IMG/VR virus record: IMGVR_UViG_3300018469_000176
Coordinates: 1-62,751 of that record
Direction: 5' to 3' (one strand)
From: a virus
DNA: 62,751 bases
In this document: piece by piece, positions 1-62,751 of the stretch
How positions within the stretch are numbered: the first letter of the stretch is position 1
How the letters are laid out: each line of letters starts with the position of its first letter
The notes under the pieces: generated by a model
Database searches by the model: none
What the model was told of the DNA's origin: nothing
What the model saw: the letters and a program-made list of their open reading frames with translations, nothing else
Translations under genes and position numbers: made by a program

Positions 1-204
1 CTCCCAGCTCAGCAGCTCCCGGGCCAGCACCTCACCGACCGGGCCCGGGTAGAGCCGGGCCGCGCGGTAGGCCGCGGTGCGGATCTTCCGCTTCTCCACG
101 GTGTCGAGGTAGGACGGGCTCGACTGGGTGTAGGGCCGGACCCCGTAGTCCGGGGTGATCCCGTCGGTGGCCGGCGACCGCCGCGGGGCCTCCGCGGAGG
201 TCAC
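1..204 (-). CDS. Conserved small phage protein, C-terminus cut by window edge
   Basis: Reading the minus strand, a GTG start at 204 opens a frame that is still open at base 1, giving at least 68 residues. The segment TAAYRAARLYPGPVGEVLAR is a pattern I associate with small hypothetical proteins common in actinophages. It contains a basic patch (VEKRKIR) and no recognisable catalytic motif. Its GTG overlaps the TGA of the upstream methyltransferase gene (GTGA), so it is translationally coupled to it. Function unknown. Confidence 0.7.
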   Translation of the reverse strand, partial: MTSAEAPRRSPATDGITPDYGVRPYTQSSPSYLDTVEKRKIRTAAYRAARLYPGPVGEVLARELLSWE

Positions 205-767
205 GACACCGCCCAGATGCCGAAGGTATAGGGCCCCCAGGACGGCATCTCCAACCGGATGAACGCGTCGACGCTGCCGAACCCGGCCCCCCGGAGCAGC
301 TCCTCGACCCCTTCCCGGTCCCACGCCCAGTAGTGCTCGAAATTGCTGTCGTACCAGGCATCGAGCGGGGTGGACAGCAGCAGCCGGTCGGTCTTCTTCC
401 GGATCTGCGCGAGCACCGCGCCGGGATCGTCGAGGTGCTCGATGGTCTCCGAGCACACGAACAGATCCACCGGGTCGAGCAGCACGAGGGTGTCTTCGAT
501 CATGCCGTGGAACTGGTAGCCGAAGCCCTCGGCGTAGTCGCCGAGGACCGGGCTGTCGCAGAGCGCCTGCGCGATGGCGCCGTTGCCGCAGGACAGGTCG
601 GCGACCGTGACCGCGCCGCCCTCGCGGTGGGTGTAGCCCCGCCCGAGCGCGATGGTGGCCGCCACCCGGACGTGGTGGTCGCGCCACCGGGAGGCGTCGT
701 GCGGGACCGGGTAGATCGCGGCCAGGGTGGTCGGCTCGTGGGTCGGCCGCAGCCGCTGCCGGGTCAC
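201..767 (-). CDS. SAM-dependent methyltransferase-like protein
   Basis: The 188-residue product has a class I methyltransferase fold signature. Motif I is degenerate (VADLSCGNGAIAQAL, residues 55-69), and a post-II acidic segment, LFVCSETIEHLDDP (102-115), resembles the SETIEHL box of Methyltransf_11/23 enzymes. The start is the GTG at 767, which overlaps the TGA of the glycosyltransferase-like gene upstream (GTGA). Adjacency to a sugar-transfer gene suggests modification of a glycan or glycoprotein, possibly virion decoration. The substrate is not shown by sequence, and DNA methylation is less likely because there is no NPPY or DPPY motif. Confidence 0.75.
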   Translation of the reverse strand: MTRQRLRPTHEPTTLAAIYPVPHDASRWRDHHVRVAATIALGRGYTHREGGAVTVADLSCGNGAIAQALCDSPVLGDYAEGFGYQFHGMIEDTLVLLDPVDLFVCSETIEHLDDPGAVLAQIRKKTDRLLLSTPLDAWYDSNFEHYWAWDREGVEELLRGAGFGSVDAFIRLEMPSWGPYTFGIWAVS

Positions 768-1468
768 AGCAGCGCCCTCAGCTTGTCGACGTCGGCGGCC
801 AGGCTGGGCCCGTCCTGCTCGGTGCCGTCGCGGTAGGCGTAGAACGCGGCGCTGTCCGCGGCCACCATCTCCGCGGAGTTGACCTCGACGTAGCCGGCGT
901 CCAGCTCGGCCTTGCCGGCGGCCGGGTGCACGTGCTCGATGACCACATCCGGCAGCCAGAACAGCCGCTCCAGGGCCTCGCCCCAGGCCTTCCACACCAG
1001 GTCGACGCACAGGTGGGTCATGGTGCCGGGCGCCATGTAACCGAGCGCTTGCACGATGTTGGAGGTCATCACCACGGCGGTCGGCATGGCCTCGCGCTGC
1101 AGCAGGTCGTCGCCGTAGGCGACACCGAGGCCGCCGGACAGGGCCTCGACCATGCGGTGGTCCCAGCCCGGGGTGCGCGGGCGGTGGTCGTCGCCGAGGA
1201 ACCCGACGTAGCGATAGTGCGGTGCCCAGGTGACCGCGCTGTGGTTCAGCGTGCGCACCATCCGGACCCGCGGCCCGGACATCCACCGGTCCCCGATGCC
1301 CTCCTGCTGGCGGCCGAGGTACTCCCACAGGTCCGGATCGTCGTCGTCGACGGCGAACAGCAGGTCAGTCAGATCCGGGTCGGTGTAGTGCACCCAGTTC
1401 GCCCAGAGCGCCGGCAGCACCGCCGCCCGGCCCCGCGTCGGGATGATGACCAGCAGTTCTGCCGTCAT
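764..1468 (-). CDS. Glycosyltransferase-like protein (GT-A/GT2-type)
   Basis: This 234-residue protein starts with a Rossmann-like strand (ELLVIIPTRGR, 3-13). It carries acidic clusters typical of nucleotide-sugar binding: AVDDDDPDL (39-47) and FLGDDHRPRTPGWD (90-103). IPTRGR near the N-terminus and a DD-containing motif about 80 residues later are usual in phage GT2-like enzymes. The ATG at 1468 lies directly beside two 13-bp operator sites, and no good Shine-Dalgarno is visible, so a short or leaderless transcript is possible. It forms a two-gene unit with the downstream methyltransferase. Donor and acceptor are unknown. Confidence 0.7.
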   Translation of the reverse strand: MTAELLVIIPTRGRAAVLPALWANWVHYTDPDLTDLLFAVDDDDPDLWEYLGRQQEGIGDRWMSGPRVRMVRTLNHSAVTWAPHYRYVGFLGDDHRPRTPGWDHRMVEALSGGLGVAYGDDLLQREAMPTAVVMTSNIVQALGYMAPGTMTHLCVDLVWKAWGEALERLFWLPDVVIEHVHPAAGKAELDAGYVEVNSAEMVAADSAAFYAYRDGTEQDGPSLAADVDKLRALL

Positions 1469-1499
1469 AGTGGCATCCAAGAGTGTAGTGTCATCCACA
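1469..1499. promoter_or_regulatory. Two 13-bp operator (stoperator-like) sites
   Basis: AGTGGCATCCAAG (1469-1481) and AGTGTCATCCACA (1487-1499) match the family consensus AGTGGCATCCACT at 11 of 13 positions each, 18 bp apart. A TACACT hexamer, a plausible -10 reading toward the glycosyltransferase gene, lies between and under them on the minus strand. The arrangement suggests repression of the 1468-to-1 gene unit. The binding protein is unknown. Confidence 0.6.
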
Positions 1500-1552
1500 T
1501 GCCCAGACCTGGCCCAGTTCGGCAGAAACTCCAGTGTCGAGACGATGACTGG

Positions 1553-1717
1553 ATGATCGAGTGGCTGCAGAAGACCGCGGACGTGGAGTTCCCCACCGCC
1601 CAGGGACCGGGCAACGTGGCCGCGCTGATGCGCGCCATGCTCCGGGAGTCCATCGCGCTCCGGGAGAAACGCGCCATCCGCCGGGGCCATGACCGCGCGC
1701 CCTTGGAACCCCGCTAG
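1553..1717 (+). CDS. Small hypothetical protein
   Basis: A 54-residue frame on the plus strand sits between minus-strand genes. It begins MIEWLQKTADVEF and ends in a basic tail (EKRAIRRGHDRAPLEPR), with an amphipathic central helix (AALMRAMLRESIALREK). No strong ribosome-binding site is seen. Its TAG and the stop codon of the convergent downstream gene share the palindrome CTAG at 1714-1717. It could be read from a rightward promoter in the operator region just upstream. Function unknown. Confidence 0.5.
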   Translation: MIEWLQKTADVEFPTAQGPGNVAALMRAMLRESIALREKRAIRRGHDRAPLEPR

Positions 1718-1893
1718 CTCGGGAACGCCGCAATGATCGCGGTGATGATCCAGAACGCCAGCCCGAGCGCCATGAAGTTGGTCCGACCCCACGCCGGGCC
1801 GGGGCCCTCCGCCGGGTGATGGGCGTGGCCAACGATGGCCGCGATCAGGAAGCACACGAGCCCCGCGATGAGCAGTATCAGGGTGATGACCAT
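1714..1893 (-). CDS. Small membrane protein, two TM helices
   Basis: The product has 59 residues and two hydrophobic segments: 2-21 (VITLILLIAGLVCFLIAAIV) and about 41-57 (MALGLAFWIITAIIAAF). A polar loop containing HAHHPAEGPGP separates them. The ATG at 1893 follows a weak purine-rich AAGGAA. Small two-helix proteins like this are common beside regulatory genes in actinophages. A holin role cannot be excluded, but the gene lies far from the lysin. Confidence 0.65.
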   Translation of the reverse strand: MVITLILLIAGLVCFLIAAIVGHAHHPAEGPGPAWGRTNFMALGLAFWIITAIIAAFPS

Positions 1894-1924
1894 GGCGAAT
1901 AGACCGCCGTTCCTTGTGGAGGAG

Positions 1925-1953
1925 CGGCGAGGATTGCGGGGAGCGTCTCGCCG
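1925..1953 (-). terminator. Short hairpin after HTH gene
   Basis: CGGCGAG (1925-1931) pairs perfectly with CTCGCCG (1947-1953) across a 15-nt loop. It lies between the HTH gene ending at 2004 and the membrane-protein gene starting at 1893, and no T tract follows. It may be a weak terminator or attenuator. Confidence 0.4.
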
Positions 1954-2003
1954 TGAGGGCACAGGTGTGCCGGGCACCATCGTGGAGGGTCAAACGGCGC
2001 ACG

Positions 2004-2366
2004 TCAACCTGACCGCGCTTGGCGTAGTGCGCGCTGGGTGTCGTAGACGTCGCCGAGCCGCACCCGGAGCCGGCCGTCGACGCCGCGGTGCCCGGTCAGC
2101 TTCCCTGTAGAGATCCACTTGTAGACGGCCGCCGGCGAGCGGCCCACGTGGTCGGCGGCGGTGTCGACCGTGACCCGTTCCTCCAGGTCGAGCACCACGC
2201 GGCGGGGGACCACCCAGTGCTGGCCGAGGCGGAGCATGCGCTGGTCGAGGCCGTCGCAGGCCACCGGGTCGGCGACCAGCAGCCCCTCCCGGTAGGAGCC
2301 GGCCACCCGCCGGGCCCGGTCGGTGGCGGTGTCCCCGGGCCACGGCCAGGGGTCGGCAATGATCAC
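2004..2366 (-). CDS. Helix-turn-helix DNA-binding protein, excisionase-like
   Basis: The C-terminal half of this 120-residue protein, about residues 67-117, reads VTVDTAADHVGRSPAAVYKW followed by a STGKLTGH turn and an RLRVRLGDV strand. This is the winged HTH layout of the HTH_17/excisionase (MerR-like) family. The N-terminus is a separate region without recognised motifs. The start is a GTG at 2366. It might be a recombination directionality factor or a transcriptional regulator. No integrase is visible in the window, so the regulator role is at least as likely. Confidence 0.7.
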   Translation of the reverse strand: MIIADPWPWPGDTATDRARRVAGSYREGLLVADPVACDGLDQRMLRLGQHWVVPRRVVLDLEERVTVDTAADHVGRSPAAVYKWISTGKLTGHRGVDGRLRVRLGDVYDTQRALRQARSG

Positions 2367-2369
2367 CCG

Positions 2370-3344
2370 TCACCTGTTCCACGAGTAGACACGCTCGGCC
2401 CCCAGGAGCGGGGCGTCCGCGGGGCCCTTCACGTACGGCGCGATCCACACCGGCCGATGATCCTTGATCGAGGGGTACCACTGCTGCCGCCAGTGCCCGC
2501 GGTTGATCCACCGATGATGATATTCCCGCGATGTCCCCGTAACGGGCCTCGACTCCGGATCGGGATTCCGTAGCGAGATCACTCGCACGGTCCGCGCGTC
2601 GGCGGTGTCCGCCACGCCCGCGCGATCGAGCCGGCGCCGGGCCGCCCGATCGGGGTGCTCCGTGCGCTCGACCACCAGCCGCTGACGCATCAGATTCCAG
2701 GTCGCAACCAACCGCACCGACACCACGCCCGGAAACCAACGCCACATCTCCGGGTCGTCCAGATCAACCTGCTCCGGATCGGGAAAGTAACAATCCTCTG
2801 GTGGCGCTACCTGCCAAGGCATAAACACCGTCCCGAAGGGTACGAACGCAGGTACAGTGCCGTCCTCGCAATAAATCGGGTCCGCCATCGACTGTGTAGT
2901 CTGATAACGCTGATACGACGCGCCATCCATAAAGGGAAACACTATCGCACCAATTGGACCCTTGTCCTTCACCACCATCGTGCTCCACAAGACGAGCCAC
3001 TGAACACCGTGTAACGGTCTGCCGTACACGACCAGCCCATAGAGCGCAGGCATATCAGCGAGGGAAAAACCCGTAGGAGGCATCGACGGCGCAGCGGCAT
3101 CTATTAACTCCGCGAACCCACCACCTATGTAGTTAAGGTTACCATCTTCAAGCGCCTGCCCCGCGCAGCGGATAACTGATTCCACAGCCACATTCATCCT
3201 CGCATCCGTATATGGCTGCTCCTCCATGGAATACCAGTCCTGCATCGTCCACTTGGCAAAAATACAAAGCATAGTGCCAACCCGTACATCGTCTAGCAAA
3301 CGCTGACGCAGCTCAGGAAGATCCCGCGGACCTACAGAAATCAC
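2370..3344 (-). CDS. Hypothetical protein, lower-GC insertion
   Basis: The 324-residue product has no motif I can assign to an enzyme. Its C-terminal 50 residues (HRWINRGHWRQQWYPSIK, then RPVWIAPYVKGP) match a C-terminal box that I recall from hypothetical proteins of actinobacterial phages and integrative elements. Base composition falls clearly below its neighbours, with many A/T-ending codons between about 2800 and 3340, suggesting acquisition from another source. The start is the GTG at 3344 after a GGGGTGG purine stretch. Its position between a regulator and the replication block fits an accessory, possibly defence or exclusion, gene. The function is not shown. Confidence 0.7.
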   Translation of the reverse strand: MISVGPRDLPELRQRLLDDVRVGTMLCIFAKWTMQDWYSMEEQPYTDARMNVAVESVIRCAGQALEDGNLNYIGGGFAELIDAAAPSMPPTGFSLADMPALYGLVVYGRPLHGVQWLVLWSTMVVKDKGPIGAIVFPFMDGASYQRYQTTQSMADPIYCEDGTVPAFVPFGTVFMPWQVAPPEDCYFPDPEQVDLDDPEMWRWFPGVVSVRLVATWNLMRQRLVVERTEHPDRAARRRLDRAGVADTADARTVRVISLRNPDPESRPVTGTSREYHHRWINRGHWRQQWYPSIKDHRPVWIAPYVKGPADAPLLGAERVYSWNR

Positions 3345-3357
3345 GAAACCACCCCAT

Positions 3358-4119
3358 TCACGCCGCGTAGCTCCTGGCGATGATCAGGCACATCTCGTGG
3401 TACTGCTCGTGGGTCCAGCGAGTGCCGCAGCGGGCGCACTCCACGGTCAGCGTGCCGTTAGCTTGGGTCAACGTCTGCGTCTGGCATCTCGGGCAGGGCG
3501 CCGGCTTGCGGGTGACCAGCTCGGTGCGGGCGGCGAGGATCCGGACCAGCTCGTGCAGCCGCAGCAGCGCCAGCGCACCGCCGAGCCCGTCCACGGACTG
3601 GGTCAGCCAGTACCCGGCGGGGTCGATCACCGGGGACCCGTCGGCGGCCCACACCGGCTGCTCATAGAAACCGGCTGAGAGCCACGTAGCCCAGTTTCGC
3701 GTCAGAACCCCCACCCCACGGCTGATGCGCGCTCCTGGGCGGCTCTGGGCGGCTGCACGGCGGTCCCAGGGCCCGATGGCCCCCGCCCAGAACTCGACCT
3801 CGTCGTCAAGGGCGACCATGAGCGCCTCCACGGCCACCCGGATCGGGATCGGCCGCTCCCGCGTCCCCGAGAGCCGCTCGCCCATCCCGTTGCCGGGCGT
3901 GGTGCCGAGGATGGTGTGCAGCTCGGCGTAGTCCATCGGGAGCTCGCGCACGGCTTGCCGGACCGTGGTCTCGCAGCAGCGGCAGAGTCCGTCCTCGGTC
4001 TCCAGCAGTGCCCCGACCCGGGCGGTGGCGTCGGTGCCGGGGATCGGGAGCCGCTCGTGGTCGGGGCAGCGGCCGGCGCGGCGGCAGCGTCGGGACAGGT
4101 CGATAGCGGCGTCGATCAT
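3358..4119 (-). CDS. Zinc-ribbon hypothetical protein of replication block
   Basis: This 253-residue protein has two Cys-rich regions. The first, near the N-terminus, is CRCCETT (46-52), preceded by other Cys at 12 and 18. The second is a C-terminal ribbon, CPRC at 209-212 and CARCG at 228-232. The spacing CxxC-x15-CxxC is typical of a zinc ribbon used for nucleic-acid or protein contacts. The middle is rich in Trp and Arg. The ATG at 4119 is preceded by AGGAGCC (ends at 4128). It is co-directional with the replicase, so a replication or regulatory role is plausible. Unknown family. Confidence 0.65.
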   Translation of the reverse strand: MIDAAIDLSRRCRRAGRCPDHERLPIPGTDATARVGALLETEDGLCRCCETTVRQAVRELPMDYAELHTILGTTPGNGMGERLSGTRERPIPIRVAVEALMVALDDEVEFWAGAIGPWDRRAAAQSRPGARISRGVGVLTRNWATWLSAGFYEQPVWAADGSPVIDPAGYWLTQSVDGLGGALALLRLHELVRILAARTELVTRKPAPCPRCQTQTLTQANGTLTVECARCGTRWTHEQYHEMCLIIARSYAA

Positions 4120-4130
4120 CAGGCTCCTTC

Positions 4131-4382
4131 TCAGAGGCTTCCGGGGCACTCGGCCACGATCTCGTAGACGTCCACGGTGATGAGCCGGTTGCTCGCGGGG
4201 TCGCGCCACTGGCGGGGCCCCACGAGGATCGGCTCCCACAGCACGGTGAGCAGGTTCTCGGCGGCCATCTCGGCAGCCTGCTGGCGGACCGACTCCAGCA
4301 TGTCCTCCTCGGTCGCCGTGCAGCCCGCGACGTGGCGGACCAGCACCTTCATCACCACCACGTGCGGCTCGTGCGCGCTCAC
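4131..4382 (-). CDS. Small hypothetical protein coupled to replicase gene
   Basis: The product has 83 residues and starts with a GTG at 4382, which overlaps the TGA of the replicase gene (GTGA). Strand-helix-strand content is suggested by HVVVMKVLVRHV, an acidic helix (EEDMLESVRQQAAEMAAENL) and LITVDVYEIV. The layout resembles small ferredoxin-like alpha/beta domains. The coupling implies expression at a level similar to the replicase. Function unknown. Confidence 0.6.
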   Translation of the reverse strand: MSAHEPHVVVMKVLVRHVAGCTATEEDMLESVRQQAAEMAAENLLTVLWEPILVGPRQWRDPASNRLITVDVYEIVAECPGSL

Positions 4383-7300
4383 GCCGCGTCCGCCCAGGCG
4401 AAGGACGGCCCGGACTCCGCCGGCGCGGCCACGATCGGCACCCCGCGCAGCTCGCCGGCCATGCACTCGACCAGCGTCACCACGGCCTGCTCGGCCTCGG
4501 CCTCGGGGACGGCGACCACCAGCTCGTCGTGCACGGGCAGCAGTGTGCAGTGCCCCCACGGGGTATCGCGCCAACGCACCAGCGCATCCACCAGAAGTTC
4601 GCGCGCCGTGCCCTGGATGCAGTAGTTGGGCCCCTTGTGCGGGTACCGGCGGGGGAGGTGGATGATCCGCCCGGCGGTGGTCTCGAACTGGGTGTGCCCG
4701 GCCTTGATTCCCGCCCGGACCGTGGCGGACCAGGCGCTGAGCGTGGGCAGCATCGCGTCGAGCGAGTCCACCATGGACGCCGCGATGGCCTGCGAAGTAC
4801 CCATCTGCGCGGCCAGGGTGGGCACCGCACCGCCGTAGATCCGGCCGAAGACCCCGCGCTTGACCATGTACCGATCGTCCTTGGTCGCCTCGGGGCCGAA
4901 GACCTGCCGGGCGACCTCCCAGTGCAGGTCGCGCCCGTCGGCGATGAACTGGCGCAGCACCGCGTCCCCGGACAGCGCGGCGGCCACCCGCAGCTCCACC
5001 CCGGAGAAGTCCGCGGAGATCAGCAACTGGCCGGGGTCCGCGGTGATGCAGGCCCGGATCCCGCCCACCCGGGACAGCTGCTGCAGGTTCGGTCGAACGC
5101 AGGACATTCTTCCGGTGTCCGTCCCCAGGGTGTAGATCGTCGGCCGGGCCCGGCCGTCCCCACGGCACAGCTCGGCGTAGGGCCGCAGGAACAACGAGAG
5201 CGCGGTCTCGTGGTGACGGTGCTCCAGCACCGCGCGGGCGAACGCGCCCAGCTCGCCCTCGGCCTTGGCCAGCGGCTCCAGCGCGCCCTTGGCCACCGAG
5301 GGGCGGCCGGTCTTGGTCACCGGCAGCCGGGCGTCCAGGCGCAGCGCAACCTGCCCCACCTGCGCGTCGGAACCGGGGTTGTCCACGCCGAACGCACAGA
5401 CCGCCGCGGTGGCCTGGGCCAGCGCGGCGGTGTGCGTGGCGGTGAGCTCGGCGACGTGCGCGGCGTCCAGGGCCACCCCCACGTCGGTGACCCGGGCGGT
5501 CATCCGCTGGGCCAGCCGCTCGCGGGCCAGCACCGCCGGGGTGGGCTCGGGCAGCACCCGGGCCAACGCCGCGGTGTCAAGCACGTCGGCGGCGGCGTAG
5601 CGGGCCATCGTGGCGCACCGGGAGTCGACCTGCGCCCAGCCGGAGCGCTCGATCGGGGTGGTCACCTCGGTCTCCTTGAGCCAGCCGCCGACCTTGAACA
5701 GCGCGGTGCGCGCGGCGTCGGTGGTCGGGGTGACCGCGGTGTCGCCGAGCACCGCCGGCGCGAACTCCTTGAGCCCGGTCGAGTCGTTGCCGGTGGACGC
5801 GGGGTCGGCCAGCTTGGCCGCGATCACCGTGTCGACCATCCGGTCCCAGCCGGCCTCGATGTCGAGCAGCCCGGCGTGCGCGAGCGGCACGAGGTCCGCG
5901 GTGGCCGAGAAGGCGTGCAGCCTGCCGGCCTCGGCGAGCAGCTCCCGGATCGCCTCGGCGTGGTCGATCGGGTGGAAGACCGCGGCGGCCACCTCGTCGC
6001 CGAGCTGCACGGTCCGCAGCCCGTAGTGCACGTGCCCGATCGGGTAGCCGGTGGTCTCGACGTCCACGGTGATCCCGCCGGTGGTGCGCCCCGCGGCCGA
6101 GCGGACCACCGCGGCGGCCTGCTCGACGCTGGTCGGGATCACGTGCAATTCGGCATCCACTACCACCGGGAGGGTCAGGATCTCGCCGGCCGCCGCCGCG
6201 ATGGCGTCGAGCCGGGCCTGTGCCTTGGCTGCCGCGTCGGCGACCCGCTTGGCCTCCTTGAGGATCACCCGGGCCTCGGCCTTGGTGATGCCCCGTTCGT
6301 CGGCCATCCGAGCCACCGCGGTGTTGGTGACTTTCCGTGACGGCGCCGGCCCCTCGGGGAGATCAACAGGCGGTTCTGGCGGGTCGAGCGGGCTGGCGGG
6401 ACGATTTTCCGGTCCCGCCAAGTCGGATCGTTGCAGGTCAGACCCGGTTTTGGAGGGTGTTTTCGGCGGGCTGGCGGCTTGTTCCCTAGGGGTTGCTGGG
6501 GATTCTGGGAGTACTAGGCTATTTGGGGGGTGTGTGTTTTTTTCTCCTGTTTTCCTAGTAAAACTAGCCAACCCGCCAACAGTACCGTCGAAAACGTAGG
6601 GGGAGCTGCGGTGATCTTTTTTGGCGGCTTCGGGATCCGACCCGCCAGAACCCGCCTCAGACCCGCCAGATTCCTTGATCGTCCCGGTGACCCCCTCGGC
6701 TCCACGGACCACGTGGCGGGTTGGCAGCGGCTCCCAGGGCGCGATGCCCGCCGGTCCGCTCAGCACGGACAGTGGGCGGTGCCACTTGCCGTTGATCTTC
6801 TCCGAGGGGTAACCCATGTCGGTGAGGGTCCGACCGAACGCGGTGATGGTGGCGACCGACATCCTCCGGTACACCGGGCTGCGCTGGTGCCACTCGGCGA
6901 AGTGGTTGTAGAGGGTGCGACCGGGCGTGCCCGGATCGGCGGGCACCGTGCAGTCCTCCACCCACTCGCGCACCGGGTCCTGGGCGTGCGCGACCTCCTC
7001 GGCCATCCCCCGGATGGTGATCGGGGCAGCCGAGAGGGTGGCGGTGGTCTGGTCGGCCAGCCATGCGGCGGCCTCGCGCATCATCGCGGCCAGGATCCCG
7101 GGCGCCTCCGCGGCCAGGGTGGCACGGTCCAGGCGCGCCCACAGCGGCGCGACCGTGGCCTCGGGCGCGTTGCAGGGGATCAGCCGGATCCGGGCGCGCA
7201 GCGCGGGGTCGGTCAGGGTCGGCTCGGTGTTGGTGGTCATCACCAGGGTGTGGGTGGGGGCGAAGGTGACCGGGTTGCCGTTCATCGGGCGCGCGGTCAT

Positions 7301-9184
7301 GGACCCGCCGCCGGTGAGCTGCTTGAGCCGTTCGGTGGCGTCGTGCCCGCGCTTGGGTCCCTCGTCGATGAAGCTCAGCCGGCGGCCCTTGAGGTCGTAG
7401 ATGATCGCGTCGTGGTCCCGGTTGTCGCCGAGCAGCTTGGCGTTCGCGGCGTGCCCGTAGGAGCCGACGGTCTGCAACAGGAACTCGATCAGTGAGGTCT
7501 TCCCGGAGCGCTCCCGGCCGTAGAGCATGGGCACCACCGCGGTCGGGTAGCCGGTCAGCGCCACCGACAGCACGCGCAGCGCCCAGGCCCGGATCTCGGG
7601 GTCGGGCAGCACGCCGGCGAGGAACGCGTCCCAGGCCGGGGTCGGCACGTCGGGGTTGGGCGCGCACCGCGCGGTGTGCAGGTGCGGGGTGTTCGGGTCG
7701 ATCCAGTACGCCGGGGTGGGCACCTCGCCGCTCTCCCGCAGGTTCCACGGCACGCGCCCAGCCCAGAGCACCTCGGGGTTGGTGTCGAGCTCGGCCACCT
7801 TGAGCGTGGCCGCGTTGTCCGACATCAGGATGTCGCGCAGCTTGCGGGTGACCTTCCCGGCGCCGGCCGAGGACAGGAACATCGCCCGGCGCACGGCCTG
7901 CCAGTGCCCTTCGGTACGCTCGCCGGCCGCCGCCGGGATCGGGGTGGAGCCCAGCGGCATCAGCTCGGCCAGCGCGGCCACGATCCAGCCGGAGAGATCC
8001 TTCGGGTCGGCCACCCACGCGTCGGGCTCGCGTTTGATCCACAACCCGGCGTCCTGGGCGAAGCGCAGCACCGGGAACATGCGCCCGGCCACCTCCTTGG
8101 CCAACCCCTGGTCGCTGCCGTCTCGGCTGGGGTCGAAGGGGTAGTCCGGGCTCAGCGCGGTCCACACGTTCCACGGCGGGTCCGGGGGCGCGTCGGCGGG
8201 CTCCTCCTCGCCCTCCTGGGCCACCGCCTGGGCCGCCGCGGAGAACTGGGCCTCGTCCTCGCGGGTGTAGACGTAGAACGGTCGCTGCGAGCCGTCATCG
8301 AGGCCCTGGCGGATCCAGAGCAGGTCGTCGGTGTCCGGCGTACCCCAGACCCCGCTCACGGCCGCACAGAGCCGTCCCTCGGCCTCGTCGCGGTCCAGGA
8401 AGCCGCCGCCGACGTAACCGCCCAGGGTCATCGACGCGCGCAGCAGCGCGTTGCGGAACCCGAGCCCGCCGACCGGGTTGTAGGTCGCGACCTCGGCGAG
8501 CTTCTCGTCCATCGCACGGTGCGCGGCCTCGGCCGACTGCGGCTCTCGGGAGAGCACGAACGTCCGCCACCAGTCCGGGCCGCCGACCAGCGCCCCGACC
8601 GCGGTGCCGGCCCGGAGCTCCCGGACGTGCGCGGCCAGCGTGAGCCCGCTGGTGTCGCCGCCGGCGCGCAGCGCGTCGAGGTCCGGCGGGGTGATCCAGC
8701 GGTAGGCCGTCGGCTCGCCGGTGACCTTGGACGGGCGCACCGTGGGGGCGATGTAGGCGAACCCGTGGGAGGTGCCGTCGGGCAGCCCGCCCTTGAGGTC
8801 GATGCCCGGGTAGACGTTGTCTCGCGAGCCGGCCTGCAAGCTGGCGATGAACGAGTGCACCCCACCGGACGGGGTCGTCGCGGTGCCGTAGGACAGCGGC
8901 GGAGCCTCACCCAGCGCGGCGACGTCGGCGCCGTTGCGGAAGTCGAAGTCCACCAGGTCCAGGCCGTGGCCCATGACCGCGCACAGCGCCATCCCGGGCT
9001 CCCAACGGTCCACGATGGACGGATCGGCGGGGATCTGTTCCCAGCGGTTCGGCCGCAGGAACCCGGTCTTGGACGCGGGGTCGGGGTCCGGGAAGGCGAT
9101 GAAGATCGGGACGCCGGCGCGGGCCAGCTCGCGGGCGATGTCGAGGGCCTGGAGCTGGGCGGCATCGAGCTCGGTAGTGGTCAT
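4379..9184 (-). CDS. Fused primase-polymerase, SF3/D5-like helicase and family A DNA polymerase
   Basis: One uninterrupted 1601-residue frame carries a complete replisome core. Residues 1-200 resemble the bifunctional primase/polymerase N-terminal domain (Prim-Pol), with the acidic pair in DLVDFDFRNG near 75-85. An SF3/D5-like ATPase follows: Walker A GRERSGKTS near 556, Walker B-like LSFIDEG about 45 residues later, and a TTNTEP sensor. Residues about 790-1010 are a low-complexity Pro/Ser/Lys linker. The C-terminal third is a DNA polymerase I: exonuclease motif VDVETTG near 1040, polymerase motif A ISADFSGVELR near 1388, and motif C LPVHDEL near 1550. The ATG at 9184 overlaps the resolvase stop (ATGA). 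Separate primase-helicase and PolA genes are the usual phage arrangement, so the fusion is unusual. A slippery heptamer in the linker may produce a second, shorter product. Confidence 0.9.
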   Translation of the reverse strand: MTTTELDAAQLQALDIARELARAGVPIFIAFPDPDPASKTGFLRPNRWEQIPADPSIVDRWEPGMALCAVMGHGLDLVDFDFRNGADVAALGEAPPLSYGTATTPSGGVHSFIASLQAGSRDNVYPGIDLKGGLPDGTSHGFAYIAPTVRPSKVTGEPTAYRWITPPDLDALRAGGDTSGLTLAAHVRELRAGTAVGALVGGPDWWRTFVLSREPQSAEAAHRAMDEKLAEVATYNPVGGLGFRNALLRASMTLGGYVGGGFLDRDEAEGRLCAAVSGVWGTPDTDDLLWIRQGLDDGSQRPFYVYTREDEAQFSAAAQAVAQEGEEEPADAPPDPPWNVWTALSPDYPFDPSRDGSDQGLAKEVAGRMFPVLRFAQDAGLWIKREPDAWVADPKDLSGWIVAALAELMPLGSTPIPAAAGERTEGHWQAVRRAMFLSSAGAGKVTRKLRDILMSDNAATLKVAELDTNPEVLWAGRVPWNLRESGEVPTPAYWIDPNTPHLHTARCAPNPDVPTPAWDAFLAGVLPDPEIRAWALRVLSVALTGYPTAVVPMLYGRERSGKTSLIEFLLQTVGSYGHAANAKLLGDNRDHDAIIYDLKGRRLSFIDEGPKRGHDATERLKQLTGGGSMTARPMNGNPVTFAPTHTLVMTTNTEPTLTDPALRARIRLIPCNAPEATVAPLWARLDRATLAAEAPGILAAMMREAAAWLADQTTATLSAAPITIRGMAEEVAHAQDPVREWVEDCTVPADPGTPGRTLYNHFAEWHQRSPVYRRMSVATITAFGRTLTDMGYPSEKINGKWHRPLSVLSGPAGIAPWEPLPTRHVVRGAEGVTGTIKESGGSEAGSGGSDPEAAKKDHRSSPYVFDGTVGGLASFTRKTGEKNTHPPNSLVLPESPATPREQAASPPKTPSKTGSDLQRSDLAGPENRPASPLDPPEPPVDLPEGPAPSRKVTNTAVARMADERGITKAEARVILKEAKRVADAAAKAQARLDAIAAAAGEILTLPVVVDAELHVIPTSVEQAAAVVRSAAGRTTGGITVDVETTGYPIGHVHYGLRTVQLGDEVAAAVFHPIDHAEAIRELLAEAGRLHAFSATADLVPLAHAGLLDIEAGWDRMVDTVIAAKLADPASTGNDSTGLKEFAPAVLGDTAVTPTTDAARTALFKVGGWLKETEVTTPIERSGWAQVDSRCATMARYAAADVLDTAALARVLPEPTPAVLARERLAQRMTARVTDVGVALDAAHVAELTATHTAALAQATAAVCAFGVDNPGSDAQVGQVALRLDARLPVTKTGRPSVAKGALEPLAKAEGELGAFARAVLEHRHHETALSLFLRPYAELCRGDGRARPTIYTLGTDTGRMSCVRPNLQQLSRVGGIRACITADPGQLLISADFSGVELRVAAALSGDAVLRQFIADGRDLHWEVARQVFGPEATKDDRYMVKRGVFGRIYGGAVPTLAAQMGTSQAIAASMVDSLDAMLPTLSAWSATVRAGIKAGHTQFETTAGRIIHLPRRYPHKGPNYCIQGTARELLVDALVRWRDTPWGHCTLLPVHDELVVAVPEAEAEQAVVTLVECMAGELRGVPIVAAPAESGPSFAWADAA
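6149..6161 (-). promoter_or_regulatory. Operator-like site inside the replicase gene
   Basis: The minus strand reads AGTGGATGCCGAA, matching the 13-bp family AGTGGATGCCACT at its first 11 bases. It falls just upstream of the exonuclease domain and uses codons uncommon in this gene (GTA, GAA, TTG). In cluster A mycobacteriophages similar sites within genes block transcript elongation. That role is inferred here. Confidence 0.4.
6519..6544 (-). promoter_or_regulatory. Candidate -1 programmed frameshift site (A AAA AAC)
   Basis: In the linker between helicase and polymerase the zero-frame codons are GAA AAA AAC, placing the heptamer A AAA AAC (6542-6536) in exactly the phase needed for tandem -1 slippage. 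The -1 frame reads five codons (His-Thr-Pro-Pro-Lys) and then TAG at 6521-6519, giving a product of about 888 residues containing only the primase and helicase. An AGGA lies 10-11 nt upstream, at the distance of the stimulatory Shine-Dalgarno of dnaX. I see no strong downstream hairpin. The A7 run is conspicuous in such a GC-rich gene. Confidence 0.6.
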
Positions 9185-9702
9185 GTGAGGGCACCTCGTA
9201 GCGGGTCAGGGACTCCGCAGTCGTTCACGGCAGCGAACAGACCGTGCCGGCAGGCATCGGCGGCGTGCGGCAAGCCGGTGAGGTGGCCGAGCAGGCCGGC
9301 GGCGCGCAAGCGCGCGTTCGTGGCCCAGGGCTTGACGTCGGCGGCCGAGCGCAAGACCACCCGGGCCCCGGCCGTGGCGCCGACGTGGCGCAGCTCCTCC
9401 ACCAGCTCGCGGGTGGTTCTTCCGGCAGCGGCGTGCTGGGAGCGTGCCGCACGCTGACCCACCACAAACCGCTCGATCGCCAGAACAGTTGCATGTACCG
9501 TACATCCATTTTGGCTGGATCGCCGCGAGTCCGGAGCCAAAATCAGGGACGGGGACAACAGGCCGCGTGTCAGCCCACCCACGGACGTGGCGGTGGTCTG
9601 GAGCACGAGCGACCGGACGAGCACGTGATTCTCGAACAGCAGGGCGCACAGCCCGGTGGTCTTCCCCGGGTCCGCGCCGACGACCAGCAGCCGGGCGCTC
9701 AT
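9181..9702 (-). CDS. RuvC-like Holliday junction resolvase
   Basis: This 173-residue protein has the RNase H-like/RuvC signature. The first strand is LLVVGADPGKTTG with the catalytic Asp at 11, a central AIERFV supplies Glu 77, and a C-terminal HAADACRHG supplies the last acidic residues (Asp 149). DVKPWATNARLRAAGLL matches the helix that precedes that motif in phage RuvC-like enzymes. Role: cleavage of branched DNA during replication or before packaging. A stretch around residues 48-70 is less GC-rich and may be an insertion. Start and stop overlap its neighbours by 4 nt each (ATGA), within a replication operon. Confidence 0.85.
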   Translation of the reverse strand: MSARLLVVGADPGKTTGLCALLFENHVLVRSLVLQTTATSVGGLTRGLLSPSLILAPDSRRSSQNGCTVHATVLAIERFVVGQRAARSQHAAAGRTTRELVEELRHVGATAGARVVLRSAADVKPWATNARLRAAGLLGHLTGLPHAADACRHGLFAAVNDCGVPDPLRGALT

Positions 9703-9929
9703 GGCCGCCGCTTCTTCCGACGTTTGATCTCCCGGTCCAGGTACCACCGGGCCTTCTGCAGGTCTTGGATCGGGTTGTCCTTGAGGTCGACCCGCCACAG
9801 GTACTTGATCACGGTGGCGAGGTTGTGCCACATGTGCTCGATGACGTCGATGCACTCGATGCGTCGGCCGCACTTACACCGCGCCGGGCTGGAGGTGTAG
9901 TGCGCCGGGTGGTTCACCAGGTCGCCCAT
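9699..9929 (-). CDS. DUF3310 family protein
   Basis: The 76-residue product contains the DUF3310 pattern: VNHPAHYTS near the N-terminus, then ECIDVIEHM and NLATVIKYLWR, ending in DLQKARWYLDREI and a Lys/Arg-rich tail. A CKCGRR insertion at 18-23 may bind metal. DUF3310 proteins are common in phage replication regions; some annotations call them nucleotide kinase-like, but I see no P-loop here. The ATG at 9929 shares one base with the stop of the helicase gene upstream. Confidence 0.85.
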   Translation of the reverse strand: MGDLVNHPAHYTSSPARCKCGRRIECIDVIEHMWHNLATVIKYLWRVDLKDNPIQDLQKARWYLDREIKRRKKRRP

Positions 9930-11722
9930 CAGCTCACCGCCTCCAGCTCGGCCGCTATCGCGCGGGTGCTGGTCGTGCCGCCGAGGAGCTGGCGCACGAT
10001 CCGGGGGTCCTTGACCAGGTCGGCGAGCTGGCCGGCGTTGGCCCGGAGCACCGAGCGGATCGCGGTGTCCACAGTGTTCTTGGCGACGATGTCGATGATC
10101 TCGATGCTGTCGTGGACCTCGGAGCCGATGCGGTGCGCGCGGTCCTCGGACTGGCTGGACTCGATCAGGGACCAGGGCCGCTGCAGGAACACCACGGTGC
10201 TCGCCGCGGTCAGCGTGATGCCCTCCCCGCCGGCGCCGGTCGTCGCGCAGATCAGGTCCAGCTCGCCGGCCTGGAACGCGGCCACGGTCTCGCGCCGCGT
10301 GCGCATGGTCTGCTCGCCCACCACGTAGCCGACCTTGCGACCGGCCGCGGTGGCGGCCTCACCGGCGAGCATCATCAGCTGCCGGCTCGGGGCGAACGCC
10401 AGCACCGACTGGTCAGGGCGCTCGTCGAGCACGTCGAGCAGGGCGTCGACCTTCCAGCTGGGGTTCTTGAGGATGATGTGGCGGTGATCCTTCTCGTACT
10501 CCAGGCCGGAGTCATCGACGTGCACCTGGGTGGTGATCTCCATGTCGCAGTCGGCCGAGGCCATCGCGATGAGCACCCCGACCCGGGCGCGCACGTCCAT
10601 CACCGACAGCTCGGCGCCGGTGGGCATGTCCGCGAGCATGGTGTCGCACATCTGCTCGTACGCGTCGCGGTAGTCCGGCGGGAGCTCCACCGACCGGACG
10701 CTGTAGACCTTGGGGGGCAGCTGGGCGAGCACGTCGGCCTTGGCGACCCGGCGGTGCTGGCCCAGGATCGTGGTGCGGAACTCGAAGTCCCGGCGCGGGT
10801 CCAGGCCGAGCACCGAGGAGTCGTAGTCCCCGGGCAGGGACTGGCAGTAGCGGTTGACCCAGCGTTCCTTGCTCGGCCAGGCCCCCGGCGCGAACGCGTG
10901 CAGGGCGGGCCACAGGTCCGCGGGGTGCTTGGCGATCGGGGTGCCGGACAGGGCCACGAAGTTGTCCGCGTTCGCGGCGATCCGGCGGGCCGCGTGGGAC
11001 TGGGCGGCGTGCGCGTTCTTCATCCGGTGCACCTCGTCGGCCACCACCGTGACCGGGCCGAGGCGGACCAGCGGGCCCTTCGGCTTGGGCGCGGCCGGGG
11101 CGTCCCGACGGGCGGTCTGGTAGCTGGTCACGTAGACGTCCGCGGTGCCGATCCGCCGCGCTCGACGGTCCGGGGTCCCGGTCCAGGCCACGGTGTTCCA
11201 GTGCGGGGCCCAGGCGGTGAAGTGCTCGACCCAGGAGTCCACGACGCTGGCCGGGCAGATCACCACGATCGGCAGCACCGAGTGCCCGGCGTGCGCGCGC
11301 TCGACCAGGCCGAGGATGGCGGTGACGGTCTTCCCGGTGCCCTGCTCGTCGAAGATCAGGAACCGGCCGGTGGCGGCGATCTCCAGCGCGCCCTCGACCT
11401 GGTAGGAGCGCGGGACCAGCCCGGCCGGCGGGGTCACGGCCAGCTCGGCGGGGCGTTGGGTGCGGGCCTTGACCTGTTCGTAGAGCCACTCGGTCAGCGC
11501 GGGCCCGGGTTTCCACCAGGCGCCGAAGGTCTGCGAGAGCTGCGCGACCGCGGTCCAGGTGGCCGGCACCCAGAGCCCGCCGGGCGGGTCGGTCTTGGAG
11601 AACAGCGGGGTGAGCAGCTGGAGCTGCTGGTTGGCCAGCGCGCACTCGTGATCCCACCCGGCGGCCATCAGGATGATGCGCTCGCAGTCGTGGGTGATCT
11701 CGCCGACGATCGTGGCGGGCAC
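9929..11722 (-). CDS. SNF2-family DNA helicase/ATPase
   Basis: This 597-residue protein shows superfamily 2 helicase motifs in order: a Q-like GLVPRSYQVEGA, motif I IFDEQGTGKT (near 150), motif Ia VVICPASVV, motif II VVADEVHRMKN, motif III LSGTPI, and C-terminal motifs V and VI (TTGAGGEGITL, QSEDRAHRIG). DEVH replaces the more usual DEAH. The start is GTG 11722, chosen because AGGAGGGAT lies about 8 nt upstream. Phage SNF2 helicases act in recombination-dependent replication or fork restart. Its neighbours, the resolvase and the Cas4-like nuclease, fit that role. Confidence 0.9.
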   Translation of the reverse strand: MPATIVGEITHDCERIILMAAGWDHECALANQQLQLLTPLFSKTDPPGGLWVPATWTAVAQLSQTFGAWWKPGPALTEWLYEQVKARTQRPAELAVTPPAGLVPRSYQVEGALEIAATGRFLIFDEQGTGKTVTAILGLVERAHAGHSVLPIVVICPASVVDSWVEHFTAWAPHWNTVAWTGTPDRRARRIGTADVYVTSYQTARRDAPAAPKPKGPLVRLGPVTVVADEVHRMKNAHAAQSHAARRIAANADNFVALSGTPIAKHPADLWPALHAFAPGAWPSKERWVNRYCQSLPGDYDSSVLGLDPRRDFEFRTTILGQHRRVAKADVLAQLPPKVYSVRSVELPPDYRDAYEQMCDTMLADMPTGAELSVMDVRARVGVLIAMASADCDMEITTQVHVDDSGLEYEKDHRHIILKNPSWKVDALLDVLDERPDQSVLAFAPSRQLMMLAGEAATAAGRKVGYVVGEQTMRTRRETVAAFQAGELDLICATTGAGGEGITLTAASTVVFLQRPWSLIESSQSEDRAHRIGSEVHDSIEIIDIVAKNTVDTAIRSVLRANAGQLADLVKDPRIVRQLLGGTTSTRAIAAELEAVS

Positions 11723-11749
11723 GCGGGATCCCTCCTGCCGAAGATGGGG

Positions 11750-11788
11750 GACCGCCGGCCCGGGGGATCGGCTCCCGGACCGGCGGTC
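11750..11788 (-). terminator. Hairpin between ssDNA-binding-like and helicase genes
   Basis: GACCGCCGG (11750-11758) pairs with CCGGCGGTC (11780-11788) around a 21-nt loop in the 73-bp gap. No T tract follows, so it may attenuate rather than stop transcription. Confidence 0.5.
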
Positions 11789-11795
11789 GTATTCG

Positions 11796-12749
11796 TCAGG
11801 CCGCTGGTTGGCCCGTCATCTTGGCCAGCAGTGCCTTCTGCTCCGGGCTCAGGTCAGCCGGGGGCTCCGGTGCGGGCGGCGGCGGAGGTGGCTGCTGCTG
11901 CATCACCGACTGGGGCTGGGGCTGCTGCATGACCGGCTGGGGTTGCTGGACCGGCGGCGGCGGTGCCTGCTGCGGGATCGGAGCAGGTGCCGGAGCAGGT
12001 GCCGGAGCAGGTGCCGGAGCAGGTGCAGGTGCCGGAGCGGGCGCAGGGGCCGCTGCGACCGGCGCGGGTGCCTGCTGCACAGGGGCCTGGCCCTCGGGCA
12101 GGAAGTACTGGCACTGGTACGTCGCGGCCTTGGCGTCCACGTTCGGGATCTGCCGCCGGGCGACCAGCGTCACGATGATCCCGCAGTTGGCCTTGGGCGC
12201 TCCCGGTTCGGCGCCGGCGGCACCCATCGCGCGGGTGAGCTCGTCGCGCATCTGCCCGGCCACGTACAGCTGCGCGCGACCGTCCGGATAGGCCTCGCTG
12301 GTCGGCACGTACACCGGGACCTTCATCAGCCACTTTGTGCGGCCGTCCCGGTAGGTGGAAATCTGCATGCCGTTGGTGTTGGGCACGGTCTGCGCTTCGA
12401 CGTCGCTTTCCACCACGTCGCGGGCGACCACCATGGAGTACTGGTGGCCGATCGGGGCGCCCTTGAACGACAGGGCCGGGCCGAACCCGACGGTGGGCTG
12501 GCCGAAGAAGTCCTCGAACGTGCCCTGGGGTAGCGGCTGCCGCATTGGCTGCTGCTGCTGCTGCTGAACGTAGCCCTGCGGCTGCTGGTAGCCCTGCGGC
12601 TGAGCGTACTGCTGGGCGTACTGCTGGGCGTACTGCGGCGCCGGCTGCTGCTGATAGGTGACCTGCCCGTTCGGGATCTGACCCTGGGGGAATTGCCCCT
12701 GCTGGTCCGGAGCCGTCGGGAACTGCGCTGGGTACTGCGGCTGTGTCAT
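11796..12749 (-). CDS. ssDNA-binding-like protein with low-complexity arms
   Basis: The product has 317 residues in three parts. Residues 1-75 are rich in Gln, Pro and Tyr (YAQQYAQQYAQ). Residues about 77-222 form a folded beta-rich core, beginning FEDFFG and including SFKGAPIGHQYSMVV, GRTKWLMKVPVYV and QLYVAGQMRDEL. The rest is Ala/Pro repeats ending in ADLSPEQKALLAKMTG. The core layout resembles OB-fold-like ssDNA-binding proteins I recall from actinophage replication modules, placed here between helicase and nuclease genes. The disordered tails would suit protein recruitment, as in bacterial SSB. The family assignment is tentative. Confidence 0.6.
   Translation of the reverse strand: MTQPQYPAQFPTAPDQQGQFPQGQIPNGQVTYQQQPAPQYAQQYAQQYAQPQGYQQPQGYVQQQQQQPMRQPLPQGTFEDFFGQPTVGFGPALSFKGAPIGHQYSMVVARDVVESDVEAQTVPNTNGMQISTYRDGRTKWLMKVPVYVPTSEAYPDGRAQLYVAGQMRDELTRAMGAAGAEPGAPKANCGIIVTLVARRQIPNVDAKAATYQCQYFLPEGQAPVQQAPAPVAAAPAPAPAPAPAPAPAPAPAPAPAPIPQQAPPPPVQQPQPVMQQPQPQSVMQQQPPPPPPAPEPPADLSPEQKALLAKMTGQPAA
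11981..12050. repeat. Tandem 12-bp repeat encoding Ala-Pro
   Basis: The unit GCCGGAGCAGGT recurs in tandem with minor changes and encodes alternating Ala-Pro on the minus strand in the tail of the ssDNA-binding-like protein. Such repeats expand and contract by slippage, so the linker length may vary between isolates. Confidence 0.75.
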
Positions 12750-12770
12750 GGCTGGATTCCTATTCTCTGT

Positions 12771-13580
12771 TCACTGGATCTTGCCGGCGTGCCCGGGGCA
12801 TCCGGGTCCACCGTCTCGTGCGGATTGCGGCCGATAGAACGGGCAGAAATAGCACTCCTCGGAGTCGGGATTCATCGGCACATCGGTGAGCTGGGCCTGC
12901 CCGGTGATCAGGGCGATGGCCCACTGCTTGCGGTAGTCGGTCTGCGCGAACACCTCGGCGAGCAGGTCGTCGTCGGCCGGGGTGTGCTCGCGCTCCCACA
13001 CGTAGAGCCCGTCGATCGAGCTGGCGGCGGCCGGGTAGGCCAGCAGCACCACCCGGCGCACGGGCAGGCCGAGCAGCCGGTAGCCCCGCGCGTAGAGCAG
13101 CAGCTGCACGACGTACCCACGACCGGGGCCGGCGGTGCTGCGGACCTTGGCCATCGAGGTCTCGCCGAGGAACTTGTGGTCGTCGACGGACTGCTCCACG
13201 GCGTCGTAGAGATCCGCGGTGCCGGGGTGGTCCGGGTGCGGGGTGACCCGCTGCTCGGCGACCCAGCGCAGCTGCCCGGAGCGGACGTTGTCAGCCAGGA
13301 AGGCCTCGGCCGCCCAGGCGTGCAGCGCGGTGCCCCGGATCGACGGCCAGGGGTCCACGACGTGGTTGGTGCGGGGGAGCAGGGCCATCTTCCCGGCGAC
13401 CTGGCGGTGGCAGATCGCGCCGAGTTCCGAGGGGCCGAGGTGATCCTGTAGGGAGCGGGGAGCTTGCGCGGCGTGGTCGAGGAACACCCGCTTGATCTCA
13501 TGGGCGTACCGGCTGGCCCACAGCGTGTTGCCGTTGAGCCGAGCCGGTGCGGCGCTCATGAACTCGTCGATCTTGCTCAC
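12771..13580 (-). CDS. Cas4/RecB-type PD-(D/E)XK exonuclease with Fe-S cysteines
   Basis: The 269-residue protein has a RecB-nuclease core: GTALHAWAAEAFL (83-95), then GTADLYDA (120-127) and VDDHKF (132-137), supplying the D-x(n)-D/E-x-K catalytic set, followed by QLLLYARGYRLLG. Four cysteines at 57, 243, 246 and 261 (ICHRQ, CYFC, CPGH) are spaced as in Cas4 and AddB iron-sulphur nucleases. The start is GTG 13580, coupled to the upstream gene by GTGA. No cas1/cas2 or repeat array is nearby, so a phage recombination role with the SNF2 helicase is more likely than CRISPR adaptation. Confidence 0.85.
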   Translation of the reverse strand: MSKIDEFMSAAPARLNGNTLWASRYAHEIKRVFLDHAAQAPRSLQDHLGPSELGAICHRQVAGKMALLPRTNHVVDPWPSIRGTALHAWAAEAFLADNVRSGQLRWVAEQRVTPHPDHPGTADLYDAVEQSVDDHKFLGETSMAKVRSTAGPGRGYVVQLLLYARGYRLLGLPVRRVVLLAYPAAASSIDGLYVWEREHTPADDDLLAEVFAQTDYRKQWAIALITGQAQLTDVPMNPDSEECYFCPFYRPQSARDGGPGCPGHAGKIQ

Positions 13581-13912
13581 TCGGTGACTGCCTCCAACCG
13601 CCAGCTCGACGACTGGGTGGCGTAGCGGACCCAGGTCTCGGGGAGGTCGCGCTTGAGCTGCTTCGAGTCGAGCCGCCACGCCGTGGTGTGCAACAGCTGC
13701 AGGGGCGTGGCCAGGAACTGGCTGTGCAGCAGGATCCGGTCGGCGTGGGGCTGCTCCGAGATCATCTCGATCTTGAGCGCGTCCGTGACCGCTTTCAGCT
13801 CCGCGGTGTACTGCACGACCAGCGGCTTGAGCCGGTCGTACTCCGCACACAGCTGCTCGAAGCGGGTCTCGGGACGGGGACGCACGACCGGCGCCGGGGT
13901 GGTGTCCGTCAT
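13577..13912 (-). CDS. Hypothetical protein paired with Cas4-like nuclease
   Basis: This 111-residue protein has a helical N-terminal half (FEQLCAEYDRLKPLVVQYTA) and a C-terminal part with conserved-looking LLHTTAWRLDSKQLKRD and SSSWRLEAV. The translation couplings on both sides (ATGA, GTGA) tie it to the nuclease, suggesting a partner or accessory factor. I do not recognise the family. Confidence 0.65.
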   Translation of the reverse strand: MTDTTPAPVVRPRPETRFEQLCAEYDRLKPLVVQYTAELKAVTDALKIEMISEQPHADRILLHSQFLATPLQLLHTTAWRLDSKQLKRDLPETWVRYATQSSSWRLEAVTE

Positions 13913-13992
13913 GAGCGCAACCCGGAGGCGGGGGCTTGTGGATGACCGTACGATTGGCCACCGGCACCGCGGGGTACCAGCGAGCTGGACAT
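13909..13992 (-). CDS. Possible 27-residue leader peptide
   Basis: ATG at 13992 opens a 27-codon frame (MSSSLVPRGAGGQSYGHPQ...) with GAGAGG 8 nt upstream. Its TGA overlaps the ATG of the next gene (ATGA). It may be a small protein or a coupling leader. TGTGGATGACC at 13935-13945 on the plus strand partly matches the operator family. Confidence 0.4.
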   Translation of the reverse strand: MSSSLVPRGAGGQSYGHPQAPASGLRS

Positions 13993-14063
13993 GTAGGCAA
14001 CCTCTCGCGAACGGATGTCCGGGGTTATGGCCCCCGGGCGTCCTGGGTGAATGAGGAGGAAGG

Positions 14064-14121
14064 CACGAGGTGGGCGGGCCGATGGCAGCTGGGGAGCTGG
14101 GCCCGGCCCGCCCGCCTCGTG
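14064..14121 (-). terminator. Strong 18-bp hairpin terminator
   Basis: CACGAGGTGGGCGGGCCG (14064-14081) pairs with 14104-14121 over 18 bp with a single G-T pair. The loop contains a nested AGCT inverted repeat. It begins immediately after the TAA of the 14427-14122 gene, and a CT-rich run rather than T tract follows. It would separate the upstream small genes from the recombination and replication block. Confidence 0.7.
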
Positions 14122-14427
14122 TTACGTGCGGTTCAAGTTGGCCAGGTGCCGCTCCTCCTCGGTCTCATGCTCGTCGACCCAGTCACAGAACCGGATCATG
14201 TTCTCGGCGATAGCGCGCAGCTCGCGGGTGTCGTGACCACCGCGTCGCGTCCAGGGCACCCAGAGCGTGACCGCCGCCGAGTCGTCATCCCCGGGCTGGT
14301 GCATCAGCTCCGGCTCGGTCGGCAGCCGCAGCCCGTAGAAGTTGTCGCCGGTGTCGGCGGTCTTGGTCAGCCACACCGCTCGGGTGGCCATGAACTGGAT
14401 CTCGTGGTGGTAGACGTTGATCCTCAT
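14122..14427 (-). CDS. Conserved small hypothetical protein
   Basis: The product has 101 residues. The N-terminus MRINVYHHEIQFMATRAVWL and a Trp-rich middle (VTLWVPWTRRGG) precede an acidic helix with NMIRFCDWVDEHETEEE. A strong AGGAAGGAAG precedes the ATG at 14427. The pattern is one I associate with short hypothetical proteins of actinophage early regions. No enzymatic motif is seen. Confidence 0.65.
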   Translation of the reverse strand: MRINVYHHEIQFMATRAVWLTKTADTGDNFYGLRLPTEPELMHQPGDDDSAAVTLWVPWTRRGGHDTRELRAIAENMIRFCDWVDEHETEEERHLANLNRT

Positions 14428-14516
14428 GCTGTCTTCCTTCCTGACCCGGTATGCTCGGGTCGCCCTGCTGTGTGGGTCGCACCCCGGGCGGGGTCACTCC
14501 CAATGGGTGGGTAGTG

Positions 14517-14765
14517 TCAAGCGCGCCGCACCAGTTCTCCTACTCGGACTGGTGCGGCTCGCGACGCTTTGTCAGCTGCCCAGCGCTCGGCGCGGGCCTG
14601 GCGGGCGTCCTCGGTGCACGGCTCACACTCGCAGCCGTGGTTGATCACGGTGTGCCGGTTGTGCCGCCGCGCGTTCACCGCGACCCACCGACCGTCGATC
14701 AGCACCCGGCGGGCCCGGCGGCGCGAGTACACCGAGCCCGGCAGTCGTCCTCCGGTCCAGCTCAC
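14517..14765 (-). CDS. Small Cys/His protein (CxCxxC)
   Basis: This 82-residue basic protein has RRHNRHTVINHGCECEPCTE at residues 34-53, a His/Cys cluster that may bind zinc. It resembles the RRHLNHGEVTCAACC motif of the gene at 62128, so the two probably belong to one family of small actinophage proteins. GTG 14765 overlaps the TGA of the upstream gene. An 11-bp inverted repeat (GCCGCACCAGT/ACTGGTGCGGC, 14523-14556) lies in its last codons and may act as attenuator. Confidence 0.65.
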   Translation of the reverse strand: MSWTGGRLPGSVYSRRRARRVLIDGRWVAVNARRHNRHTVINHGCECEPCTEDARQARAERWAADKASRAAPVRVGELVRRA

Positions 14766-15226
14766 GTCGTCACCCCCCAGGCGCTCCACGGGTTCAACGA
14801 GGCGTCGAGCACCGGGGTGCGCGGCGACCAGGTGGGCATCGGATAGACGTAGTGCGGCGCGACCGAGGTCACCCCATCGGCCACCGGCGGCGGTTCCGTT
14901 GCGTCGGCCGGGTGAATGAACAGCGCGGCCAGGACGACCAGCCCCGTGGTGACGGCGACCTCGACGAGCACGCCGGGCTCGCGACGGGTGCTGTGCCGGC
15001 CTCGCACCCGGGCGTACCGCTGGGCGGGCACGGCGGGCGGTGGCCACTGTCCGTGTCCGGCCTTCGAGCGGCGCCGCGACGGGGGTGCCTGGTGGGCAAC
15101 GCGATGGGCGGGACCAACACTGAGTTCCACCACTCGGGGTAGCGGATGTGTGCAGGTGGTGGCATCCACTCGACTGCCAGCGCGCGGCGGTAGCGTGGTC
15201 GACACGCCGCGCATATAGTCGGTCAT
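14762..15226 (-). CDS. Hypothetical single-pass membrane protein
   Basis: This 154-residue frame has one clear transmembrane helix (VLVEVAVTTGLVVLAALFIHP, just over twenty residues in full, about 86-106) preceded by a basic region. A Pro/Trp-rich exposed tail follows, probably outside the cell. I chose ATG 15226 because GAAAGGCG lies about 11 nt upstream. A 13-bp operator site then falls inside the coding sequence, and a later GTG start is possible. It is coupled to the downstream gene by GTGA. Function unknown. Confidence 0.55.
   Translation of the reverse strand: MTDYMRGVSTTLPPRAGSRVDATTCTHPLPRVVELSVGPAHRVAHQAPPSRRRSKAGHGQWPPPAVPAQRYARVRGRHSTRREPGVLVEVAVTTGLVVLAALFIHPADATEPPPVADGVTSVAPHYVYPMPTWSPRTPVLDASLNPWSAWGVTT
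15158..15170 (-). promoter_or_regulatory. 13-bp operator-like site
   Basis: GGTGGCATCCACT matches the family dyad AGTGGCATCCACT at 12 of 13 positions. It lies near the 5' end of the membrane-protein gene, where a bound repressor would block the leftward transcript. Confidence 0.55.
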
Positions 15227-15280
15227 GACACCGCACGCCTTTCAAGAGAACGCAAGTGGTGGGGCTGTGGAGTCGAAGGT

Positions 15281-15322
15281 GCAAGAAGGTGGGCCGTTCC
15301 TGGCGGGGGACGGCCTCCTTGC
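15281..15322 (-). terminator. Hairpin downstream of repressor gene
   Basis: An imperfect stem, with GCAAG/CTTGC and GGCCGT/ACGGCC as paired blocks, spans 15281-15322 in the gap after the repressor stop. It would isolate the repressor transcript from the leftward genes. Confidence 0.5.
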
Positions 15323-15332
15323 ATGTGAGGGG

Positions 15333-15644
15333 TTACGCCGGCGCGGGCTCCCGGCCGAGCACGGGGTTATGGGGGGTGAGTGCTCGGCCGGGAGCCTCAG
15401 TCGGGGGGCTCTGGAGCTCCTCGACCGTCACGGTTCGGCCTAGCTTGTCGGTCAGTACACGAGCGGCTCGCTGCCGGTAGATGACCGAGGCCGGCGAGCG
15501 CCCCGATTCGACCCGACTGACGTGCTGTTGCGAGAAGTCGATCGCCCGAGCGAACTCGGAGATCCGCATCCCGGCTTCCTCACGGAGTGCCCGCAGTGGG
15601 CTGGTTTCGTGCATGGCGCCATGCAAGCACATGTTGTCCAACAT
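15333..15644 (-). CDS. XRE-family (Cro/CI-like) transcriptional repressor
   Basis: The 103-residue protein contains an XRE helix-turn-helix, about residues 18-72: LRALREEAGMRISEFARAI, then FSQQHVSRVESGRSPAS, the typical recognition helix region. A short Pro-rich tail follows and there is no peptidase or multimerisation domain. In-frame ATGs at 15644, 15632 and 15614 all lack a Shine-Dalgarno. I prefer 15644 because a promoter (GTGACA, 18 bp, GAACAT) ends 6 nt before it, giving a leaderless mRNA. The gene is divergent from the plus-strand operon at 15807, the classic position of an immunity or lysogeny repressor. Palindromes cover its start region, suggesting autoregulation. Confidence 0.8.
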   Translation of the reverse strand: MLDNMCLHGAMHETSPLRALREEAGMRISEFARAIDFSQQHVSRVESGRSPASVIYRQRAARVLTDKLGRTVTVEELQSPPTEAPGRALTPHNPVLGREPAPA

Positions 15645-15680
15645 CACCACATGTTCACTCGCTTGCGGCGCCCCTGTCAC
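15610..15680. promoter_or_regulatory. Repressor promoter and operator region
   Basis: Four elements lie together. TGCATGGCGCCATGCA (15610-15625) is a perfect 16-bp palindrome. ATGTTG-TC-CAACAT (15631-15644) is a dyad covering the first codon. CACATGTT occurs at 15628-15635 and again at 15648-15655, exactly 20 bp apart, two helical turns. A minus-strand promoter GTGACA (15680-15675) and GAACAT (15656-15651) overlaps the second copy. The layout suggests cooperative binding of a dimeric repressor. Confidence 0.6.
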
Positions 15681-15735
15681 CGCGGGGACGCTACTCGTAC
15701 GTTCGGGTCCGCGGGACCGCCGGTCGGTGGGCGGC

Positions 15736-15764
15736 TTGCAGAACGCCCGTCGGTAGGGCATCCT
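15736..15764 (+). promoter_or_regulatory. Possible promoter of the plus-strand operon
   Basis: TTGCAG (15736-15741), a 17-bp spacer and CATCCT (15759-15764) lie upstream of the 15807 gene. The -35 is reasonable and the -10 weak, as expected of a regulated promoter. GAGGAG precedes the first ATG. Confidence 0.3.
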
Positions 15765-15806
15765 CGGGCAGGATTGTCGCACCCACCCAGCACGAGGAGC
15801 CCACCC

Positions 15807-15980
15807 ATGAAGATCATCGACCTGACCGGAACCGAGTTCCACCGGCGACTGCGTAGTGCTGCGGCCGAGCTGACCGCGGACCCCGTCAAGCGAGACCAGC
15901 GCCGGCGCGCGCACGACCAGCAGTGGAGGCGCTGCGCGCACGGCAACAACCCGGCCGACTGCTGCGGGACGCCGCGATGA
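15807..15980 (+). CDS. Small basic protein, first gene of plus operon
   Basis: The product has 57 residues, MKIIDLTGTEFHRRLRSAAA at the start and a C-terminal RRCAHGNNPADCC with three cysteines and a histidine. GAGGAG lies 8 nt before the ATG. It is coupled to the next gene by ATGA. As the first gene opposite the repressor it could have a Cro-like or antirepressor role, but no HTH is visible. Function unknown. Confidence 0.6.
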   Translation: MKIIDLTGTEFHRRLRSAAAELTADPVKRDQRRRAHDQQWRRCAHGNNPADCCGTPR

Positions 15981-16246
15981 AGGTCATCCCCCGCAGCCAC
16001 ACCCGGAAGATCCAGGCGATCAAGGACAAGAACCTGGTCTGCACGGTCTACAGCGAGAGCGACGACTTCAAGGGCCGCGAAGTCGATCCGAAATACGCAT
16101 GGGAGGCGCTGCGCCAGTACACCTTTGCCCGGCTGCGCGACTACGAGGACGGTAAGCGCTGGGTGGTCCGGGTGCACGGCAACCTGTGGTATGACCTGGC
16201 CGTTTGCCAGACGCCCGATGATCTGCCATCGTCGCCCGATGTGTGA
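15977..16246 (+). CDS. Hypothetical protein
   Basis: This 89-residue protein begins MKVIPRSHTRKIQAIKDKN and continues with alternating strand and helix segments (LVCTVYSES, ALRQYTFARLRDY, RWVVRVHGNLWYDL). The start overlaps the upstream stop (ATGA). No family is recognised. Confidence 0.6.
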   Translation: MKVIPRSHTRKIQAIKDKNLVCTVYSESDDFKGREVDPKYAWEALRQYTFARLRDYEDGKRWVVRVHGNLWYDLAVCQTPDDLPSSPDV

Positions 16247-16261
16247 ACCCGGACCCGTTGC

Positions 16262-16483
16262 GTGAGCGACGAGTTGATCCCCACCTCGGAGGTCGCCACC
16301 CGGCTCGGGCTCGCCCGCAGCGGGGTGTCCAAGGCCCTGCATCGGATGGGGATCACCGCGGCCAGCGCGCAGAGCGGCCGAGCCGGTGAAGACCTCTGGT
16401 CCTGGCCCGAGATCCAGCGTCGGTGGACCGACCCGCAGTACCGACCCGGCCGAGGCCACGTCCGTCAGGAGCCCACCCCGTGA
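16262..16483 (+). CDS. Small HTH DNA-binding protein
   Basis: The 73-residue product reads LIPTSEVATRLGLARSGVSK at 5-24, a helix-turn-helix of the MerR/excisionase type. WSWPEIQRRW follows, a wing-like segment. The start is the GTG at 16262, 15 nt after the preceding stop. It may be a Cro-like regulator of the operon or a recombination directionality factor. Confidence 0.65.
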   Translation: MSDELIPTSEVATRLGLARSGVSKALHRMGITAASAQSGRAGEDLWSWPEIQRRWTDPQYRPGRGHVRQEPTP

Positions 16484-16665
16484 AAGACGCACCCCTGATC
16501 GACAACCTGGAGGGCAACCTCTACGTCGACACGCTGCTCAACGTGCGCTCCATGGCCCTGCTCGCGGCCACCATCGGGTACGCCGGCAACAACATGCGCA
16601 TCGGCACGATCTTGACCGCCGCGGAGGAGTTCGAGAAGTGGCTGCTCCGTGAGGAGCCCACGTGA
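16480..16665 (+). CDS. Small hypothetical protein
   Basis: The 61-residue protein contains an almost entirely helical central region (LYVDTLLNVRSMALLAATIG) and ends in TAAEEFEKWLLREE. Overlapping GTGA junctions tie it to both neighbours. It could be a small partner protein of the HTH product. Unknown. Confidence 0.55.
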   Translation: MKDAPLIDNLEGNLYVDTLLNVRSMALLAATIGYAGNNMRIGTILTAAEEFEKWLLREEPT

Positions 16666-17231
16666 GCCGGCACTGGCACGACGGGGTGAGCACGGCCCCG
16701 CCCGAGCCCGAGGGTCCGAGGCGACCGCGGCGGGTGGTCGTGGTCGTGGTGCTGGCCGTGGCGTCCGCGGCGGTGGCCGCCACCATCAGCGCGGTGTCGT
16801 TGACCCGGATCGCCGGCGACTCACTCGGCTTCCCGGACTTCCTGGAGTGGACCTTGACCGGGGCCGTCGACATCGGCGCGGCCACCGGCGCCGTGCTCTG
16901 GGTGACCGCGCGGGACCGTGACCGGCTGCGGGGGCGCTGGCTCAACATCTCCTGCTCCTCGGTGGCCGCGATCGGCGTCGGTCTCGACCACGCCAGCAAC
17001 GCCGCGCCCGGATGGGCCTGGGCCTGGGTGGCGTTCGCGATGGGCGCGTTCCTGCCGGCCCTGTCGACCTGTCTCATCCACGTGCTCGCCCACCTGGTCA
17101 CCGACAACGCGGCCCCGGCCGTGGACGTGACCACCAACGGGCACGTGCTCGACCCAGCGGCCGAGCGCAAGGCCGCCGATGCTGCTCGCAAGCGCAAGGC
17201 ACGCGCCGATCGCAAGGCTGCGGCGGCGTGA
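16662..17231 (+). CDS. DUF2637-like multi-pass membrane protein (SpdB-like)
   Basis: The product has 189 residues with four predicted membrane segments: about 24-44, 62-82, 96-111 and 119-142. The pattern FPDFLEWTLTGAVDIGAATG and AFAMGAFLPALSTCLIHVLA matches DUF2637, a family associated with actinomycete conjugative plasmids (Spd/spread proteins) and some phages. The tail is Lys/Arg/Ala-rich (AARKRKARADRKAAAA) and could contact DNA or the translocase. Its position four genes upstream of a TraB/FtsK-like ATPase supports a transfer-membrane role. That function is inferred. Confidence 0.75.
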   Translation: MSRHWHDGVSTAPPEPEGPRRPRRVVVVVVLAVASAAVAATISAVSLTRIAGDSLGFPDFLEWTLTGAVDIGAATGAVLWVTARDRDRLRGRWLNISCSSVAAIGVGLDHASNAAPGWAWAWVAFAMGAFLPALSTCLIHVLAHLVTDNAAPAVDVTTNGHVLDPAAERKAADAARKRKARADRKAAAA

Positions 17232-17255
17232 CCCGACAACCGAGGAGCGCACCTG

Positions 17256-17402
17256 ATGGAGAAATCCCGACGTCCCCGCCACTTCCTGTCCACCGATGAC
17301 CAGGAAGTGGCGTGGTGGGTGATCTGGCGCCGACGCACCTGGGCGGCCTGGGTAGCCCTGGCCAAGGGCAGCGGCCGACACCGCCGCCCGGAGGCTCAAT
17401 GA
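17256..17402 (+). CDS. Small Trp/Arg-rich protein
   Basis: A 48-residue frame starts at ATG 17256 with GAGGAG 9 nt upstream and ends in TGA overlapping the next ATG. Its centre reads VAWWVIWRRRTWAAWVALAK, an amphipathic or peripheral-membrane helix. The good ribosome-binding site and coupling support that it is translated. Function unknown. Confidence 0.6.
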   Translation: MEKSRRPRHFLSTDDQEVAWWVIWRRRTWAAWVALAKGSGRHRRPEAQ

Positions 17403-17722
17403 GTGCACCCGACTTCCATCCCCAACGTGTGGATGATGCTGTGGACAGCTCCGTCGACGACCGACCCCTTCCCGCGCCGACCGATCAGGTGGTGCGTCCG
17501 CTGCGGGCGACCGCGGCGACCCCGCAGCGCATGGGGATGCGGGAGAACGCGGCGTGGATCCTCGCGCCCGTCGTCCTCGGCATCATCACCGGCACGACCA
17601 TGAACCTGGCCGGGGCGAATGCGCTCTACATCGCTGGCGCCCTGTTCCTGATCGCGGTGCTCACCCAGCTGACCTGGTCTCGGTTCCGGTACCTGCGGCG
17701 GATCCGGAAGGCGAAGAAGTAG
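17399..17722 (+). CDS. Two-TM membrane protein of the transfer-like module
   Basis: The 107-residue protein has a polar N-terminal 50 residues, then two hydrophobic helices, WILAPVVLGIITGTTMNLAG and ALYIAGALFLIAVLTQL, and a basic C-terminus (RFRYLRRIRKAKK). It immediately precedes the FtsK/TraB-like gene and probably acts with it at the membrane, as small Spd proteins do in actinomycete plasmids. Confidence 0.65.
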   Translation: MSAPDFHPQRVDDAVDSSVDDRPLPAPTDQVVRPLRATAATPQRMGMRENAAWILAPVVLGIITGTTMNLAGANALYIAGALFLIAVLTQLTWSRFRYLRRIRKAKK

Positions 17723-17725
17723 ATC

Positions 17726-19627
17726 ATGTCCAAACGGCGCCACGTCACCGCATCCGACCTGCCCGGGCTCGCGGGGTCCTGGGCGCTGCGGAAGCTATGG
17801 AAATGGCGCGGCGTGCTCATCCCGATCTGGCTGGCGATCAGCCTGGCCATGGTCGGGACCTTGGTCAACGCGCTGTGGCCGACGTGGTGGCCGGCGCCGA
17901 TCTCGCTGGCCCTGCTCGCCGCCGCGGTGATCTGGTTCGTCGGCGAGCACCTGTCCGGGCCGTGGCGCAACGTGTGGCTGTGGCTGGTCCCCTCGGCCCT
18001 GGACGACGGACGCCGTGGGGTGCTCGACCGACCCACCGAGCGGGCCTACCTCGCGGTGCTGCTGACCCTGTGTGGGGCCTGGACATCCCGGCTGGTGCAG
18101 GACGGCTGGTCGGACCCGCTGTGGTACGCCCTGCTCGCCGGGGTGCTGGTGCTCGGGGCGCCGTGGTGGTGGCACCGACGCCTGCGCCGCTCGGTCAACC
18201 GGTTCGTCCGCCGCTGGCCGGCTATCGCCGAGCGGATCAAGGGGTTCGAGAAGTCCACGGTGCGGCTGCTCCCCGAACAGTCCACCCGCAAGGTCACGGT
18301 CCTGTCGGTCAAGCTCGCGCCGACCAAGACCATCGAGGACGTGGGCACCACACTGCTGCCGCTGGCATCGGGCTTCGGCCTCCGCGGCGGCGCCTGCACG
18401 CTGGCCAAGGACGAGAACTCGGCCCGGCACGTGACGCTGCGGATCGTCCCGCGCAACCCCTGGTCCAAGCGGATCGCGCACCCGTGCCCGCCGATCGGCA
18501 GCCTGGACCTCACCCAGGACGAGCTCACCGTGGGCACCGGGGTGCTCGACGACGCCACCGAGCAGCGGATGGCGCTGTTGCACTGCACCGGGGTCATCGG
18601 CCAGCGCGGGAGTGGCAAGTCCGGGATGATCGAGTCCCTGCTGATGTGGATCACCGCGGCGGAGCCCAGGCACTACGCGCTGCTGGGCATCGACATGGCC
18701 CACCTCGCCACCCTCGGCGTGTGGCAGCCCGCGTTCGCCTACCCCATCGCCGGCACGATCGACGCCGCGCGCAAGCTGCTGCAGGGTCTGTTCGCGCTCG
18801 GTGAGTACCGGGAGGAGGAGCTGGCCCGGCGCAAGATGGCGGACCCGAACTACGGCAACGTCCTGCGGATCGGCGCGGAGTTCCCGGTGGTGTTCGTGCC
18901 CATCGACGAGCTGCCGGCGCTGGTCGTGCAGGGCGGCTCGTCGGTCATCACGGCGCTCGGGCAGATCGCGCAGCGCTTCCGCAAGGTCAACATCTTCTTG
19001 ATCCCGGCCGGGCAGAACCCGACCGAGCACGACTTCGGATCCACCGAGTTCCGCGCGCAGTTGGAGAACATCATCGGGCTGTTCCTCGACGCGCGCCAGT
19101 CCCAGACGCTGTGGGGGGAGGAGCGCAAGCACGGGTGGGCGAGCAACCACCTGGCCCCGTTCACCCACCTGCTGCACTCCCGGGTCGGGCACACCACCCC
19201 GCGAGTGGCCCAGGGCTACTACGTGTCCCCGCGCATGCGCGCCCGGCGCCTCGGTGAGCTCGCCCACCTCGGCGACCGCGGGATGCTCGACACCGGCTCC
19301 ATGACCGCACTGGTCGGGCACACCAACCCGGGCATCGACGACGGCAAGTCCGGCACCACGGTCGCTCCGCAAGCACCCCCCGTGCTGCACGCTGTGCCTG
19401 CGCTGCCGGCCCGCCCGGCGTCGTCGGCGGAGTTGGACGACAAGGTGCTGCGCGAGCTCCCAGCGCGCCACCAGGGCTCCGTAGGGGCCACCGCACTGGC
19501 CACCCAGCTCGGGGTCAGCCGCGACGCCGTCACCCGCTCGCTGGGCCGACTGCGCGTTCAGGGTCGGGTGGTCAAGGTCGACCGGGAGTGGGCGCTGGCT
19601 CCCACTCAGCGAGTGGACAGCCCATGA
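17726..19627 (+). CDS. FtsK/SpoIIIE-like DNA translocase (TraB-like)
   Basis: This 633-residue protein has about four N-terminal membrane segments (residues 27-150) followed by an FtsK-type ATPase: Walker A GVIGQRGSGKSG near 290 and Walker B VVFVPIDELPALV near 390. A C-terminal winged-helix segment near 570-620 reads LATQLGVSRDAVTRSLGRL. Membrane region, motor and DNA-binding wHTH in this order is the plan of actinomycete plasmid TraB/TraSA, which moves double-stranded DNA between mycelia, and of FtsK. Replication segregation or a packaging aid are alternatives, and FtsK-like genes do occur in other actinophages. GGAAGGCGAAG precedes the ATG. Confidence 0.85.
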   Translation: MSKRRHVTASDLPGLAGSWALRKLWKWRGVLIPIWLAISLAMVGTLVNALWPTWWPAPISLALLAAAVIWFVGEHLSGPWRNVWLWLVPSALDDGRRGVLDRPTERAYLAVLLTLCGAWTSRLVQDGWSDPLWYALLAGVLVLGAPWWWHRRLRRSVNRFVRRWPAIAERIKGFEKSTVRLLPEQSTRKVTVLSVKLAPTKTIEDVGTTLLPLASGFGLRGGACTLAKDENSARHVTLRIVPRNPWSKRIAHPCPPIGSLDLTQDELTVGTGVLDDATEQRMALLHCTGVIGQRGSGKSGMIESLLMWITAAEPRHYALLGIDMAHLATLGVWQPAFAYPIAGTIDAARKLLQGLFALGEYREEELARRKMADPNYGNVLRIGAEFPVVFVPIDELPALVVQGGSSVITALGQIAQRFRKVNIFLIPAGQNPTEHDFGSTEFRAQLENIIGLFLDARQSQTLWGEERKHGWASNHLAPFTHLLHSRVGHTTPRVAQGYYVSPRMRARRLGELAHLGDRGMLDTGSMTALVGHTNPGIDDGKSGTTVAPQAPPVLHAVPALPARPASSAELDDKVLRELPARHQGSVGATALATQLGVSRDAVTRSLGRLRVQGRVVKVDREWALAPTQRVDSP

Positions 19628-19887
19628 GCGGCGACCCGGTGGGAACCTGGGTGGTGCTCGGGCTAATCTGGCTCGCGCTGTACGTGGCTGTGTGTGCGTG
19701 GTTTCCCTATCGCAAGTGCCGTGCCCCGCGGTGCGAGCGAGGCCGGAAATACTCGCCGTTCAGTGGGCGCGACACCAAGGACCGACCCTTCCGACCCTGC
19801 GGGCGGTGTGGAGGATCGGGTCTACGGGTGCGGTTAGGCCGCCGCGTCTACGAGGTACTCAGTGCCGCCCGCGAGGAGGATGACTAA
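19624..19887 (+). CDS. Membrane-anchored zinc-ribbon protein
   Basis: The 87-residue protein has an N-terminal membrane helix (WVVLGLIWLALYVAVCAWF). A Cys-rich domain follows, CRAPRCERGRKY at 32-43 and CGRCGGSG at 59-66, with four cysteines suited to zinc. It overlaps the translocase stop (ATGA), so it is probably an accessory of the translocase. Confidence 0.65.
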   Translation: MSGDPVGTWVVLGLIWLALYVAVCAWFPYRKCRAPRCERGRKYSPFSGRDTKDRPFRPCGRCGGSGLRVRLGRRVYEVLSAAREEDD

Positions 19888-19948
19888 CCCCCCGGGACCC
19901 CGATTTCCCCATGCCCTTTTCCCCGAACAGGAATGAGCTCCCCTCACC

Positions 19949-20380
19949 ATGGCACCCGTCTCGCCCCAGACCCCGGCTACCTTGACTCGTGACCATTTGT
20001 TGTGCGAACTCGTTGAACGGGTCATGAGCCCCGCGCGCATCCGGCCCCGCCTCTACGGTGATCTCAGCAGTAAGCGGGCGCTGGCGGTCGCGTTCCAGAC
20101 CCTGCAGCAGCTGTGCCACGAGGCTCAGGTCAGCGAGGTCGACCTGGATCTCATCGAGGTCACCGACGCCACCCCGGCGCTGTTCACCATGCTCCGGCGG
20201 CTCGATGTCGAGCTGCAGCGCTCCGGTGGCCGACTGCGCATTCGCGGGGTGAGCGACGCGGTGCTCATCGCCATGGACGACCCGGCGCTGTCGCTGGCCG
20301 ACGCCGTGATGATGTACCGCTGCGCGCACGAGGTCTACGTCGTAGTGGACCCCCCTCCGGACGACGTTATCGCAGGTTGA
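19949..20380 (+). CDS. STAS-domain-like protein
   Basis: In this 143-residue protein, residues about 58-105 read EVDLDLIEVTDATPALFTML, then a helix and SGGRLRIRGVSDAVLIAMD. This follows the STAS order of strand, phosphorylatable-loop helix, RGGRLRL strand and switch helix seen in anti-sigma factor antagonists. The usual D-S-S-G loop is replaced by DATPAL, so it may not be phosphorylated. A phage STAS protein could interfere with host partner-switching of sigma factors. The match is by eye and moderate. Confidence 0.45.
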   Translation: MAPVSPQTPATLTRDHLLCELVERVMSPARIRPRLYGDLSSKRALAVAFQTLQQLCHEAQVSEVDLDLIEVTDATPALFTMLRRLDVELQRSGGRLRIRGVSDAVLIAMDDPALSLADAVMMYRCAHEVYVVVDPPPDDVIAG

Positions 20381-20391
20381 ACCATACGGTA

Positions 20392-20419
20392 TTGCATGAT
20401 ATCGTGCGGTCGTTACACT
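20392..20419 (+). promoter_or_regulatory. Sigma-70-type promoter
   Basis: TTGCAT (20392-20397), a 16-bp spacer and TACACT (20414-20419) lie in a locally AT-richer gap, 36 bp before the ATG at 20456. They would start a second transcript within the plus-strand operon. Confidence 0.6.
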
Positions 20420-20455
20420 ACCCGTCAGCGCCACCCACCCGCTAAGGACACCGCC

Positions 20456-20827
20456 ATGTCCCTCTCGATCGACGCCGTGCGTCTGCACCGCGTTTCCACT
20501 CACCGCACCCGCGTGTTCCGCCGCGACAACGGCAAGATCCTCGGCTATCTCGATCTGATGGAGGAGCCCAAGCACGTCGGCCGAGCACGCCAGCGCCACT
20601 ACCTCGCCACTCCCGCGCACTGGGCCTTCCTCGGCACCCAATCCGATGACGGCATGCCGGGCGACCAGGTGCCGCGTCGGCTCCTGCTTCCGGTACCTGG
20701 TATTCATTCATCGCACGCCGATGCCATCTACGCGCTGTTGCGCCATCTCGACGCGCAGCGTGCGCCCGGCGTGGGGCACCCGCCTCACCCGGATGTCGTC
20801 ACTCTCGCTCCCAAGGAGACTGTGTGA
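20456..20827 (+). CDS. Hypothetical protein
   Basis: The 123-residue product starts at ATG 20456 after AAGGAC. It has a beta-like N-terminal part (RTRVFRRDNGKILGYLDL), a HYLATPAHWAFL segment and a His-rich C-terminus. It is the first gene after a clear promoter. No family is recognised. Confidence 0.6.
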   Translation: MSLSIDAVRLHRVSTHRTRVFRRDNGKILGYLDLMEEPKHVGRARQRHYLATPAHWAFLGTQSDDGMPGDQVPRRLLLPVPGIHSSHADAIYALLRHLDAQRAPGVGHPPHPDVVTLAPKETV

Positions 20828-21234
20828 GCCTCACTACGCTCGCTCCACCCCCGCCGACTGTCCGACCCACCTCGGTGTTCGGGCCACAGCTACCCACCAT
20901 CACCGACTACAAAGCCGCTGCCCAACGTGGTGCGTCCCTGCTCGACCAGCACCGCCCGGACTGGGCCCGCTCGATCCACCTGCAGAACCTCAGCCTTGGC
21001 GACCCCAACTACTGCGTGCTCGGGCAACTGTTCTTCACCTACGGCCTCGGGCTGACCACGCTGTTCGGGCCGAACATCGTGGAGAGTCACCGCGGGACTG
21101 ACCTACCCACCTGGTACGGCTTCGACAGCGCCATGGAGCACAACTTCGAGCTGGACCGCGGCGTCTTACCCGGGTTCCGTGCCCTCACCGACATGTGGGC
21201 GATCGAGGTCGCCGTCCGCAGGATGGGTGTCTGA
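20824..21234 (+). CDS. Conserved hypothetical protein
   Basis: The product has 136 residues, starting at a GTG coupled by GTGA. Segments such as DPNYCVLGQLFFTYGLGL and WYGFDSAMEHNFELDRGV look like a compact alpha/beta domain. I have an impression of similar small proteins in actinophage early operons but no function. Confidence 0.6.
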   Translation: MSLTTLAPPPPTVRPTSVFGPQLPTITDYKAAAQRGASLLDQHRPDWARSIHLQNLSLGDPNYCVLGQLFFTYGLGLTTLFGPNIVESHRGTDLPTWYGFDSAMEHNFELDRGVLPGFRALTDMWAIEVAVRRMGV

Positions 21235-21734
21235 TGACCGAGAAGAAATCCGTGCGGCTGGTCGAGCCCGGAGTGGCCCTGCCGTCGATCCAGGGCGAGC
21301 AACTGATCGCCTCCGGGCACGCCATCTGGGCCGACCAGGCCGAGGTCGACGCCTACGTGGCCCAGGCCTCGGATGAGGTACTCGCGTGCCGATCCCGCGG
21401 CCGGCACACCTACGAGATGCTGAGCAAGACCGAGCGCATGCGGTTCGAGGGGGTCACCCCCGAGGGATTCCTCGTCCGCCGGATCCTCTGCGGCGTCTGC
21501 GAGAAGGTCTTTCGAGTCGAGGAGTGGGACGTCCGGCACCGACGGGATGTGGTCACGGCCATGTTCCTGGTGCGGGCCTACCCGAAGTACAAGAAGGGCT
21601 ACCTGGGCAAGTCCGGTCAGGGCAGGATGCGGCCCCGGGCGATTCAGAGCGCAGCGGGCACCACGGCGATGCGCGGTGTCAGCTTCCGCCAACTGCGCCG
21701 GGAAGCCGTCGAGAACGCCAAGGCGTCGGCGTAG
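21234..21734 (+). CDS. Hypothetical zinc-finger-containing protein
   Basis: The 166-residue protein has an N-terminal helical part, a CGVCEKVF motif (89-96) preceded by Cys 56, and a C-terminal Lys/Arg-rich part (YPKYKKGYLGKSGQGRMRPR). A nucleic-acid-binding role is plausible from the basic tail. Its ATG shares one base with the preceding stop. Confidence 0.55.
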   Translation: MTEKKSVRLVEPGVALPSIQGEQLIASGHAIWADQAEVDAYVAQASDEVLACRSRGRHTYEMLSKTERMRFEGVTPEGFLVRRILCGVCEKVFRVEEWDVRHRRDVVTAMFLVRAYPKYKKGYLGKSGQGRMRPRAIQSAAGTTAMRGVSFRQLRREAVENAKASA

Positions 21735-21736
21735 CC

Positions 21737-22096
21737 ATGGCCCGGCGGCTGACCATCATCTGCGACCTGGACGAGCGGGAACCGGCGTCCGAGCACGCGT
21801 TCGGCCTCGACGACTCCGGCTGGAAGATGGACCTGTGTGACGAGTGCGCGGCCGAGCTACGCGAGGCCATGGACCAGTGGATCAAGCTGGCCACGCGCAC
21901 GAGAGGTCCCAAGCGCAGGCCCGGCGGGAACCCGGCCGAGGAGCGGGTCCGCACCGACCCCAAGGACCGCTGGGCGGTCCGGGCGTGGGCAGCCAATGAG
22001 GGTATCGAGATCCGGCAGAACGGGCAGATCCCCCGCGAGGTGTGGCAGCGCTGGCAGGACGCCGGTTCACCACGGCCCGCCAGCGACGTCGCGTGA
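21737..22096 (+). CDS. Lsr2-like nucleoid-associated protein
   Basis: The product has 119 residues with both Lsr2 halves. An N-terminal beta-strand dimerisation region (RRLTIICDLDERE, then FGLDDSGWKMDLCDEC) is followed by a C-terminal AT-hook-like DNA-binding region, WAVRAWAANEGIEIRQNGQI and PREVWQRW. Lsr2 is the actinobacterial H-NS analogue that silences AT-rich foreign DNA. Phage copies may silence lytic genes in the lysogen or counter host silencing. CDEC adds cysteines not found in canonical Lsr2. Coupled by GTGA to the next DNA-binding gene. Confidence 0.85.
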   Translation: MARRLTIICDLDEREPASEHAFGLDDSGWKMDLCDECAAELREAMDQWIKLATRTRGPKRRPGGNPAEERVRTDPKDRWAVRAWAANEGIEIRQNGQIPREVWQRWQDAGSPRPASDVA

Positions 22097-22425
22097 GATC
22101 ACGGCGGGCCCGCGAGCAGGCGGTGGCCCTCTACCTCAAGGGGGACACCGCCGCCGAGATCGCGGTCCAGCTCGGCTGCAGCGCGGACACCGTGCTCCGC
22201 TGGCTACGCGACGCCGGAGTGCCGCTGCGGCGACCGGGCCGGCGCAAGCGGCGCGACGTTGACACCCAGAAGATCGTCAAGCTCCGAGAGGAGGGCCACG
22301 GCTGGTACAAGATCGGCCAGGAGGTGGGGATGTCCCACAGTGCGGTGCGGTCCCGCTACCTCCAGCATGAACAGCACGTCGAAGTCCATCGCCAGCGAGC
22401 GCACGCTAACCGAGAGGACGAATGA
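22093..22425 (+). CDS. Double helix-turn-helix protein
   Basis: This 110-residue basic protein has two HTH-like units. The first is AVALYLKGDTAAEIAVQLGC plus SADTVLRWLR, near 10-40. The second is IVKLREEGHGWYKIGQEVGM plus SHSAVRSRYL, near 58-88. Both resemble the HTH_7/Hin resolvase and transposase DNA-binding region, but no catalytic domain is attached. It may be a regulator binding paired sites. It overlaps Lsr2 (GTGA) and could act with it. Confidence 0.7.
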   Translation: MRSRRAREQAVALYLKGDTAAEIAVQLGCSADTVLRWLRDAGVPLRRPGRRKRRDVDTQKIVKLREEGHGWYKIGQEVGMSHSAVRSRYLQHEQHVEVHRQRAHANREDE

Positions 22426-22673
22426 TCATGACCACCACGCTGGACCAACTCAACGAGTTGACCATCCTGGACCACACCGGCGACAAGACCATCGAGTGGA
22501 ACCCGCGCGACCCGGATGAGGTCAACAAGGCCCGCCTGGAGTTCGCCAAGCAGAAGGCCAAGGGCCACCTGTCCTACCGGCTCGACGCCGACGGGAACCG
22601 GGGGGCGGTCATCCGGGAGTTCGACCCGACCGCTCGACGCATTGTGATGGCACCGCAAACCGTCGGCGGCTGA
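22422..22673 (+). CDS. Small hypothetical protein
   Basis: The 83-residue product reads TILDHTGDKTIEWNPRDPDE followed by a charged helix (KARLEFAKQKAKG) and HLSYRLDADG. The pattern resembles short proteins I associate with actinophage structural or early regions (the WNP-DPDEV-A-r-FdeLv-kGy-AYR type). Function unknown. Confidence 0.65.
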   Translation: MIMTTTLDQLNELTILDHTGDKTIEWNPRDPDEVNKARLEFAKQKAKGHLSYRLDADGNRGAVIREFDPTARRIVMAPQTVGG

Positions 22674-22674
22674 C

Positions 22675-23331
22675 GTGCCGTGGGTGCGGCCCCCGACAAT
22701 CACCTGGGCCAACACCTCCACGAGCACGGCCACGGTCACGGTGAGGACGGCCAGCAACAGCACCACGACCGGTATCTACACCGTGGACGCCGGCAGTACC
22801 TGGTACTTCGAGCCGAACCCACCCCTGCACCCGGGGGACCACCTCGTGCTCACCTACGGCGAGCCGGACCCCCGGGAGAACTGGGGCTGGGAGTCGCGTC
22901 AGGTGGGCAACGACGACATCACCTGGGAGGACGCTGAGCAGGTGCGCGCCCTGTATACCGAGCGGCGGCAGGCCCGGACCGCGGCGGTCGACAGAGCCGC
23001 CGCCACCCTGCTCGGGCTGCTCAACGAGGCGCAGCGGGCCAGCTACGAGGCGGACCGCACGTTCCTGGTCGTCGGCTCGGAGGGCGGGCTGTACCGGATC
23101 CGGCCGGGGTCGATGGGCAACGTGGACTGGTTCGACCCGACCGAGGTCGAGCCCCGCCGACCCGCCGGCCAGCTCTGCGCGCACCCGGTGCTCCACGACG
23201 GCGAAGGGCACCTCCCCGACCCCGACGTGGCCCTGGCCCAGCTCCTGCACCTGACCACCGACGAGCCCGGGTGGCTCCGCCGGGCGAACGTGCACGCTGG
23301 GAGGGCTCCCCGACACCCCGTGGCGGCGTGA
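22675..23331 (+). CDS. Conserved hypothetical protein
   Basis: This 218-residue protein starts at GTG 22675, one base after the previous stop. The N-terminal part is Thr/Ser-rich and beta-like. The C-terminal part contains ERRQARTAAVDRAAATLLGL and LYRIRPGSMGNVDWF, followed by CAHPVLHDGEGHLPDPDV. That last block matches hypothetical proteins from other actinobacterial phages in my memory. No enzymatic motif. Confidence 0.6.
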   Translation: MPWVRPPTITWANTSTSTATVTVRTASNSTTTGIYTVDAGSTWYFEPNPPLHPGDHLVLTYGEPDPRENWGWESRQVGNDDITWEDAEQVRALYTERRQARTAAVDRAAATLLGLLNEAQRASYEADRTFLVVGSEGGLYRIRPGSMGNVDWFDPTEVEPRRPAGQLCAHPVLHDGEGHLPDPDVALAQLLHLTTDEPGWLRRANVHAGRAPRHPVAA

Positions 23332-23546
23332 TGTTGCATCAGACCACTGCCATCTACCAGACCCGGCTGACCGCCTGGAAGCCCACGTGCACCTGCGGCT
23401 GGGTGGGTGAGCTCGTCGACGCGATGTCCACCGACCCGCTCGACAGCCCGGTGCAGGCCGCACTGGCCCAGGGGGTCGCGCACGCGATGCACGCCGAGGG
23501 GGCCATCGACTGGGACGTCCCCTATCGGTGGATGGCCGAGCGATGA
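23331..23546 (+). CDS. Small Cys-containing protein
   Basis: The product has 71 residues. WKPTCTCGWVGELV at 16-29 is a CxCGW segment common in small actinophage proteins. The remainder is helical. TGATG overlap with the preceding gene. Function unknown. Confidence 0.55.
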   Translation: MLHQTTAIYQTRLTAWKPTCTCGWVGELVDAMSTDPLDSPVQAALAQGVAHAMHAEGAIDWDVPYRWMAER

Positions 23547-23710
23547 CCAAGCTCACCCGGGCCAGCATCGCCGGCGTGTTCGCGATGGTCCTGTCGGTGG
23601 CCTGGTACGCGGTGTGCGAGGCCTTCCACTGGTCCACTTTCGCGATCTTCTCCGGCGCTATCGCGATCGGCGGCGGGGTCGGCGCTGCCATCGTGGTGGC
23701 CTGGGAATGA
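23543..23710 (+). CDS. Small two-TM membrane protein
   Basis: Residues 8-25 (SIAGVFAMVLSVAWYAVC) and 32-53 (TFAIFSGAIAIGGGVGAAIVV) of this 55-residue protein are hydrophobic. It is coupled at both ends by ATGA. It may be an inner-membrane exclusion or accessory protein. Confidence 0.55.
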   Translation: MTKLTRASIAGVFAMVLSVAWYAVCEAFHWSTFAIFSGAIAIGGGVGAAIVVAWE

Positions 23711-23913
23711 GGACCCAGTTGAACCCCCGCTCCGACGCCGAGCGTCGATACTGGGGCCAGTTCCTCGGCTGCCCGGACTGCGGGATGGTCGCCGGCGAGC
23801 CATGCCGTGACCTGCGCCGCCCGTGGACGGACACCATCACCTCGATGCCGCACAAGAACCGGCCACGCAAGCGCCGAAGACCGAAACGGAACGGGAGGAA
23901 GCACCCGATATGA
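23707..23913 (+). CDS. Small zinc-finger protein (CPDCGxxAGxxC)
   Basis: This 68-residue protein has GCPDCGMVAGEPC at 21-33, the zinc-finger pattern also seen in the gene at 55142. A strongly basic tail follows (NRPRKRRRPKRNGRK). DNA or RNA binding is plausible. Coupled by ATGA to both neighbours. Confidence 0.6.
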   Translation: MRTQLNPRSDAERRYWGQFLGCPDCGMVAGEPCRDLRRPWTDTITSMPHKNRPRKRRRPKRNGRKHPI

Positions 23914-24287
23914 CAATGATTTTCGGCAGGCTGTGGGATGCGCCGATCTGCGACGACGCGATTAAGGTGCCGACCCCGGTCCACGTGCACTGCCTGTCCT
24001 GCGCCGAGCGGATCCTCGACGGCGACCGGGGGTTCCTGCACCCGACCTACGCCGAGCGGATGGAGCCCAAGTACATCGTCGCCGGCACTGGGTCTCGGCT
24101 GCTGACTGCCGCGCACCGGGAGTGTCAGATGCTGCACGAGGTCGGGCACATCGTTGGGGTGTGTCGGTGCACCGACTGGGACACCAACTCCCGGGAGGCC
24201 GCCCTGGAGTGTCTGCGCCGCGTCGAGGCCGGCGACCTGACCCGGGCGATCCGGGAAGCCCAGGCAGCCCGGGGCGTGACCAGCTAG
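23910..24287 (+). CDS. Conserved hypothetical protein, last gene of plus operon
   Basis: The 125-residue product has FGRLWDAPICDDAIKVPTPV followed by CLSCAERIL and CRCTDW, four or more cysteines suggesting zinc binding. The AHRECQMLHEVGHIVG stretch contains paired histidines. It ends just before a bidirectional terminator. The pattern recalls small proteins common in actinophages. Function unknown. Confidence 0.6.
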   Translation: MTMIFGRLWDAPICDDAIKVPTPVHVHCLSCAERILDGDRGFLHPTYAERMEPKYIVAGTGSRLLTAAHRECQMLHEVGHIVGVCRCTDWDTNSREAALECLRRVEAGDLTRAIREAQAARGVTS

Positions 24288-24299
24288 AACGCAAGAATC

Positions 24300-24365
24300 G
24301 GCCCCGCGCCGACCGCGAGCACCGGCCTTCAAGAGGGGGCCGAGCTCAAGCGGTGGCGCGGGGCC
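24300..24365. terminator. Bidirectional terminator between convergent operons
   Basis: GGCCCCGCGCC (24300-24310) pairs perfectly with GGCGCGGGGCC (24355-24365). A nested stem, CGGCC with GGCCG, lies inside. It separates the convergent plus-strand operon and minus-strand tail-fibre gene, where a two-way stop is expected. There is no T tract. Confidence 0.65.
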
Positions 24366-24429
24366 ATCTGCAACCGGTGGTGGGACATCCCGTCGGGCAC
24401 GACGGCCGCCACCGGGTAGTGGGGGAGAG

Positions 24430-27400
24430 CTAAACGAATGCCGGGGTGCCGCCCAAGGCCTGTTCAACAAGATCGGGCTGAGCGGTGCTCGGCGACAGCA
24501 CGACCGGCTGACCGGCTTGCGGACCGGGCGTTAACACTGGTCGTCCAGCGCGGGAAGTTACGACGAGCGGTACCCCCGCCCGCACACCGGGACGCACGTG
24601 CGGACGTCCTGCGGTGGGCGGCCACGCGATGCGGATGTAGCCGAACATGGTGGCGACCGCCAGCAGCACGGCCGAGTAGGCGATAGCGGTGCCGGTCAGG
24701 GTGCCGATCGCGGTGAAGATGCCGCTCACGGGGCCTACGGCGATGCCGGCGGCGAGCAACGTGGCGACGGCGCCCAGGGAGCCGACGCCGTAGATCGTGA
24801 CGCCGCCGGCAGCCGTGAGCGTGGCCAGGGCCAGTAGCGTGGCGGCGCTCGGCGAGATGCGCTGACCCGTGGAGGTCAACGTTGCGGCGGCGAGCAGCAT
24901 GGTGGTGGTCAGCCCGGCCACGCCACCAGCGGCCGACAGGGTGAGCACGGCCAGCAACTGGGCGGTACCGGACTTGGTTACCAGACCGACCGGTGACAGC
25001 GTGGCGACGACCGTCAGCGAAACGGCACCCAACTCGGTGACGACCCCGGCGCCGTTCAGCGTGCCGACGACGGCCAGCGAGACCGCCCCGAGGTAGCCGG
25101 CGGTGGCCGCCGAGGACAGCGTGGCCACCACGACCAGGCTGGTGGGTCCCGTCACCCCACCGACCCCGCCGGAGGCGCTCAGCGTGGCAACCACGGTCAG
25201 CGCGGCCGTGCCCAGCTTGGCGAGGACCCCGACGCTCGTGAGGGTGGCGACCACGGCCAGGTTGGCGGTGCCGAACCGGGTCTGCAGGCCCGTCGAGGTC
25301 AGCGTGGCGAGCGCGGTCAGGTTGACGGCGCCGAGCTGGGTGCGCAGGCCGGCGGAGGACAGCGTGGCCACCGCGGCCAGGCTGACCGCCCCCAGCACAG
25401 CCACGGTGCCGGAGGCGGTCAACACGGCCACTGCGCCCAGCGTGGTGCCACCGAGGACGGTCACCAGGCCGGTGGTGGTCAGGGAGCCGAGCGCAACGAA
25501 CGCGACCGTGGTCTGCCCGGCGATGCCGCCCGCCGCGGACAGGGTTGCGACGACGCCCAGGGTGGTGGCGCCGTGCTTTGTCACAGTCCCGGCGGAGGCA
25601 AACGTACATATCACGGCGAGGGTGGTCGCACCGAGCTCGGTGACGATCCCAGCACTGGACAGGGTGGCGACGACGGCCAGCCCGGCTGCGGCCACGCTCG
25701 TGACAGCCCCTGAGCCGCTCAGGGTGGCCACGGCGGCGAGGTTCGCGGCGCCGAGCTTGCCCAGGACGCCGGAGGCGCTCAGCGTGGCGATGGCGGCCAG
25801 CGCGGTGGCCCCGAAGTAGCCGCCGGTACCCGCGCTCGTGAGGGTGGCCACCACGGTCAGGTTCGCGGTGCCCAGCTTGGTGACCAGACCGGCCGAGGTG
25901 AGGGTGGCGACCACGGACAGGGTGGTGGCGCCGAGTTGGGTGACCACGCCGGCGGACGTGAGCGAACCGACCGCCGCCAGCGTGGTCGTGCCGAGCACGA
26001 TGACGCTGCCTGCGGAGCTCACGGTGGCGATCATCGACAGGGCCGTAGCGGCCACCGCTGTCATCGAGCCGGCGGAGGTGAGGGTACCGACGGCAGTGAG
26101 GTTCGCAACCCCCAGCTTGACGATCACACCGGTGGTGCTCAGGGTGCCGATCACGGCCAGGTTCGCGGTGCCGAACCGGGTCTGCAGGCCGGCGCTGGTG
26201 AGGGTGGCGACGGCGGCCAGGGCGCTCTCGGCACCGGGCAGCGTGACCAGGCCTGCGCTGGTCATCGTGGCGACGACGGGCAGGGTGGTGGCGCCGAGTT
26301 GGGTGACCACGCCGGCGGAAGTAAGCGAACCGACCGCCGCCAGCGTGGTCGTGCCGAGAACGGTGACGGCGCCCCCGATAGTCAGCGAACCGACCACCGA
26401 CAGGGCCGTTGCGGCCACCGCAGTCACCGAACCGGCGGCGCCGAGAGTACCGATGGCAGCGAGGTTCGCAACCCCCAACTTGGTGATCAGTCCGGCCGAG
26501 GTGAGGGTGGCCACGGCGGGCAGGTTCGCGGCGCCCAGCTCGGTCACCAGACCCGCGCTGGTGAGGGACGCGACCACGGTCAGGTTCGCGGCGCCGGCAT
26601 GGATCACGGTGGTCGAGCCGGCGGAGGTCATCGTGGCCACCGCGGCCAGGTTCGCGGTGCCCAGCTTGGTCACCAGGCCGGCGGAGGTCAGGGTGGCGAC
26701 GGCCTGCAGGGTGGTGGCGCCGAAGTAGCCGCCGGTTCCCGCGCTCGTCAGGGTGGCCACGGCCGGCAGGTTCGCGGTGCCGAGCTTGGTCACCAGACCG
26801 GCGGAGGTCAGGGTGGCCACGGCGGGTAGGTTCGCCGCGCCGGGCTGACTCACCGCACCCGCGCTGGTCAGGGTGGCCACCGCGCCCAAGGTTGCCGCTG
26901 CCGGCTGGGCTTTGACGCCCGCTGAGGTCATGGTCGCGACGGCACCCAGGGTGGTCGCGCCCGGCTGGGTGACCGCACCCGCCGAGGTCATCGTGGCGAC
27001 CGCGGACAGGGTCGCCGCCGCCGGCATGAACACCGGGTCGGCGGCGGCGGTCAGCGTGGCGGTGGCCGACAGCGTGGACGCACCGGGGTGCGTCAGCGGA
27101 CCACTCGGAGTGTATCTGATGGCCAGGCCGACAAAGTCAAGGTTTGCCGTTGCCGATTGCGCGCCATTCTTAAAGGCATCGTATTGAACATGCAAAGTAG
27201 CCAGTTGTGCATACGTCGGGCACTGTGCCCCAGTTAAGGGGAGCGTCTCAGTATAGGTAGTTACCGTGGAAAGCGTAGGTACGTTGATGCCACCGATTCG
27301 CTCTGCTTGAGAAGGACCAGTAGCGAGGTTGACCCTTGTGCTGTACCACCGTGCGACGTTAGAAACCCACGTCCCGACCGTCATGTCCACCTGAGTGACG

Positions 27401-28278
27401 GTAGCTCCTGGATCATCAATAGCTGCCTGCGCATCAAAGCCAGTCAGGTACATGTCCCCGCCACCCGTAGTCGTCAGGGTTGCGAAGTTACCTGTTGTTG
27501 GTCCAAGAGCGTTGGTTGTGTTAGTCCACGTTGATCCCGTAGTACTAACTACCGAAGTTGGATAAAGTACCGCTGTAGTCTCAATGGGTAATTTGCCTGA
27601 TGCGGTTATCGTGGCGACCGCGGCCAGGTTCGCCGTACCCAGCTGGTTGACGGTCCCGGCCGAGGTCATGGTCGCGACCGCGCCCAGGGTGGCGGCGCCG
27701 GCGTGAGTGGGGATCGACGGGGCGTTGTTGACGTTGTCCCACTGGGTGGTGCCGCCCCCGTTACCGGCGCCGATTCCGACGTACAGGTCGGTGATCGAGA
27801 AGGCCGCGGAATAGCTCGACCCGAACTGGGTCCAGCTCAACCCGTTGAGGCTGGTGTACCAACTGACCGTGGTCCCGACGGCGGCGATCTTGAGCCAGCG
27901 GTGGTTCGTGGCGTTGTAGGTGTTGGACAGGATTGTGGTGGCGCTACTGGCGACGCGGCGTTCGGCGACGAGGTTGCCGCCTGTCACCGTGAACAGCACC
28001 CCGTCGGTGGAGGCCGCGTTGAGCAGCTCGATCCACTGGTAGGTGGCGCCCACGCTGACCAGTTCGATGACGAACTCGGAGCTCGTCAGGTCGTAGGGGA
28101 TCAGGGTGTAGAGGGCGGTGGTTCCGGCGGCCTTGGTGATGCCCAGCGTGCCGCCGGAAACAACCAGCTCGGCGGGGCTGTAATCCCATTTCGCGGAGTC
28201 TTCGGTAGCGAACGTGTCGGTGAGAGTGGCGACCTTCGGGTTGGCCGGGGGCGCCCCAAAAAGGGGGAGGATGGGCAT
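24430..28278 (-). CDS. Repeat-rich tail fibre protein
   Basis: This 1282-residue protein ends the virion operon. Residues about 18-190 look like a concanavalin/LamG-like beta-sandwich (DTFATEDSAKWDY, WLKIAAVGTTVSWYTS). Two 20-residue repeats are followed by an inserted module (about 225-395) of lower GC. About forty more copies of a unit like LGTANLAAVATLTSAGLVTK then run to near residue 1210. The C-terminus is short and Pro/Val-rich. Regular 20-residue beta-type repeats suggest an elongated solenoid or fibre shaft, with the lectin-like head as a possible receptor or glycan binder. Host recognition is inferred from the domain types and the position at the distal end of the tail genes. Confidence 0.75.
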   Translation of the reverse strand: MPILPLFGAPPANPKVATLTDTFATEDSAKWDYSPAELVVSGGTLGITKAAGTTALYTLIPYDLTSSEFVIELVSVGATYQWIELLNAASTDGVLFTVTGGNLVAERRVASSATTILSNTYNATNHRWLKIAAVGTTVSWYTSLNGLSWTQFGSSYSAAFSITDLYVGIGAGNGGGTTQWDNVNNAPSIPTHAGAATLGAVATMTSAGTVNQLGTANLAAVATITASGKLPIETTAVLYPTSVVSTTGSTWTNTTNALGPTTGNFATLTTTGGGDMYLTGFDAQAAIDDPGATVTQVDMTVGTWVSNVARWYSTRVNLATGPSQAERIGGINVPTLSTVTTYTETLPLTGAQCPTYAQLATLHVQYDAFKNGAQSATANLDFVGLAIRYTPSGPLTHPGASTLSATATLTAAADPVFMPAAATLSAVATMTSAGAVTQPGATTLGAVATMTSAGVKAQPAAATLGAVATLTSAGAVSQPGAANLPAVATLTSAGLVTKLGTANLPAVATLTSAGTGGYFGATTLQAVATLTSAGLVTKLGTANLAAVATMTSAGSTTVIHAGAANLTVVASLTSAGLVTELGAANLPAVATLTSAGLITKLGVANLAAIGTLGAAGSVTAVAATALSVVGSLTIGGAVTVLGTTTLAAVGSLTSAGVVTQLGATTLPVVATMTSAGLVTLPGAESALAAVATLTSAGLQTRFGTANLAVIGTLSTTGVIVKLGVANLTAVGTLTSAGSMTAVAATALSMIATVSSAGSVIVLGTTTLAAVGSLTSAGVVTQLGATTLSVVATLTSAGLVTKLGTANLTVVATLTSAGTGGYFGATALAAIATLSASGVLGKLGAANLAAVATLSGSGAVTSVAAAGLAVVATLSSAGIVTELGATTLAVICTFASAGTVTKHGATTLGVVATLSAAGGIAGQTTVAFVALGSLTTTGLVTVLGGTTLGAVAVLTASGTVAVLGAVSLAAVATLSSAGLRTQLGAVNLTALATLTSTGLQTRFGTANLAVVATLTSVGVLAKLGTAALTVVATLSASGGVGGVTGPTSLVVVATLSSAATAGYLGAVSLAVVGTLNGAGVVTELGAVSLTVVATLSPVGLVTKSGTAQLLAVLTLSAAGGVAGLTTTMLLAAATLTSTGQRISPSAATLLALATLTAAGGVTIYGVGSLGAVATLLAAGIAVGPVSGIFTAIGTLTGTAIAYSAVLLAVATMFGYIRIAWPPTAGRPHVRPGVRAGVPLVVTSRAGRPVLTPGPQAGQPVVLSPSTAQPDLVEQALGGTPAFV
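24640..27110 (-). repeat. About forty imperfect 60-bp tandem repeats in tail fibre gene
   Basis: The DNA repeats with a period of about 60 bp around a core like GCGGAGGTCAGGGTGGC, encoding Leu-x-x-Val-Ala-Thr-Leu-Thr-Ser-Ala-Gly. Units vary between Ala, Val and Ile at the beta positions. Two more copies lie at about 27590-27710 beyond the inserted module. Homologous recombination between units could change fibre length. Confidence 0.85.
27110..27590 (-). other. Lower-GC module inserted inside tail fibre gene
   Basis: Base composition drops sharply here (for example TCTTAAAGGCATCGTATTGA), while the reading frame stays open. It encodes about 160 residues (including TAVLYPTSVVSTTGSTW and TATLHVQYDAF-like beta segments) that interrupt the 20-residue repeats. 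This looks like a domain acquired from another phage. Confidence 0.65.
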
Positions 28279-28298
28279 AGGTCAGCCCTCCTCGGTGC

Positions 28299-28976
28299 TC
28301 ATGGCCGGGTGTACTCGTCCCACTCGACGTCCGCGACCCACCGGTCTTGCAGGGGGTTGCCGGTGGTGGCGGCGTAGTTGTCCAGCAGCACGACGATGCC
28401 CTCCAGCGGGCGCAGGATCAGGTCCGACTCGGAGACCCCGTCCACCGCGTCCAGCTTTTCGTAGCCCGAGGCGGTGGTCGCGGAGACCGCGCCCCGACCC
28501 GCCCACAGTTGGGTGAGCGCGGTCCCGGCGGGGACGGTCACGGCCAGCGGGGACGCCGACGCGGCACCGTCGGACGACGCATCGCCCTTCACGGTGACCG
28601 ACGAACTGGAGCTCAGCGAGCTGTCGAGCGGCACCTTGGTGATCGCGGTCCCGTTCGTGGGCAGCGCGGTGAACCGGTGCACCCGGATCGTGGGTGGAAT
28701 CACCAGAATGGTCTTGATCGTGTCCCGGTAGAGGTGCAGCCCGATACGGGACACGGAGACGAGCACGGTGGAGCTGGTCGCGTTGTGCAGCGACAGCAGG
28801 TACTGCGGCGGGGTGGCCCGGCCGGGGGTGATGAACGTCGCCGCCGCCCCCTGGTAGGACACGATCCGGTCGGTCGTGGGGATGACGTACTGGGTCCACG
28901 AGTCCGTCGATAGCGCGCCCTGCCGGTAGCCGTCGAACTCCAGCCCGGCCAGCGCCGACGTGTCGACATTCGGCAC
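28299..28976 (-). CDS. Tail-associated protein A (paralog of next gene)
   Basis: The 225-residue protein is beta-rich. It shares a nearly colinear sequence with the following 224-residue protein: ALSTDSWTQYVIP versus TLSTDSCDQYVIP, KVPLDSSLSSSSSVT versus KVPLDTSLSSSASVT, DRWVADVEWDEYTRP versus DRWLATVDWEEYTRP. The start is GTG 28976 behind GTGGAGG. The pair lies between the LamG protein and the fibre, so both are probably minor tail or fibre-junction subunits. Confidence 0.7.
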   Translation of the reverse strand: MPNVDTSALAGLEFDGYRQGALSTDSWTQYVIPTTDRIVSYQGAAATFITPGRATPPQYLLSLHNATSSTVLVSVSRIGLHLYRDTIKTILVIPPTIRVHRFTALPTNGTAITKVPLDSSLSSSSSVTVKGDASSDGAASASPLAVTVPAGTALTQLWAGRGAVSATTASGYEKLDAVDGVSESDLILRPLEGIVVLLDNYAATTGNPLQDRWVADVEWDEYTRP

Positions 28977-28996
28977 ACCACACCTCCACTTACACC

Positions 28997-29671
28997 CTAA
29001 GGTCTGGTGTATTCTTCCCAGTCCACAGTGGCCAGCCAGCGGTCGGTGGCCGGGTTACCGGAGGATGCGGTGGCCTGGTCCAGGAACACGACCACGCCCT
29101 CCAGCGGCCCGAGCTTGATGTCGGGGTCGCCCACGAAGAACGCGGCCAGGTCGAACGGCTCGTATCCCACGGCCGTGACGAACCGCGGCGCCCAGACCTG
29201 GTCCATCACCGATCCGGGGGTGATCGTCAGGGTGGTGCCAGACGGGGTGCCCGCACCCGCGTTGTCCGCCGACGAGTCGCCCCATAGGGTCACCGACGCG
29301 CTGGACGACAGGGAGGTGTCGAGCGGGACCTTGGTCAGGGCGGTGCCCCCGGTAGGTAGCGTGGTGAACCGGTGAATCCTGATCACCGGCGGGACCACGT
29401 TGATCGCCTTGATCACGGTGGAGAGCACGTCGACCTTGATCCGGTTGACGTTCACGTAGACCAGGGAGGAAGTGGCGTTGTGGATCGCCACGAGTTTCTG
29501 CGCGGCCACCGCTCGGCCCGCCGTGACGAACGTGCAGCAGCGCCCCCGGTAGCTGGTGATCCGGTCCGCGACGGGGATCACGTACTGGTCGCAGGAGTCG
29601 GTGCTCAGCGTGCCTCGGCGGTAGAACCGCACCTCCACGCCGGATACGGCGGTGCTGTCGACGTCACCCAT
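28997..29671 (-). CDS. Tail-associated protein B (paralog)
   Basis: This 224-residue product is clearly homologous to the adjacent downstream gene over its whole length (shared LHNATSS/IHNATSS, IRVHRFT/IRIHRFT and C-terminal EYTRP). It has a Cys pair (RGRCC) that the copy lacks. ATG 29671 follows GATGAGGAG. The tandem duplication suggests a heteromeric structure or diversification of receptor-binding subunits. Confidence 0.7.
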   Translation of the reverse strand: MGDVDSTAVSGVEVRFYRRGTLSTDSCDQYVIPVADRITSYRGRCCTFVTAGRAVAAQKLVAIHNATSSLVYVNVNRIKVDVLSTVIKAINVVPPVIRIHRFTTLPTGGTALTKVPLDTSLSSSASVTLWGDSSADNAGAGTPSGTTLTITPGSVMDQVWAPRFVTAVGYEPFDLAAFFVGDPDIKLGPLEGVVVFLDQATASSGNPATDRWLATVDWEEYTRP

Positions 29672-29680
29672 CGGGGCTCC

Positions 29681-31033
29681 TCATCTCTGCCGCATGAGCG
29701 ATAGCGCGCGCGTGTGGGACGCCTCCTCGGCGGCGGCTACGGCCGGGGTGATCTCGACCGCCAGGTAGGACACCTGCAGGACGTTCGTGGCCGGGGTGGT
29801 CCAGCCATAACTGGTGGAACCGGGAGTGCCGACCAGACCCATGCCTTTACCGATGATCGTCGTCGCGGCATTGCTGGCGTTCTGCCAATAGTCCAGGCTC
29901 ACCGTGGCCGCATTCGGGGTGTAGACGGGCGTATTCAACCCAATGCACGACAGTAGGTAGACCATTGATCCGGCTTTGCTGGTAACCAGGTTATCCAGAG
30001 ACGTTCCCGTGTTTACCGCAGCGGACACAAAGTGCGTCTTGACCGCGCCAACCGGGTTCTGCCCGACACCACGGAGGACTCGCACGGCGACCGGCAACGA
30101 CACCCCGGACGTCCCGGTACGCGTACAGGTAACGGTCATGGCCCCGGGCGACGTTTGAATGTCTCGGTACCAGATGGTGCCCATTCCGTAGGCGTTGACT
30201 GCTTCTCCGTCAACGTGCCCCGCTACGGCATAAGCACCACCCACGGAATCGAATGCGCCCAACGGTTGAGCCGCTCCGGCACTGGTGAGAGCCATCGCAC
30301 AGATCACGACAATGACCGAGTTGGCGGGCGGGGTGAACGACGCCGTGACGACGGACGTCTGCGCACCGGTGCTGCTCCGGATGACGGGCGGGGTGGAAAC
30401 GTCCTCGAAGACCCCGGTCGGGTCCGTGATGGACGGTCCGGCCTCGTGAGTCGCCCCGGTTCCACCGGTGAGGGTCCGCCCGTTTCCCGAGTAGTCGCCA
30501 GGCTCCTCGACGATGAACCGGTGCGCTCGCAGGTTGTTCGCGGTCCGCGCCACGTCGTACTGCGCGAGCTCCGTCGCGACCTCCCCGGAGCTGAGCGCGG
30601 CCTGCCACATTTTCACGTTCGTGACCGAGCCGTTGAAGAAGTCCCCGGCGGCGTCGGAGGTGCCGACCGTGAAGTTGTTCGGGGCGGGCGGCGCGGAGAT
30701 CGTGCCCGAGGTGGGGGTGAGAGCGCCGCCGTCCGGGCCGACATACAGGGTCCCGGAGGTGCCCGAGATGACGACGCCGATCTTGTACCAGGCGCCCACG
30801 GTGAGCGCGACGGACCCCAGCGTGGTGCCGAGATTGAACAGGCGCAGCGTCGTGCCGTCGGTGTCGGTGGCCAGCTCGACCCCGCCGGTGCCGTCGTAGA
30901 CCCCGGCGATGCAGGAGAACTGGTTGCGGTCGGTGGTGATCTTTGCCCAGCACGTCATGGACCACGTGGTGGACGCGGGGAGGCCCGTCGTCCCGGCGTA
31001 GGACTGGCCGGACGCGCTCCAGCGAACGGCCAT
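29681..31033 (-). CDS. LamG-domain minor tail protein
   Basis: Residues 1-165 of this 450-residue protein form a LamG/concanavalin-like jelly roll: STTWSMTCWAKITTDRNQF, GAWYKIGVVISGTSGTLYV and FNGSVTNVKMWQAALSSGEV are typical Laminin_G_3 segments. A second beta-rich domain (about 225-435) contains SVIVVICAMALTSAG and VSYLAVEITPAV. LamG domains in phage tails bind glycans or proteins on the cell surface. Middle codons (about 29930-30250) are somewhat AT-richer. Confidence 0.8.
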   Translation of the reverse strand: MAVRWSASGQSYAGTTGLPASTTWSMTCWAKITTDRNQFSCIAGVYDGTGGVELATDTDGTTLRLFNLGTTLGSVALTVGAWYKIGVVISGTSGTLYVGPDGGALTPTSGTISAPPAPNNFTVGTSDAAGDFFNGSVTNVKMWQAALSSGEVATELAQYDVARTANNLRAHRFIVEEPGDYSGNGRTLTGGTGATHEAGPSITDPTGVFEDVSTPPVIRSSTGAQTSVVTASFTPPANSVIVVICAMALTSAGAAQPLGAFDSVGGAYAVAGHVDGEAVNAYGMGTIWYRDIQTSPGAMTVTCTRTGTSGVSLPVAVRVLRGVGQNPVGAVKTHFVSAAVNTGTSLDNLVTSKAGSMVYLLSCIGLNTPVYTPNAATVSLDYWQNASNAATTIIGKGMGLVGTPGSTSYGWTTPATNVLQVSYLAVEITPAVAAAEEASHTRALSLMRQR

Positions 31034-31064
31034 TGCGCGCCCCCAGCGTCCACGTCACGGGCCC

Positions 31065-31100
31065 CGCCGCCCGACCCCTGCGGCAAGGGGCCGGGCGGCG
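31065..31100 (-). terminator. Hairpin between tail genes
   Basis: CGCCGCCCG-A-CCCCT (31065-31079) pairs with AGGGG-CC-GGGCGGCG (31086-31100) around a 6-nt loop in an 85-bp gap. It would attenuate transcription into the LamG and fibre genes. Confidence 0.6.
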
Positions 31101-31118
31101 AGCGGGTGTCTCTCGGGC

Positions 31119-31514
31119 TCAGGTGGCGCCGAGGACGATCGAACCGGCGGCGAAGCTCAGGGTGTCGCCCAGCGCGGTGGTCTTGTTCGCGGTGAGCGGC
31201 CCGAACCACTTGCGCACCGGGCTGCCGGTGGAGTCGAACAGCTCGATGGCGACCACGGTGGTGGCCGGCATGTTGAGGAAGGTGCCCACGGTCGTGTTGG
31301 AGCACCCGGTGCCACCGGACGCGGTGGTCCACACGGTGATCGACTGGCGGGCGTAGGACCCGGCGCCGGGGACCACCTCGGTGCCGGTGGCCGCCGCCGT
31401 CCCGATCACCGTGAACAGCGCCAGCTTGATCGGCGTGACCGTCGCGAGATAGGTGGTGGTGCCCATCGACGCGTTGAGGAACCGGTCGCTCTCGCCGGTT
31501 GCGAGCACAGGCAT
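31119..31514 (-). CDS. Conserved tail-associated protein
   Basis: The 131-residue product has a pattern common among actinophage tail-region proteins: an N-terminal SDRFLNASMG, a hydrophobic beta core (PIKLALFTVIGTAA), GTGCSNTTVGTFLNMPATTV, and a final TLSFAAGSIVL. It is probably a beta-sandwich virion subunit. The name is by position and pattern only. Confidence 0.65.
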   Translation of the reverse strand: MPVLATGESDRFLNASMGTTTYLATVTPIKLALFTVIGTAAATGTEVVPGAGSYARQSITVWTTASGGTGCSNTTVGTFLNMPATTVVAIELFDSTGSPVRKWFGPLTANKTTALGDTLSFAAGSIVLGAT

Positions 31515-31517
31515 GAC

Positions 31518-31775
31518 TCAGCCCTCCAGGAGGTTCGCGTAGTTGGTGGCCAGGAACTCGGCCTGCTCGGGGCTGGTGATGACCGCGCGGAGCTCGTCCC
31601 CGGTCTTCCCCTCGGCGTTCGCGGTCTGCGCGGTGCACACCTCGCACGGCGGGTTCATTCTGGAGTGGCAGTCCATGTGGTAGGTGACTTCGGAGTGGTC
31701 CGGCAGGGTGATCACGTGGCGCGGGTGGTCGTCGACCTGCCCGCACGCGAGGCAGTTTCTGACGGGCTGGCTCAT
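31518..31775 (-). CDS. Small zinc-binding protein
   Basis: This 85-residue product has NCLACGQVDDHPRHVI (7-22), HMDCH (33-37) and PPCEVC (42-47), two CxxC pairs plus histidines consistent with one or two zinc sites. AGGAGG lies upstream of ATG 31775, which is why I chose it over an upstream ATG at 31811. Its role within the virion operon is unknown. Confidence 0.7.
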   Translation of the reverse strand: MSQPVRNCLACGQVDDHPRHVITLPDHSEVTYHMDCHSRMNPPCEVCTAQTANAEGKTGDELRAVITSPEQAEFLATNYANLLEG

Positions 31776-31856
31776 CGCGTTGTTCCTCCTGGTAGCGGGC
31801 ATGACAAACACCCCCGTGCCGGCGGCAGCGAGGGTGCAGTGGTGGAGCTCTAGGAG

Positions 31857-32270
31857 CTAGGGACGGGCGGCGTCCGGCTCGACGCGGATGACGCCGAGCA
31901 GGATCTCGGTGGGCTCGCCGGTGGGGTCGATGACGTCGAGGCCGTACTCGCCGACCTTCCAGTCCCAGGCCGCCGACATGTCGCCGGTGATGGCCAGCAG
32001 CGCGGCCCCGGTGGTGACGTATTGGAGCTGCTCGGCCGCGGGACCGACGGGCGGGATGGCCGAGGTGAGCCCCCAGGTGATGGTGCCGGCCTGGGTGGAC
32101 CAGGCCTGCAGCACGACGTCGGACTCGTCGACCGGGCGGACCGCGGCCCGGGCGGACCAGCTCGCGGCCAGGGTGGCGTGCAGGATCGGGCCACCCTCGC
32201 CGTCCCAGACCGGCACGGACAGGCTCAGGGTGTTGCCGGACCGCACGGTGAAGTCGAAGCGCACGGCCAC
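31857..32270 (-). CDS. Hypothetical beta-rich protein of tail region
   Basis: The 137-residue protein has alternating strands (RFDFTVRSGNTLSLSVPVW, TITWGLTSAIPPV, ILLGVIRVEP). The start is GTG 32270 with GAGGAGCTCC upstream. The layout resembles small phage baseplate or Ig-like domain proteins (such as YDLIDPTGE segments that recur in phage tail genes). Tail component likely, not proven. Confidence 0.6.
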   Translation of the reverse strand: MAVRFDFTVRSGNTLSLSVPVWDGEGGPILHATLAASWSARAAVRPVDESDVVLQAWSTQAGTITWGLTSAIPPVGPAAEQLQYVTTGAALLAITGDMSAAWDWKVGEYGLDVIDPTGEPTEILLGVIRVEPDAARP

Positions 32271-32280
32271 GGGGAGCTCC

Positions 32281-32868
32281 TCAGCAGGTCGGTTGGTAGT
32301 TGACCTCGTCGCCCGGGGGCTGATCGCCCGGAGGCATCGGCAGCTGCCCACCGCGGGCGTGCCGACCGATGCGCTGGCCGACGAAACTGCCCTGCTCGCC
32401 CGACAGCATCTCGTCCACCGGGTACTGCGGATCCGGGTCCGGCACGTGCATGTCCACCGGGTCCGTCGCGTCCGGGTCCGGCACGTGCAGATCCGGCGGC
32501 ACGACGAGCATGCCCGGCGGCGGTGGGGCCGGCACCCGCGCGACGATCTGAGTGCGCGCGTACGCGGCGAACCCGGCGGTCAGCGCGGTCATGATCGCCG
32601 ACTGCACGTAGGGGGTCAGGGCCAGCCCGAAGGCCAGCGCGAGCGCCATCGCGGCCTGGATGAAGCCGAGCACCGCCGGCGGTACCCGGTCGGCGGCGGC
32701 GAACGCCGCGGTGAGCACCCCGGCCAGCGCGACCACGGCCGCGTTGACCAGGCCCTGGATCTCGATCGAGAACGGGGCGTAGAGCGCGGTGCCCAGCTGG
32801 GTGGCGACGGCGACCAGGCCCAGCCATAGCGCGGAGTCGCGTAGGAACACGGTGCGGAATGCGGTCAC
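32281..32868 (-). CDS. Putative holin (multi-pass membrane protein)
   Basis: Residues 12-110 of this 195-residue protein contain three to four hydrophobic helices (ALWLGLVAVATQLGTALYA, GLVNAAVVALAGVLTAAF, AAMALALAFGLALTPYV). A hydrophilic Pro/Asp-rich tail with an imperfect VPDPDATDPVDMHVPDPD repeat follows. Membrane bundle plus polar tail is typical of holins. No lysin lies next to it, since the endolysin-like gene is at 52 kb. GTGA couples it to the lipoprotein gene upstream. Confidence 0.55.
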   Translation of the reverse strand: MTAFRTVFLRDSALWLGLVAVATQLGTALYAPFSIEIQGLVNAAVVALAGVLTAAFAAADRVPPAVLGFIQAAMALALAFGLALTPYVQSAIMTALTAGFAAYARTQIVARVPAPPPPGMLVVPPDLHVPDPDATDPVDMHVPDPDPQYPVDEMLSGEQGSFVGQRIGRHARGGQLPMPPGDQPPGDEVNYQPTC

Positions 32869-33488
32869 GGGTGGGTCCAGTTCTGCAGCATCGCGGCCCG
32901 GGCGTCGGGGAGTCGGATCGCCCGGGTGCACACCGCGCGGTGCAGATCGTTGGCCATGTTGTTCTTGACCTGGGCACCTCGGGGCCCGTTGCGCGGTTCG
33001 GGCCACAGGTTGCGGGGGTCGGCCACCGCGCCGCCCAACGACAGCGGGATGAGGTGGTCTTCCTCGATCACGGTGTTGGACATCTCGCCCAGCCCGTAAC
33101 GGATCTTCTGATCGTTCTTGAGGGCGGTGGTGTAGGACGACGGCGGGCGCACGGTGGCGGTCCAGCCCGGCTTGCAGATCGTGGTGTCCAGCGTCTGTTC
33201 GGTCACGTCGGGGTTGTGCGCGCCCGGGGTGCACCGCAGGTCCGCGCGGCCATCGACGATCGTGCACGGTCCGGTGTAGGGGCCAAGCGCGGCGCCAGAG
33301 GCCGGTGCCGGGCCCGGAGCGGGGGTCGAGGGGGCGGGTGTCGGCGAAGGAGCGGCCACGGTCGGCGAGGCCGGCGCGGTCACGGTGCTCAGGTCGGGCA
33401 GCGGCGTGGCCGGGTTGGGGCTGCACCCGCTGATTGCCAAGACCAGCGCGCACGTCCACACCCAGTTCGCCCGTCTATTGGACATCAT
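32865..33488 (-). CDS. Lipoprotein with HNH-like C-terminal domain
   Basis: This 207-residue protein has a signal peptide ending in a lipobox (LVLAISGC, Cys about 22), then an Ala/Pro/Thr spacer to about residue 70. A Cys-containing domain follows with EEDHLIPLSLGG (140-151) and NLWPE, the ββα-metal pattern of HNH-like nuclease domains found in secreted actinobacterial proteins. Anchored outside the membrane, it could act on incoming DNA or on a receptor. Superinfection exclusion by phage lipoproteins is known (T5 Llp), and that role here is inference. Confidence 0.7.
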   Translation of the reverse strand: MMSNRRANWVWTCALVLAISGCSPNPATPLPDLSTVTAPASPTVAAPSPTPAPSTPAPGPAPASGAALGPYTGPCTIVDGRADLRCTPGAHNPDVTEQTLDTTICKPGWTATVRPPSSYTTALKNDQKIRYGLGEMSNTVIEEDHLIPLSLGGAVADPRNLWPEPRNGPRGAQVKNNMANDLHRAVCTRAIRLPDARAAMLQNWTHP

Positions 33489-33507
33489 CGTGTCAGGTTA
33501 CGGCATG

Positions 33508-33542
33508 GGGCCGCGCGACGGGAGACCCCGACCGCGCGGCCC
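33508..33542 (-). terminator. Hairpin upstream of lysis/tail small genes
   Basis: GGGCCGCGCG pairs with CGCGCGGCCC (33533-33542) with a 15-nt loop in the gap between the coiled-coil gene and the lipoprotein gene. Flanking GCATG and CATGC can extend it. Confidence 0.6.
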
Positions 33543-33551
33543 GCCATGCGC

Positions 33552-33947
33552 TCACTGGGCGACGGGAGGTTCCGTCGGCGCGGGCTCCGGCGTGGGCTCC
33601 GGGGCCGCCTGGTGGCTGGCGGCGATCCGCTCGGTCTCGGCGTTGAGCTTGGCCACCTCGTCCTTGACCAGGTTGGCCACTTCCTGCACCTCGGCCTCGG
33701 ACACCTGGCCCTGACTCTGGGCCCGGGTCAGCAGGTCGTCGATCGCGGCGATCAGGGCCGAGTCGGTGGCGGTCAGCGCCGCTACCTGGGCCTGGAGATC
33801 CTCGAATGCAGCCATAGCGTGGTGCTCCGTTCGTAGGTTGTACTCCCACAGATCGGTCTGATCCGCGGACAACTGGTTGACCTGCTCCTGGAGGTTGTCG
33901 TTGCGGCGGCGCAGCGACATCACCCACTGCCGGATCTCTGCGATCAT
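33552..33947 (-). CDS. Coiled-coil protein
   Basis: The 131-residue protein is almost entirely helical with heptads (LRRRNDNLQEQVNQLSADQT, EVQEVANLVKDEVAKLNAE) and ends in a Pro/Glu/Thr-rich tail. ATG 33947 overlaps the upstream stop (ATGA); an ATG 5 codons earlier is the alternative. The lack of a signal peptide suggests a cytoplasmic or virion scaffold role. Small coiled-coil proteins are common near phage holins. Confidence 0.6.
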   Translation of the reverse strand: MIAEIRQWVMSLRRRNDNLQEQVNQLSADQTDLWEYNLRTEHHAMAAFEDLQAQVAALTATDSALIAAIDDLLTRAQSQGQVSEAEVQEVANLVKDEVAKLNAETERIAASHQAAPEPTPEPAPTEPPVAQ

Positions 33948-34156
33948 GGCGCGCTGCTCCACAGGTAGTCCTCCTCGTTCCGGATGTAGCGCCCAGTGAT
34001 CAACCAGCCCGCGCCGTCGTGGGAGTACTCCAGTTCCGCCTCGGTGGCGGTGGCCTCGAAGACCAGCCCGCGGATCTCCTCGATCGCCTCGTTCACCGCT
34101 TCGGCGGGTCGGGCGTCGCTGACGTAGCGAGACAGCACCAGCTCGTGCTCGACCAC
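33944..34156 (-). CDS. Small hypothetical protein
   Basis: This 70-residue acidic protein starts at GTG 34156. It has an N-terminal strand and helix (VLSRYVSDARPAEAVNEAIEE is split here by residue limits: VLSRYVSDARPAEAV then NEAIEE) and a C-terminal beta segment ending in RNEEDYLWSSAP. No family is recognised. Confidence 0.5.
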   Translation of the reverse strand: MVEHELVLSRYVSDARPAEAVNEAIEEIRGLVFEATATEAELEYSHDGAGWLITGRYIRNEEDYLWSSAP

Positions 34157-34170
34157 GGCCGCCTCCCAGG

Positions 34171-34776
34171 TCAGGGGCTCAGGGCTCCGAAGGCGACGAT
34201 GTTGTCCCGGTAGCTGTGCCGGGCGGTGTCGAGCTCCCCGCCGCAGGTGACCAGCCGCAGCGTCGGCACGGCCTGGTCGCCGTAGACCCAGCCGGTCGGG
34301 AACCGATCCTTGCTGACCCGCTCGCTGTGCATGATCGTGTACCGGCTGGAAGTCCCGTCGGCGCGGTGCACGGTGACCGTGTCCCCCTCGGCCAGCTCGG
34401 TCAGCTGCGCGAACAACCCGGGCTGCCCGCCGCCGTTGACGTGGCCCAGGATCACCGTGGGGGTGGTGGCGGTGGGCGCGCTGGCCCGCCAGTAGCCGCC
34501 CTGCATCGGCTCGGTGACCGGCGGAACCTCCACGGTGCCGTTGGGCTGCAGCCCGAGCGGGATCAGCGTCGACCCGGCGATACCGAGGCGTTTGATGTCG
34601 AAGGTGATCGGCGCGGCCAGTGGGGGCTTGGCCAGGATCGTCGGGGGCACCGGGGAGTCATGCCGGCCGGCTGTGGTGGGTGGCTGCGGGGCCCCACCAC
34701 AGCCGGCCGACAGCACCAGGGCGAGCGTCGCACCCAGAATGGCAACTGCGCGCCCGATGCGGCCTTGCGGTCTCAT
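34171..34776 (-). CDS. Class E/F-type sortase, lipoprotein-like N-terminus
   Basis: The 201-residue protein has a hydrophobic signal ending in LVLSAGC (lipobox Cys 26). The sortase beta-barrel follows: TPTVILGHVN with catalytic His 112, LRLVTCGG with catalytic Cys 178, and HSYRDNIV with Arg 190. FAQLTELAEGDTVTV is the usual sortase strand-turn segment. Sortases cleave a sorting motif and attach proteins to peptidoglycan or to each other. Sortase genes are rare in phages. It is coupled by ATGA to a gene for a secreted protein that ends in a sorting-like motif, so the two probably work together on the lysogen surface or on the virion. Confidence 0.85.
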   Translation of the reverse strand: MRPQGRIGRAVAILGATLALVLSAGCGGAPQPPTTAGRHDSPVPPTILAKPPLAAPITFDIKRLGIAGSTLIPLGLQPNGTVEVPPVTEPMQGGYWRASAPTATTPTVILGHVNGGGQPGLFAQLTELAEGDTVTVHRADGTSSRYTIMHSERVSKDRFPTGWVYGDQAVPTLRLVTCGGELDTARHSYRDNIVAFGALSP

Positions 34777-35270
34777 GCCCCGCCGGTGTCCGCGCCGCCC
34801 ACGGGGAGCTGGCTGAGCGAGGACACCGTGGCTCCGGTGGCGGAGTCCACCGTGGTGAAGGGCGCCGGCGTCGCCGACACGGTCACGGTCGGCTCGGGGA
34901 CCGGGGTCGTGGCCGGGAAGATCGGGACGCCGGCGATCTGGGTGCAGGACACCACGGGGGCCGCGCCGGCCTCCTGGGTGAGCGCCTGCTCGTTGGCCTG
35001 GGCTAGCGGGCCCGGGGTCGTGGTGGTGGTGGGGCCGGTGTTGGTGCCGGACTGGGTGCCGGTGTTGGTCCCGCCGGTGGCTTCCGCGATGGGCACGCAG
35101 ACCTGGGTGACGTTGCCGTTGTTGCTGTCGTTGACCGAGCTGTCGTTGTTGCTGTCGTTGGTGCTGTTGTCGGTGGTGTCCTGGGCGAACGCGGCGCTGG
35201 GCGCCAGTGCGAGGGCACCGACCACGATCAGGGAGCTGAGCGCCAGGCGCAGGGCGGATCGGGCGGGCAT
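34773..35270 (-). CDS. Secreted protein, probable sortase substrate
   Basis: This 165-residue product has a Sec signal peptide (LSSLIVVGALALAPSAAFAQ, cleavage after AFA). An Asn/Asp/Ser-rich low-complexity stretch (NDSNNDSSVNDSNN) and a Thr/Gly linker follow. The C-terminus LPVGGADTGGA resembles the P-x-G-G-x-x-T-G tails I recall on proteins encoded beside actinobacterial class F sortases. It lacks the membrane helix and charged tail of a classical LPXTG anchor. Two cysteines (58 and 109) could form a disulfide. The start region overlaps the end of the upstream gene by 43 bp, which is long for this phage. Confidence 0.7.
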   Translation of the reverse strand: MPARSALRLALSSLIVVGALALAPSAAFAQDTTDNSTNDSNNDSSVNDSNNGNVTQVCVPIAEATGGTNTGTQSGTNTGPTTTTTPGPLAQANEQALTQEAGAAPVVSCTQIAGVPIFPATTPVPEPTVTVSATPAPFTTVDSATGATVSSLSQLPVGGADTGGA

Positions 35271-35779
35271 GGTCGAGGCGACTCCACTTCAAGAGGGGAT
35301 GGAGCGTTCGCACGGTCTAACGAGGCCCCCAGCGGGGAGGTACGGGGAACATCGGGGGCAGAGTAGACCGAGCTCACAACGATCATCCCGGCCGGGGGGA
35401 GTGGAGGCTCGGCCTGGCTGTTGGAGTAGGCCAGGAACGTCGCGAGGATGGCGAACGCCAGCCCGACCCCGGCCACGATGTGCGCCCACAGCGCGCTCGC
35501 GCCCCGCTCCCGGCCCTCCGAGGTGGTCATCCGCGCGGTGAGGTCGTCCAGGCTGCTTTCCATCCGCTGCAGCGCCGCCTCGATATCGGCGACCCGGTCG
35601 TTGACGTGAGTGATCACGGACTGCCGCGCCGCCACGTTGGACTCGGCGGCGGCGGCGATCTCCCGGCGCAGCGCGATCATGTCCCCGCGGAGCATGGCGA
35701 GCTGACCGGCGGTGTGCACGCGCAATGTCTCGATGGTCCACCGGCGTGGTGCCGAGCCCCCGTTGCCGATGTCGGTCAT
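35228..35779 (-). CDS. Coiled-coil membrane protein
   Basis: The 183-residue protein has a long N-terminal helix (residues 15-90, LRGDMIALRREIAAAAESN, DIEAALQRMESSLDDL) and one membrane segment (ALWAHIVAGVGLAFAILATF, about 96-115). A Pro/Ser-rich exterior tail follows. The layout resembles spanin-like or holin-accessory proteins. The tail overlaps the secreted-protein gene. Confidence 0.6.
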   Translation of the reverse strand: MTDIGNGGSAPRRWTIETLRVHTAGQLAMLRGDMIALRREIAAAAESNVAARQSVITHVNDRVADIEAALQRMESSLDDLTARMTTSEGRERGASALWAHIVAGVGLAFAILATFLAYSNSQAEPPLPPAGMIVVSSVYSAPDVPRTSPLGASLDRANAPSPLEVESPRPCPPDPPCAWRSAP

Positions 35780-36138
35780 GATGCGCCCCGCGCTGCGCCT
35801 CGACCGGGTGGCTCGACCCGGGACGTGGGCACCAGCCGGAAGCCTGCGGCGGTCAGGGCGTGCTGCAGCCGCTCGGCGGCGACGAGATCGGGGGCGCCCC
35901 CGGCCGCAACCAGTGCGGTCACGGCGGGGTCGGGGGCGTCGTCGGACTGTAGCGGACGCACCCGGGTGACCGGATAGCCGGCCTGCCCGCCGTCGTCCAA
36001 GGTGAGGATCACGCTGGCCGGCAGGAAGGCCGTCACGCTGCCTCGGGCCACCTCCTTGCCGTGCTGGTCATAGACCAAGACCCGTTGCTTGGTGGTCACC
36101 CAGGTGAAGTAGTCGACGAAGTTGGGGTAGTCAGCCAC
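35776..36138 (-). CDS. Hypothetical protein of tail region
   Basis: This 120-residue protein begins ADYPNFVDYFTWVTTKQRVL and has a beta-rich first half, including ASVILTLDDG and YPVTRVRPL. A helical C-terminus, DLVAAERLQHALTAAGFRLV, follows. GTG 36138 follows AGGGGG. Position among minor tail genes suggests a tail accessory. Unknown family. Confidence 0.55.
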   Translation of the reverse strand: MADYPNFVDYFTWVTTKQRVLVYDQHGKEVARGSVTAFLPASVILTLDDGGQAGYPVTRVRPLQSDDAPDPAVTALVAAGGAPDLVAAERLQHALTAAGFRLVPTSRVEPPGRGAARGAS

Positions 36139-36146
36139 GGGGCCCC

Positions 36147-36737
36147 CTAGTAGTAGTCGATGCCGCCACTGGTGGGCTTGCCCATGTCCGTGATCCACAT
36201 CGACACCGGCCAGCGGTTGCCCGCGAAGTTGAGGTCGTTGTAGACCCCGAAGACGCGGCCCCCGTCGTGGCCGTAGACGCAGAACAGCGCGCGCAGCGTG
36301 TCGGCGTCCTCGGGCCACGGCGCCATCGTGCCGTCGATGATCGCCTCCCGGACGGAGCCGAACTGCCCGCACAGGAACGAGGTGGAGCGCAGGATGAGGC
36401 TGGCCGTGGTGGGCGTGGTGCCGTCGGTGGTGAAGGCGAGCCAGCACGCCATGGTGGCGTCCCCGGGCCCGTCCACCCAGACCCCGGCCCGCACGCTGAC
36501 CTGGTAGGTCCGACCGGGGACCAGGCCGGTAGCGCTCAGCTCCATCACGGCCCGGCTGACCGCTCCGTTGAACGGGGCGAAGTTGCCGCCCACCCGTTCC
36601 CGGAAGGCGACCGCGCCCGCGGAGAGCCGGTCGATCGCCCCGGCCGAGGGGATGGTGCGCCGGGCCACCTCCCGCAGTTCGGTGCGCAGCTGGGCGTGTT
36701 GCTGGAGCAGGTCGGTGGGTACCTCGACGCGGCCCAT
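36147..36737 (-). CDS. Minor tail protein
   Basis: The 196-residue product has an N-terminal helix (LLQQHAQLRTELREVARR) and a carbohydrate-binding-module-like beta region (FNGAVSRAVMELSATGLVPG, TYQVSVRAGVWVDGPG). It ends in NDLNFAGNRWPVSMWITDM. It shares one base with the stop of the preceding tail gene. The order after the tape measure, Dit and two larger tail proteins supports baseplate or fibre attachment. Confidence 0.65.
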   Translation of the reverse strand: MGRVEVPTDLLQQHAQLRTELREVARRTIPSAGAIDRLSAGAVAFRERVGGNFAPFNGAVSRAVMELSATGLVPGRTYQVSVRAGVWVDGPGDATMACWLAFTTDGTTPTTASLILRSTSFLCGQFGSVREAIIDGTMAPWPEDADTLRALFCVYGHDGGRVFGVYNDLNFAGNRWPVSMWITDMGKPTSGGIDYY

Positions 36738-37870
36738 CAGGGGCTCACCAGTACCGAGCTGGTCTCCAGGCTGGCCGAGGTCGGGGTGTGCGTGACCCCG
36801 ATCAGCCGCTGCGGGTAGGTCCCGTCGAGGACCCAGGAGTCCCCGGACACGTTGAACGTGGCGTTGTCCCCCAGGGACCAGGTGCCGATCTCGGGGAACG
36901 CCTCCGGGTCCACCTCGATCGTCCAGGTCAGCGCCGGGAGCCGGTTGGTCGCGACGAACGACTGGGCGTGGCTGGTCAGGACGGGCAGCTCGTGCACCGA
37001 GTCGGCCATCCGGGTGCTGCGTTCGAGCATGGGCCACCCCTGTGCGGTGAAGGTCAGATCCTCGGCCACCCCGATCGGCGGGATCTCCGAGCTCCCGGCG
37101 GCGTCCCCGGTCACGTACCCGCGGAAGGTCATCTCCGAGCTGTCGCCGGTCTCGGCGATCTGGGTGATGGTGGTGGGGAAGTCCCAGGCCCACGGCGAGC
37201 TCACCAGCCCGAGCCGGGGGTTGCCGACGTCGACGGTCCAGCCGAGCTGGCGCTGGTTGAGGTCCAGCGTGGCGCGGAACCGGATGTCCGGGCCGCCCTT
37301 CTCCTGGGACAGCTGGGTGAGCCGCTCCAGCACCGAGGCCAGGTCCGCGCCGGTGTAGTTGCGCAGCACGTCGATGACGATCGACGGGCTGGGCAGGGTG
37401 AACGGCAGCGCTCGGCCGGTGCCGGTGGTGGCCAGCGCCAGCAGGGTGCAGGCGATGCTGTACTGGTCGACCTCCAGGATGAGGTTGGAGTCGGTGGTGG
37501 CCGGGGTGAGCTCGGTGCCGGCCTTGAGCACCATCCGGGCGTCGAGCAGGGTGGCGATCGACGTGCAGCCGAACTGCACCGTGGAGCGGTCCGCGGCCAC
37601 GTCGTGGGTGACCACCGGCCCGGCGAACAGCGGTTGCGCGTCGCGCATCAGGATCAGCGTCCAGTACCAGTGCGAGCCGGCCACCGAGCGGGCCCGAACC
37701 CGGTTGCTGGCGTCGCTGGTCAGCCCGTCGGACAGCAGCGGGGTGGTGATGGTCATCGACCCGGCGCGGGACAGGTCCAGGCTGTCGGACCAGGTGAAGT
37801 CCGACATCGGCAGCTCGTCGACGACTTCCCCGGTCGTGGTGCGGGCGACCAGGCACGTGTAGACGGCCAT
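36737..37870 (-). CDS. Minor tail protein (baseplate-hub-like)
   Basis: This 377-residue protein starts MAVYTCLVARTTTGEVVDEL and SDFTWSDSLDLSRAGSMTIT. This is the opening of a Gp27/hub-like tail protein family that follows Dit in many actinophages (strand-rich barrel with LPMSDFTWSDSLN-like segments). It ends with YPQRLIGVTHTPTSASLETS. It probably caps the tail tube and connects to the host-binding proteins. Assigned by position and strand pattern, not by a diagnostic motif. Confidence 0.7.
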   Translation of the reverse strand: MAVYTCLVARTTTGEVVDELPMSDFTWSDSLDLSRAGSMTITTPLLSDGLTSDASNRVRARSVAGSHWYWTLILMRDAQPLFAGPVVTHDVAADRSTVQFGCTSIATLLDARMVLKAGTELTPATTDSNLILEVDQYSIACTLLALATTGTGRALPFTLPSPSIVIDVLRNYTGADLASVLERLTQLSQEKGGPDIRFRATLDLNQRQLGWTVDVGNPRLGLVSSPWAWDFPTTITQIAETGDSSEMTFRGYVTGDAAGSSEIPPIGVAEDLTFTAQGWPMLERSTRMADSVHELPVLTSHAQSFVATNRLPALTWTIEVDPEAFPEIGTWSLGDNATFNVSGDSWVLDGTYPQRLIGVTHTPTSASLETSSVLVSP

Positions 37871-39000
37871 CAGGTGATCTCGATGGTGCCCTGGAAGACC
37901 ATGATCCCGGGGAAGGTGTACTGCCCACCCAGCTGCGGGATCCCGGTCCCCATCACGCCGGACTGGGTGGCCGCGATGTAGTCGTGCAGCCGGTTCTCCT
38001 GGGTGTTGATCGGGAAGTAGGGCCGCATCACCGTGGAGCTCGGCGGGATGAAGCACTTGCCCAGGAAGATCCCGGCATCCGGCAGCACGTTGATCTTGGC
38101 GAAAATCTGGGTCTCCTCCTGCGGCGCCGAGGTGATCCCGGGCGGCAGCTGGGAGTAGATGGTCCCGGAGCCGAAGTTGTTGCCCGACAGGGTGGCCCGG
38201 AACACGTAGCGCAGGTGCATGTTCTTGCCGGTGACCAGGTAGCGGCCGATCGAGGAGCTGCCCGCGCCGAGGTTGACCGTGCCCGGTGGGGTGTTGCCCT
38301 GGTTGTCGGTGCCGCTCCAGAACAGCGACGGGGTGAAGCTCGTCCACACCGCGGGGGTGGCCACCGTGACCCAGGCCGAGGTGAGCCACACGTCGATCTG
38401 GCCGTTGGTCTGCACCCGCAGGTCGCCGTTGTAGGACCCGGCGCGGGCCAGGGCGGTGGCGCTGGCCACCGGCCGGATCCCGCCGGCGGCCCGGGTGAAC
38501 TGCCGGACGTCAGTCATGGTCAGCGTGCCGTTGGTGGCGCAGAGGATGTTGTAGAGCGCGATGTAGCCGGCCGGGGTGGCCGGGACCGCGGGGGACGCTG
38601 CGGCGATCCCGTCCACGGTGAGCAGCTCGAAGACCTTGAGCCCGGACGCGTCGACGTCGGTGTCCCGGACCCGGGCGCAGAGCACATCGATGCGCGGGTT
38701 GCCCGCCGGCGCGGTCAAGCTCACGTTCGTCGATGCCGGCCAGGTGCAGACGTAGGTGCCGCCGCCGGCGGTGGTGAGGATGCAGTGCCCGGGGCCGACC
38801 GCCACCCGCGGGGCGCCGGCGGTGCCGTTGGACACCGGCAAGAACGGGGTGGCCCCGCCCTGCAGCACCCCGGTCTCGGCCAGCACGTTGCTGGTGGGGT
38901 CGCGACCGACCAGCGCGGACAGCGCGTACCGGGCCTCGGACATGGTGAGCGCGGTGTTCACGAACCACGGGTCGACAGCGCTCGCGACGGCGGTGCCCAT
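37870..39000 (-). CDS. Minor tail protein (receptor-binding/baseplate)
   Basis: The 376-residue product has an N-terminal virion-attachment region (TALTMSEARYALSALVGRD), a central DVRQFTRAAGGIRPVA segment, and a C-terminal beta-sandwich with VWTSFTPSLFWSGTDNQG and YLVTGKNMHLRYVFRATLSG. The last is typical of phage tail knob proteins. The gene order Dit, this protein, hub suggests a baseplate upper protein or receptor-binding module. Confidence 0.7.
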   Translation of the reverse strand: MGTAVASAVDPWFVNTALTMSEARYALSALVGRDPTSNVLAETGVLQGGATPFLPVSNGTAGAPRVAVGPGHCILTTAGGGTYVCTWPASTNVSLTAPAGNPRIDVLCARVRDTDVDASGLKVFELLTVDGIAAASPAVPATPAGYIALYNILCATNGTLTMTDVRQFTRAAGGIRPVASATALARAGSYNGDLRVQTNGQIDVWLTSAWVTVATPAVWTSFTPSLFWSGTDNQGNTPPGTVNLGAGSSSIGRYLVTGKNMHLRYVFRATLSGNNFGSGTIYSQLPPGITSAPQEETQIFAKINVLPDAGIFLGKCFIPPSSTVMRPYFPINTQENRLHDYIAATQSGVMGTGIPQLGGQYTFPGIMVFQGTIEIT

Positions 39001-39003
39001 CGC

Positions 39004-39933
39004 TCACCTCCAGGCGGTGCGGTAGTGGGCGGTCATGGTGGGAGCGCCGGCCGAGGTGCCGTAGAAGATCAGCGGCCGGACGGTGCCCGGCGGGATGATC
39101 GGCCAGCCGCCGCCGGCGATGGACAGCAGCGCGCGCCGGCTCGCGGTGCCGCCCTCCAGGGCCCCGTGCCCGGGGATGAGCAGCCCGGTGGGTGTCGGTT
39201 GCGGCATGTGGTCGCAGTTGACGAACAGCGAGATCCCGTCTGCGATGTCGCCGAGGAACGTGACCTGGTTGCCGGTGGTGGCGTCGAACACGGCCGGGTT
39301 GCTCACCGGGCCGACGAACTCGATGACCGGCCCGACTGGCGCGGTCCCATCGTTGGTGATGTAGACCGCGGCGGCCCGCCCACCGGTGCCCGCTGATATC
39401 CCGGTGGTGGCCGAGATGCCGGTGGTGGCGTCGATGCCGCCGACGCCGGGGTTGAACAGCCCGGTCTGCGGACTGACCACGGTCGCCTGGTACTTCCTGG
39501 GGTCCGGGGCGACGAGCTGCACCGAGAACTCCAGGCTGTTCCAGTTCCGGTCCCGGCTCAGGATGGCCCCGTCGAGCTCGACCGCGGCGGTGTAGGTCCC
39601 CAGTTCGTCGGTCACCGTCAGCGGATAGAGCAGCGTCGGGTCGGAGCAGATGCCCATGAACTCCTGCTGCGCCCGGCGCATGGTCAACGTGCTCGGCGCG
39701 GTGATCGCCACCACCAGCCCGACGGTGCGCACATCGCGGTAGTTGGCCGCCCGCCAGACCCCGTCCGCGGTGACCCGGGGGGTGCGCACCGGGCGCATGG
39801 AGGCCGAGCCGAACCACCCGGTCTCCTCGGTGCACATCCATTCGACACCGTCACTGTCGAGGTAGGGCGCGTAGTCGCCGATGTTGGCCAGCAGGTGGTG
39901 CGACATCGAGATGGTGTCCAAGGTCAGCAGCAC
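39004..39933 (-). CDS. Distal tail protein (Dit-like)
   Basis: The 309-residue protein, starting at GTG 39933, lies directly after the tape measure. It has the Siphovirus distal-tail layout: TMRRAQQEFMGICSDPTLLYP (split here as TMRRAQQEFMG and ICSDPTLLYP), RNWNSLEFSVQLVAPDPRKY, then a galectin-like second domain (VYITNDGTAPVGPVIEFVG). The phrase LVAPDP-KY is typical of Dit proteins of actinophages. It would form the hexameric ring at the tail tip. Confidence 0.8.
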   Translation of the reverse strand: MLLTLDTISMSHHLLANIGDYAPYLDSDGVEWMCTEETGWFGSASMRPVRTPRVTADGVWRAANYRDVRTVGLVVAITAPSTLTMRRAQQEFMGICSDPTLLYPLTVTDELGTYTAAVELDGAILSRDRNWNSLEFSVQLVAPDPRKYQATVVSPQTGLFNPGVGGIDATTGISATTGISAGTGGRAAAVYITNDGTAPVGPVIEFVGPVSNPAVFDATTGNQVTFLGDIADGISLFVNCDHMPQPTPTGLLIPGHGALEGGTASRRALLSIAGGGWPIIPPGTVRPLIFYGTSAGAPTMTAHYRTAWR

Positions 39934-39945
39934 CGGACCCTCCCC

Positions 39946-42900
39946 TCAGCCCTGGGTGCGCACGGCGAAGGCCTGGCGCCGGGTGAACTCGCTGAACGCC
40001 TGCTCCGGGGTCCACCCGGTGTCGTGCAGGTGCAGGTGGCTTTCGCCGCCGGCGGCCTGCGGGTGCCGGGTGAGGTGGGTGACCAGTCGGTCGAAGCTGC
40101 GCGTCTGGTCCGCGGTGAGCACCCGCTCCGGCATCCCGGTGCCGTTGATCACGGTGGTGATGCCGGGAGGCAGGTAGCCGCCGGTGTCGAAGCCGCCGTA
40201 CTGGCCGACCAGCCCGGTGGCCTGCCCCATCCGGGTGGAGTAGCGGTCCGGGAACGCGGAACGCTGGATGCTCTGCGCGAGCCGGCCGGGCTCCTGGGTC
40301 CACCAGTTGTTGGGGAACATCGAGAAGAACTTGCTGGCCGCGTAGGTCACGTTGGTCAGCTGCGCCGGGCTGCCCCAGCCCATCGAGGGCCGCTGCTGGA
40401 ACACGCCCAGCGAGTCGTGGTCGACGGCCACCTTGAGGTTGCGCAGGTTGGACTCGACCAGGCCGGTGGCCGTCCCGATGATCGCGGCTTGGCGGGCCCG
40501 GTCCCCGAACCGGCCACGGGCCACATCGGAGATGATCCGGACGATGCCCGCGGCCTCGTCGCTGGTCGCCCCGGTCGCCGCCCCACCGGCCGCGGTGGCC
40601 TCGGCGTCCTTGCGCACGGCCACGTTGAACAGGTGGTCGAGCACCTTCTTGATCCCGGCGGCGGCCATGTTCCCGCCGAAGGTCTTGCCGCCGATGCCGT
40701 CGATCGCCCGGCGGACCGGGTCGATGACCGAGCGGGCCTTGTCGGTGAGGTAGGTGACGATCGCCCCGATGGCCGTGCCGAGTGCCCCGCCGACGCCGCC
40801 TCGGCCCAGACCGGCCGCGGTCATCGCCCAGTGCACGTGGTCGTAGTGGTCGGCCCGGACCCCGGCCGAGTACGTGTGGTGCCGGCCGTCCTTGACGTTG
40901 TACGGACCGGGCGTGTGGATCAGCTCGGAGATCGCCCCGCCGTACTTGTCGTAGATCCACTTGTCGATGGCGCGCATGTCGCCGCCGGCGATGTCGATGG
41001 CCTGGCCGGTGTGGTGGTAGCTGCCCGGCTCGTTCCGCACCGAGGAGCTCAGCCGGGCGAACGGGATGGCGGCCTTGACGATGGCCCACATCTGCTGCCA
41101 CAGCCCGCTGACCCCACCGCCGGCCGGCGCCCCGAACACGGCACCGGTCTCCGGGGGCCGGATCATCCGCACCGGGTTCTCGTGCGCCCGGTTGATCAGG
41201 TCCATGGCCGCCGGGCCCATCGCGGCGGTGGCCTCCGGGCGCACGATGTACTCCCCGCCGGCCAGCAGGTAGGGCTGGTTGCCGCGCCGGGCCGGGATGG
41301 TGTCGTGGCCGGGGCTGTAGCCGGGCAGCTGCCCGGACACGGGTGTCCCGTCGTATTCGTCGACGTAGCCGCCGCGGGCCAGGTTGCGCGAGCGCTGCAG
41401 GGCGCCGCCGACCCCGCCCGGGCCCGGGTTGGGGATCCGCGGAACGTTGATCGTGATGTCGAAGCCGAGCGCCTTGGCCAGCCCGGACAGCGCCGCGCCG
41501 AACCCGTTGAGCACGTCGATCACGGAGTTGATGCCGCCGATGAAGGCCCGGCGCATGCCGTCGAGCAGCGCGTACTGCCAGCTGTCCATGTCGAAGCTGA
41601 TCATGGAGAGCCAGCCGTTGATGGCGTTGAACAGGCCCAGCATCGCGGTGTCGACGACGATCTTGGCCTGGTTGCCCCAGGTCGTGAAGGCGAGCAGGTT
41701 GTCGACGATCCAGGTGGAGAACGAGGTGCGGGTGTCGGTGTTCGACTTGTCGATCCCCGCCCACCGCTCACCGGCCCATTTGCCCAGCTTGCCGGCCTGT
41801 TCGCCGACCCACACGCCGAGGTCGACGACGGTGTCGGTGCCCCACTTCTTGAGGTTGTCCTTCGAGGTGCCGGTGAACCAGTCGACCAGCTTGAGCGCCC
41901 AGCCGGTCCAGGTACCGACGGTGACCACCGCGTCGGTGCCCTGCTTCTTGAGACTCTTGTCGGTCTCGTCGCGGTAGAGCCCGATCAGCTTGATGCCGCC
42001 GCCGGTCCACAGCGCGATGTTCGCCAGGATCCCGGCGCCGGTCTCCCGGGAGGTCTTGTTCGACTCCTCCTTGGCGCTGCCGAGGAGCTTGCTGACCTTC
42101 CCGCCGAAGTCGATGAGGTTGAGCAGGGCCCCGGCGAGCTCCTTGGACATCGCCTTGGTGAACTTCATGACCGGGGAGTTCTCGAACTGCGCCTGCGACG
42201 GGCCGAAGGTGGACTCCCCGGTCTGCAGGGTGTGCCAGAGCCGGGTGATCTCGCTCTGACCCCGATGGCCGGTGATGTTCTCGATCGAATACCCGGCGTC
42301 GCCGGCGATCTCCTGGCCCAGGGTGGGCGCCTTTCCGGGGTCTAGCCGGGGATCCCGGGACCGCTGCAGCGCGCTCTGCGCCGCCGGGTGCACCGCGGTG
42401 GGGTCCTCACCCGAGAGCTTGATCAGTTCTTCGGCGGCCTGTTTGAGGGCGAGGTACAGCCCGCCGACCGCCAGCGTGATGAGCCCGAGGTTGGTCACCG
42501 CGCCGGTCACCCCACCGGCCTTCGACAAGTCCTTGATCGAGTCGACGCCCTCCTTGAGCCCCTTGCCGGCGCTGACGATCCCGGCCACCATCTGCGCGGA
42601 CTTGAACAGGATGAAGAAGTCGATCAACGCGATGAGCACCGGCTGCGGGATCTTGGCCAGCTCCGTCATCAGGGCCTGCAGGATGATCAGGTTGGGTGCG
42701 CTGGCCAGCGCGATGATCATGCTGCCGACCACCTCGCCGAGCTTCTTGAGGATGTCCCAGATCCGCGGCCCGTTTTCCTTGACATATGCCATAAAGTCGT
42801 TGAACTTTTTATTACCTCCGGAGGCGGCGGAGATGCCGAAGTCCCGGAACTTGGCGGTGATCCGCTCGATGCCGCCGCCGATGTCGTCGAAGAACGGGCT

Positions 42901-45246
42901 GAACCCCTTGGCCAGCCCGGCGAACCCGGCGAAGATGTTGCCGGCGATCCGGCCGAACGTGCGGATGGCGCCGGGCGCCTTCTCGATCAGGTAGTCGATG
43001 AAGTCGTCCCACACCGGTCCGGCCAGCGCGTCGCCGGCGTCGATGGCCAGGTCACCCAGGGCCCGGGAGGTGACGTCGAGCAGCCGGTTGATCCCGTCGA
43101 ACGCGGGCTTGGCGCGGCGTGCGCCCTCCTCCAGCCCGGGCAGCAGTCCCTGGGCGGCGGTCTCCCGCAGCTCGGCGAACTTCGGCTTGAGCTCGGACAG
43201 GTAGAACTGCACGAACTCGCGCCCGGCCGGGGTCAGCTTGGCCAGCGCGGCGGCGTAGGCGTCGGCCCCCTTGGCGGCGGACTCGGCGGCCGGGGCGGCG
43301 TCGAGCTGGGCCCGCTCCAGGGCCCGTTGCGCCGACTCCACCCCCGCCACCGCGGTGGCGATCGACGCGTCGGCCTGGCGGTGCTGCTCGGCGGCGGCGG
43401 TCTTGGCGGCGGCGATCTGCTCCTCGGCCTGCACGTGCTGCGCGGCCTGGGCACGCTTGGCCTCGGCGAGGGCCTGGGTGGCCTTCTCGGTGCCCTCCTG
43501 GGCCCGTGTGACGCCTTCCTGGGCCCGCATGACCCCGGCGGAGCCCTCGATGCCCTCCCGGTCGGCCTCGCGCTGCTGAGCGGCCAGCTGCACCCCGCGG
43601 GCCTTGGTCTCGATCAGGTGCTGGGTGGCCTCGTCCAGCGCCAGCTGGTCCTTCTCCAGCTGCAGCCCGGTGACGTGCTGCTGGCGGTCCAGCTCGATCT
43701 TCTCCCGGGCCTCCCGGAGCCGGATCTCCGCGCCGCGGGTGGCCAACGCGTTGTCGGCCAGGGCGAACGTGAGCTGTTCGAGCTGCTCGCGGGCAGACTT
43801 GCGGGCGTCGGTGAGCGCGACCTGGGCGGTCCGTTCGTTGCGCTGCGCGGTCTCCAGGGACTGCTCGGCGGAGGTGACCCGGGCCGCCGCGGTGGCCGCC
43901 CCCTCGGCGCCGGCACGCACCGCCGCGTTGATCCGCGCCTGCGCGGCCTCGGCCCCGGCAGCGGCCGACGCGCGGGCGTTGGCCAACCGACCGACGGCGT
44001 TGGTGACCCCCTCCTCGGCGTTGGTGATCGCCATCGCGTGCACCTGCGCCTGGCGGGCGGCGGCCTCCTGCTGCTGCGCGGCCACCCGACCGGTGGCGGC
44101 GGACTGGGCCTGCATCGACTCGTTGGCCTTGAGCGCGTCGCCGATGCCGCCGAGACCCAGCGTGAGCGCGCCAACCCCGGCCACCGCGATGGGCAGCCCG
44201 GTGAGCAGACCTCCGGCGCCACCGAGCAAGGTGGCGCCGATCGGGACCGCGAGGGGGCCCAGCAGCAGCATGCCGCGCTGCAGGTTGGACATCTCCGCGC
44301 CGGCCTCGGCGAACCGGGCGGCCAGCGACCGGATCCCGCCCTCCGCGGTGGAGGTGTCGGCGTCGACGTGGAACGTCACGTCGCGGCTGGCGTAGGCACG
44401 CAACGCGTCGATCTCGGCGATGGCGGCGGCGGTCTCGGCCCGGACCAGCACCGAGGTCTCGCCGCCGGCGAAGGTCTGCCCGCCGAGCTCGAAGTCCCGG
44501 CCACCGGAGAGCTGGGCCATCGCGGCCCGCTGCGCGTCGAGGTCGGCGAGGAACCGGTTGGCGTTGGCCGCGGTGACCGAGTCCGCGCGGGCCCGCAGAT
44601 CCTCCAGCCCAGCCTTGAGCTGGGCCAGCTTGCGCTCCGCGGGGGCGATGTCGAAGTCGACCGCGCGCCGCTCCTCGATCGCGGCGTCGAGCTCCCGGTT
44701 CAGCGCCTGCACCTGCGTGGAGGCCTCCGCGGTGGAGACCAGCAGCTCGTGGCGGCGCCGGAAGATGTCCTCGTACTCCTCCTTGAGCCGCTCGATGTCG
44801 GCTTCGACCCGCTCGGTGTTGCCGCCGATGGAGATCCGAGCCACCCGCTCGCGGGTCAACCGCTGCAGGTCGTCGTCCAGGCGGCTCAGGTCGGCGTCGA
44901 AGTCGGAGGTGTCGATCGAGGCCTTGGCGTCGCGGAACGCGGTCTCGTACTGCCGCTTGAGCTCAGCGATCTTGGCTTCGGCCTCGGCGGCGTTGGCCCC
45001 CAGGTTGGGGTCCCCGATCGCGGCCAGGGCCTTGTCGATGGACTGCTTGGCCCGCTCGCCGAACGTGCGCCCGTAGCTGTCCCCCTTGGCGACCGCCTGC
45101 GCCTCGTCGACCTGCGGCTCGACCTGCACCTCGTACTTGCCGCGGATCTCCCGCAGCTGGGCCTCCATGTCGCGCTGGAACTCGTCGAGGCTGGGCCGGA
45201 CCTCGGCGTGCGCGGTGCCCGCGCGGAACCCTGGACCTCCCGGCAT
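39946..45246 (-). CDS. Tape measure protein with two muralytic domains
   Basis: This 1766-residue protein is the longest in the window. Residues about 10-700 are largely coiled coil (ERVEADIERLKEEYEDIF, EKATQALAEAKRAQAAQ), interrupted by hydrophobic stretches (PLAVPIGATLLGGAGGLLTG and AVAGVGALTLGLGGI). Residues about 1380-1470 look like an M15/VanY-type peptidase: SYHHTGQAIDIAGGDM and HYDHVHWAM supply H-x(3)-G-x-A-x-D and D-H-x-H. Residues about 1565-1660 resemble a lytic transglycosylase (ATGLVESNLRNLKV, SLGVFQQRPSMGWGS). Such domains open the cell wall during DNA entry. Length sets the tail: about 1700 residues suggests a tail near 250 nm. Confidence 0.9.
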   Translation of the reverse strand: MPGGPGFRAGTAHAEVRPSLDEFQRDMEAQLREIRGKYEVQVEPQVDEAQAVAKGDSYGRTFGERAKQSIDKALAAIGDPNLGANAAEAEAKIAELKRQYETAFRDAKASIDTSDFDADLSRLDDDLQRLTRERVARISIGGNTERVEADIERLKEEYEDIFRRRHELLVSTAEASTQVQALNRELDAAIEERRAVDFDIAPAERKLAQLKAGLEDLRARADSVTAANANRFLADLDAQRAAMAQLSGGRDFELGGQTFAGGETSVLVRAETAAAIAEIDALRAYASRDVTFHVDADTSTAEGGIRSLAARFAEAGAEMSNLQRGMLLLGPLAVPIGATLLGGAGGLLTGLPIAVAGVGALTLGLGGIGDALKANESMQAQSAATGRVAAQQQEAAARQAQVHAMAITNAEEGVTNAVGRLANARASAAAGAEAAQARINAAVRAGAEGAATAAARVTSAEQSLETAQRNERTAQVALTDARKSAREQLEQLTFALADNALATRGAEIRLREAREKIELDRQQHVTGLQLEKDQLALDEATQHLIETKARGVQLAAQQREADREGIEGSAGVMRAQEGVTRAQEGTEKATQALAEAKRAQAAQHVQAEEQIAAAKTAAAEQHRQADASIATAVAGVESAQRALERAQLDAAPAAESAAKGADAYAAALAKLTPAGREFVQFYLSELKPKFAELRETAAQGLLPGLEEGARRAKPAFDGINRLLDVTSRALGDLAIDAGDALAGPVWDDFIDYLIEKAPGAIRTFGRIAGNIFAGFAGLAKGFSPFFDDIGGGIERITAKFRDFGISAASGGNKKFNDFMAYVKENGPRIWDILKKLGEVVGSMIIALASAPNLIILQALMTELAKIPQPVLIALIDFFILFKSAQMVAGIVSAGKGLKEGVDSIKDLSKAGGVTGAVTNLGLITLAVGGLYLALKQAAEELIKLSGEDPTAVHPAAQSALQRSRDPRLDPGKAPTLGQEIAGDAGYSIENITGHRGQSEITRLWHTLQTGESTFGPSQAQFENSPVMKFTKAMSKELAGALLNLIDFGGKVSKLLGSAKEESNKTSRETGAGILANIALWTGGGIKLIGLYRDETDKSLKKQGTDAVVTVGTWTGWALKLVDWFTGTSKDNLKKWGTDTVVDLGVWVGEQAGKLGKWAGERWAGIDKSNTDTRTSFSTWIVDNLLAFTTWGNQAKIVVDTAMLGLFNAINGWLSMISFDMDSWQYALLDGMRRAFIGGINSVIDVLNGFGAALSGLAKALGFDITINVPRIPNPGPGGVGGALQRSRNLARGGYVDEYDGTPVSGQLPGYSPGHDTIPARRGNQPYLLAGGEYIVRPEATAAMGPAAMDLINRAHENPVRMIRPPETGAVFGAPAGGGVSGLWQQMWAIVKAAIPFARLSSSVRNEPGSYHHTGQAIDIAGGDMRAIDKWIYDKYGGAISELIHTPGPYNVKDGRHHTYSAGVRADHYDHVHWAMTAAGLGRGGVGGALGTAIGAIVTYLTDKARSVIDPVRRAIDGIGGKTFGGNMAAAGIKKVLDHLFNVAVRKDAEATAAGGAATGATSDEAAGIVRIISDVARGRFGDRARQAAIIGTATGLVESNLRNLKVAVDHDSLGVFQQRPSMGWGSPAQLTNVTYAASKFFSMFPNNWWTQEPGRLAQSIQRSAFPDRYSTRMGQATGLVGQYGGFDTGGYLPPGITTVINGTGMPERVLTADQTRSFDRLVTHLTRHPQAAGGESHLHLHDTGWTPEQAFSEFTRRQAFAVRTQG

Positions 45247-45278
45247 GATCTGCTCCGATCAGCCGGGAGACCCGGTTC

Positions 45279-46018
45279 CTAGGTGGGGGTGATCATGCGG
45301 GCGACCCGGGCCTGGCGGGCGGCTTCCCGGGCCCGGTTGGCCGCCCGGTCGGCCGCGGTGACCGGCCGCGGGATCGGGGCGGGCTGATCGACCTGGCCGT
45401 CCTCGCTGTTCGCCGCAACGGTGACCGCGGTCAGCACGCGCAGCGCCTCCACCGCGGCCACCAACATCTGGTACTCGTGGCTCCAGCCGAGCAGGGTGGG
45501 CGGCGGTGGGTCCCCGGTCCGGGCCAGGAACGCCTCCCAGTCCAGCGTTTCGTCGTCGGCCAGCGCCGCTTTGTAGTGCCCGTGCTGCGGCAGCAGCGCC
45601 GCGAGCCGCTCCAATTTCGAGAACGGCAGCGCACCCCGGAAGAAGTCCAGGATGTCGATGCCCAGCTCGTGGTGGAGGTCGTATTCCAGCTCGGGGCCGT
45701 AGCGGTCGATCAGGTCGATCAGCCCGTCACTTCCCCCGTGCTCACCCCCCAGGCCTCACCCATGTCCTTGAGGATGGTGAGGATCAGGTCGCCGGGGGCG
45801 TCGTCGAACAGGGCGATGAGCTCCTGGGCCTTCTCGTCGCCGAACAGGGCGGCGATGCAGGAATCGGAGTCCTCGGCGCGCAGCGCATTCCGGAATGCCT
45901 TCTGCTGGCGCCCGGTGGGGAAGTGAACTTCGATGGTGTCGCCGGAGGGCAGCGGGATCTCCAGGGGTTCCCGCTGCGCCTCCGCGACATACTGTTCGAA
46001 GCTCTTGAGCTTCTTCAC
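45279..46018 (-). CDS. Tail assembly chaperone, frameshifted long form
   Basis: A -1 shift at G GGG GAA (45737-45731) near the end of the short chaperone continues as SDGLIDLIDRYGPELEYDLH and reads to the stop at 45279, giving about 246 residues. The downstream part (FRGALPFSKLERLAALL, then LGWSHEYQMLVAAVEALRVL) has no good start of its own. This is the conserved G/GT arrangement upstream of tape measure genes, where both forms help polymerise the tail tube around the tape measure. Confidence 0.85.
45719..46018 (-). CDS. Tail assembly chaperone, short form
   Basis: The 99-residue protein starts at GTG 46018 (KKLKSFEQYVAEAQREP) and is mostly helical with an acidic C-terminal half (LFGDEKAQELIALFDDAPGD). 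It terminates with TGA at 45719, six bases after the slippery-site region. Its position between the major tail protein and the tape measure identifies it. Confidence 0.85.
   Translation of the reverse strand: MKKLKSFEQYVAEAQREPLEIPLPSGDTIEVHFPTGRQQKAFRNALRAEDSDSCIAALFGDEKAQELIALFDDAPGDLILTILKDMGEAWGVSTGEVTG
45731..45737 (-). promoter_or_regulatory. Slippery heptamer G GGG GAA
   Basis: Zero-frame codons ACG GGG GAA place G GGG GAA in phase for -1 slippage. The -1 frame is open to 45279 and joins the second chaperone part. Slippery sequences of this GC-rich type are common in actinophage tail chaperone genes. Confidence 0.8.
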
Positions 46019-46176
46019 TCACTCCCCCGGGGGGCCGGCGTGGGCGGCGGGGTCTTGGCCGCCGGCTGCTTGTCGGCCAGCCGGTAGCCCTGGCACTGCA
46101 GGTCGTTGGCCTCCTCCGCGGTGCCGGCCACCCAGGGGTTGCCGTTCGGGTCGACCAGATGGATCTCCTCGGCCAT
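46015..46176 (-). CDS. Small tail-region protein
   Basis: The product has 53 residues, MAEEIHLVDPNGNPWVAGTA followed by EEANDLQCQGYRLAD and a Pro-rich tail. AAGGAG lies 9 nt upstream of ATG 46176. The EEANDLQCQGYRLAD segment resembles the short helix-extension-helix-type motif found in small head-tail genes of actinophages. Overlaps the chaperone start (GTGA). Confidence 0.6.
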   Translation of the reverse strand: MAEEIHLVDPNGNPWVAGTAEEANDLQCQGYRLADKQPAAKTPPPTPAPRGSE

Positions 46177-46228
46177 GGTGGCGCTCCTTGTCTCTATGTG
46201 TCGGTCATCAGGACAGTGCAGGTCAGGA

Positions 46229-46888
46229 TCAGGAGAACTGCATGGCGGCGGTCCGCGCGGCCCAGCCGGGGCCACCGTAGAGGTGGCGCACGGAGTAGCC
46301 GAGGACACCGTCGGTGTAGGCGGTGTAGGTGACGTCGCGGTTGATGCTGTCCACCCCGTCACTGATCTTGATGTTGCCCACCGAGGTCATCGTGACCCGG
46401 GGCAGGTCCATCGCCACGAAGATCGAGTCGGTGCCGGTGCCGTCCGTCCACAGGATCAGCATCCGCAGCGGAATCGTCGTCGGGCGCACGGGCTCCGTGA
46501 AGTTCAGCTCCGAGGTGGACACCGTCAGAATGGTGCCGCCCAGGTTGACCGTGTGGTAGCTCTCCAGGGTGATCCGCTTGGTCTCCTGCATGGAGAACTT
46601 CACCGTGACTTCGTTCTTCGTGATGTCGTTGCGGGTGGGCACCAGCTGGCCCACGGACATCGTCGGAACGGTCGCGATCTGCCGAGCCACGTCGATTCCC
46701 TGCGCCTTGTCCAAATAGCCGACGTCGACGTAGCCGGCGGGCAGCGCATTGAGCGCGTTCGCCGCACCGGCGCCGGTGGTCAGCGCGGTGGGCGGGTTGG
46801 TCGTCATCGGCGCCAGGAACACGTCGGCATCGAGGCTCTTGCGAATGAAGTCGGTGTTGCGCTGCTGAACGGACGTATACGTGACCAC
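46229..46888 (-). CDS. Major tail protein
   Basis: This 219-residue protein, starting at GTG 46888, has a conserved-looking N-terminus (NTDFIRKSLDADVFLAPMTT), a central beta tube fold (NEVTVKFSMQETKRITLESY, SIFVAMDLPRVTMTS) and C-terminal TYTAYTDGVLGYSVRHLYGG. Size and place between the tail terminator and chaperone genes identify the tail tube subunit. Confidence 0.85.
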   Translation of the reverse strand: MVTYTSVQQRNTDFIRKSLDADVFLAPMTTNPPTALTTGAGAANALNALPAGYVDVGYLDKAQGIDVARQIATVPTMSVGQLVPTRNDITKNEVTVKFSMQETKRITLESYHTVNLGGTILTVSTSELNFTEPVRPTTIPLRMLILWTDGTGTDSIFVAMDLPRVTMTSVGNIKISDGVDSINRDVTYTAYTDGVLGYSVRHLYGGPGWAARTAAMQFS

Positions 46889-46981
46889 AGTGGACCTCCG
46901 AAGGGAATTGCGTGATGTCCGGCGGACTCACCGGCCGGCTGTGCAAGGTGCAATTGCGGAGTGGCCTTGCGCTGTGACCGC

Positions 46982-47383
46982 TCAGGTGGTGCGCAGCCGC
47001 CGCATGGACAGCTGGTAAACAGCCACGACCAGGCGCAAGTCCTGGTCGGGGTAGGGGACGAGCTGCGGGGCCGCCATGCCGATCGTGTAGTCGATGCAGG
47101 CGATCCCGGTGTCGAGCGGGACCTCGGTGTGCGGGGCGGCCAGCACGAGCTGCCGAGCCCGTTCGGACAGCGACCACGCCCCGGGCCGGTCCACGGCGAA
47201 CACCGCCACCTCCACGTGGGCGTGGTCGGTCAGCCCGTCGTCGTCGCCGCCGACGCGGGTGAGCGCGATCAGCGGCGGCACCATGGTCACCGGGGTGGCG
47301 GTCACCAGGGTCACCCCCAGCGGGGCGAGTACCCCCCGGATGACCTGTTCGGCGTCGGGGTAGACCCCCAGCAGCTCGGTCAC
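46982..47383 (-). CDS. Tail terminator-like protein
   Basis: The 133-residue product has a helix-strand layout (YPDAEQVIRGVLAPLG, VPPLIALTRVGGDDDGLTDH, HVEVAVFAVDRPGAWSLSER) matching the gpU/Gp17-like tail terminator family in actinophages. The GTG overlaps the upstream stop (GTGA). It would form the ring that ends tail-tube growth at the head-proximal side. Confidence 0.7.
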   Translation of the reverse strand: MTELLGVYPDAEQVIRGVLAPLGVTLVTATPVTMVPPLIALTRVGGDDDGLTDHAHVEVAVFAVDRPGAWSLSERARQLVLAAPHTEVPLDTGIACIDYTIGMAAPQLVPYPDQDLRLVVAVYQLSMRRLRTT

Positions 47384-48162
47384 ACCACCCGCCTCCTCGT
47401 GGTGGCGCCCTGCAGGCCCGCGACGGGGCGGACCCCGACCTGGCCCTGCAGCTGCCGGCGGCGGCGCTGGCGGCGCAGTCGCGTGTCGCGGGTGTCGTTC
47501 GGGGCGCCCTCCGGTGGGGGCTGGGTGCCGGCGGCCGGTGGGGGCGCGCCGCCGGCATAGGTGCTGACGGCACCACCGACTGCCGCGCCGCCGAGCACGG
47601 ACAGTCCTCCCAGCCCACCGACGCCGGCACCCAGGTTGTAGCCGCCGCGCGGGCTCAGGAACCGGCGCAGCGAGGGACGGGTGGGCAGGTAGAACGCGGC
47701 CCGGAACGGGCTCGACCCGGGCAAGATCCGGCGCACCAGCCAGCCCGCGGTGTAGCGACCTCGGTTGCGCCGCACCACCCGCCGGTTCAGCCCCGAGCTC
47801 GCCGCCCGCGGGATCCGCCCCGGGCCGAAGCTCCGCGTCCGGGTCGGGTGGGTCTCGGTGGGGGCGTTCACCGCGTCCGCGGACCGGCCCAGGGTGTGAT
47901 AGCCGTAGTCGAGCTCCACCCGAGTGGCGTAGGGCAGCGTGGAGGCCACCGCGAAGGCGACCCGGCCGTTGCTCTCGTACGGCCCGGTGATCTCGATCGA
48001 GCTGCGGTACAGCCCGGGGTGCTCGTCCTCGAACGCGCCGCCCACCGGGGCGATCCGCTGGGCGTGCGCCTTGAGCTGCTCGGCCTTGCGCAACGCGACC
48101 ACGGCCGCCTCCGGGCCGCGCAGCCAGCCCTCGGCCCCGTGCATGTCCGGGTCGTAGCGCAT
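47380..48162 (-). CDS. HK97 gp10-like head-tail connector
   Basis: The N-terminal 110 residues of this 260-residue protein (AAVVALRKAEQLKAHAQRIA, EDEHPGLYRSSIEI, VAFAVASTLPYATRVELDYG) have the layout of HK97 gp10-like minor tail/connector proteins. The C-terminal half is Arg- and Gly-rich, with a hydrophobic LGGLSVLGGAAVGGAVST stretch. It is longer than the usual 120-150 residues, so the second half is an extension. GAGGAGG lies upstream of ATG 48162. Confidence 0.65.
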   Translation of the reverse strand: MRYDPDMHGAEGWLRGPEAAVVALRKAEQLKAHAQRIAPVGGAFEDEHPGLYRSSIEITGPYESNGRVAFAVASTLPYATRVELDYGYHTLGRSADAVNAPTETHPTRTRSFGPGRIPRAASSGLNRRVVRRNRGRYTAGWLVRRILPGSSPFRAAFYLPTRPSLRRFLSPRGGYNLGAGVGGLGGLSVLGGAAVGGAVSTYAGGAPPPAAGTQPPPEGAPNDTRDTRLRRQRRRRQLQGQVGVRPVAGLQGATTRRRVV

Positions 48163-48179
48163 CGGTAGCCTCCTCGGGC

Positions 48180-48401
48180 ATGGCGGAACCACGGGGAACA
48201 CGGGGCACGTACGTCGGGATCCTGGCGGTGGCCGAGGGGGCGCTGCGGCACCTGCACCGCGAGCTCGGGCACCCCGAGTCGGACCCGGTGACCCTGGAGG
48301 CCGAGGCGATGGCGCTGATCAACGGGCTCTACGGGGCGGGCTGGTACCTGCACCGCATGCCCGAGCTCGAAATGATCGAGATCACCCGGTCGCCCGAATG
48401 A
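48180..48401 (+). CDS. Plus-strand gene embedded in the head-tail operon
   Basis: This 73-residue frame occupies the 219-bp gap between two minus-strand connector genes. It overlaps the end of the next gene by 20 bp. Its composition looks natural (TYVGILAVAEGALRHLHREL, YGAGWYLHRMPELEMIEITR) while the opposite frames look like shadow sequence. There is no Shine-Dalgarno for ATG 48180; an internal ATG at 48309 has GGAGGCCGAGG before it. It would be transcribed against the structural operon. Function unknown. Confidence 0.5.
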   Translation: MAEPRGTRGTYVGILAVAEGALRHLHRELGHPESDPVTLEAEAMALINGLYGAGWYLHRMPELEMIEITRSPE

Positions 48402-48723
48402 GCGCGAACCGGTGCGCCGGGGCCCAGCCGGTGAACGGGGACTGGTAGGTCCGGGCGTCGCCGTCGACGTTCCACTTGGTCCCGTCGGGCAGCTCGACGA
48501 GGTCCGAGGGGATCACGTCGGAGCCGGGTGGGGCGTGCACCCACAGCCGGGTGACCACGGTCTCGCGGGCGCCGCCCTCGGTGGTCTCCACCGTGGAGCG
48601 GCGGGTCACCGCGCAGCCCGGCACCGGGTGCCGAGAGGTGGCGGTGAAGTCGCCGTAGTCGTCGCGGGTGCGCCGGATCACGGTCAGCGTCTGCCCGTGC
48701 GTGAACGGGGCCCCGGGGCTCAC
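48382..48723 (-). CDS. Head-tail joining protein
   Basis: The 113-residue protein has a beta-barrel-like sequence (GQTLTVIRRTRDDYGDF, VVTRLWVHAPPGSDV, GTKWNVDGDARTYQSPFTGW). The phrase W-V-D-G-D/E-x-x-x-Y-x-S-P-F/L-T-G is recurrent in actinophage head-to-tail stopper proteins. Start GTG 48723 is coupled by GTGA to the upstream adaptor gene. Confidence 0.7.
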   Translation of the reverse strand: MSPGAPFTHGQTLTVIRRTRDDYGDFTATSRHPVPGCAVTRRSTVETTEGGARETVVTRLWVHAPPGSDVIPSDLVELPDGTKWNVDGDARTYQSPFTGWAPAHRFALIRATG

Positions 48724-49349
48724 GAGTGCAGCTCGATGCTGCGCCGCCCGCTGAACCGGTAGGCGTTGAGCACGGTGCGGTCCGCGGCGCCCAGGGCGAG
48801 CGGGCCGGACGCCGGCTGGCGGTCCCCGGCGATCCGGTAGGAGTCGTCCCCGACGGTTTCCGCGGCCAGGTAGCCCCGCCCGGGGATGGTCTGGGTGCGG
48901 ACCACCATGCCGGCGACCACGGCCACGATGTCGGCCGGGATCTCCGCGTAGCCGTGGGTGTAGGTGACCTCGACCAGCTGCGACTCGCCGGCCAGGTCGT
49001 AGAGGCTCTCCGGCAGGTTGAGCACGTACTGGGCCGGGCCGCCGGACACCCAGATCCGGTCCTGGCCGTCCCAGAACCAGGTGGGCAGCGTGGTGCGGAC
49101 CCCACCGAGGCCGAGCGCCGCGATGGCCTCGACGGAGATCACCGGCCGGTTGGTGAGCGTCACCGCCTCCCCGACCGCGCGAAATACGTCTGTGCTCGAC
49201 GTCTGCGTGAAGTCGCGGCGGCAGTAGTTGCGCACCACCGCCGACGCATCTTCCAGCTGTGCCTGGACCTGTACGCGCTCGTCATCCACCACGGTGCGGG
49301 CGATGCGGGCCTCGACATCAGTGATCTGGGCCAGCGTAGAGAGGGCCAT
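48720..49349 (-). CDS. Head-tail adaptor/connector protein
   Basis: The 209-residue product starts MALSTLAQITDVEARIARTV and continues with a helical connector region (VQVQAQLEDASAVVRNYCRR). Beta segments and an AEIPADIVAVVAGMVVRT helix follow, typical of gp6/gp15-like adaptor proteins. ATG 49349 has GAGGAGG nine bases upstream, which decides the start. Its 5' end overlaps the glycosyltransferase gene by 32 bp. Confidence 0.75.
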   Translation of the reverse strand: MALSTLAQITDVEARIARTVVDDERVQVQAQLEDASAVVRNYCRRDFTQTSSTDVFRAVGEAVTLTNRPVISVEAIAALGLGGVRTTLPTWFWDGQDRIWVSGGPAQYVLNLPESLYDLAGESQLVEVTYTHGYAEIPADIVAVVAGMVVRTQTIPGRGYLAAETVGDDSYRIAGDRQPASGPLALGAADRTVLNAYRFSGRRSIELHS

Positions 49350-50349
49350 TGCGTCCCACCTCCTCGGCGAGGTCACACCAGCGGTTCATGTCCGCGATCG
49401 GGTCCTGGCGGGCGGCCACCTTGCGCGCGGCATGGCTGGCGATGTTGAACCCGCGGGAGCTGCGCAGGTAGCGGATGGCCGTGACCCAGCCCTCCGGGTC
49501 GTCGCGGTCGACGAACGTGCCCGCGTCGCCGAGGGCCTCGCGCAGCCCAGGGGTGGGGTGCGCGATCGTCGGGATGCCCGAGCAGGCGGCCTCGACCGCG
49601 GTGCGGCCGTAGCTCTCGTACTTGCTGGGCATCAGCAGGATCTTGGTCCGGGCGTAGACCAGGGCCGCCATGTCCGAGGCCGGGACGTGTTCTTGCACGG
49701 TCACGTTGGGCAGCGCGTGGATCTCCTGCTCGCCGTAGCCGCCCTTGACCGCCAGGAACGGCACGTCGGGCAGCGCCTCGGCGAGCCACCAGAACAGCTT
49801 GGCGCCCTTGTTCCCCCACATGTTGATCAGCGTGACGTGCTTGCCGGTGGCGGCGGTGGGGCTGGCGTACTCGGCCGGGATGACCGGCGGGTGCACCATG
49901 ATCGAGCACGGCGGGATGCCGCCGATGGCGTACTCGGCGAGGAAGTCCTCGTACTCGGCCTGCACCCAGTCGGCGTGGTAGGTGACCATGTCCGAGGGGC
50001 CGCGGGCGACCATCTCCATGGAGAAGTCGAAGGTGTTGTGGATCAGGTGGCAGAGCGGGATGCCATGCATCCGGCACAGGATCGCGGTGCGGACCGTGGA
50101 GTCGAGGTAGGTGATGACCAGGTCCGGGCGCCGGGCCGGGTCGCCGAACCACTGCAGCGGGTCGCTGGGCCCGTCGTAGGGGTAGACGTGGATCCCCTCG
50201 ATCTCGTACGGCAGCCCCTCCTGCACGGTCAGCGACACGTCCACCCGGTGCCCGCGCGCCGCCAGGTGGCGCAGCAGCGCGAACGCGGTCATCTCCGCCC
50301 CGGCGCAGTGCACCGGCGGGAACGCGTGGACCAGCACCAGGACTCGCAC
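49318..50349 (-). CDS. GT4-family glycosyltransferase in head operon
   Basis: This 343-residue protein has the GT-B plan. The N-terminal RVLVLVHAFPPVHCAGAEM contains the Gly-rich acceptor loop, VTLINMWGNKGAKLFWWL opens the second Rossmann fold, and KYESYGRTAVEAACSGIPTI carries the E-x7-E donor-binding motif. GTG 50349 follows AAAGG. It sits between the major capsid and adaptor genes, so coat or tail glycosylation is likely; capsid glycosylation by phage-encoded enzymes is known for actinophages. The glycosyltransferase-like and methyltransferase genes at 0.2-1.5 kb may add further decoration. Confidence 0.85.
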   Translation of the reverse strand: MRVLVLVHAFPPVHCAGAEMTAFALLRHLAARGHRVDVSLTVQEGLPYEIEGIHVYPYDGPSDPLQWFGDPARRPDLVITYLDSTVRTAILCRMHGIPLCHLIHNTFDFSMEMVARGPSDMVTYHADWVQAEYEDFLAEYAIGGIPPCSIMVHPPVIPAEYASPTAATGKHVTLINMWGNKGAKLFWWLAEALPDVPFLAVKGGYGEQEIHALPNVTVQEHVPASDMAALVYARTKILLMPSKYESYGRTAVEAACSGIPTIAHPTPGLREALGDAGTFVDRDDPEGWVTAIRYLRSSRGFNIASHAARKVAARQDPIADMNRWCDLAEEVGRNGPLYAGPDH

Positions 50350-50378
50350 CTTGTCAGTACCTTTCGAGTAGGGGGATA

Positions 50379-50459
50379 GGACCCGCCGGGAGCGGAGCGC
50401 ACCATTCCCGGCGGGTCCTCCAACCGATTCAGCGGGGGACCATGAACCCCGGGAATCGG
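50379..50459 (-). terminator. Two hairpins after the major capsid gene
   Basis: GGACCCGCCGGGA (50379-50391) pairs perfectly over 13 bp with TCCCGGCGGGTCC (50406-50418). Closer to the capsid stop, CCGATTC (about 50424) pairs with GAATCGG ending near 50460. Together they would cut transcription after the capsid gene and keep later genes, starting with the glycosyltransferase, at lower level. Confidence 0.75.
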
Positions 50460-51440
50460 TCAGCTCTGCTGCCCCGCGGCGGCCCGGAGAACGCCGAACG
50501 GGAACCGCGTGGCCGCATTCGGCCGCAGCGACGTGACCGGGTTCGCGACCGCCCAGGCAAGGCGCATGGTAACGCGCATGGCCTGCCCATCGTTCTGCAT
50601 CGCATTCCACACCACAACGCCAGCGGCGTCGTTGATGATCCCCTGGTCGAACATTTTGAAGCTGATATCCTGTCGCATTCCGAGAAGTGCCATGGACCAA
50701 TCGCCCATGACCAGATCACACAGCGTGGAGTCCCAGGAACCGTTCAGAACCTCACTGGCCGGATAGCCGTAGAGGCTGCCGCCGGAACCATTCTGCATGT
50801 CCGGCTGGTAGATCGGCAGGCCCTGCGCGGACCGGGTCTGCATCAGCTTCCACTTGAATCCGGGCCGAGTCGCCCAGCCGGACACGTTGGTGATGCCCTC
50901 CTTGGTGACCTTCTCGGCGAGCACCGCCAGGTCGACCCCGATGTCCGCCGCCGTGCCGGTGGTGACCGTGTTACCTGCGGCGATGGCCGCCGGCACGATG
51001 CCCTGGGCCCAGGTGGCCGGGGCCCCGGTGCCGAACAGGCAGGCCTGGTCGATGGTCTTGCCGAACGCCTCGACGATCCTCGGCCGCAACTGATCCCAGA
51101 TGGGAAATGCCGCGTCCGCCAGGTACGAGTCGGGCACCGGAACCACAACCGCGATCTCCTCGACAATGAGGTTCACGCCGGTCCAGGCCTGCTTGGTGGT
51201 GCGCTTGAGGCCCATGTCCGGAATGGCCTGGGACACGAAGTAGGCGGTGGGCAACACGTCGAGCACGGGCTGCCGCAGGGTGGAGGTGCTCATGTGCACC
51301 TGCTTGGCCAACTTGAGCGTCGCGCACTCGTTGGGCAGCTTCTGGATGATCTCCAGAGCCAGCGGCTGGGGGACCAGGGGATCGGTCACCGAACCGGCAG
51401 CACCGGCCCGGAAAACGCCCTGGTCAAAGTTGGTCGCCAC
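50460..51440 (-). CDS. Major capsid protein (HK97 fold)
   Basis: The 326-residue protein follows the scaffold gene. It shows the HK97-family layout: an N-arm, then LVPQPLALEIIQKLPNECAT, a VNLIVEEIAVVVPVPDSYLA beta hinge, a spine helix (PIWDQLRPRIVEAFGKTIDQ), an A-domain with SGWATRPGFKWKL, and a C-terminal RVTMRLAWAVANPVTSLRP. Start GTG 51440. No separate protease is visible, so maturation may rely on the MuF-like protein or be protease-free. Confidence 0.9.
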   Translation of the reverse strand: MATNFDQGVFRAGAAGSVTDPLVPQPLALEIIQKLPNECATLKLAKQVHMSTSTLRQPVLDVLPTAYFVSQAIPDMGLKRTTKQAWTGVNLIVEEIAVVVPVPDSYLADAAFPIWDQLRPRIVEAFGKTIDQACLFGTGAPATWAQGIVPAAIAAGNTVTTGTAADIGVDLAVLAEKVTKEGITNVSGWATRPGFKWKLMQTRSAQGLPIYQPDMQNGSGGSLYGYPASEVLNGSWDSTLCDLVMGDWSMALLGMRQDISFKMFDQGIINDAAGVVVWNAMQNDGQAMRVTMRLAWAVANPVTSLRPNAATRFPFGVLRAAAGQQS

Positions 51441-51519
51441 GGTGGACTCCTTCTATTCGGGGCAGCGGACAAAAGGGCCGGACCGTGGTGTACGTCCGGT
51501 CAGCTGCGGAATTGCGTGG

Positions 51520-52047
51520 TCATTGGAAACCCGCCATCCGCCGGATGAGGTCATCCGGTGTCTCGGGTGGCCGAGCGGTCGTGCGAGCGCCCTGGCGGAG
51601 GTTCGCCGGGCCTGCGGTACCCCCGGTCAGTTCGTCGAGGTCGTCCTTGAGCTGCTTGGCTTCGGCCTTGGCCTCGGCCTCGGTGGTCGCGGTCATCCGG
51701 GCGGCCCACTTGACCGGCAGCCCGGCGGTCTCCGCGGCGGCGGTGCGCAGGTCGCGCAGCTCGTAGCGGGCCAGCCTGTCGCTGGACTCCTTGAGCTGGG
51801 CGGCCAAGCGCTCCTCGTTGGTCTTGCTGGCCTCCTCGATCACCGCCAGCCGCTTGGCGGCGTCCGCGTTGGCCTTGGCCGCCGACTCGTGCTTGCGGGC
51901 CATCGCCTTCCACTTGGCGAGCTCGTCCTCGCGGTCGTCGGGGCCCGTGTCGGGCGGCGCGGCCGGTGGGGTGGCGGTCGTGTTCGTGGTCGGCGTGACC
52001 GGCGGGGTGCCCGGAGGCGGAGTGACGGTCTCGTTCGGTGTGGTCAT
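51520..52047 (-). CDS. Capsid scaffolding protein
   Basis: This 175-residue protein has a Pro/Thr-rich N-terminus, a long charged helix (ELAKWKAMARKHESAAKANA, EEASKTNEERLAAQL) and a C-terminal basic/Pro tail with TPDDLIRRMAGFQ. Acidic-basic helical proteins of this size directly upstream of the capsid gene are scaffolds. Confidence 0.85.
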   Translation of the reverse strand: MTTPNETVTPPPGTPPVTPTTNTTATPPAAPPDTGPDDREDELAKWKAMARKHESAAKANADAAKRLAVIEEASKTNEERLAAQLKESSDRLARYELRDLRTAAAETAGLPVKWAARMTATTEAEAKAEAKQLKDDLDELTGGTAGPANLRQGARTTARPPETPDDLIRRMAGFQ

Positions 52048-52074
52048 GAACAGCTCCCATGTCGGGGAATGGCG

Positions 52075-52111
52075 AAGGCCCCGCCGTGTCGGCAGGGCCT
52101 GTGGGGCTTTA
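52075..52111 (-). terminator. Hairpin between endolysin and scaffold genes
   Basis: AAGGCCCC (52075-52082) can pair with GGGGCTTT near 52104-52111. An inner GGC/GCC stem is included. It lies in the 79-bp gap and may lower read-through. Confidence 0.45.
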
Positions 52112-52126
52112 GTGCGGATCGGACGG

Positions 52127-52768
52127 TCAGAAATGCAGGGCGGCGCGGGTCTTGGCGCCGACGATCCCGTCCGGGGTCAGCCCGGAGCGGCGCTGGAACT
52201 CGATCACCGCCGCGCGGGTCTGGTCGCCGAAGTAGTCGGTGCACGGCGACCAGCGGGCGTACGCCGGGAAGCGGCTGGTAAGCAGCTGCTGCAGCCGGAG
52301 CACCTCGGGACCGCGGCTGCCCTTCTGCAGCACCCCGGCACCGCCGCCACCGACCGCGGGCGGCCCGGCGGGTGGCGGCCCGCCGGGCCCGAGCACCCAG
52401 TCGGTGGTGGCCTCACACGCCGGCGAGGCGACCACGGACAGATGCAGGTGCTTGGTGTGCGGATTGGACCCGTGGTACGGCGCCCAGCCGCCCTGCCAGA
52501 TCCGCCGGTTCCAGATGATGTACTTGATCCTCGGGTCCCGGTTGCGGACCAGGGTGTCGGCCAGCCAGTTGCAGTCCAGCCCGCCGCCCGGATCGTGGGT
52601 GAAGTCCCGGGCCGTGACCGTGCTCCGATACCACGGATTGTGATCGGACGACCGCGAAGCGTGAGCGGCGTCGCCAACCCCTCCGTCGGAGGCCTTGGAC
52701 CGGTTCGGGGCGCGGGCGTTGAGCTGCTGGCGTAACTTCTCCAGCGCGGCGGCCATGTGCCAGGCCAT
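52127..52768 (-). CDS. Endolysin: M15-like peptidase plus peptidoglycan-binding domain
   Basis: Residues 30-112 of this 213-residue protein contain the zinc-peptidase pattern of actinophage endolysins: SDHNPW (His 43), ARDFTHDP (Asp 55) and KHLHLSV (His 107, His 109). A Gly/Pro linker (127-146) leads to a PG_binding_1 domain, GSRGPEVLRLQQLL through FGDQTRAAVIEFQRRSGL. GAGGAGC lies before ATG 52768. Its place between MuF-like and scaffold genes is unusual; a virion-associated hydrolase is an alternative role. Confidence 0.85.
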   Translation of the reverse strand: MAWHMAAALEKLRQQLNARAPNRSKASDGGVGDAAHASRSSDHNPWYRSTVTARDFTHDPGGGLDCNWLADTLVRNRDPRIKYIIWNRRIWQGGWAPYHGSNPHTKHLHLSVVASPACEATTDWVLGPGGPPPAGPPAVGGGGAGVLQKGSRGPEVLRLQQLLTSRFPAYARWSPCTDYFGDQTRAAVIEFQRRSGLTPDGIVGAKTRAALHF

Positions 52769-53538
52769 CAGGTGCTCCTCTCCAGCAGCGGGCCGAGCTC
52801 GCCGTGCTGGGTGGTGGTGGCCTCGGCGGGTGCCGAGGTGTGCAGCAGGGGTTCCAGGTCGCAGCTGCACCGGTCGTGGATGGGCAGCAGCTGCTCGGCC
52901 GGGAAGGGGCCCAGCGCCTCGGTGCACAGCGGGCAGGACAGGTCGCCGCGGGTGACCCGGCGGTAGGCGGCCACCTCGGGCATGGCCACCAGCACCGCGC
53001 GAGCGGTGTGCGTCTTGGCCAGCTGCAGGTCGGTAAGCGCGATGGTCAGCGCCCGGTCCAGGCCCTTCTGCCGAGCCGTGGCCGGATCGTCGCCCTGCCC
53101 AAGCCGCCACCAGATCGTCGTGAACGGCCGCTGGTAGAGCTCGGACTGCTCCAACCCGTCGCGCAACACCGCCCCGACCACGGTCCGCGGGGGCACGGTC
53201 ACCTGGGTGCCCACCGGCTCGTTCGCGGTGGCCGAGATGACCTGGTGCAGATAGCTGGCGGTCATCACCGACATGGCGGTCTGAGCGCCGCGGGCCAGCG
53301 GCAGCAGGTACTGGACGAACTTCTCGGCCTCGGGGCGGTTGTAGGGCGCGAGCGTGCCCCACAGCCCCACGATCGAGCGGGTCACGGTCGCGCGCAGCCG
53401 CGCCTGGGCCACCAGGTTCTGCTGGGTCAGCGCGACCGGGTCGAGCTCGGTCCACATCCGGGCGAGCGCCTCGTCCGGGCCGCCCCCGGGTCTCGACCGC
53501 GGACCCGGCTGGTACTCCCGCGGGTCCGGGGCGCTCAC
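52768..53538 (-). CDS. MuF-like minor capsid protein
   Basis: The 256-residue product follows the portal gene. It is mostly helical (FTTIWWRLGQGDDPATARQK, TIALTDLQLAKTHTARAVLV). A metal-binding block, CPLCTEALG (202-210) and IHDRCSCDLEP, ends the folded part, as in MuF-like capsid proteins of actinophages. It may enter the head and be ejected with DNA. GTGA couples it to the portal gene. Confidence 0.8.
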   Translation of the reverse strand: MSAPDPREYQPGPRSRPGGGPDEALARMWTELDPVALTQQNLVAQARLRATVTRSIVGLWGTLAPYNRPEAEKFVQYLLPLARGAQTAMSVMTASYLHQVISATANEPVGTQVTVPPRTVVGAVLRDGLEQSELYQRPFTTIWWRLGQGDDPATARQKGLDRALTIALTDLQLAKTHTARAVLVAMPEVAAYRRVTRGDLSCPLCTEALGPFPAEQLLPIHDRCSCDLEPLLHTSAPAEATTTQHGELGPLLERST

Positions 53539-55118
53539 TTCTTCGGCCCGACGTTCTTGGCGCTGGTCTTGCGGACCGGCTTGGTGGACTGCTGACCGGC
53601 GGCCGGTCCGGCCTTGGCCGGGGACCCGCTGGCCGGCTCGGTGACGACGTCCGGGGACGGCGCCGGCGACGCCGATCCCGCGGCGCCCGGCAGGACGTTG
53701 GTCTCGGTGTAGGTGACGCCGCGGTTGGTGGAGATCAGGCCGCCCTCGGCCACGGACAGCGGCGCGAGGATCGAGGACAGCATCGCGTCGTGGACCCGCT
53801 CGGCCTCCATCCGCTCGACCTCGCCCGGGGTCATGCCCAGCCCGCGCATGCGGGTGCGCCACGGCACGCCGGCGGTCATCTGCTGCACCGCGGCGGCGGA
53901 CATCTCCAGCGAGCTGCGGAACTGGGGGTCGCGCCAGATGACCTCACAGTCCGAGGCGACCTTGGTGCCGATCATGTCGCCGACCAGCTTGTAGACGGTC
54001 TCCCAGCTGTTGCCGAACTCCTGCTCCCGCTCCTCGATCTTGGACACCAGGCCGGTCTCGGTGAGCGCCAGCGCGTTGCCGCTGACGTTGACGATGCCGG
54101 CCAACAAGTAGCTGGGCGGGGTCCGGGTGATCGCGGCCAGGTACTGCACGTCGGACTCCACGGCCTTGATCACCGGCGTGACGTCGGTGATCTCGAAGCT
54201 CCCAAACTTGGCGTCCGGGTTGGGGACGTTCCACAGCAGGTCCGCGCCCGGGTCGAAGTCGTCGGCGGGCTGCCCCTTCTCGTCGGTCAGGTCCACGCCG
54301 GTGGCCCACCGCTGCCGGTAGGCCTGCATCGCCGAGATGACCATCCGGTCCAAGATCGTCGAGTTGATGCGGTCGAGAATGTCGATCACGTCTTCGAACT
54401 CGCCGAGGCCGCCACCGGACATGTCGGGGCGGTTCACGAACGGCACCACCGGCACCGCTTGCATGTCGTTGCTGGCGACCCCGCCGGGGAACTCGGACTC
54501 GTCGACCTGCCACACCTGCGCGGCCCACAGCTCGGTCGAGGCCTCCTTGGACCGGCCGGGCACGGTCCGGTAGTAGAAGATCGCCTCCGGCAGGTAGAGC
54601 ACCGCAAGCTGGGCGTCCTCGACGTCGTCCCACCACGTCTTGAGCGCGGCGCGGACGTCGCGGCGGTTCTCCGGGGCGGCCTCGTGAATGACCTGCCGCG
54701 GGTCCTCCGGGGTGATCAGGGGGTCGCCCTCGTCGTTGCGGCCGACGATGACGTAGGCCCGGCTCATCACCACCGCGGCGCGGTGCACCAGCCCGGCGTC
54801 GGCGTCCAGGTTGTTGTCCTGCCACCATTCCCAGGCGTCCTTGTCAGCCTCGTCGGTGGCGTCCCCGCCGGCCCGGAACCCGACGATTTTCATGCGCTCC
54901 AGAACGGTCTCGGCGAGCAGCAGGCCGAAGTTCGTCCGGGACATCTTCTGGTGTCGCCGGTAGGCCTCCCGCATTTTCCGGTTGCCATGCGGAACGGGCG
55001 GGGTACCCCTCCAGTAGAGGTCCAGCAGGTCGAAGCGGCGTATTTCCGCCTGCAATTTCTTGCCGAGTCGAAGTAACCACCAGTCGGGCGACCCGGGGGT
55101 CGGTGTGTAATCCAACAC
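53535..55118 (-). CDS. Portal protein (SPP1/gp6-like)
   Basis: This 527-residue protein has the portal plan: RRFDLLDLYWRGTPPVP near 28-44, a wing region, FEDVIDILDRINSTILDRMV stem-side helix, and AAITRTPPSYLLAGIVNVSG followed by ALTETGLVSKIEEREQEFGN crown-side helices. A long Pro/Ala/Lys tail ends it. GTG 55118 has TAGGAG upstream. It sits between terminase and MuF genes as expected. Confidence 0.9.
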   Translation of the reverse strand: MLDYTPTPGSPDWWLLRLGKKLQAEIRRFDLLDLYWRGTPPVPHGNRKMREAYRRHQKMSRTNFGLLLAETVLERMKIVGFRAGGDATDEADKDAWEWWQDNNLDADAGLVHRAAVVMSRAYVIVGRNDEGDPLITPEDPRQVIHEAAPENRRDVRAALKTWWDDVEDAQLAVLYLPEAIFYYRTVPGRSKEASTELWAAQVWQVDESEFPGGVASNDMQAVPVVPFVNRPDMSGGGLGEFEDVIDILDRINSTILDRMVISAMQAYRQRWATGVDLTDEKGQPADDFDPGADLLWNVPNPDAKFGSFEITDVTPVIKAVESDVQYLAAITRTPPSYLLAGIVNVSGNALALTETGLVSKIEEREQEFGNSWETVYKLVGDMIGTKVASDCEVIWRDPQFRSSLEMSAAAVQQMTAGVPWRTRMRGLGMTPGEVERMEAERVHDAMLSSILAPLSVAEGGLISTNRGVTYTETNVLPGAAGSASPAPSPDVVTEPASGSPAKAGPAAGQQSTKPVRKTSAKNVGPKK

Positions 55119-55128
55119 CCTGGGCTCC

Positions 55129-55134
55129 TATACT
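55129..55134 (+). promoter_or_regulatory. TATACT -10 box of a probable leaderless transcript
   Basis: TATACT lies 7 nt before GTG 55142 on the plus strand, the spacing expected when the start codon is the first transcribed base. The -35 region (about 55106-55111) is weak. The same 23-bp gap must also hold the ribosome-binding site of the divergent portal gene. Confidence 0.45.
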
Positions 55135-55141
55135 GTGGGGG

Positions 55142-55351
55142 GTGAGCACCCCGAATAAATGTTCACCCGAGGTCTACTATTTCGCGGTCAAACGGGTCAT
55201 CGCCATTTTCGAGTGCCCGGATTGTGGGGTACCGGCGGGCACGTTCTGCGCCTATCCGCGGCCCCGGGTGGATCGAACCTGCCCGGGCCGGATCCCGATC
55301 AACTTCTCCCCGCGCGACATGGTCCAGTTGGACGGGCTGACCTGGGACTGA
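55142..55351 (+). CDS. Small zinc-finger protein
   Basis: The 69-residue protein has FECPDCGVPAGTFC at 22-35, the same CPDCGxxAGxxC finger as the gene at 23707, followed by a basic segment (AYPRPRVDR). The start GTG 55142 fits a leaderless transcript. It is the first of three plus-strand genes inside the minus-strand virion region. Confidence 0.65.
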   Translation: MSTPNKCSPEVYYFAVKRVIAIFECPDCGVPAGTFCAYPRPRVDRTCPGRIPINFSPRDMVQLDGLTWD

Positions 55352-55372
55352 ATCGCCGGTAGCCTCTGCGAC

Positions 55373-55552
55373 ATGGCGGCGGACGACTGCGGCGACTTTG
55401 TCGACGGCGAATGGTGTGAGCTGCTCGAACGCTACGACGAACGGGTCCGGGAGATCATCGTCGAGCAGCTCGACGAGGACATCCGGGCGGGCTGGCAGGA
55501 CCGGGAACGGGCGCTGTTGCGCCTGCACGGGCTGTTCGGGTCCTACCGGTGA
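55373..55552 (+). CDS. Small acidic helical protein
   Basis: A 59-residue frame from ATG 55373, reading ELLERYDERVREIIVEQLDE and ending in LRLHGLFGSYR. It is coupled to the next gene by GTGA. No ribosome-binding site is obvious. The acidic helix could mimic or bind a partner protein. Unknown. Confidence 0.55.
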   Translation: MAADDCGDFVDGEWCELLERYDERVREIIVEQLDEDIRAGWQDRERALLRLHGLFGSYR

Positions 55553-55764
55553 CCGAGCCGGCCGGCGACGAGCGCCGCTGGTACATCGGCCTGTTCGGCG
55601 GCATGCGGATGTCGGTGGCGCTGGGCCCGGGAACCTTCCGGGTGCCCCCGGGCCAGCCGCTGCCACTGGACGATCAGACCCTGCTCTACCCGGTGTCCCA
55701 GGACATCGCGACCGAGTGGGGCTCCACGGACGGCGAGGCCTGGGACCCGGAGCAGGCCGAGTGA
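55549..55764 (+). CDS. Small hypothetical protein
   Basis: The 71-residue product is beta-rich (RRWYIGLFGGMRMSVALGPG, TFRVPPGQPLPLDDQTLLYP) with an acidic end. Its stop codon lies within an 11-bp inverted repeat that probably ends the transcript. Function unknown. Confidence 0.55.
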   Translation: MTEPAGDERRWYIGLFGGMRMSVALGPGTFRVPPGQPLPLDDQTLLYPVSQDIATEWGSTDGEAWDPEQAE

Positions 55765-55794
55765 TCTACAAGCCTTGCAGCAACTTGTAGATCA
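55762..55794. terminator. Perfect 11-bp inverted repeat, low GC
   Basis: TGATCTACAAG (55762-55772) pairs with CTTGTAGATCA (55784-55794) around an 11-nt loop, and CTTGTAG is repeated once more right after. It lies between convergent genes, so a bidirectional terminator is the simplest reading. The low GC and repeats also fit a recombination site, but no integrase is adjacent. Confidence 0.6.
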
Positions 55795-55805
55795 CTTGTA
55801 GCAGG

Positions 55806-56312
55806 TCACCACCGATGTGCGATATCGAGCACGACGCGGCCGGGCAGGGTGAACACCCGGAACGGCAGCCGAGCGCGCACGCCGACACCGAACGAGGTGT
55901 AGCCCTCAAAGCCCCCGGCGAAGACCACCGAGCGCAGCGTCGGGTAGCCGGCCACGGACACCATGGACCGCCCGATGGCCCGGTTGAACCCGGTCGGGGC
56001 GTTCGCGGTCACCTGCAGCCGGGCACCGCCAGGGGTCGGGACCACCTGACCGGACCCGTCCGCGGTCACCTGCGCCACGTAGGCGACCGTGTAGCCCGCC
56101 GCCGCGCCGTCGAGGTCGATCACCACCCGGTCGAAACAGGAGTGGGTGCCGGCGCGTACCCCGATCACCGGGTTCCCGGTCATCGCGACGTTCTGCTCGG
56201 GCAGCGACCCCCAGCCGGTCGGGCAGGCCACCACCGCCGAAGCGGGTGCGGCGAGGGCCACGGTGGCCACGACGGCGAGCAGGACGGCGAGTAGTAGTCG
56301 GATGGTGCGCAT
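55806..56312 (-). CDS. Secreted AMIN-like domain protein
   Basis: This 168-residue protein has a Sec signal peptide (LLLAVLLAVVATVALAAPAS, cleavage near ASA). The AMIN-like domain of secreted actinobacterial proteins follows: CPTGWGSLPEQ, HSCFDRVVIDLDGAAAGYTV, FAGGFEGYTSFGVGVRARLP and FRVFTLPGRVVLDIAH. Two cysteines probably pair. In bacteria these proteins associate with the cell wall. In a phage it looks like a lysogenic-conversion cargo gene, placed between terminase and portal in the minus direction. Confidence 0.8.
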   Translation of the reverse strand: MRTIRLLLAVLLAVVATVALAAPASAVVACPTGWGSLPEQNVAMTGNPVIGVRAGTHSCFDRVVIDLDGAAAGYTVAYVAQVTADGSGQVVPTPGGARLQVTANAPTGFNRAIGRSMVSVAGYPTLRSVVFAGGFEGYTSFGVGVRARLPFRVFTLPGRVVLDIAHRW

Positions 56313-56324
56313 GACGGATCTCCT

Positions 56325-57956
56325 TTAGAACCTGACCAACCGCCGCGAGCGCAGCTGCGCCCGAGCGGGTTCCACGCCGGCCGCCCGGGCATCGGCACGC
56401 GCCTCGAAGGCGAGCACCGACGCCATCGCGGCGTCGATCTTGGCGGGGCTCTGCGGGGTGACCTTGGAGATCAGGATTCCGGCGCGGTGGGTGCGCCGGC
56501 GGGCGTTGAGCACGTGCCGGGTGAGCAGGCTGCCGCCGTCGTGGGACAGGTCGTGGTCGGCCACGGCGGCGTGGAACCGCTCCAGGGCCATCACCATCTG
56601 CCGGGACCGGTTGGTCCACCACTCCAGCGGCTGCGCCGGTGACGCCTTAATCCGGAGCGTTTCCGAATAGTCCCGGGTCCATTTGTCGACATAGTCCATC
56701 CAATGAGCCGGGTCGCAATAGAAAGCCGCGACATCAAATCGCTCGAAAGCGCCGGCGACGGTGTTGTCGACGTCCTCCCGGTCCACCATCCAGTTCGTAC
56801 CTTCCGGCCCGGGGGGCTTCTCCCAGCAGCCGAGCACCGCGAGGTGCCCGTCCTCGATCCGGCAGGCCACCAGGGCGGTGGCGTCGTCGCGGACGGATCC
56901 GTCGAAACCCAGCGCGATGAGATCGCCATCCGCGATGACCTTGGACGCGTCCGCGCAGCGTCCCCAGGTGTCCGGGGCCATCCAGCTGTCGCTGCTGGCC
57001 ACGACCTGGTTGAGCCAGTAGCGTCGGCTGTCCGAGGGGTCGGACTGCGGGTCGTAAATCTCGGCGATGATCCCTTCGAGGTCCATCCACTCCGCGGCCG
57101 GGCCGTAGGCGATGCGCAGTCCCTTGGTCAGGGACTCCCGGTCGGACATGTCCGTGTCCGGGGGCGCCTCCTTGTGGCTGAACAGCAGGGACCGCTCCTT
57201 GACCTTCCCCTCGGCGATCTGCTTGGCGTAGTTGTGCGTCTGCTCGGCCACCGAGTTCTCGCCCGGCCGGTACATGGTCGAGGTCTCCAGGCACCACGGG
57301 TCCGCGTTGAGCCGCTTGCGCAGGTTGCGGCGGACGATCTCGTGCATCCGGTGCAGCTCGGCGCCCACATAGAGGTGCGTCTCATCGAAAACGGCAAACG
57401 TCTCTTTTCCCCCATCCTTGGCCGAACCGGACGCAGTGGACGGAACGACCTCGCCGTGGTTGGCGTGCAGGATGACCCGGGTGGACGACTGGGACGCGCG
57501 TCCGATGTCGATGCCGGGGAAGGTGTCACCGTGCCGCTCGGACAGGCTGGTGAGCATCACCGCCACGTTCGAATAGGTGTTCGATGACTGCCCCTCCTCG
57601 GTCGCCAGGCAGCGGATGAACGGGGACTTGACCTGGCGTCCGACGGGCTGTCCGTCCGCGTCCCAGCCGGCGAACCGGACCGGGCCCAGGGCCTCGGCGC
57701 AGACCAGCATGCCGGCGAGCTCGCTCTTGGACCGGCCCTTGGCCCGGGACAGGAACACCCGCCGGTAGGCGCGGCGGCCCGTCTGCGGATCCAACCGGTA
57801 GCACTGCAGGATGAACTCGTAGAACTCGTCGTCCAGCTCCACCTTCTGCCCGATGACGTCGCCGGGCCCGTGGACCAGGTAGTACTCCATCCACTCCACG
57901 ACCTGGTCGCCCAGGGACGGGAAGGACAGGTGGTCGTTCGGTCCCGACCAGGGCAT
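56325..57956 (-). CDS. Terminase large subunit
   Basis: The 543-residue product has an N-terminal ATPase and a C-terminal nuclease. Walker A-like FLSRAKGRSKSELAG lies near 70, Walker B FAVFDETH near 195, and a coupling-type TSTMYRPGE follows. The nuclease starts with ALGFDGS near 350, has further acidic residues in YCDPAHWMDY and ends with KIDAAMASVLAFEA. I chose ATG 57956. It is separated from the small subunit (60537-60977) by a block of plus-strand genes, which is uncommon. Confidence 0.9.
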   Translation of the reverse strand: MPWSGPNDHLSFPSLGDQVVEWMEYYLVHGPGDVIGQKVELDDEFYEFILQCYRLDPQTGRRAYRRVFLSRAKGRSKSELAGMLVCAEALGPVRFAGWDADGQPVGRQVKSPFIRCLATEEGQSSNTYSNVAVMLTSLSERHGDTFPGIDIGRASQSSTRVILHANHGEVVPSTASGSAKDGGKETFAVFDETHLYVGAELHRMHEIVRRNLRKRLNADPWCLETSTMYRPGENSVAEQTHNYAKQIAEGKVKERSLLFSHKEAPPDTDMSDRESLTKGLRIAYGPAAEWMDLEGIIAEIYDPQSDPSDSRRYWLNQVVASSDSWMAPDTWGRCADASKVIADGDLIALGFDGSVRDDATALVACRIEDGHLAVLGCWEKPPGPEGTNWMVDREDVDNTVAGAFERFDVAAFYCDPAHWMDYVDKWTRDYSETLRIKASPAQPLEWWTNRSRQMVMALERFHAAVADHDLSHDGGSLLTRHVLNARRRTHRAGILISKVTPQSPAKIDAAMASVLAFEARADARAAGVEPARAQLRSRRLVRF

Positions 57957-57981
57957 CGCACACCCCCGGGACATGGAACAG

Positions 57982-58010
57982 TTGACAGTCGACAGTCTAA
58001 GGCGTAGCTT
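57982..58010 (+). promoter_or_regulatory. Strong sigma-70-type promoter
   Basis: TTGACA (57982-57987), 17-bp spacer and TAGCTT (58005-58010) lie between the divergent terminase gene and the plus-strand operon at 58040. A CCAGGAGGACC ribosome-binding site follows. It is the best consensus promoter I see in the window. Confidence 0.75.
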
Positions 58011-58039
58011 GGGTGGACCACCCACCCAGGAGGACCACC

Positions 58040-58258
58040 ATGGCTGTAGCAGTCCTGTCCGAGCCCGGCACCGAGTACGGCCCCTGCGTCACGGAGTGCG
58101 AGCACCGCGACTGCGCCGAGACCCGGAAGATGGCCGAGAGCAAGTGCCCCCGGTGCAAGCAGCCGATCGGCTACCGCCGGGCGTTCTACATCGAGGTCGG
58201 CGGCCCTGGCCTGGAGCACGCCTCGTGCCTGGAGTCGGACCTGGCGAAGGTCACATGA
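58040..58258 (+). CDS. Small zinc-binding protein
   Basis: The 72-residue protein contains CVTECEHRDC near 16-25 and KCPRCKQPIG near 35-44, two Cys pairs plus His, and a final HASCLESDLAK. A strong promoter and AGGAGG make this the best expressed of the plus-strand cluster. The architecture suits a small nucleic-acid or protein-binding factor. Unknown. Confidence 0.7.
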   Translation: MAVAVLSEPGTEYGPCVTECEHRDCAETRKMAESKCPRCKQPIGYRRAFYIEVGGPGLEHASCLESDLAKVT

Positions 58259-58344
58259 TCCCCTACCAGACGCCGCGGTCCTGCGGGAACTGCGGGACCA
58301 CGCTCAGCCCCAACGGCACCTGCGCGAAATGCGACCGCCGATGA
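58255..58344 (+). CDS. 29-residue zinc-ribbon miniprotein
   Basis: Between two ATGA overlaps lies a 29-codon frame, MIPYQTPRSCGNCGTTLSP followed by NGTCAKCDRR. The CxxC-x8-CxxC spacing is a complete zinc ribbon. It is too short for most gene finders but its coupling at both ends supports it. Confidence 0.6.
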   Translation: MIPYQTPRSCGNCGTTLSPNGTCAKCDRR

Positions 58345-58628
58345 GCCCGGTCGGCACCATCTACCTGCTGCACTTCGACGTGCCCTACCACCACGCCCGG
58401 CACTACACCGGGTGGACCTCGGACCTGCCGGGACGCCTGGACGCGCACACCGCGGGTGCCGGGGCCCGGCTGCTGGCGGTCATCACCGAGGCCGGCATCG
58501 GCTGGACACTGGCCCGGACCTGGCCCGGCACCCGAGCCCGCGAGCGGCAGCTCAAGACCCAGGGCGGAGCATCGCGACGGTGCCCGCTGTGCGGCGTCAC
58601 ACCCCACCGAGAGAGGACCCACCCATGA
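58341..58628 (+). CDS. GIY-YIG-like nuclease domain protein
   Basis: This 95-residue protein starts with GTIYLLHFDV and HARHYTGWTSDL, matching the GIY-x(10)-YIG core with Y-T-G in place of YIG. Next come LPGRLDAHTAGAGARLL and LARTWPGTRARERQLKTQGG, with the Arg and helix of the family. The catalytic Glu is uncertain. CPLC near the end may bind zinc. Freestanding phage GIY-YIG proteins can be homing or packaging-associated nucleases. It lies close to the terminase genes. Confidence 0.7.
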   Translation: MSPVGTIYLLHFDVPYHHARHYTGWTSDLPGRLDAHTAGAGARLLAVITEAGIGWTLARTWPGTRARERQLKTQGGASRRCPLCGVTPHRERTHP

Positions 58629-59038
58629 ACGAGCGCGGCCAGCTCACCGCCCAGGAGTGGGCGAAGAAGATCGAGAAACAGGAACGCGCCCGCAAGGCAG
58701 CGCGCCTCACGCGAGGAGACATCATGACCACCGAGTTCCAGTACGGACAGGCGCCGCCGGCGTCGGACATCGTCCTGCTCGAAGGCATCCCGAGTCCGGA
58801 GCAGCGGGCGATGACCGCGTCGCTCTACCTGGACCTGGTCAAGGTGTGGGGGGACCGCGTCCGGGAGATCCGGGACGACGCGATCGTGGAAATGCTGGCC
58901 GAGCGGAAGCCGGCGGACGTGGCCCGGACGCTGCGTCTCGGGACCACCCTGATCGCCACCGCCCCTGGACGGGTGGCCAAGCGCCGGCTGCAGCAGTTCG
59001 GGGACAGCCAGGAGCAGCTCGTCGAGAAGGCGCCGTGA
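58625..59038 (+). CDS. HTH-like hypothetical protein
   Basis: In this 137-residue protein an N-terminal basic helix (AQEWAKKIEKQERARKAARL) precedes LLEGIPSPEQRAMTASLYL. A probable HTH, KPADVARTLRLGTTLIATAP, follows. An internal ATG at 58724 could start a shorter form. A terminase-accessory or regulatory role is possible. Coupled at both ends. Confidence 0.5.
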   Translation: MNERGQLTAQEWAKKIEKQERARKAARLTRGDIMTTEFQYGQAPPASDIVLLEGIPSPEQRAMTASLYLDLVKVWGDRVREIRDDAIVEMLAERKPADVARTLRLGTTLIATAPGRVAKRRLQQFGDSQEQLVEKAP

Positions 59039-59235
59039 TCACCACGGCCGGGTTCTGCCCGGTGTGCCTCCTACCCGTCCTGCTGCTCCGCAACGCCGAG
59101 ACCCCGGTCAAGGACGCGAAGATCGAGTGGCACGACGTGCTCCGGACCACGCTCGGGCTGACCGGGCTGTTCAGCTGCCCCGGTAGCGGCCACACGGTGC
59201 CCGAGGCCTCCCGGCACTACGCGGGTGCGCTATGA
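59035..59235 (+). CDS. Small Cys-containing protein
   Basis: The 66-residue product has GFCPVCLLPVLLLRN at 6-20 and FSCPGSGHTVP later, giving CPxC plus Cys/His, a likely zinc site. The start is GTG coupled to the previous stop. Function unknown. Confidence 0.55.
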   Translation: MITTAGFCPVCLLPVLLLRNAETPVKDAKIEWHDVLRTTLGLTGLFSCPGSGHTVPEASRHYAGAL

Positions 59236-59792
59236 ACAGCTGCTATTGCCCCGACTGCCGAGAGAAGTACCACCAGCAGCGGCTCGCCCGGGACCGGCAG
59301 GCACAGCGTCCGCGTCCGCGCCGGAAGCGGAAGGGCCCGGCACCCACGCTCGGCCGGTTCGTCGCGTTGCTGTTCGTGGTCGGACTGATCTTCCACTACC
59401 CGTGGTTGCTACTGCTCGTCGCGCCGCTGCTCGGGGTCTGGGCAGCGGTGTGGTGGGATCGGAACGTCCGGGACGCCGCTGACCCGTCGAGGATCAAGCC
59501 GACTCGGGGTGTCCTGGCCGCGCCGCGGGAGCCCACGGTGCAGGTGCTGGTGGCGGGCATGACGGTGGTCAGCACCCTGCCCGCGAGGTACACCTACCCG
59601 CGGATGGTCGGCCACATCTCCCACCCCACCCCCGAGGAGCAGCGGGCCCGGGACTTCGAGTACGGGCACAACCTGGTGCTCGTAGACTGGTATGGCGGCA
59701 GGCGCCAGTGGGAGTCACTGGACCATCTGGAGCTCTACCGGGAGCTGCCGTGGCCACCGTCACCAGGTACTGGTGGTGGGAGGAGACCGTAA
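59232..59792 (+). CDS. Membrane protein with N-terminal zinc motif
   Basis: The 186-residue product begins NSCYCPDCREKYHQQ (zinc-type Cys cluster), then a very basic stretch (RPRPRRKRKGP). Two adjacent membrane segments follow (GRFVALLFVVGLIFHYPWLL and LLVAPLLGVWAAVWW, about 40-74). A soluble C-terminal domain follows with VQVLVAGMTVVSTLPARY and GHNLVLVDWYGG. Function unknown. It overlaps the following gene by 43 bp. Confidence 0.6.
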   Translation: MNSCYCPDCREKYHQQRLARDRQAQRPRPRRKRKGPAPTLGRFVALLFVVGLIFHYPWLLLLVAPLLGVWAAVWWDRNVRDAADPSRIKPTRGVLAAPREPTVQVLVAGMTVVSTLPARYTYPRMVGHISHPTPEEQRARDFEYGHNLVLVDWYGGRRQWESLDHLELYRELPWPPSPGTGGGRRP

Positions 59793-59986
59793 CCACCACC
59801 CTCCCGCCGCCGCGGACCCCTCGCTGGGTGGTCATCGCGGCCGACCGGAAGATCCCCGGACGGGCCCGGGTCATCGGCCCGTTCACCACCCTGACCGAGG
59901 CCAAGGCCTACGGGCGGCATTACCATCCGCGCCAGCATCGGGTGGTCGGTCTGAACCGGCCCCGACGGAGGCGGGTGACCACGTGA
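59750..59986 (+). CDS. Small basic protein
   Basis: The 78-residue product reads VTRYWWWEETVTTTLPPPRT, then PRWVVIAADRKIPGRARVIG and a TEAKAYGRHYHPRQHR helix. The start GTG 59750 lies inside the preceding gene. It ends with RRRRVTT. Unknown, though the WVV...FTTLTEAKAYGR layout resembles small DNA-binding or beta-alpha fold proteins. Confidence 0.5.
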   Translation: MATVTRYWWWEETVTTTLPPPRTPRWVVIAADRKIPGRARVIGPFTTLTEAKAYGRHYHPRQHRVVGLNRPRRRRVTT

Positions 59987-60126
59987 GGGACGGGCTCTAC
60001 CAGGTCACCAACCGGTATCTCTGCGCCGGCTTCCTCGTGCAGGGTGGGCGGGTGGTCGAGTGCGCCCCTATCCTGCGCAAACGCCTCAACTACTGGATCA
60101 CCATCGGCCGCTGGATCTGCCCGTAG
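59983..60126 (+). CDS. Small hypothetical protein
   Basis: The 47-residue frame from GTG 59983 reads VRDGLYQVTNRYLCAGFLVQ, then GGRVVECAPILRKRLNYWIT. The sequence (YEVTTRYFCAGFVVENGRV-x-x-CAPILRK type) is one I recall as a common small protein of actinobacterial phages and elements. Coupled by GTGA. Function unknown. Confidence 0.7.
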   Translation: MRDGLYQVTNRYLCAGFLVQGGRVVECAPILRKRLNYWITIGRWICP

Positions 60127-60184
60127 ACCCCCAGGTTGCGTCGGTAGCGGAGTCCGCTAGCCTGGCCGCCGGCGTCACCGAACC

Positions 60185-60310
60185 TGAGCCCAAGAGGAGA
60201 CACCGAGGCTCACGGGGGCGCTAGCACTGGAAAGGCCTGGCCACAGGGATCCAGTGTTGCTCTGGGACGGGAACGGCCCCCCGCAAGCCAACGCCATGGG
60301 GGGCCGTTCC
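60185..60310 (+). ncRNA. Structured intergenic RNA candidate
   Basis: No frame is supported in 60127-60316. On the plus strand TGAGCC/GGCTCA (60185-60190 with 60207-60212) closes a 16-nt loop containing AGAGGAGACA. GCACTGG pairs with CCAGTGT over 60224-60257 with an inner GGCC/GGCC, and a 13-bp terminator follows at 60270-60310. Two hairpins plus terminator suggests a small RNA of about 125 nt or a leader. The class is not recognised. Confidence 0.4.
60270..60310. terminator. Perfect 13-bp hairpin between convergent genes
   Basis: GGAACGGCCCCCC (60270-60282) pairs with GGGGGGCCGTTCC (60298-60310). It lies between the plus-strand operon ending at 60126 and the minus-strand genes ending at 60317, so it probably stops both transcripts. 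Confidence 0.75.
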
Positions 60311-60316
60311 TGCTGT

Positions 60317-60388
60317 CTAGGCCAGGGCGAGGACCAACACCATCGTGGCGGTCATGATCAGGGCGACGGTGAGGATGGCTCGGCCCAC
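60317..60388 (-). CDS. 23-residue membrane miniprotein
   Basis: GTG 60388 lies 6 nt downstream of a strong GGAGGAGG. It encodes VGRAILTVALIMTATMVLVL plus ALA, essentially one membrane helix. It overlaps the end of the next upstream gene by 31 bp in another frame. Single-helix phage peptides can act as antiholins, lysis or exclusion factors. Confidence 0.5.
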   Translation of the reverse strand: MGRAILTVALIMTATMVLVLALA

Positions 60389-60537
60389 GCGGCCTCCTCC
60401 CGCATCTTGTGCACGGTCGTGGTGGCCAGCAGCGTCACCAGGTAGAGCAGCGCCGCCCACACGGCCGGTCCGGTCATCAGCACCAGCACGCCGAGTGCGA
60501 GTGTGATCAGCTGCCGGCTCGGGTACCACTCCAGCAT
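60358..60537 (-). CDS. Small membrane protein
   Basis: The 59-residue product has two hydrophobic segments (QLITLALGVLVLMTG and AVWAALLYLVTLLATTT), followed by KMREEAAWAEPSSPSP. ATG 60537 shares a base with the small terminase stop. It may be part of a small membrane cassette with the 23-residue miniprotein downstream. Confidence 0.6.
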   Translation of the reverse strand: MLEWYPSRQLITLALGVLVLMTGPAVWAALLYLVTLLATTTVHKMREEAAWAEPSSPSP

Positions 60538-60977
60538 CAGCCGGCGATGTGCATGTTGCGCCGGCGCGCGACCGAGGCCGCCGGAGTGGTCTCGGCCTGC
60601 TCCTTGCGCTTCTTCTCGGCCGGGGTGACGACCTTGATGCGCAGCCGGGCCCGGTCCTCCGGAGTGACCCCGAACTTGGCCAACCGCAGCCGCACCTCGG
60701 AGGCGAACTCCCACCGCCCCTTCTCCCACATCGTCGAGTGCATCAGCGCGGTGTCGATGAGGAAGTGCCAGCCCAGCGGGGGCTCGTCGACCAGCAGCGG
60801 GGACCGCCGCAGCGAGTCCCACAGCGCCCGCGTCATCGGGTGCCACTCGACGGTGTCCGGGAGCTCGGGGCCAGCGAGCTGCTCGTACGTACCGTCATCC
60901 ACTACGTCGGTGGTAGGGATGGGGTCGACGTTGCGCCGGCGCTTGGTAGGCGACGGCGGAGGACCGGTTCCCGGCAT
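60537..60977 (-). CDS. Terminase small subunit
   Basis: This 146-residue protein follows actinophage small-terminase layout: a Lys/Arg-rich start (SPTKRRRNVDPIP), then VEWHPMTRALWDSLRRSPL (near 53-71). EPPLGWHFLIDTALMHSTMW and EFASEVRLRLAKFGVTPEDR helices follow, and a basic C-terminus closes it. I chose ATG 60977 because GGGGAGG lies upstream. A 13-bp operator sits in its leader and another is internal, so packaging genes may be under repressor control. Confidence 0.75.
   Translation of the reverse strand: MPGTGPPPSPTKRRRNVDPIPTTDVVDDGTYEQLAGPELPDTVEWHPMTRALWDSLRRSPLLVDEPPLGWHFLIDTALMHSTMWEKGRWEFASEVRLRLAKFGVTPEDRARLRIKVVTPAEKKRKEQAETTPAASVARRRNMHIAG
60891..60903 (-). promoter_or_regulatory. 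Operator-like site within small terminase gene
   Basis: The minus strand reads AGTGGATGACGGT; 9 of 13 bases match AGTGGATGCCACT and GT precedes it as in other copies. It is about 90 bp inside the gene, in a stoperator-like place. Confidence 0.35.
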
Positions 60978-60992
60978 GGTGCACCTCCCCGT

Positions 60993-61005
60993 AGTGGCAT
61001 CCACA
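60993..61005 (-). promoter_or_regulatory. 13-bp operator site in small terminase leader
   Basis: AGTGGCATCCACA matches the dyad AGTGGCATCCACT at 12 of 13 positions. It lies 16-28 bp before the ATG at 60977 and just upstream of the ribosome-binding site, where a bound repressor would block the transcript. Confidence 0.6.
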
Positions 61006-61020
61006 ACGTCTCGCTGACCT

Positions 61021-61304
61021 GCGGATTTCCGATCAAACCTTGTGTGTGCGGCATGTCACGTGGTATCGCGCGGGCGCGCATCATGCGCGCGCACACGCCT
61101 GCGCGTACGAGACACGTGCGCGCAGCGTTGTGCGCACAACCGCACACTCGCGCACACACGCGTCACGTGACGCACGTCACACGCGCACGTGACGCGCATG
61201 GGCGGGCACGCGCCGGCGTGCGTGCAGGTGGGCGCGCTGCGCGGGTGCGCGCACTCGCACCTGGCCGCATGGCGCGCGGTGTGGGCGCTCGCTACGGTCC
61301 GCAC
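61021..61304. other. Non-coding CACGTG-rich alternating purine-pyrimidine region
   Basis: About 300 bp between the divergent small terminase and 61305 genes has no supportable frame. It is dominated by GCGC, GTGCGCAC and CGCACAC alternation, with four CACGTG palindromes at 61057, 61113, 61164 (within TCACGTGA) and 61186. GTGACGCACGTCAC forms a near-palindrome. Such sequence can adopt Z-form or cruciform DNA. An origin of replication, a partition or transfer (clt/oriT-like) locus, or a complex operator are possible; sequence alone does not choose. Confidence 0.5.
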
Positions 61305-61562
61305 ATGGCAACTGAGCGCACCCAGACCCCGCAACTCCGGCAACCGACCGAACTGATCGACATGTGGTTCGACCTCTGCGAGCAACTGCTGACCGTGCAG
61401 CGCCAGGGCATGCGCGCCGTGGTCGGGATGTTCGCCCCGCTCATCCACGCGGCGCAGGAGGCCGAAGCGCCTACGTCCAGCGCGACCCTGCAAACGGCGG
61501 CAGCGCGTCAGCAGGAGTCGCGAGAGGCACGCCAGGACGACCGTCAGCCTGCCCGGACCTAG
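61305..61562 (+). CDS. Small helical protein
   Basis: The 85-residue product reads LIDMWFDLCEQLLTVQRQGM, then VVGMFAPLIHAAQEAEA and a polar tail. It resembles a short phasin-like or coiled-coil helix pair. It starts at the edge of the CACGTG-rich region. No Shine-Dalgarno is evident. Function unknown. Confidence 0.55.
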   Translation: MATERTQTPQLRQPTELIDMWFDLCEQLLTVQRQGMRAVVGMFAPLIHAAQEAEAPTSSATLQTAAARQQESREARQDDRQPART

Positions 61563-61569
61563 ATCGACA

Positions 61570-61598
61570 TTGCAGTGTGGGCCATGGTGTGTTTCACT
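61570..61598 (+). promoter_or_regulatory. Probable promoter
   Basis: TTGCAG (61570-61575), 17-bp spacer and TTCACT (61593-61598) lie 35 bp before ATG 61633. The -35 matches the TTGCA-type boxes at 15736 and 20392. Confidence 0.45.
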
Positions 61599-61632
61599 GG
61601 GGTTTCGCCCACCCATATCTCAGGAGCGCACC

Positions 61633-61935
61633 ATGGCCGCCACCACTACCGCCCGGAAGACCACCCCGACCACTCGCGGCGCTCGCAAGCCTGCCGCCCG
61701 CATCCCTGCCGCTCCCCGTCGGTCGCGCCACGCGCGCCGGGTAGAGCTGGGCATCACGATCGGCGCTGTAGTCCTCCTGGCGCTCGCTTGGCTGCTTCCC
61801 GACCACACTGCCGCCATGGGCGCGAATACGGCCGCCAGCGTCGCGCTCACGGTCCTTGCCGTGCGGTTCTGGCAGCGCGCGTCCGTCGCAATCCTGCGCC
61901 ACGCCCAGCGCAACGCCGAGAGGGTGAGCGCGTGA
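61633..61935 (+). CDS. Two-TM membrane protein with basic N-terminus
   Basis: The 100-residue product has a Thr/Arg/Ala-rich first 35 residues, then VELGITIGAVVLLALAWLLP and NTAASVALTVLAVRFWQRAS as membrane helices. CAGGAG lies before ATG 61633. Function unknown. Confidence 0.6.
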   Translation: MAATTTARKTTPTTRGARKPAARIPAAPRRSRHARRVELGITIGAVVLLALAWLLPDHTAAMGANTAASVALTVLAVRFWQRASVAILRHAQRNAERVSA

Positions 61936-62138
61936 TGCCGACCTATCGGACTGTGGACGCGCTCGGGCTAGAGCCCGGTCAACTCGTCATCGTCACGGTG
62001 CCCAGCGGACACGTCGAACGGGTGTGCACCCGCAGCGAGGTAGGTCCGGGTGAGGTGGCCGTGACCGTGGTCGTGCACACGGACGAGCGCGACATCGTGA
62101 TCGGGTGGCCGTGGCAGGTCCGGGTGGTCAGCGGGTGA
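61935..62138 (+). CDS. Small beta-rich protein
   Basis: This 67-residue protein reads LGLEPGQLVIVTVPSGHVER followed by VAVTVVVHTDERDIVIGWP, a series of short strands like a small SH3 or KOW-type barrel. It shares a base with the previous stop and overlaps the convergent gene by 11 bp. Function unknown. Confidence 0.55.
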   Translation: MPTYRTVDALGLEPGQLVIVTVPSGHVERVCTRSEVGPGEVAVTVVVHTDERDIVIGWPWQVRVVSG

Positions 62139-62352
62139 GCGCCCGGCGCGCGTCCTGGTGTCGATGGTTGAGGTTGCGCCGGTAGGTCGCTTCCGCGGCG
62201 CAGCACGCGGCGCAGGTCACCTCGCCGTGGTTGAGGTGCCGGCGGTACGCGGCACGCGTCCCGCAGGGCTTGACGGACCCTGGTCGAGCCCTGCCCAGCG
62301 TGTCGACGCTGACATACCCTGCCCATTGCTTCCCGCCGGTAGTGGATGCCAC
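62128..62352 (-). CDS. Small Cys/His protein under operator control
   Basis: The 74-residue product contains KPCGTRAAYRRHLNHGEVTC and AACCAAEATYRRNLNH, a repeated RR-x-LNH unit with CxxC, like the protein at 14517. I chose GTG 62352 because AAAGG lies about 10 nt upstream. This start codon lies inside one 13-bp operator; an upstream ATG at 62409 is the alternative. Zinc binding and nucleic-acid contact are plausible. Confidence 0.6.
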   Translation of the reverse strand: MASTTGGKQWAGYVSVDTLGRARPGSVKPCGTRAAYRRHLNHGEVTCAACCAAEATYRRNLNHRHQDARRALTR

Positions 62353-62449
62353 TTCCCTGCGCCTTTCCGGTCGGTAGTGGATGCCACTACCACGGGTGAC
62401 GTTCGTCACTGGCGCGAGTGGGGAGCGCGCGCCGGTAGTGGATGCCAGT
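62341..62449. promoter_or_regulatory. Cluster of three 13-bp operator sites
   Basis: AGTGGATGCCACT occurs perfectly at 62341-62353 and 62376-62388, and AGTGGATGCCAGT at 62437-62449, each preceded by GGT. The first covers the preferred start codon of the 62128 gene. AGTGG and CCACT form an inverted repeat around a 3-bp centre. This is the densest copy cluster and probably the main operator. Confidence 0.75.
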
Positions 62450-62452
62450 ATT

Positions 62453-62671
62453 TCACTCGTTCGGTCTAGCGCACCCGTGGTCGAGTGCGTTACGCCATTC
62501 GTGGTTGGCCGCTATCGCGTCACCAGGCGCGATTACGCACGCTGGCCTCTCGTGATCTTGCAGCCGGCCGGGGGAGGCGAAGCACTGGGGCACGGTCGCG
62601 GCGCGGTAGCGCGCGGCGCCCTGACAGGCTCGCTGCCGCTCCGGAGGCTGCACCGGGAGAGGCGACGGCAC
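62453..62671 (-). CDS. Possible small Cys/His protein
   Basis: A 72-residue frame from GTG 62671 reads LPVQPPERQRACQGAARYR, then CVIAPGDAIAANHEWRNALD and HGCARPNE. Cys/His content is high. It starts far from any clear ribosome-binding site and a competing plus-strand frame covers the same DNA, so the call is uncertain. Confidence 0.35.
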   Translation of the reverse strand: MPSPLPVQPPERQRACQGAARYRAATVPQCFASPGRLQDHERPACVIAPGDAIAANHEWRNALDHGCARPNE

Positions 62672-62717
62672 CCTAGCGCAGCGGGGCGCTCAGGCCCTGG
62701 TCAGGGGGAAGTTGATC

Positions 62718-62751
62718 ATGATCGAGAGACCCGTACGTACCAAGATCAACC
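62718..62751 (+). CDS. Gene start cut by right window edge
   Basis: ATG 62718 follows AGGGGGAAG by about 7 nt and opens MIERPVRTKIN before the end. A 10-bp palindrome GATCATGATC covers the start codon, and GTTGATC/GATCAAC flank the last 40 bp, so this terminus is rich in symmetry. Too short to identify. Confidence 0.45.
   Translation, partial: MIERPVRTKIN

Follow-up and report, generated by a model that had tools for sequence, protein, structure and literature searches.

A putative iteron origin in the linker-coding DNA of a Prim-Pol–helicase–family A polymerase gene from a probable actinobacterial phage

The fused gene and its domains

The window analysed here is the complete virus record IMGVR_UViG_3300018469_000176 (62,751 nucleotides). 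This 62.7-kb record carries genes for terminase, portal, major head protein and tape measure, and a replication block containing one very long open reading frame. A preliminary description had reported at positions 4379–9184 a Prim-Pol, an SF3-like helicase and a DNA polymerase I joined in a single 1601-residue frame. The frame was found, profile matches and motifs agreed with it, and the motifs quoted at the time (DVETTG, DFSGVELR, HDE, Walker A and B) were all located in the protein. The coordinates were correct, with the addition that the gene lies on the minus strand. Its ATG start overlaps the stop codon of the upstream gene by 4 bp (9181–9184). Neighbours in the replication block were a phrog_1981 protein of unknown function, a second DNA helicase, a phrog_1674 exonuclease and a small protein matching families annotated as nucleotide-kinase. 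The window is best explained as an actinobacterial siphophage, and the frame as its replication gene, which would combine initiator, helicase, primase and polymerase in one chain. The main features are as follows.

4379–9184, minus strand: fused replicase gene (1601 codons and stop), Prim-Pol/D5-SF3 helicase/linker/exonuclease/family A polymerase
8675–9157, minus strand: Prim-Pol-like (AEP) domain, residues ~10–170, with D79/D81, H110 and D129
6878–7687, minus strand: D5/P4-type SF3 helicase, residues 500–769, from profile matches and motifs (Walker A 556–563, Walker B 605–608, Asn sensor 652, Arg 663–667)
6749–6982, minus strand: candidate C-terminal winged-helix (origin-binding) part of the helicase, residues ~735–812
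6293–6673, minus strand: interdomain linker, residues 838–964 (~120 residues), with a GC3 dip; putative replication origin
5525–6079, minus strand: 3'-5' exonuclease domain, residues 1036–1220 (DVETTG, ADL, YAAAD)
4415–5497, minus strand: family A polymerase, residues 1230–1590, with motifs A, B and C

Profile searches, proposed earlier as a check on each domain, placed the polymerase and helicase above their cutoffs. The DNA_pol_A profile (PF00476) matched at 3.6e-47 (161.5 bits, threshold 34.3), with motif A at residue 1392 (DFSGVELR), motif B (R..K...F...YG) and motif C at residue 1552 (HDE). The helicase was matched by DUF5906 (PF19263), a D5-type ATPase (9e-10; 39.6 bits, cutoff 27.6), and by TIGR01613, P4-family primase_Cterm (112.6 bits, curated cutoff 108.7); its Walker A motif (GRERSGKT) begins at residue 556 and its Walker B motif (FIDE) at 605. 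Compared with solved structures, the helicase profile matched C962R of African swine fever virus (3.7e-11) and, weakly (0.0013), the 'DNA primase' 7ola, which we take to be the SaPI5 primase-helicase. The exonuclease profile PF01612 scored 20.4 bits, just under its threshold of 23.6; the catalytic acidic motifs are nevertheless present, with DVETTG at residue 1041. For the Prim-Pol domain, the window protein itself stayed under the PF09250 threshold in the Pfam search. The assignment is indirect, since the matches come from homologous N-termini: that of homologue L018 matched PF09250 at 7.5e-8 and the window N-terminus at 5.6e-78, and L007, L013, L015, L019, L020 and L022 matched PF09250 at 3e-11 or better. 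It also relies on the AEP motifs DxD, sxH and hD, whose residues D79/D81, H110 and D129 are invariant in six homologues. Pfam detected neither DUF927 nor RecA/TOPRIM domains in the window protein, a D5-type domain being found instead of the latter. The C-terminal part of the helicase may be an origin-binding winged helix: in this region, homologue L017 resembled Pox_D5 (E 0.002) and RFX_DNA_binding (E 0.022), both below cutoffs, and the helicases of SaPI and SCCmec elements offer an analogy.

The frame is not a chance one, because GC3 was 0.88–1.00 in nearly all of its 50-codon bins outside the linker and because the dN/dS of the exonuclease-polymerase part was about 0.3–0.4 between the window and homologue L002. 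A separate start for the polymerase was looked for inside the gene, and the candidate ATG (VARMADERG) was discarded because it is a Leu codon in L002. A frame shift inside the linker was also rejected, as no codon position recovered a high GC there. An Rfam search gave no match to an RNA element and a tRNA search found none.

Distribution and ancestry of the fusion

A second viral contig encodes the same frame with 77% identity. When viral contigs were scanned with the polymerase profile, a tight group at 51–67% identity was followed by a drop to about 32%. Almost all members of this group with their upstream side present had a single frame of 1444–1905 aa, whereas the genes were separate in the outsiders. 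Bacterial genomes gave nothing with a single protein as query; a scan with the alignment found fused copies in Labedaea, Micromonospora (two species), Nocardioides (two), Haloactinopolyspora and Jatrophihabitans, which identifies the hosts as Actinomycetes. The fused gene was a second, extra polA in all four bacterial genomes checked. It is nevertheless rare: about 394 Actinomycete genomes held a close full-length fused member in only three cases, two of them already known, and none of 50,697 phage and 72,556 plasmid records matched over 80% of the protein. With the helicase alone as query, only the contig of L002 was recovered among viral contigs.

The survey of fused and split relatives that had been suggested gave a clear partition. 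In a polymerase tree of 97 rows, the 25 fused proteins, whether of viral contigs or of actinomycete genomes, all fell into one clade (SH-aLRT 100). This clade also included three members truncated by their contigs and two exceptions: in L021 a frameshift interrupts the exonuclease, and L208 is a decayed MAG locus. In its sister clade (n = 66), 65 genes were split and one copy was truncated. The simplest reading of this topology would be one fusion event. The earlier statement that phages normally encode primase-helicase and family A polymerase separately does not hold throughout, as the 1,606-aa polyprotein described for virus OS3173 (see below) is already fused. An assembly error that removed a stop codon, raised as a possible refutation, is practically excluded by the occurrence of the same in-frame fusion in about 25 independent homologues, from independent contigs and the bacterial genomes named above. 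The stoichiometric coupling of unwinding, priming and synthesis proposed at the outset would be a plausible consequence of the fusion.

Within the fused group, the N-terminal half varies and the polymerase half is constant. Most members combine a Prim-Pol with a D5-type helicase, and L015 carries an AAA_25 (RepA-like) ATPase in place of the latter. Comparison of the window with L002 gave a dS of about 0.6 for the N-terminal part and for the linker (dN 0.40, dS 0.58 in the linker itself) and of about 0.13 immediately after the linker. This drop suggests that the halves have probably been exchanged at the linker.

Iteron arrays in the linker and beyond helicase genes

The linker stood out by its composition, with a GC3 of 0.46–0.64 over codons 851–950 against about 0.95 elsewhere in the gene. 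The same dip was present in all 16 fused homologues examined, though their linker peptides are unrelated. Short repeats (iterons) were distributed on both sides of a low-GC core.

6714–6721, plus strand: outlying inverted TGGCGGGT, in the 3' end of the helicase coding part
6571–6668, minus strand: iterons before the core, TGGCGGGT at 6661–6668, 6640–6647 and 6571–6578, in gene orientation
6650–6657, minus strand: variant iteron AGGCGGGT before the core, in gene orientation
6622–6629: inverted variant iteron before the core
6533–6572, no strand: low-GC core (35% GC over 40 bp), putative DNA unwinding element
6377–6531, plus strand: iterons past the core, mostly inverted, TGGCGGGT at 6377–6384 and TGGCGGGA at 6394–6401
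6451, 6472 and 6524, plus strand: one-mismatch copies within the 6377–6531 array
6413–6420: single direct copy past the core

Exact TGGCGGGT occurred seven times in 62.7 kb, five of these copies within 345 bp at the linker. Read on the gene strand with one mismatch allowed, the order is >>><>[core]<<<><<. In 13 of the 16 linkers of fused homologues, one 8-mer was present 5–10 times (both strands counted). Synonymous-codon shuffling, repeated 500 times for each member, never gave such counts, and no other window of equal length in the same frame reached them. The exact 8-mer test was not significant in the three remaining linkers: L018 and L020 contain visibly degenerate GGCGGGT-type copies, and L010 showed no significant repeat array. 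Within one genome the iteron is mostly the same, and it varies from genome to genome (TGGCGGGT in the window, TGGAGGGT, TGACGGGT, TGCAGGGT-type and GGACAGTT elsewhere). Direct and inverted copies occupy all three reading frames and encode different peptides, so that selection must act on the DNA and not on the peptide. The layout >>><>>[low-GC core]<< was common to most D5-type members, and the spacing between iterons was 21/11/25/42/9 bp in L013, L014 and L016; the core of L014 is only mildly low in GC (55%). The linker is thus not a passive connector, its DNA carrying an iteron array which resembles a replication origin. The cumulative GC skew has its minimum nearby, at position 5405. This marker was set aside because the third-position skew shows no switch at the linker and so gives no support for an origin.

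To avoid circularity, viral contigs were scanned with DNA patterns only (repeat doublets), a helicase being counted as near when a homologous helicase ended within 500 bp of the array. Among the 80 TGACGGGT loci examined, a helicase was nearby in 25 of 36 two-orientation arrays versus 0 of 44 one-orientation arrays (Fisher 1.7e-12). The corresponding values for TGGAGGGT doublets were 24/36 and 1/44 (1.5e-10). A few of the scan loci were contigs of the fused set, recovered again. A scrambled pattern gave 22 loci, none in both orientations and none near a helicase. In each scan, eleven to twelve two-orientation arrays had no helicase detected within 500 bp; for some of them a helicase lay 0.5–1.8 kb away, and others were at contig ends. 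At unfused loci, the array was mostly just past the end of the helicase frame, whereas at fused loci it was inside the frame, in the linker. The array is therefore tied to the helicase, and neither to the polymerase nor to the composition of the linker peptide.

A possible embedded origin and comparison with known systems

SaPI Rep and SCCmec Cch2 are self-loading helicases which bind short iterons through their C-terminal domain, and their iteron origins lie directly downstream of their own genes (PMC7581432). The same anatomy is seen here, the iterons coming directly after the helicase coding part and, in the window, an AT-rich region separating the two arms. On this resemblance, we consider it likely that the linker-coding DNA is an iteron origin of replication belonging to a one-chain replication gene. 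In this model, the C-terminal DNA-binding part of the helicase would recognise the iterons that lie within the gene encoding it, in the DNA for the linker. SF3 rings would load themselves on each side of the low-GC core and open it. The Prim-Pol domain would prime the strands exposed in this way, and extension of the primers would fall to the tethered family A polymerase with its proofreading exonuclease. The ancestor may have been a Prim-Pol-D5 helicase directly followed by an iteron origin, as in the unfused relatives and in SaPI/SCCmec. A downstream polymerase gene would have been joined in frame once, so that the frame continues across the origin, whose translation product would serve as a disordered linker. 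If so, the fusion was possible without losing the origin, because the origin was turned into the linker.

It is also conceivable that the linker is only a disordered tether in a real fusion, its composition and repeats reflecting relaxed constraint or slippage. The low-complexity, unconserved peptide fits this idea, and we regard it as very unlikely: the repeats are found in every frame and on either strand, are more numerous than in synonymous shuffles, have the same order of orientations and the same spacing in genes whose proteins are about 50% identical, and also occur past the stop codon of helicase genes, in DNA that encodes no linker. A protein bound to the repeats could have a role other than initiation, such as operon autoregulation or partition, or the repeats could be a site at which the polymerase and primase halves are swapped by crossover. 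The dS step at the linker end (~0.58 to ~0.13) indicates that recombination has occurred there, and the N-terminal modules do vary upstream of a constant polymerase. However, a mosaic origin could still function as one, at unfused loci it is the D5 helicase and not the polymerase that the arrays follow, two arms around a low-GC core are the anatomy of an origin, and SaPI/SCCmec helicases use such sites as origins; a non-initiation role thus seems quite improbable. Another question is whether the chain is processed as a polyprotein, cleavage in the linker releasing primase-helicase and polymerase as separate proteins. The length and probable exposure of the linker fit this idea, and Pfprex, a related arrangement, is reported to undergo proteolytic processing (PMC7689252). 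On the other side, no conserved cleavage motif is evident and the linker peptides differ completely between members, so that cleavage appears unlikely and the mature protein would be a single polypeptide. The origin reading is independent of this point.

More tentatively, and with somewhat less than an even chance in our view, the gene may be a one-gene replicon, the frame providing initiator, helicase, primase and proofreading polymerase together with their own origin in the linker DNA, and the iteron co-evolving with the DNA-binding part of the helicase in a phage-specific manner. Transcription and translation would then cross the origin, and expression could be coupled directly to initiation. 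Such a gene would hold a complete replication system in ~4.8 kb, a compact candidate orthogonal replicon for actinomycetes and a model for tethered replisomes. The end of a helicase coding part followed by a TGNNGGGT-type array would become a rule for locating origins in uncharacterised actinophages and mobile elements, and the natural iteron variants could help in working out how D5 helicases choose their origin.

Among known systems, Plasmodium PREX is likewise a multifunctional replicase polyprotein with a terminal family A polymerase, and the profile of the window family matches PREX polymerase chains. Pfprex is eukaryotic and apicoplast-targeted, and its primase-helicase is of another type, with RecA/TOPRIM domains which the window protein lacks by Pfam. 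SaPI5 Rep and Cch2 share the D5-type initiator helicase with the window. Their origin is intergenic and no polymerase is fused to them, whereas the window frame runs on through the putative origin. The Prim-Pol-helicase proteins pRN1 ORF904 and corynephage BFK20 gp43 (PMC4538821) and the fusion of a polymerising domain and a helicase in Sputnik TV-Pol-D5 (PMC2579912) also have a priming or polymerising domain N-terminal to the helicase, but no second, family A proofreading polymerase. In actinophages Nicky22, Nitro, Vash and TP1604, the primase/helicase and PolA functions are adjacent, sometimes with a 4-bp overlap, but in two proteins, and the primases of Nicky22, Nitro and Vash start with a CHC2-type zinc finger, not a Prim-Pol. 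The junctions of Streptomyces phages TP1604, phiSAJS1 and Xkcd426 showed a gap of ~100 bp with inverted repeats and no iteron array.

Protein WP_181360814.1 (1446 aa) of the Streptomyces plasmid pS1D4-14.2 has D5 helicase, linker and family A polymerase in one annotated frame. GC3 dips in its linker too, where a low-GC core is flanked by two inverted pairs of CCGGTACC, a weak repeat signal (p 0.012). Unlike the window protein, it has a DUF3854 N-terminus, and its polymerase is only ~29% identical; this DUF3854-D5-PolA fusion apparently arose independently. An origin inside an initiator gene is known in phage lambda. In plasmid RA3, repB contains oriV at its 3' end. The open-access literature searched yielded neither a Prim-Pol-D5-PolA fusion nor an origin within the linker of a fused replicase. 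A close likeness is the primase/helicase-PolA polyprotein (1,606 aa) of the thermophilic virus OS3173 ('Pyrovirus'; PMC7689252, PMC10423840). It is phage-encoded and of nearly equal length, with a primase/helicase-like N-terminus, a 3'-5' exonuclease and a family A polymerase, and some viruses have this type fused, others as separate proteins (PMC7689252). It differs by a DUF927/COG5519 helicase in place of Prim-Pol and P4-type D5 and by its Aquificota hosts, and the passages on it in the two papers describe no linker origin. The fusion of primase/helicase and PolA was therefore already known, and the surprising part of the present gene is the origin which its linker DNA appears to embed.

Probable module exchange around the linker

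The synonymous divergence between the fused replicase gene of the window (4379-9184) and its homologue on the viral contig L002 falls from about 0.58 to about 0.13. This fall is located exactly past the linker and suggests that the polymerase halves recombined there. In the fused member L015 (3421-7752), an AAA_25 (RepA-like) ATPase occupies the place of the D5 helicase, and an array of GGACAGC repeats is still present in the linker. One type of helicase was thus exchanged for another, with the repeat-bearing linker retained.

Iteron arrays were also found directly downstream of D5-type helicase genes at unfused loci (for example L089, L112, L155, L234 and L286), in phages of varied GC content. 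These arrays are candidate origins for many uncharacterised phages.

Inserts and interruption in fused homologues

Two homologues contain inserts which are probably inteins:

L010, 2011-7725: fused homologue; insert with LAGLIDADG within the helicase P-loop, between GGENGK and TT
L022, 2869-8433: fused homologue; insert of about 240 residues in the polymerase, preceding CVRPNLQQ, with HN at its end

In the homologue L021 (3373-6234 / 6014-7699), the fused frame is broken by a frame change, either a sequencing error or a real frameshift. The change sits inside the exonuclease domain and does not divide the protein at the linker.

Other genes of the window

17726-19627, plus strand: 633-aa protein, weak matches, FtsK/SpoIIIE-like
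764-1468, minus strand: protein resembling a glycosyltransferase, with a further match to a profile that bears the annotation DNA methyltransferase

The former is of a type uncommon in siphophages, and a link to conjugative elements is possible. The latter may modify the phage DNA or the host surface.

Streptomyces plasmid and phages

L321 (plasmid pS1D4-14.2), 5008-9348: DUF3854-D5-PolA fusion

The sole annotation of this apparently independent fusion is "phage/plasmid primase, P4 family". Its linker contains a low-GC stretch flanked by two inverted pairs of CCGGTACC. In the Streptomyces phages L323, L324 and L325, the adjacent primase and polymerase genes are separated by a conserved gap of about 100 bp with inverted repeats, which looks like a promoter or operator.

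Follow-up and report, generated by a model that had tools for sequence, protein, structure and literature searches.

Does the transfer-like operon of this actinophage encode a plasmid-type DNA pump, and does the presence of such an operon reveal whether the prophage is kept outside the host chromosome? The operon lies in a 62,751-base contig (hereafter the window) that IMG/VR records as linear and that lacks terminal repeats, so part of the genome could be absent. The virion genes required of a phage-plasmid are present: TerL, portal, protease, scaffold, major head and tail proteins and tape measure are all encoded, as is a TerS-like protein. Judging from sequence comparisons, we put at roughly one in two the probability that the operon specifies a plasmid-type pump for double-stranded DNA, serving spread through or between mycelia. 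Its effector is a membrane-anchored double-stranded DNA translocase of the FtsK/TraB superfamily.

A motor operon beside a divergent repressor

The original prediction described an operon with small membrane proteins adjoining a repressor, and this arrangement is confirmed: closely packed plus-strand genes are transcribed divergently from an HTH repressor gene (Table 1). The stop codon of the first small gene overlaps the start of the second, and the ATG of the last gene overlaps the stop of the motor gene.

The predicted TraB/FtsK-like motor is also there. It matches FtsK_SpoIIIE (PF01580) above the gathering score (E=1.9e-6) and the plasmid_TraB profile NF041214 over 374 collinear residues (E=4.7e-8), although the latter match, at 32 bits, is far below the equivalog cut-off of 800. 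Its Walker motifs are GQRGSGKS (A, residue 292) and VVFVPIDE (B, residue 388), and two N-terminal membrane segments are predicted at residues 29-47 and 55-73. The domain order of TM segments, FtsK-like motor and putative C-terminal winged helix is that of canonical TraB of Streptomyces conjugative elements (PMC3583192), whose Walker B has EE where the window motor has IDE.

The C-terminal domain, expected to be a winged helix, appears winged-helix-like. HTH profiles match weakly at about residues 565-620, and a low-confidence model of the domain has three helices with HTH spacing, its listed nearest folds being nearly all winged-helix proteins. A prediction of the full-length motor from 15 sequences reached a pLDDT of 45 and was left out of all conclusions. 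The top sequence and fold matches of the C-terminal domain are Zalpha domains, and an alternating purine-pyrimidine tract occurs in the window. However, judged by eye against the Zalpha consensus, the positions of the key Asn and Tyr are Thr and Gly in this protein. We therefore rejected a Z-DNA-binding identity and treat the domain as a generic winged helix.

The protein encoded from position 16662 had been called DUF2637 (SpdB-like), an identity that we could not substantiate. PF10935 (DUF2637) gave no match at E<=10, the protein scored no better than its own shuffles against a DUF2637 profile built in this analysis, it matched none of the profiles for the DUF2637-like proteins of related plasmids and prophages, and direct searches of annotated phages, plasmids and IMG/VR returned no relatives. 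It is a hydrophobic membrane protein at the position expected for such a gene, no more; plasmid DUF2637 proteins, to which it has no detectable relation, are 460-570 aa long with long charged arms, against its 189 aa. The last gene of the operon is likewise placed like that of the Cys-rich protein downstream of the prophage motors described below, and its product has no profile similarity to those proteins.

Table 1. Genes of the operon and its flanking repressor in the window
Feature	Position	Strand	Evidence
HTH_31/HTH_3 transcriptional repressor, 93 aa, ATG at 15614	15333..15614	-	Pfam HTH_31 E=4e-9, HTH_3 E=2.3e-8
Small gene, 57 aa, first in operon, Shine-Dalgarno GAGGAG	15807..15980	+	ORF and upstream sequence
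Small gene, 89 aa, no family	15977..16246	+	
Small HTH-like protein, 73 aa	16262..16483	+	Weak HTH_23/MarR_2, E about 0.04
Small gene, 61 aa, 4-base overlap with neighbour at both ends	16480..16665	+	
Hydrophobic membrane protein, 189 aa	16662..17231	+	TM segments; no DUF2637 match
Small ORF, 48 aa, with Shine-Dalgarno, stop overlaps next start	17256..17402	+	
Small protein, 107 aa, two membrane segments	17399..17722	+	TM prediction
TraB/FtsK-superfamily DNA translocase, 633 aa	17726..19627	+	Profiles, motifs, TM, trees
Membrane protein with Cys motifs CRAPRCERGRK...CGRCGGSG, 87 aa	19624..19887	+	Sequence, TM prediction

Affinities of the motor

Among the profiles compared, the window motor scores highest against a Streptomyces plasmid/phage Tra group (78 bits; FtsK gives 32 and canonical TraB 26), a group that includes the motor of phage Evy. 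In trees it falls outside the FtsK clade (support 100/100), and a domain search found no FtsK_gamma (PF09397) match in it, so it is not a chromosomal FtsK. The canonical TraB clade excludes it as well (100/99), while a sister relation to that clade is not rejected (AU p=0.46). The phylogeny called for by the original prediction thus separates the motor from chromosomal FtsK but does not single out its sister lineage. The motor sits on a long branch with only about 20-31% identity to any known Tra motor, which weighs against its being a transfer pump, and direct searches of annotated phages, plasmids, IMG/VR and genome contigs recovered no close relatives. Overall it appears to lean towards the motors of Streptomyces plasmids and phages, and its domains together with its top score for the Tra group lend support to the pump reading.

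Gene order points the same way. TraB-like motors of Streptomyces plasmids, for example those of Streptomyces sp. HF10, Streptomyces sp. 11-1-2 and Kitasatospora cathayae, are homologous to the window motor (E down to 1e-10) and about 20-30% identical to it. Several of these plasmid relatives lie in GntR/DUF2637 operons laid out much as in the window, with a divergent regulator followed by small genes, a membrane protein and the motor, an analogy that would fit a transfer function.

Prophages with related modules

FtsK-like motors in Streptomyces phages and the conjugative plasmid-phage pZL12 were already known. New in this analysis is a DUF2637-like/TraB-like module with a clt-like array, which we found, together with a Cys-rich protein gene, in an integrated Streptomyces luteolifulvus prophage (NZ_VZRB01000008.1, about 149.5-218.2 kb) and in 13 IMG/VR contigs (L085-L097). 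Phage structural genes are nearby wherever the locus extends far enough, and the S. luteolifulvus prophage and the window have homologous terminase, portal and major capsid proteins (34-38%). Like the window, these phages combine a TraB-like motor with small membrane proteins, although their motors are only 22-24% identical to the window motor. Unlike the window, they have a DUF2637-like gene and an array of repeats, 142-213 bp long, directly 3' of the motor. This array is significant in 13 of the 14 loci formed by the prophage and the contigs (none of 200 shuffles reaches its score), and its repeat type associates with the C-terminal residues of the motor; TGCTCG and TGCTCA are among the types. 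In pWTY27, a repeat-bearing clt lies directly 3' of traA and is required for transfer (PMC3583192). By this analogy the prophage arrays are putative DNA address tags, and modules of this kind would favour a pump.

A search for motor recognition repeats, also suggested by the original prediction, gave no clt-like array in the window with the very test that was positive in those 13 related loci. No clustered short repeats occur between 15200 and 20500, repeat scores of the non-coding gaps near the module are at shuffle level, and there is no array directly 3' of the motor, whose stop overlaps the next start. A CGCGCA cluster at 61075-61251 was rejected as a clt because it is a low-complexity alternating tract whose score is reached by 6 of 200 shuffles. 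Phage Samy, with a TerL 49% similar to that of the window, was likewise rejected as a carrier of the same module, nothing of that kind being present in its annotation; the G050 homologue, used as a query against viral contigs, gave no match.

The missing array and the missing DUF2637/SpdB homologue count against a pump and would equally suit an FtsK-like motor with an intracellular phage role and no transfer to other mycelia, such as the clearance or partitioning of phage or host DNA at septa, help with resolving concatemers or the protection of DNA at closing cross-walls. A motor matching the plasmid/phage Tra lineage is found in 89 Streptomyces phage records. One of them is Evy (Samistivirus), of a phage type about 130 kb in size, whose motor is surrounded by tRNA genes, with neither a transfer-like operon nor a DUF2637 neighbour annotated, so motors of this lineage may have another, intracellular role. 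We nevertheless consider this explanation rather unlikely for the window: its motor has N-terminal membrane segments, and the operon around it, flanked by a repressor gene and encoding several small membrane proteins, resembles plasmid transfer operons. The plasmid/phage Tra group also gives the motor its highest profile score, though the Evy motor is a member of that group.

State of the prophage and proposed transfer

The original prediction took the module, together with the lack of a tyrosine or serine integrase, to suggest an extrachromosomal phage-plasmid that might move by conjugation-like transfer as well as in virions, an explanation that overlaps with the pump reading. The lack itself is real within the 62,751 bases of this linear contig, whose completeness is unproven: neither Phage_integrase (PF00589) nor Resolvase (PF00239) matches anywhere. 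A gene-order comparison with G003 suggests neighbouring positions for the two contig ends in the genome. The stretch from tail to early genes, a frequent site of integration cassettes, is present and occupied by the operon. There is also a precedent in pZL12 (phage ZL12, NC_013420), a conjugative plasmid-phage that combines tailed-phage structural genes with a single block of GntR regulator, small genes, membrane protein gp73 and FtsK-like gp71. However, pZL12 is larger (90 kb), its annotation includes ParA/ParB and an integrase-like gene, and its gp71 reaches no more than 24-31 bits with the Tra profiles built here. The window motor is a different branch. In the window, domain searches found no AAA_31/ParA domain, and no plasmid replication initiator was recognised among the genes scanned.

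The inference to an extrachromosomal state is not supported by the related prophages. The S. luteolifulvus prophage, whose module is of the same kind, is integrated, with a tyrosine integrase and a 202-bp direct repeat at its ends, and 6 of the 13 related contigs carry a tyrosine integrase domain. The module therefore does not in itself place the window prophage outside the chromosome, and we regard the phage-plasmid explanation as somewhat less probable still than an intracellular role. It is quite improbable that the operon is a decayed transfer segment of a plasmid or integrative element, acquired as cargo and useless to the phage: this would accommodate the undetected DUF2637 partner and clt and the strong divergence, but the 633-codon motor is intact with a third-position G+C of 0.94, the Walker motifs are preserved and the genes overlap tightly, so the operon looks kept by selection.

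If the operon does encode a pump, relief of the adjacent repressor would switch it on, and the motor would assemble with its small membrane partners at a hyphal tip or cross-wall of a presumably filamentous host. The C-terminal HTH domain would load the motor at a site that it recognises in phage DNA, and unprocessed double-stranded phage DNA would then be pumped into a neighbouring compartment or mycelium. More tentatively, we propose that actinophages may use such pumps as a second, virion-free route of spread, passing a naked duplex genome through septa and between mycelia. In the related Streptomyces prophages, pump and DNA address tag would form a pair that changes specificity together, and the window phage would carry a divergent version with a tag of its own.

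Capsids are regarded as the vehicle in which phages pass from cell to cell. Should phages of mycelial hosts also carry a plasmid-type pump and a DNA tag of their own, a prophage could spread inside one mycelium or from one to another without lysis, and neighbouring host genes might be carried along. The S. luteolifulvus prophage makes this idea directly testable: its strain is sequenced, its ends are defined, and it has an integrase, a putative tag and a motor that looks intact.

A divergent motor in a packed operon

The TraB/FtsK-like motor announced by the original prediction is present: the 633-aa protein matches FtsK_SpoIIIE (E=1.9e-6) and, across 374 collinear residues, a plasmid TraB model (E=4.7e-8, far under that model's cut-off), and it has two N-terminal membrane segments and intact Walker motifs. 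The C-terminal winged helix also claimed for it stands in part, as an HTH domain recognized by weak profile matches; for a low-confidence model of this domain the nearest folds are mostly winged helices. The operon beside the repressor was likewise borne out. Tightly packed plus-strand genes, bounded by a home-made gene caller and inspection, start at 15807, 15977, 16262, 16480, 16662, 17256, 17399, 17726 and 19624, with 4-base start/stop overlaps between several of the nine, and open opposite the HTH repressor. The functional steps proposed for this module are ones that we infer.

Direct searches found no close relatives of the motor. Weak tblastn matches led to Streptomyces plasmids, where an annotated DUF2637 gene lies upstream of the motor in four of six regions inspected, three of these four also having a divergent GntR regulator. 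Against three profiles built without it, the window motor scored 78 bits with plasmid/phage Tra, as opposed to 32 with chromosomal FtsK and 26 with canonical TraB; because FtsK proteins reach 19-58 on the Tra profile, this preference is real but modest. In a 47-sequence tree the motor occupies a long branch outside both the FtsK (100/100) and canonical TraB (100/99) clades. A second tree, computed without another long row, joins it weakly (64/28) to plasmid/phage Tra, and neither FtsK nor canonical TraB is rejected as its sister (p=0.46). Scores and trees together describe a divergent member of the FtsK/TraB superfamily that leans towards the Tra proteins of plasmids and phages.

The predicted DUF2637 (SpdB-like) identity of the protein at 16662 was not recovered. 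PF10935 has no match in the window, the protein scores under many of its own shuffles against a DUF2637 profile made from 30 genomic matches, and profiles of plasmid and prophage DUF2637-like proteins do not match it. The better description is a membrane protein of unknown family that occupies the SpdB position. The canonical profile also misses the prophage DUF2637-like proteins and most plasmid ones, so failure to match is no proof of a different fold.

The surrounding phage genome

The window is an entire IMG/VR virus record, linear and without terminal repeats over its 62,751 bases; structural and replication genes identify it as a tailed actinophage. Large terminase, portal, head protease, scaffold, major head and tail proteins and tape measure are on the minus strand; the replication arm comprises the fused primase/polymerase, a helicase and an exonuclease, and a plus-strand block (15.8-24.3 kb) separates the two arms. 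Primase-like and polymerase A-like regions are two separate genes among the tblastn matches listed, versus fused here. With as many as 3 mismatches allowed, the near-palindrome GGTAGTGGATGCCACTACC matches five times where 0.02 would be expected; since some copies lie upstream of minus-strand genes, it is possibly an operator or promoter element.

Features of the window
Feature	Position	Strand	Remark
Glycosyltransferase-family gene	764-1468		phrog_14945
Primase-like and polymerase A-like regions	4379-9184		single 1601-aa protein
HTH repressor	15333-15614		opposite start of plus-strand block
Membrane protein	16662-17231	+	189 aa
Motor	17726-19627	+	633 aa
STAS-domain protein	19949-20380		downstream of motor; weak match, E=3.2e-4
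Lsr2-like nucleoid protein	21737-22096		downstream of motor; phrog_1223, E=3.6e-22
1282-aa protein	24430-28278		probably tail fibre; many degenerate repeats, AATL.AVATLTSAG type
Gene among head genes	49318-50337		glycosyltransferase-like by eye; relatives in phage sequence G003
Small genes	58040-60126	+	between small- and large-terminase genes
Terminase-small-subunit-like gene	60537-60902
GGTAGTGGATGCCACTACC	60990-61008, 62338-62356, 62373-62391, 62434-62452		weaker copies 1467-1498, 15156-15172
Alternating purine-pyrimidine tract	61044-61225		152/180 alternating steps vs mean 94; would be prone to Z-DNA

Prophage relatives and their repeat arrays

A Streptomyces luteolifulvus contig, reached through a terminase search, has a TraB-like motor 9 kb from the terminase. 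The prophage there extends from about 149.5 to 218.2 kb, carries a perfect 202-bp direct repeat at both ends within copies of an apparent dodecin-type gene (named by eye), and has a tyrosine integrase just inside; GntR, small genes, a DUF2637-like protein and the motor, which matches a plasmid one at E=3.6e-59, precede the structural genes. Motors 54-85% identical to this one occur on thirteen IMG/VR contigs, in every case with a DUF2637-like gene before and a Cys-rich protein after; several of these loci have terminase or portal genes matched by BLAST. Tyrosine integrase domains were found in 6/13 contigs, serine recombinase domains in 4/13 and AAA_31 domains in none.

In all 14 loci the gap between motor and next gene (142-213 bp) is packed with short repeats, at positions 4006-4214 of the S. 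luteolifulvus locus (L081) directly 3' of the motor. Ten or so arrays use TGCTCG or TGCTCA in one orientation and then the inverse; other members have CCCTCG, CCCGGC or CGTCTA. The commonest 6-base word was reached by none of 200 dinucleotide shuffles per locus in 13 of 14, the array of contig locus L096 failing this test. Repeat type varies with motor C-terminal residues, PVTLGYLNGE...RGF in all three TGCTCA loci and mostly PVPIGDIDGL...RGY with TGCTCG, a post hoc association among related sequences that ignores kinship. In position the arrays match pWTY27, whose repeat-bearing clt lies just 3' of traA and is required for transfer (PMC3583192); a passage of the same paper describes the C-terminal winged helix of pSVH1 TraB as recognising 8-bp repeats. 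The arrays are a putative DNA address tag. An array of this kind is absent from the window: the motor overlaps the next gene, and nearby gaps resemble shuffles.

A possible extrachromosomal state, and precedent

The module, together with the lack of a visible integrase, had been read as a sign of an extrachromosomal prophage; such modules occur in integrated prophages, and so provide no argument for that state. The window's missing recombinase argues for it weakly. The order g8, g3, TerS-like, TerL is common to the window and G003, a comparison which suggests that little is missing at the window ends. Integrase-bearing prophages that carry a TraB-clt-like module were not described in the literature searched, most subscription papers lying outside the search. 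From the relatives we infer a Streptomyces-like host. An FtsK-like motor matching the lineage of the window motor is present in 89 Streptomyces phage records, and pZL12 is cited in passages of PMC3583192 and PMC4487206 as a plasmid-phage with conjugal transfer. Phage carriage of a plasmid-type motor is real, yet precedented.

Follow-up and report, generated by a model that had tools for sequence, protein, structure and literature searches.

Soil actinobacteria are rich in class F sortases. The role of these enzymes is still called unknown in papers up to 2026 (PMC13251363, PMC6998099), and joint deletion of four chromosomal class F sortases of Actinoplanes missouriensis (SrtF1-4) gave no phenotype (PMC13251363). 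The characterized class F enzyme of Cutibacterium (Propionibacterium) acnes accepts LPQTG in vitro (PMC7451113). The phage sortase described here best matches the same class, but the tail of its putative substrate is a stub of the form P-x-G-G-x-x-T-G rather than LPQTG. A different class is represented by SrtE1, whose substrates, the chaplins, bear classical sorting signals. This class E enzyme of Streptomyces coelicolor, which acts on LAXTG chaplins (PMC5148588), is likewise actinobacterial and likewise tied to a pentapeptide other than LPXTG, but differs from the phage sortase in class.

By analogy, the nearest tested precedent for the phage pair is AbpA with SrtB of oral streptococci. The AbpA signal, LPKTS-AVK, has no membrane segment, and wall anchoring has been shown with the adjacent SrtB; LPKTS plus three residues suffices (PMC4974636). 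In both cases, sortase and secreted protein are neighbors, and the C-terminal signal of the latter (putative in the phage) is very short and lacks a membrane segment. The streptococcal pair differs in that the sortase is of class B, the motif is another one, the genes are chromosomal and the system has been tested experimentally. In the open-licence literature, we found no paper on a phage or viral sortase.

Here, we analyzed a sortase gene and its neighbor in a viral sequence of 62,751 nucleotides (IMG/VR record IMGVR_UViG_3300018469_000176, positions 1 to 62,751), termed the window. The window carries portal, terminase, tape measure and minor tail genes, as well as genes for a family A DNA polymerase and an SNF2 helicase. 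Its portal protein is closest to that of Streptomyces phage Samy (41% identity), and no terminal repeats were found in the window. What is new is that sortase and candidate substrate are phage-borne, that the enzyme is probably lipid-anchored, and that the putative signal lacks the defining membrane segment.

A sortase gene overlaps the gene of a secreted protein

The features of the locus are as follows.

34171..34776, minus strand: class F-like sortase, 201 aa, predicted lipoprotein (Pfam, NCBIfam, AlphaFold2 and Foldseek)
34699..34713, minus strand: sortase lipobox LSAGC, residues 22-26 (sequence)
34441..34443, minus strand: codon of sortase His112, catalytic (invariant in 47-sequence alignment)
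34243..34245, minus strand: codon of sortase Cys178, catalytic, in TCGG (invariant in 47-sequence alignment)
34207..34209, minus strand: codon of sortase Arg190, the usual sortase Arg position (not strictly conserved)
34773..35270, minus strand: secreted protein, 165 aa, probable sortase substrate (signal peptide and tail motif)
35184..35270, minus strand: signal peptide of the partner, residues 1-29, ending SAAFA (sequence)
34776..34808, minus strand: putative stub sorting signal LPVGGADTGGA, C-terminus of the partner (kept in 17 phage pairs and in host partners)
34773..34776, minus strand: ATGA overlap of substrate stop and sortase start (sequence)

The sortase matched the Pfam Sortase family at 3e-16 (59.7 bits; cut-off, 26.6). 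Among class models, NCBIfam class_F_sortase (NF033748) was the best, at 3e-41 versus 6e-4 for the next class, and all 47 aligned sortases matched it. The score of the window enzyme, 140.5 bits, falls under the curated cut-off of 166, so we call it class F-like. An AlphaFold2 model had a mean pLDDT of 87.8 and was confident across the catalytic domain. With Foldseek, the model matched solved sortases of several classes (109 matches at E ≤ 0.001), the best E value being 7e-8 to SrtA 7f87. As modeled, the enzyme has the sortase beta-barrel fold.

An earlier note on this DNA had listed His112, Cys178 and Arg190 of the sortase, and all three are present. H112 and C178 are unchanged across the 47 homologs. 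Arg190 is not universal: among 62 sequences, this position is R in 45, T in 10 and L in 6. The neighboring Asn192 is nearly invariant; in actinobacterial class F enzymes, Asn is reported to replace the catalytic Arg (PMC6998099). The N-terminus carries a clear lipobox, so the window sortase is probably a lipoprotein rather than an enzyme tethered by a transmembrane helix. A script detected a lipobox in 18 of 18 stub-tail phage sortases, window included (with L070 judged by eye), versus 24 of 59 chromosomal sortases.

The upstream gene encodes a protein that carries the export signal MPARSALRLALSSLIVVGALALAPSAAFA, the signal peptide ending in AAFA, and terminates in SQLPVGGADTGGA, directly followed by the stop codon. 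Like a classical substrate, then, it has a signal peptide. Its pentapeptide region is GADTG, with the Pro lying further upstream, which fits the class F partner motif. No transmembrane segment or basic tail follows the motif, and the C-terminus lies three residues past the Thr. The ATGA overlap and the tail LPVGGADTGGA are as the earlier note had them; the lack of a classical membrane anchor and the lipoprotein-like character of the sortase go beyond it. Third-position GC is 0.91 and 0.95 for the sortase and partner genes, respectively, as would be expected of genuine genes in this genome. Scans of the partner body against Pfam, PHROG and NCBIfam gave no match. Single-sequence searches with the window substrate found no relatives, because conservation is confined to the tail, and the sortase was used as the handle instead. 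We also considered a –1 frameshift that would join the tail to the signal peptide of the sortase, the frames being suitably related. This fusion was dropped, because the overlap codons vary among phages and share no common slippery site.

The two-gene unit recurs in phages

Sortase relatives were absent from 50,697 phage genomes searched with the window sortase and three other queries. The window sortase matched no PHROGs entry, and a search of BFVD with its model gave no match to a viral fold at an E value of 0.001. These data bear out the rarity in phages that had been claimed. The first relative found in IMG/VR lies in a prophage of Pseudonocardia parietis, where the same gene pair is present and the partner has the tail VPVGGVETGGGPAA. 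When a profile built from 26 sequences was used, 27 IMG/VR loci were obtained; these include the P. parietis locus already found, as well as one sequence in three copies. Loci were picked via conserved sortase peptides and their gene calls are mechanical; their viral status rests on IMG/VR and on neighboring genes. At 17 of the 27 loci, all further phage contigs, a lipobox sortase has a secreted, stub-tailed protein encoded upstream. At least 17 other phages, uncultured or integrated, thus have this two-gene unit.

In most phage pairs, the sortase start lies three bases before the end of the substrate stop (offset of –3). The 18 tails aligned on Thr, window included, mostly read P-x-G-G-V-[DEN]-T-G-G-G, and the motif of the 17 further partners can be summarized as P-x-G-G-[VA]-[DEN]-T-G-G-G. 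Two to seven residues follow the Thr (five in L074). A classical sorting-signal transmembrane segment plus basic tail was seen in 0 of the 18 stub-tail partners. Loss of the tail from homologous pairs, which the earlier note had raised against its own reading, was not the outcome: 17 further phage pairs keep it. Partners in L082 and L084 have transmembrane tails, those in L073 and L077 have longer tails, and no partner is visible beside the sortase in L080 or L086/L087/L089. In all eight comparisons made, dN was smaller than dS. The ratios were just moderately low, near 0.8 for the sortase pair L078/L079, and these rates indicate moderate constraint on the pair.

The stub tail is conserved beyond chance

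We trained a position matrix solely on nine chromosomal class F partners having transmembrane tails, and used it to score the final 25 residues of each open frame at every phage locus. In the window, the partner tail ranked 1 of 559 stop-to-stop frames, in agreement with the earlier proposal that it resembles the tails of actinobacterial class F partners. Together with the signal peptide, this rank supports the coupling of the sortase to a probable secreted substrate. The matrix placed the partner first in 14 of 20 sources, window among them; the rank-2 match in L079 is a frame other than the true partner and was left out of the count. In the three sets of sortase loci scanned, a related C-terminal regular expression matched 52 frames on the sortase strand versus 0 of 7,351 on the opposite one. 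Conservation of the stub tail is beyond chance.

The partner bodies are diverse. That of the window had no match among the other phage partners at E 0.01, and Excalibur domains were seen in two of those scanned. Within the tail, synonymous sites vary between phages. Because the bodies differ and these sites vary, it is the protein tail that is kept. An invariant tail on changing cargo is the pattern that a sorting signal should produce.

Host chromosomes carry the same tail motif

At 63 chromosomal loci, many partners adjacent to the sortase bear the phage tail motif. Chromosomal class F sortases of Herbidospora, Actinomycetospora and other Pseudonocardiaceae resemble the window enzyme in best-matching class and in having an adjacent secreted partner, and the motif P-x-G-[AG]-x-x-T-G is shared. 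In Herbidospora, Acrocarpospora and Phytohabitans partners, a transmembrane segment and arginines follow the motif. Stubs free of a transmembrane segment occur in Actinomycetospora, where partners end within one residue of the motif (VKRVPSGGVDTGN), and in other Pseudonocardiaceae, where many stub tails, e.g. IPVGAPQTGGGGTAR and LPKGAPETGDGTYAG, are found on either side of the sortase. We found no description of this host sorting signal in the open-licence literature. The phage pairs differ from these chromosomal loci in being phage-encoded, in lying in late regions, and in the higher frequency of a lipobox given above.

Of 390 genomes from the family that includes Pseudonocardia, 298 have a sortase homolog at E 1e-25, the best being ∼54% identical to the window enzyme. 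A tree placed the window and P. parietis sortases inside a Pseudonocardiaceae clade (support 100/92), the window on a long branch, and requires at least three switches between membrane-bearing and membrane-free partners. Because Pseudonocardiaceae chromosomes share the membrane-free stub tails, the phage pairs look like captured copies of a host system.

Several chromosomal loci of Pseudonocardiaceae (within L095-L123) have two stub-tailed proteins around a single sortase; a given enzyme may thus act on several substrates. In Acrocarpospora and Herbidospora partners (L032, L034, L035, L041-L054), P-x-GGVDTG-x-GG is repeated upstream of the final copy, with acidic runs between copies.

Genome context and host

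Of 22 related records, 8 have a portal recognizably like that of the window and the others do not. The pair is therefore carried on differing phage backbones. Among pooled neighbors of the pair, endolysins, r1t-type holins and tail fibres were matched most often. An endolysin gene lies shortly 3′ of the pair in L068, L074, L075, L078, L083 and L085; in the window, none was recognized beside the pair among the genes tried in Pfam and PHROGs scans. We found no integrase in the window, either of the tyrosine or of the serine type, and a tyrosine integrase was present in 8 of the 22 related records, many of which may be fragments. Given this distribution of integrases and the lysis and tail neighbors, a late role in the lytic cycle is favored for the window phage over conversion of a lysogen, with the reservation that records may be fragments. 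The lysogen framing of the earlier note is thus not supported for this phage.

A LamG-domain tail protein is encoded at 29681-31033 (minus strand) of the window. It is 45% identical over 209 aa to a protein of the P. parietis prophage (L067 12400-13023), and on this basis the host is likely a member of the Pseudonocardiaceae.

Two other genes of the window lie nearby. One, at 32865-33488 (minus strand), encodes a predicted lipoprotein; part of it (EEDHLIPLSLGG...NLWPE) is HNH-like. Homologs of this protein are encoded near the sortase pair in L092 (47%) and L077 (40%). This protein might be an exported nuclease that works with the pair. The other, at about 32281-32870 (minus strand) and 3′ of the pair, encodes a hydrophobic protein that likely crosses the membrane several times and may be a holin.

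Proposed mechanism and alternatives

We consider it likely that the pair is a self-contained actinophage module for wall anchoring, with chemistry that we infer as follows. Both proteins would be exported. A lipid at Cys26 would anchor the sortase to the outside of the membrane, in place of the usual N-terminal helix. There, it would meet the co-translated partner as the latter emerges and recognize the C-terminal stub, P-x-G-G-x-[DE]-T-G-G. Cys178 would cut the Thr-Gly bond and the Thr would be transferred onto an amino group of a peptidoglycan precursor. Because the substrate has no membrane segment, capture probably relies on the overlapping genes and the membrane location of the sortase. 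In favor of anchoring, the enzyme has the sortase fold with invariant His and Cys, the tail fits a matrix built from chromosomal partners with transmembrane segments and basic tails, and the pair, its tail and the lipobox recur across phages while the partner bodies differ; the lysis and tail neighbors, dN below dS and the AbpA precedent also count for it. Against it count the use of LPQTG by the characterized C. acnes enzyme, the sub-cut-off NF033748 score, the moderate dN/dS, the viral sortase contigs with no stub partner, the lack of a recognized endolysin next to the window pair, and the absence of a phenotype in the Actinoplanes quadruple deletion.

The module is probably expressed late, alongside tail and lysis genes, and the anchored protein would most likely change the wall of the infected cell. 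Receptors may be masked, which would keep out rival phages or limit the loss of progeny that adsorb to debris; alternatively, lysis may be tuned. Our confidence in such a late role in receptor masking or wall tuning is low; of these effects, late receptor masking best fits the gene position.

The same chemistry could instead let a prophage remodel the lysogen surface, for superinfection exclusion or adhesion. In P. parietis, the pair is found on a contig of the bacterial genome, and its viral record also contains an integrase; in total, 8 of 22 records have tyrosine integrases. Yet the window has no integrase of either type that we could find, and the genes around the pair are late tail and lysis genes, a kind that is normally silenced in lysogens. 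Exclusion or adhesion is a possible role, but we regard the lysogen explanation as rather doubtful. It is less probable still that the phages acquired the pair from a host chromosome only recently and carry it as a neutral passenger. The clustering of the sortase with Pseudonocardiaceae enzymes (100/92) and the abundance of homologs there (298 of 390 genomes) would suit such an origin, whereas the retention of frames, overlap and tail in 18 phages of varied backbones, and dN < dS, already disfavor it.

If the sortase were a hydrolase that trims C-termini, or a releasing enzyme, the partner would be soluble and not wall-bound. An anchor-free substrate should largely escape, just as AbpA is also found in the supernatant (PMC4974636), and the Arg position is variable across the family. 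However, chromosomal relatives combine the motif with transmembrane segments and basic tails, like classical anchored substrates, making this explanation unlikely. Attachment of the partner to released virions, another suggestion of the earlier note, would account for the nearby tail genes and for the collagen-like and fibre neighbors in some phages. But both proteins have export signals while virions assemble in the cytoplasm, and no virion acceptor was found; we judge this highly improbable.

Returning to wall anchoring, recurrence in at least 17 other phages means that the two-gene unit is probably a real phage means of altering the wall of the infected cell. If so, anchoring to the wall adds a new way for phages to modify the surface of their hosts. 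In the small two-gene phage units, the enzyme and its likely substrate are easy to pick out, making the signal directly testable. If the stub works anchor-free, the usual rule for retention of sortase substrates needs widening. More broadly, we lean slightly toward the view that the stub P-x-G-[AG]-[PVA]-[DEQ]-T-G-[GD]-G plus 0-5 residues is a general, hitherto undescribed sorting signal of actinobacterial class F-like sortases, free of a membrane anchor and served by lipoprotein sortases made together with their substrates, and that phages have repeatedly co-opted it and decorate infected walls.

Other membrane-free tails occur beside actinobacterial sortases. In Gordonia (L061, L062, L064, L065), pilin-like proteins ending in SIPTGRTH or similar directly precede a distant sortase; these tails are membrane-free, yet their motif differs, and they were not pooled with the rest. 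In Blastococcus (L011, 6937-7950, and further loci), the class F sortase has a membrane-free partner that is ice-binding-like (Pfam Ice_binding, 1e-48), with the tail RVPVGSVNAGGGG...RLWSS.
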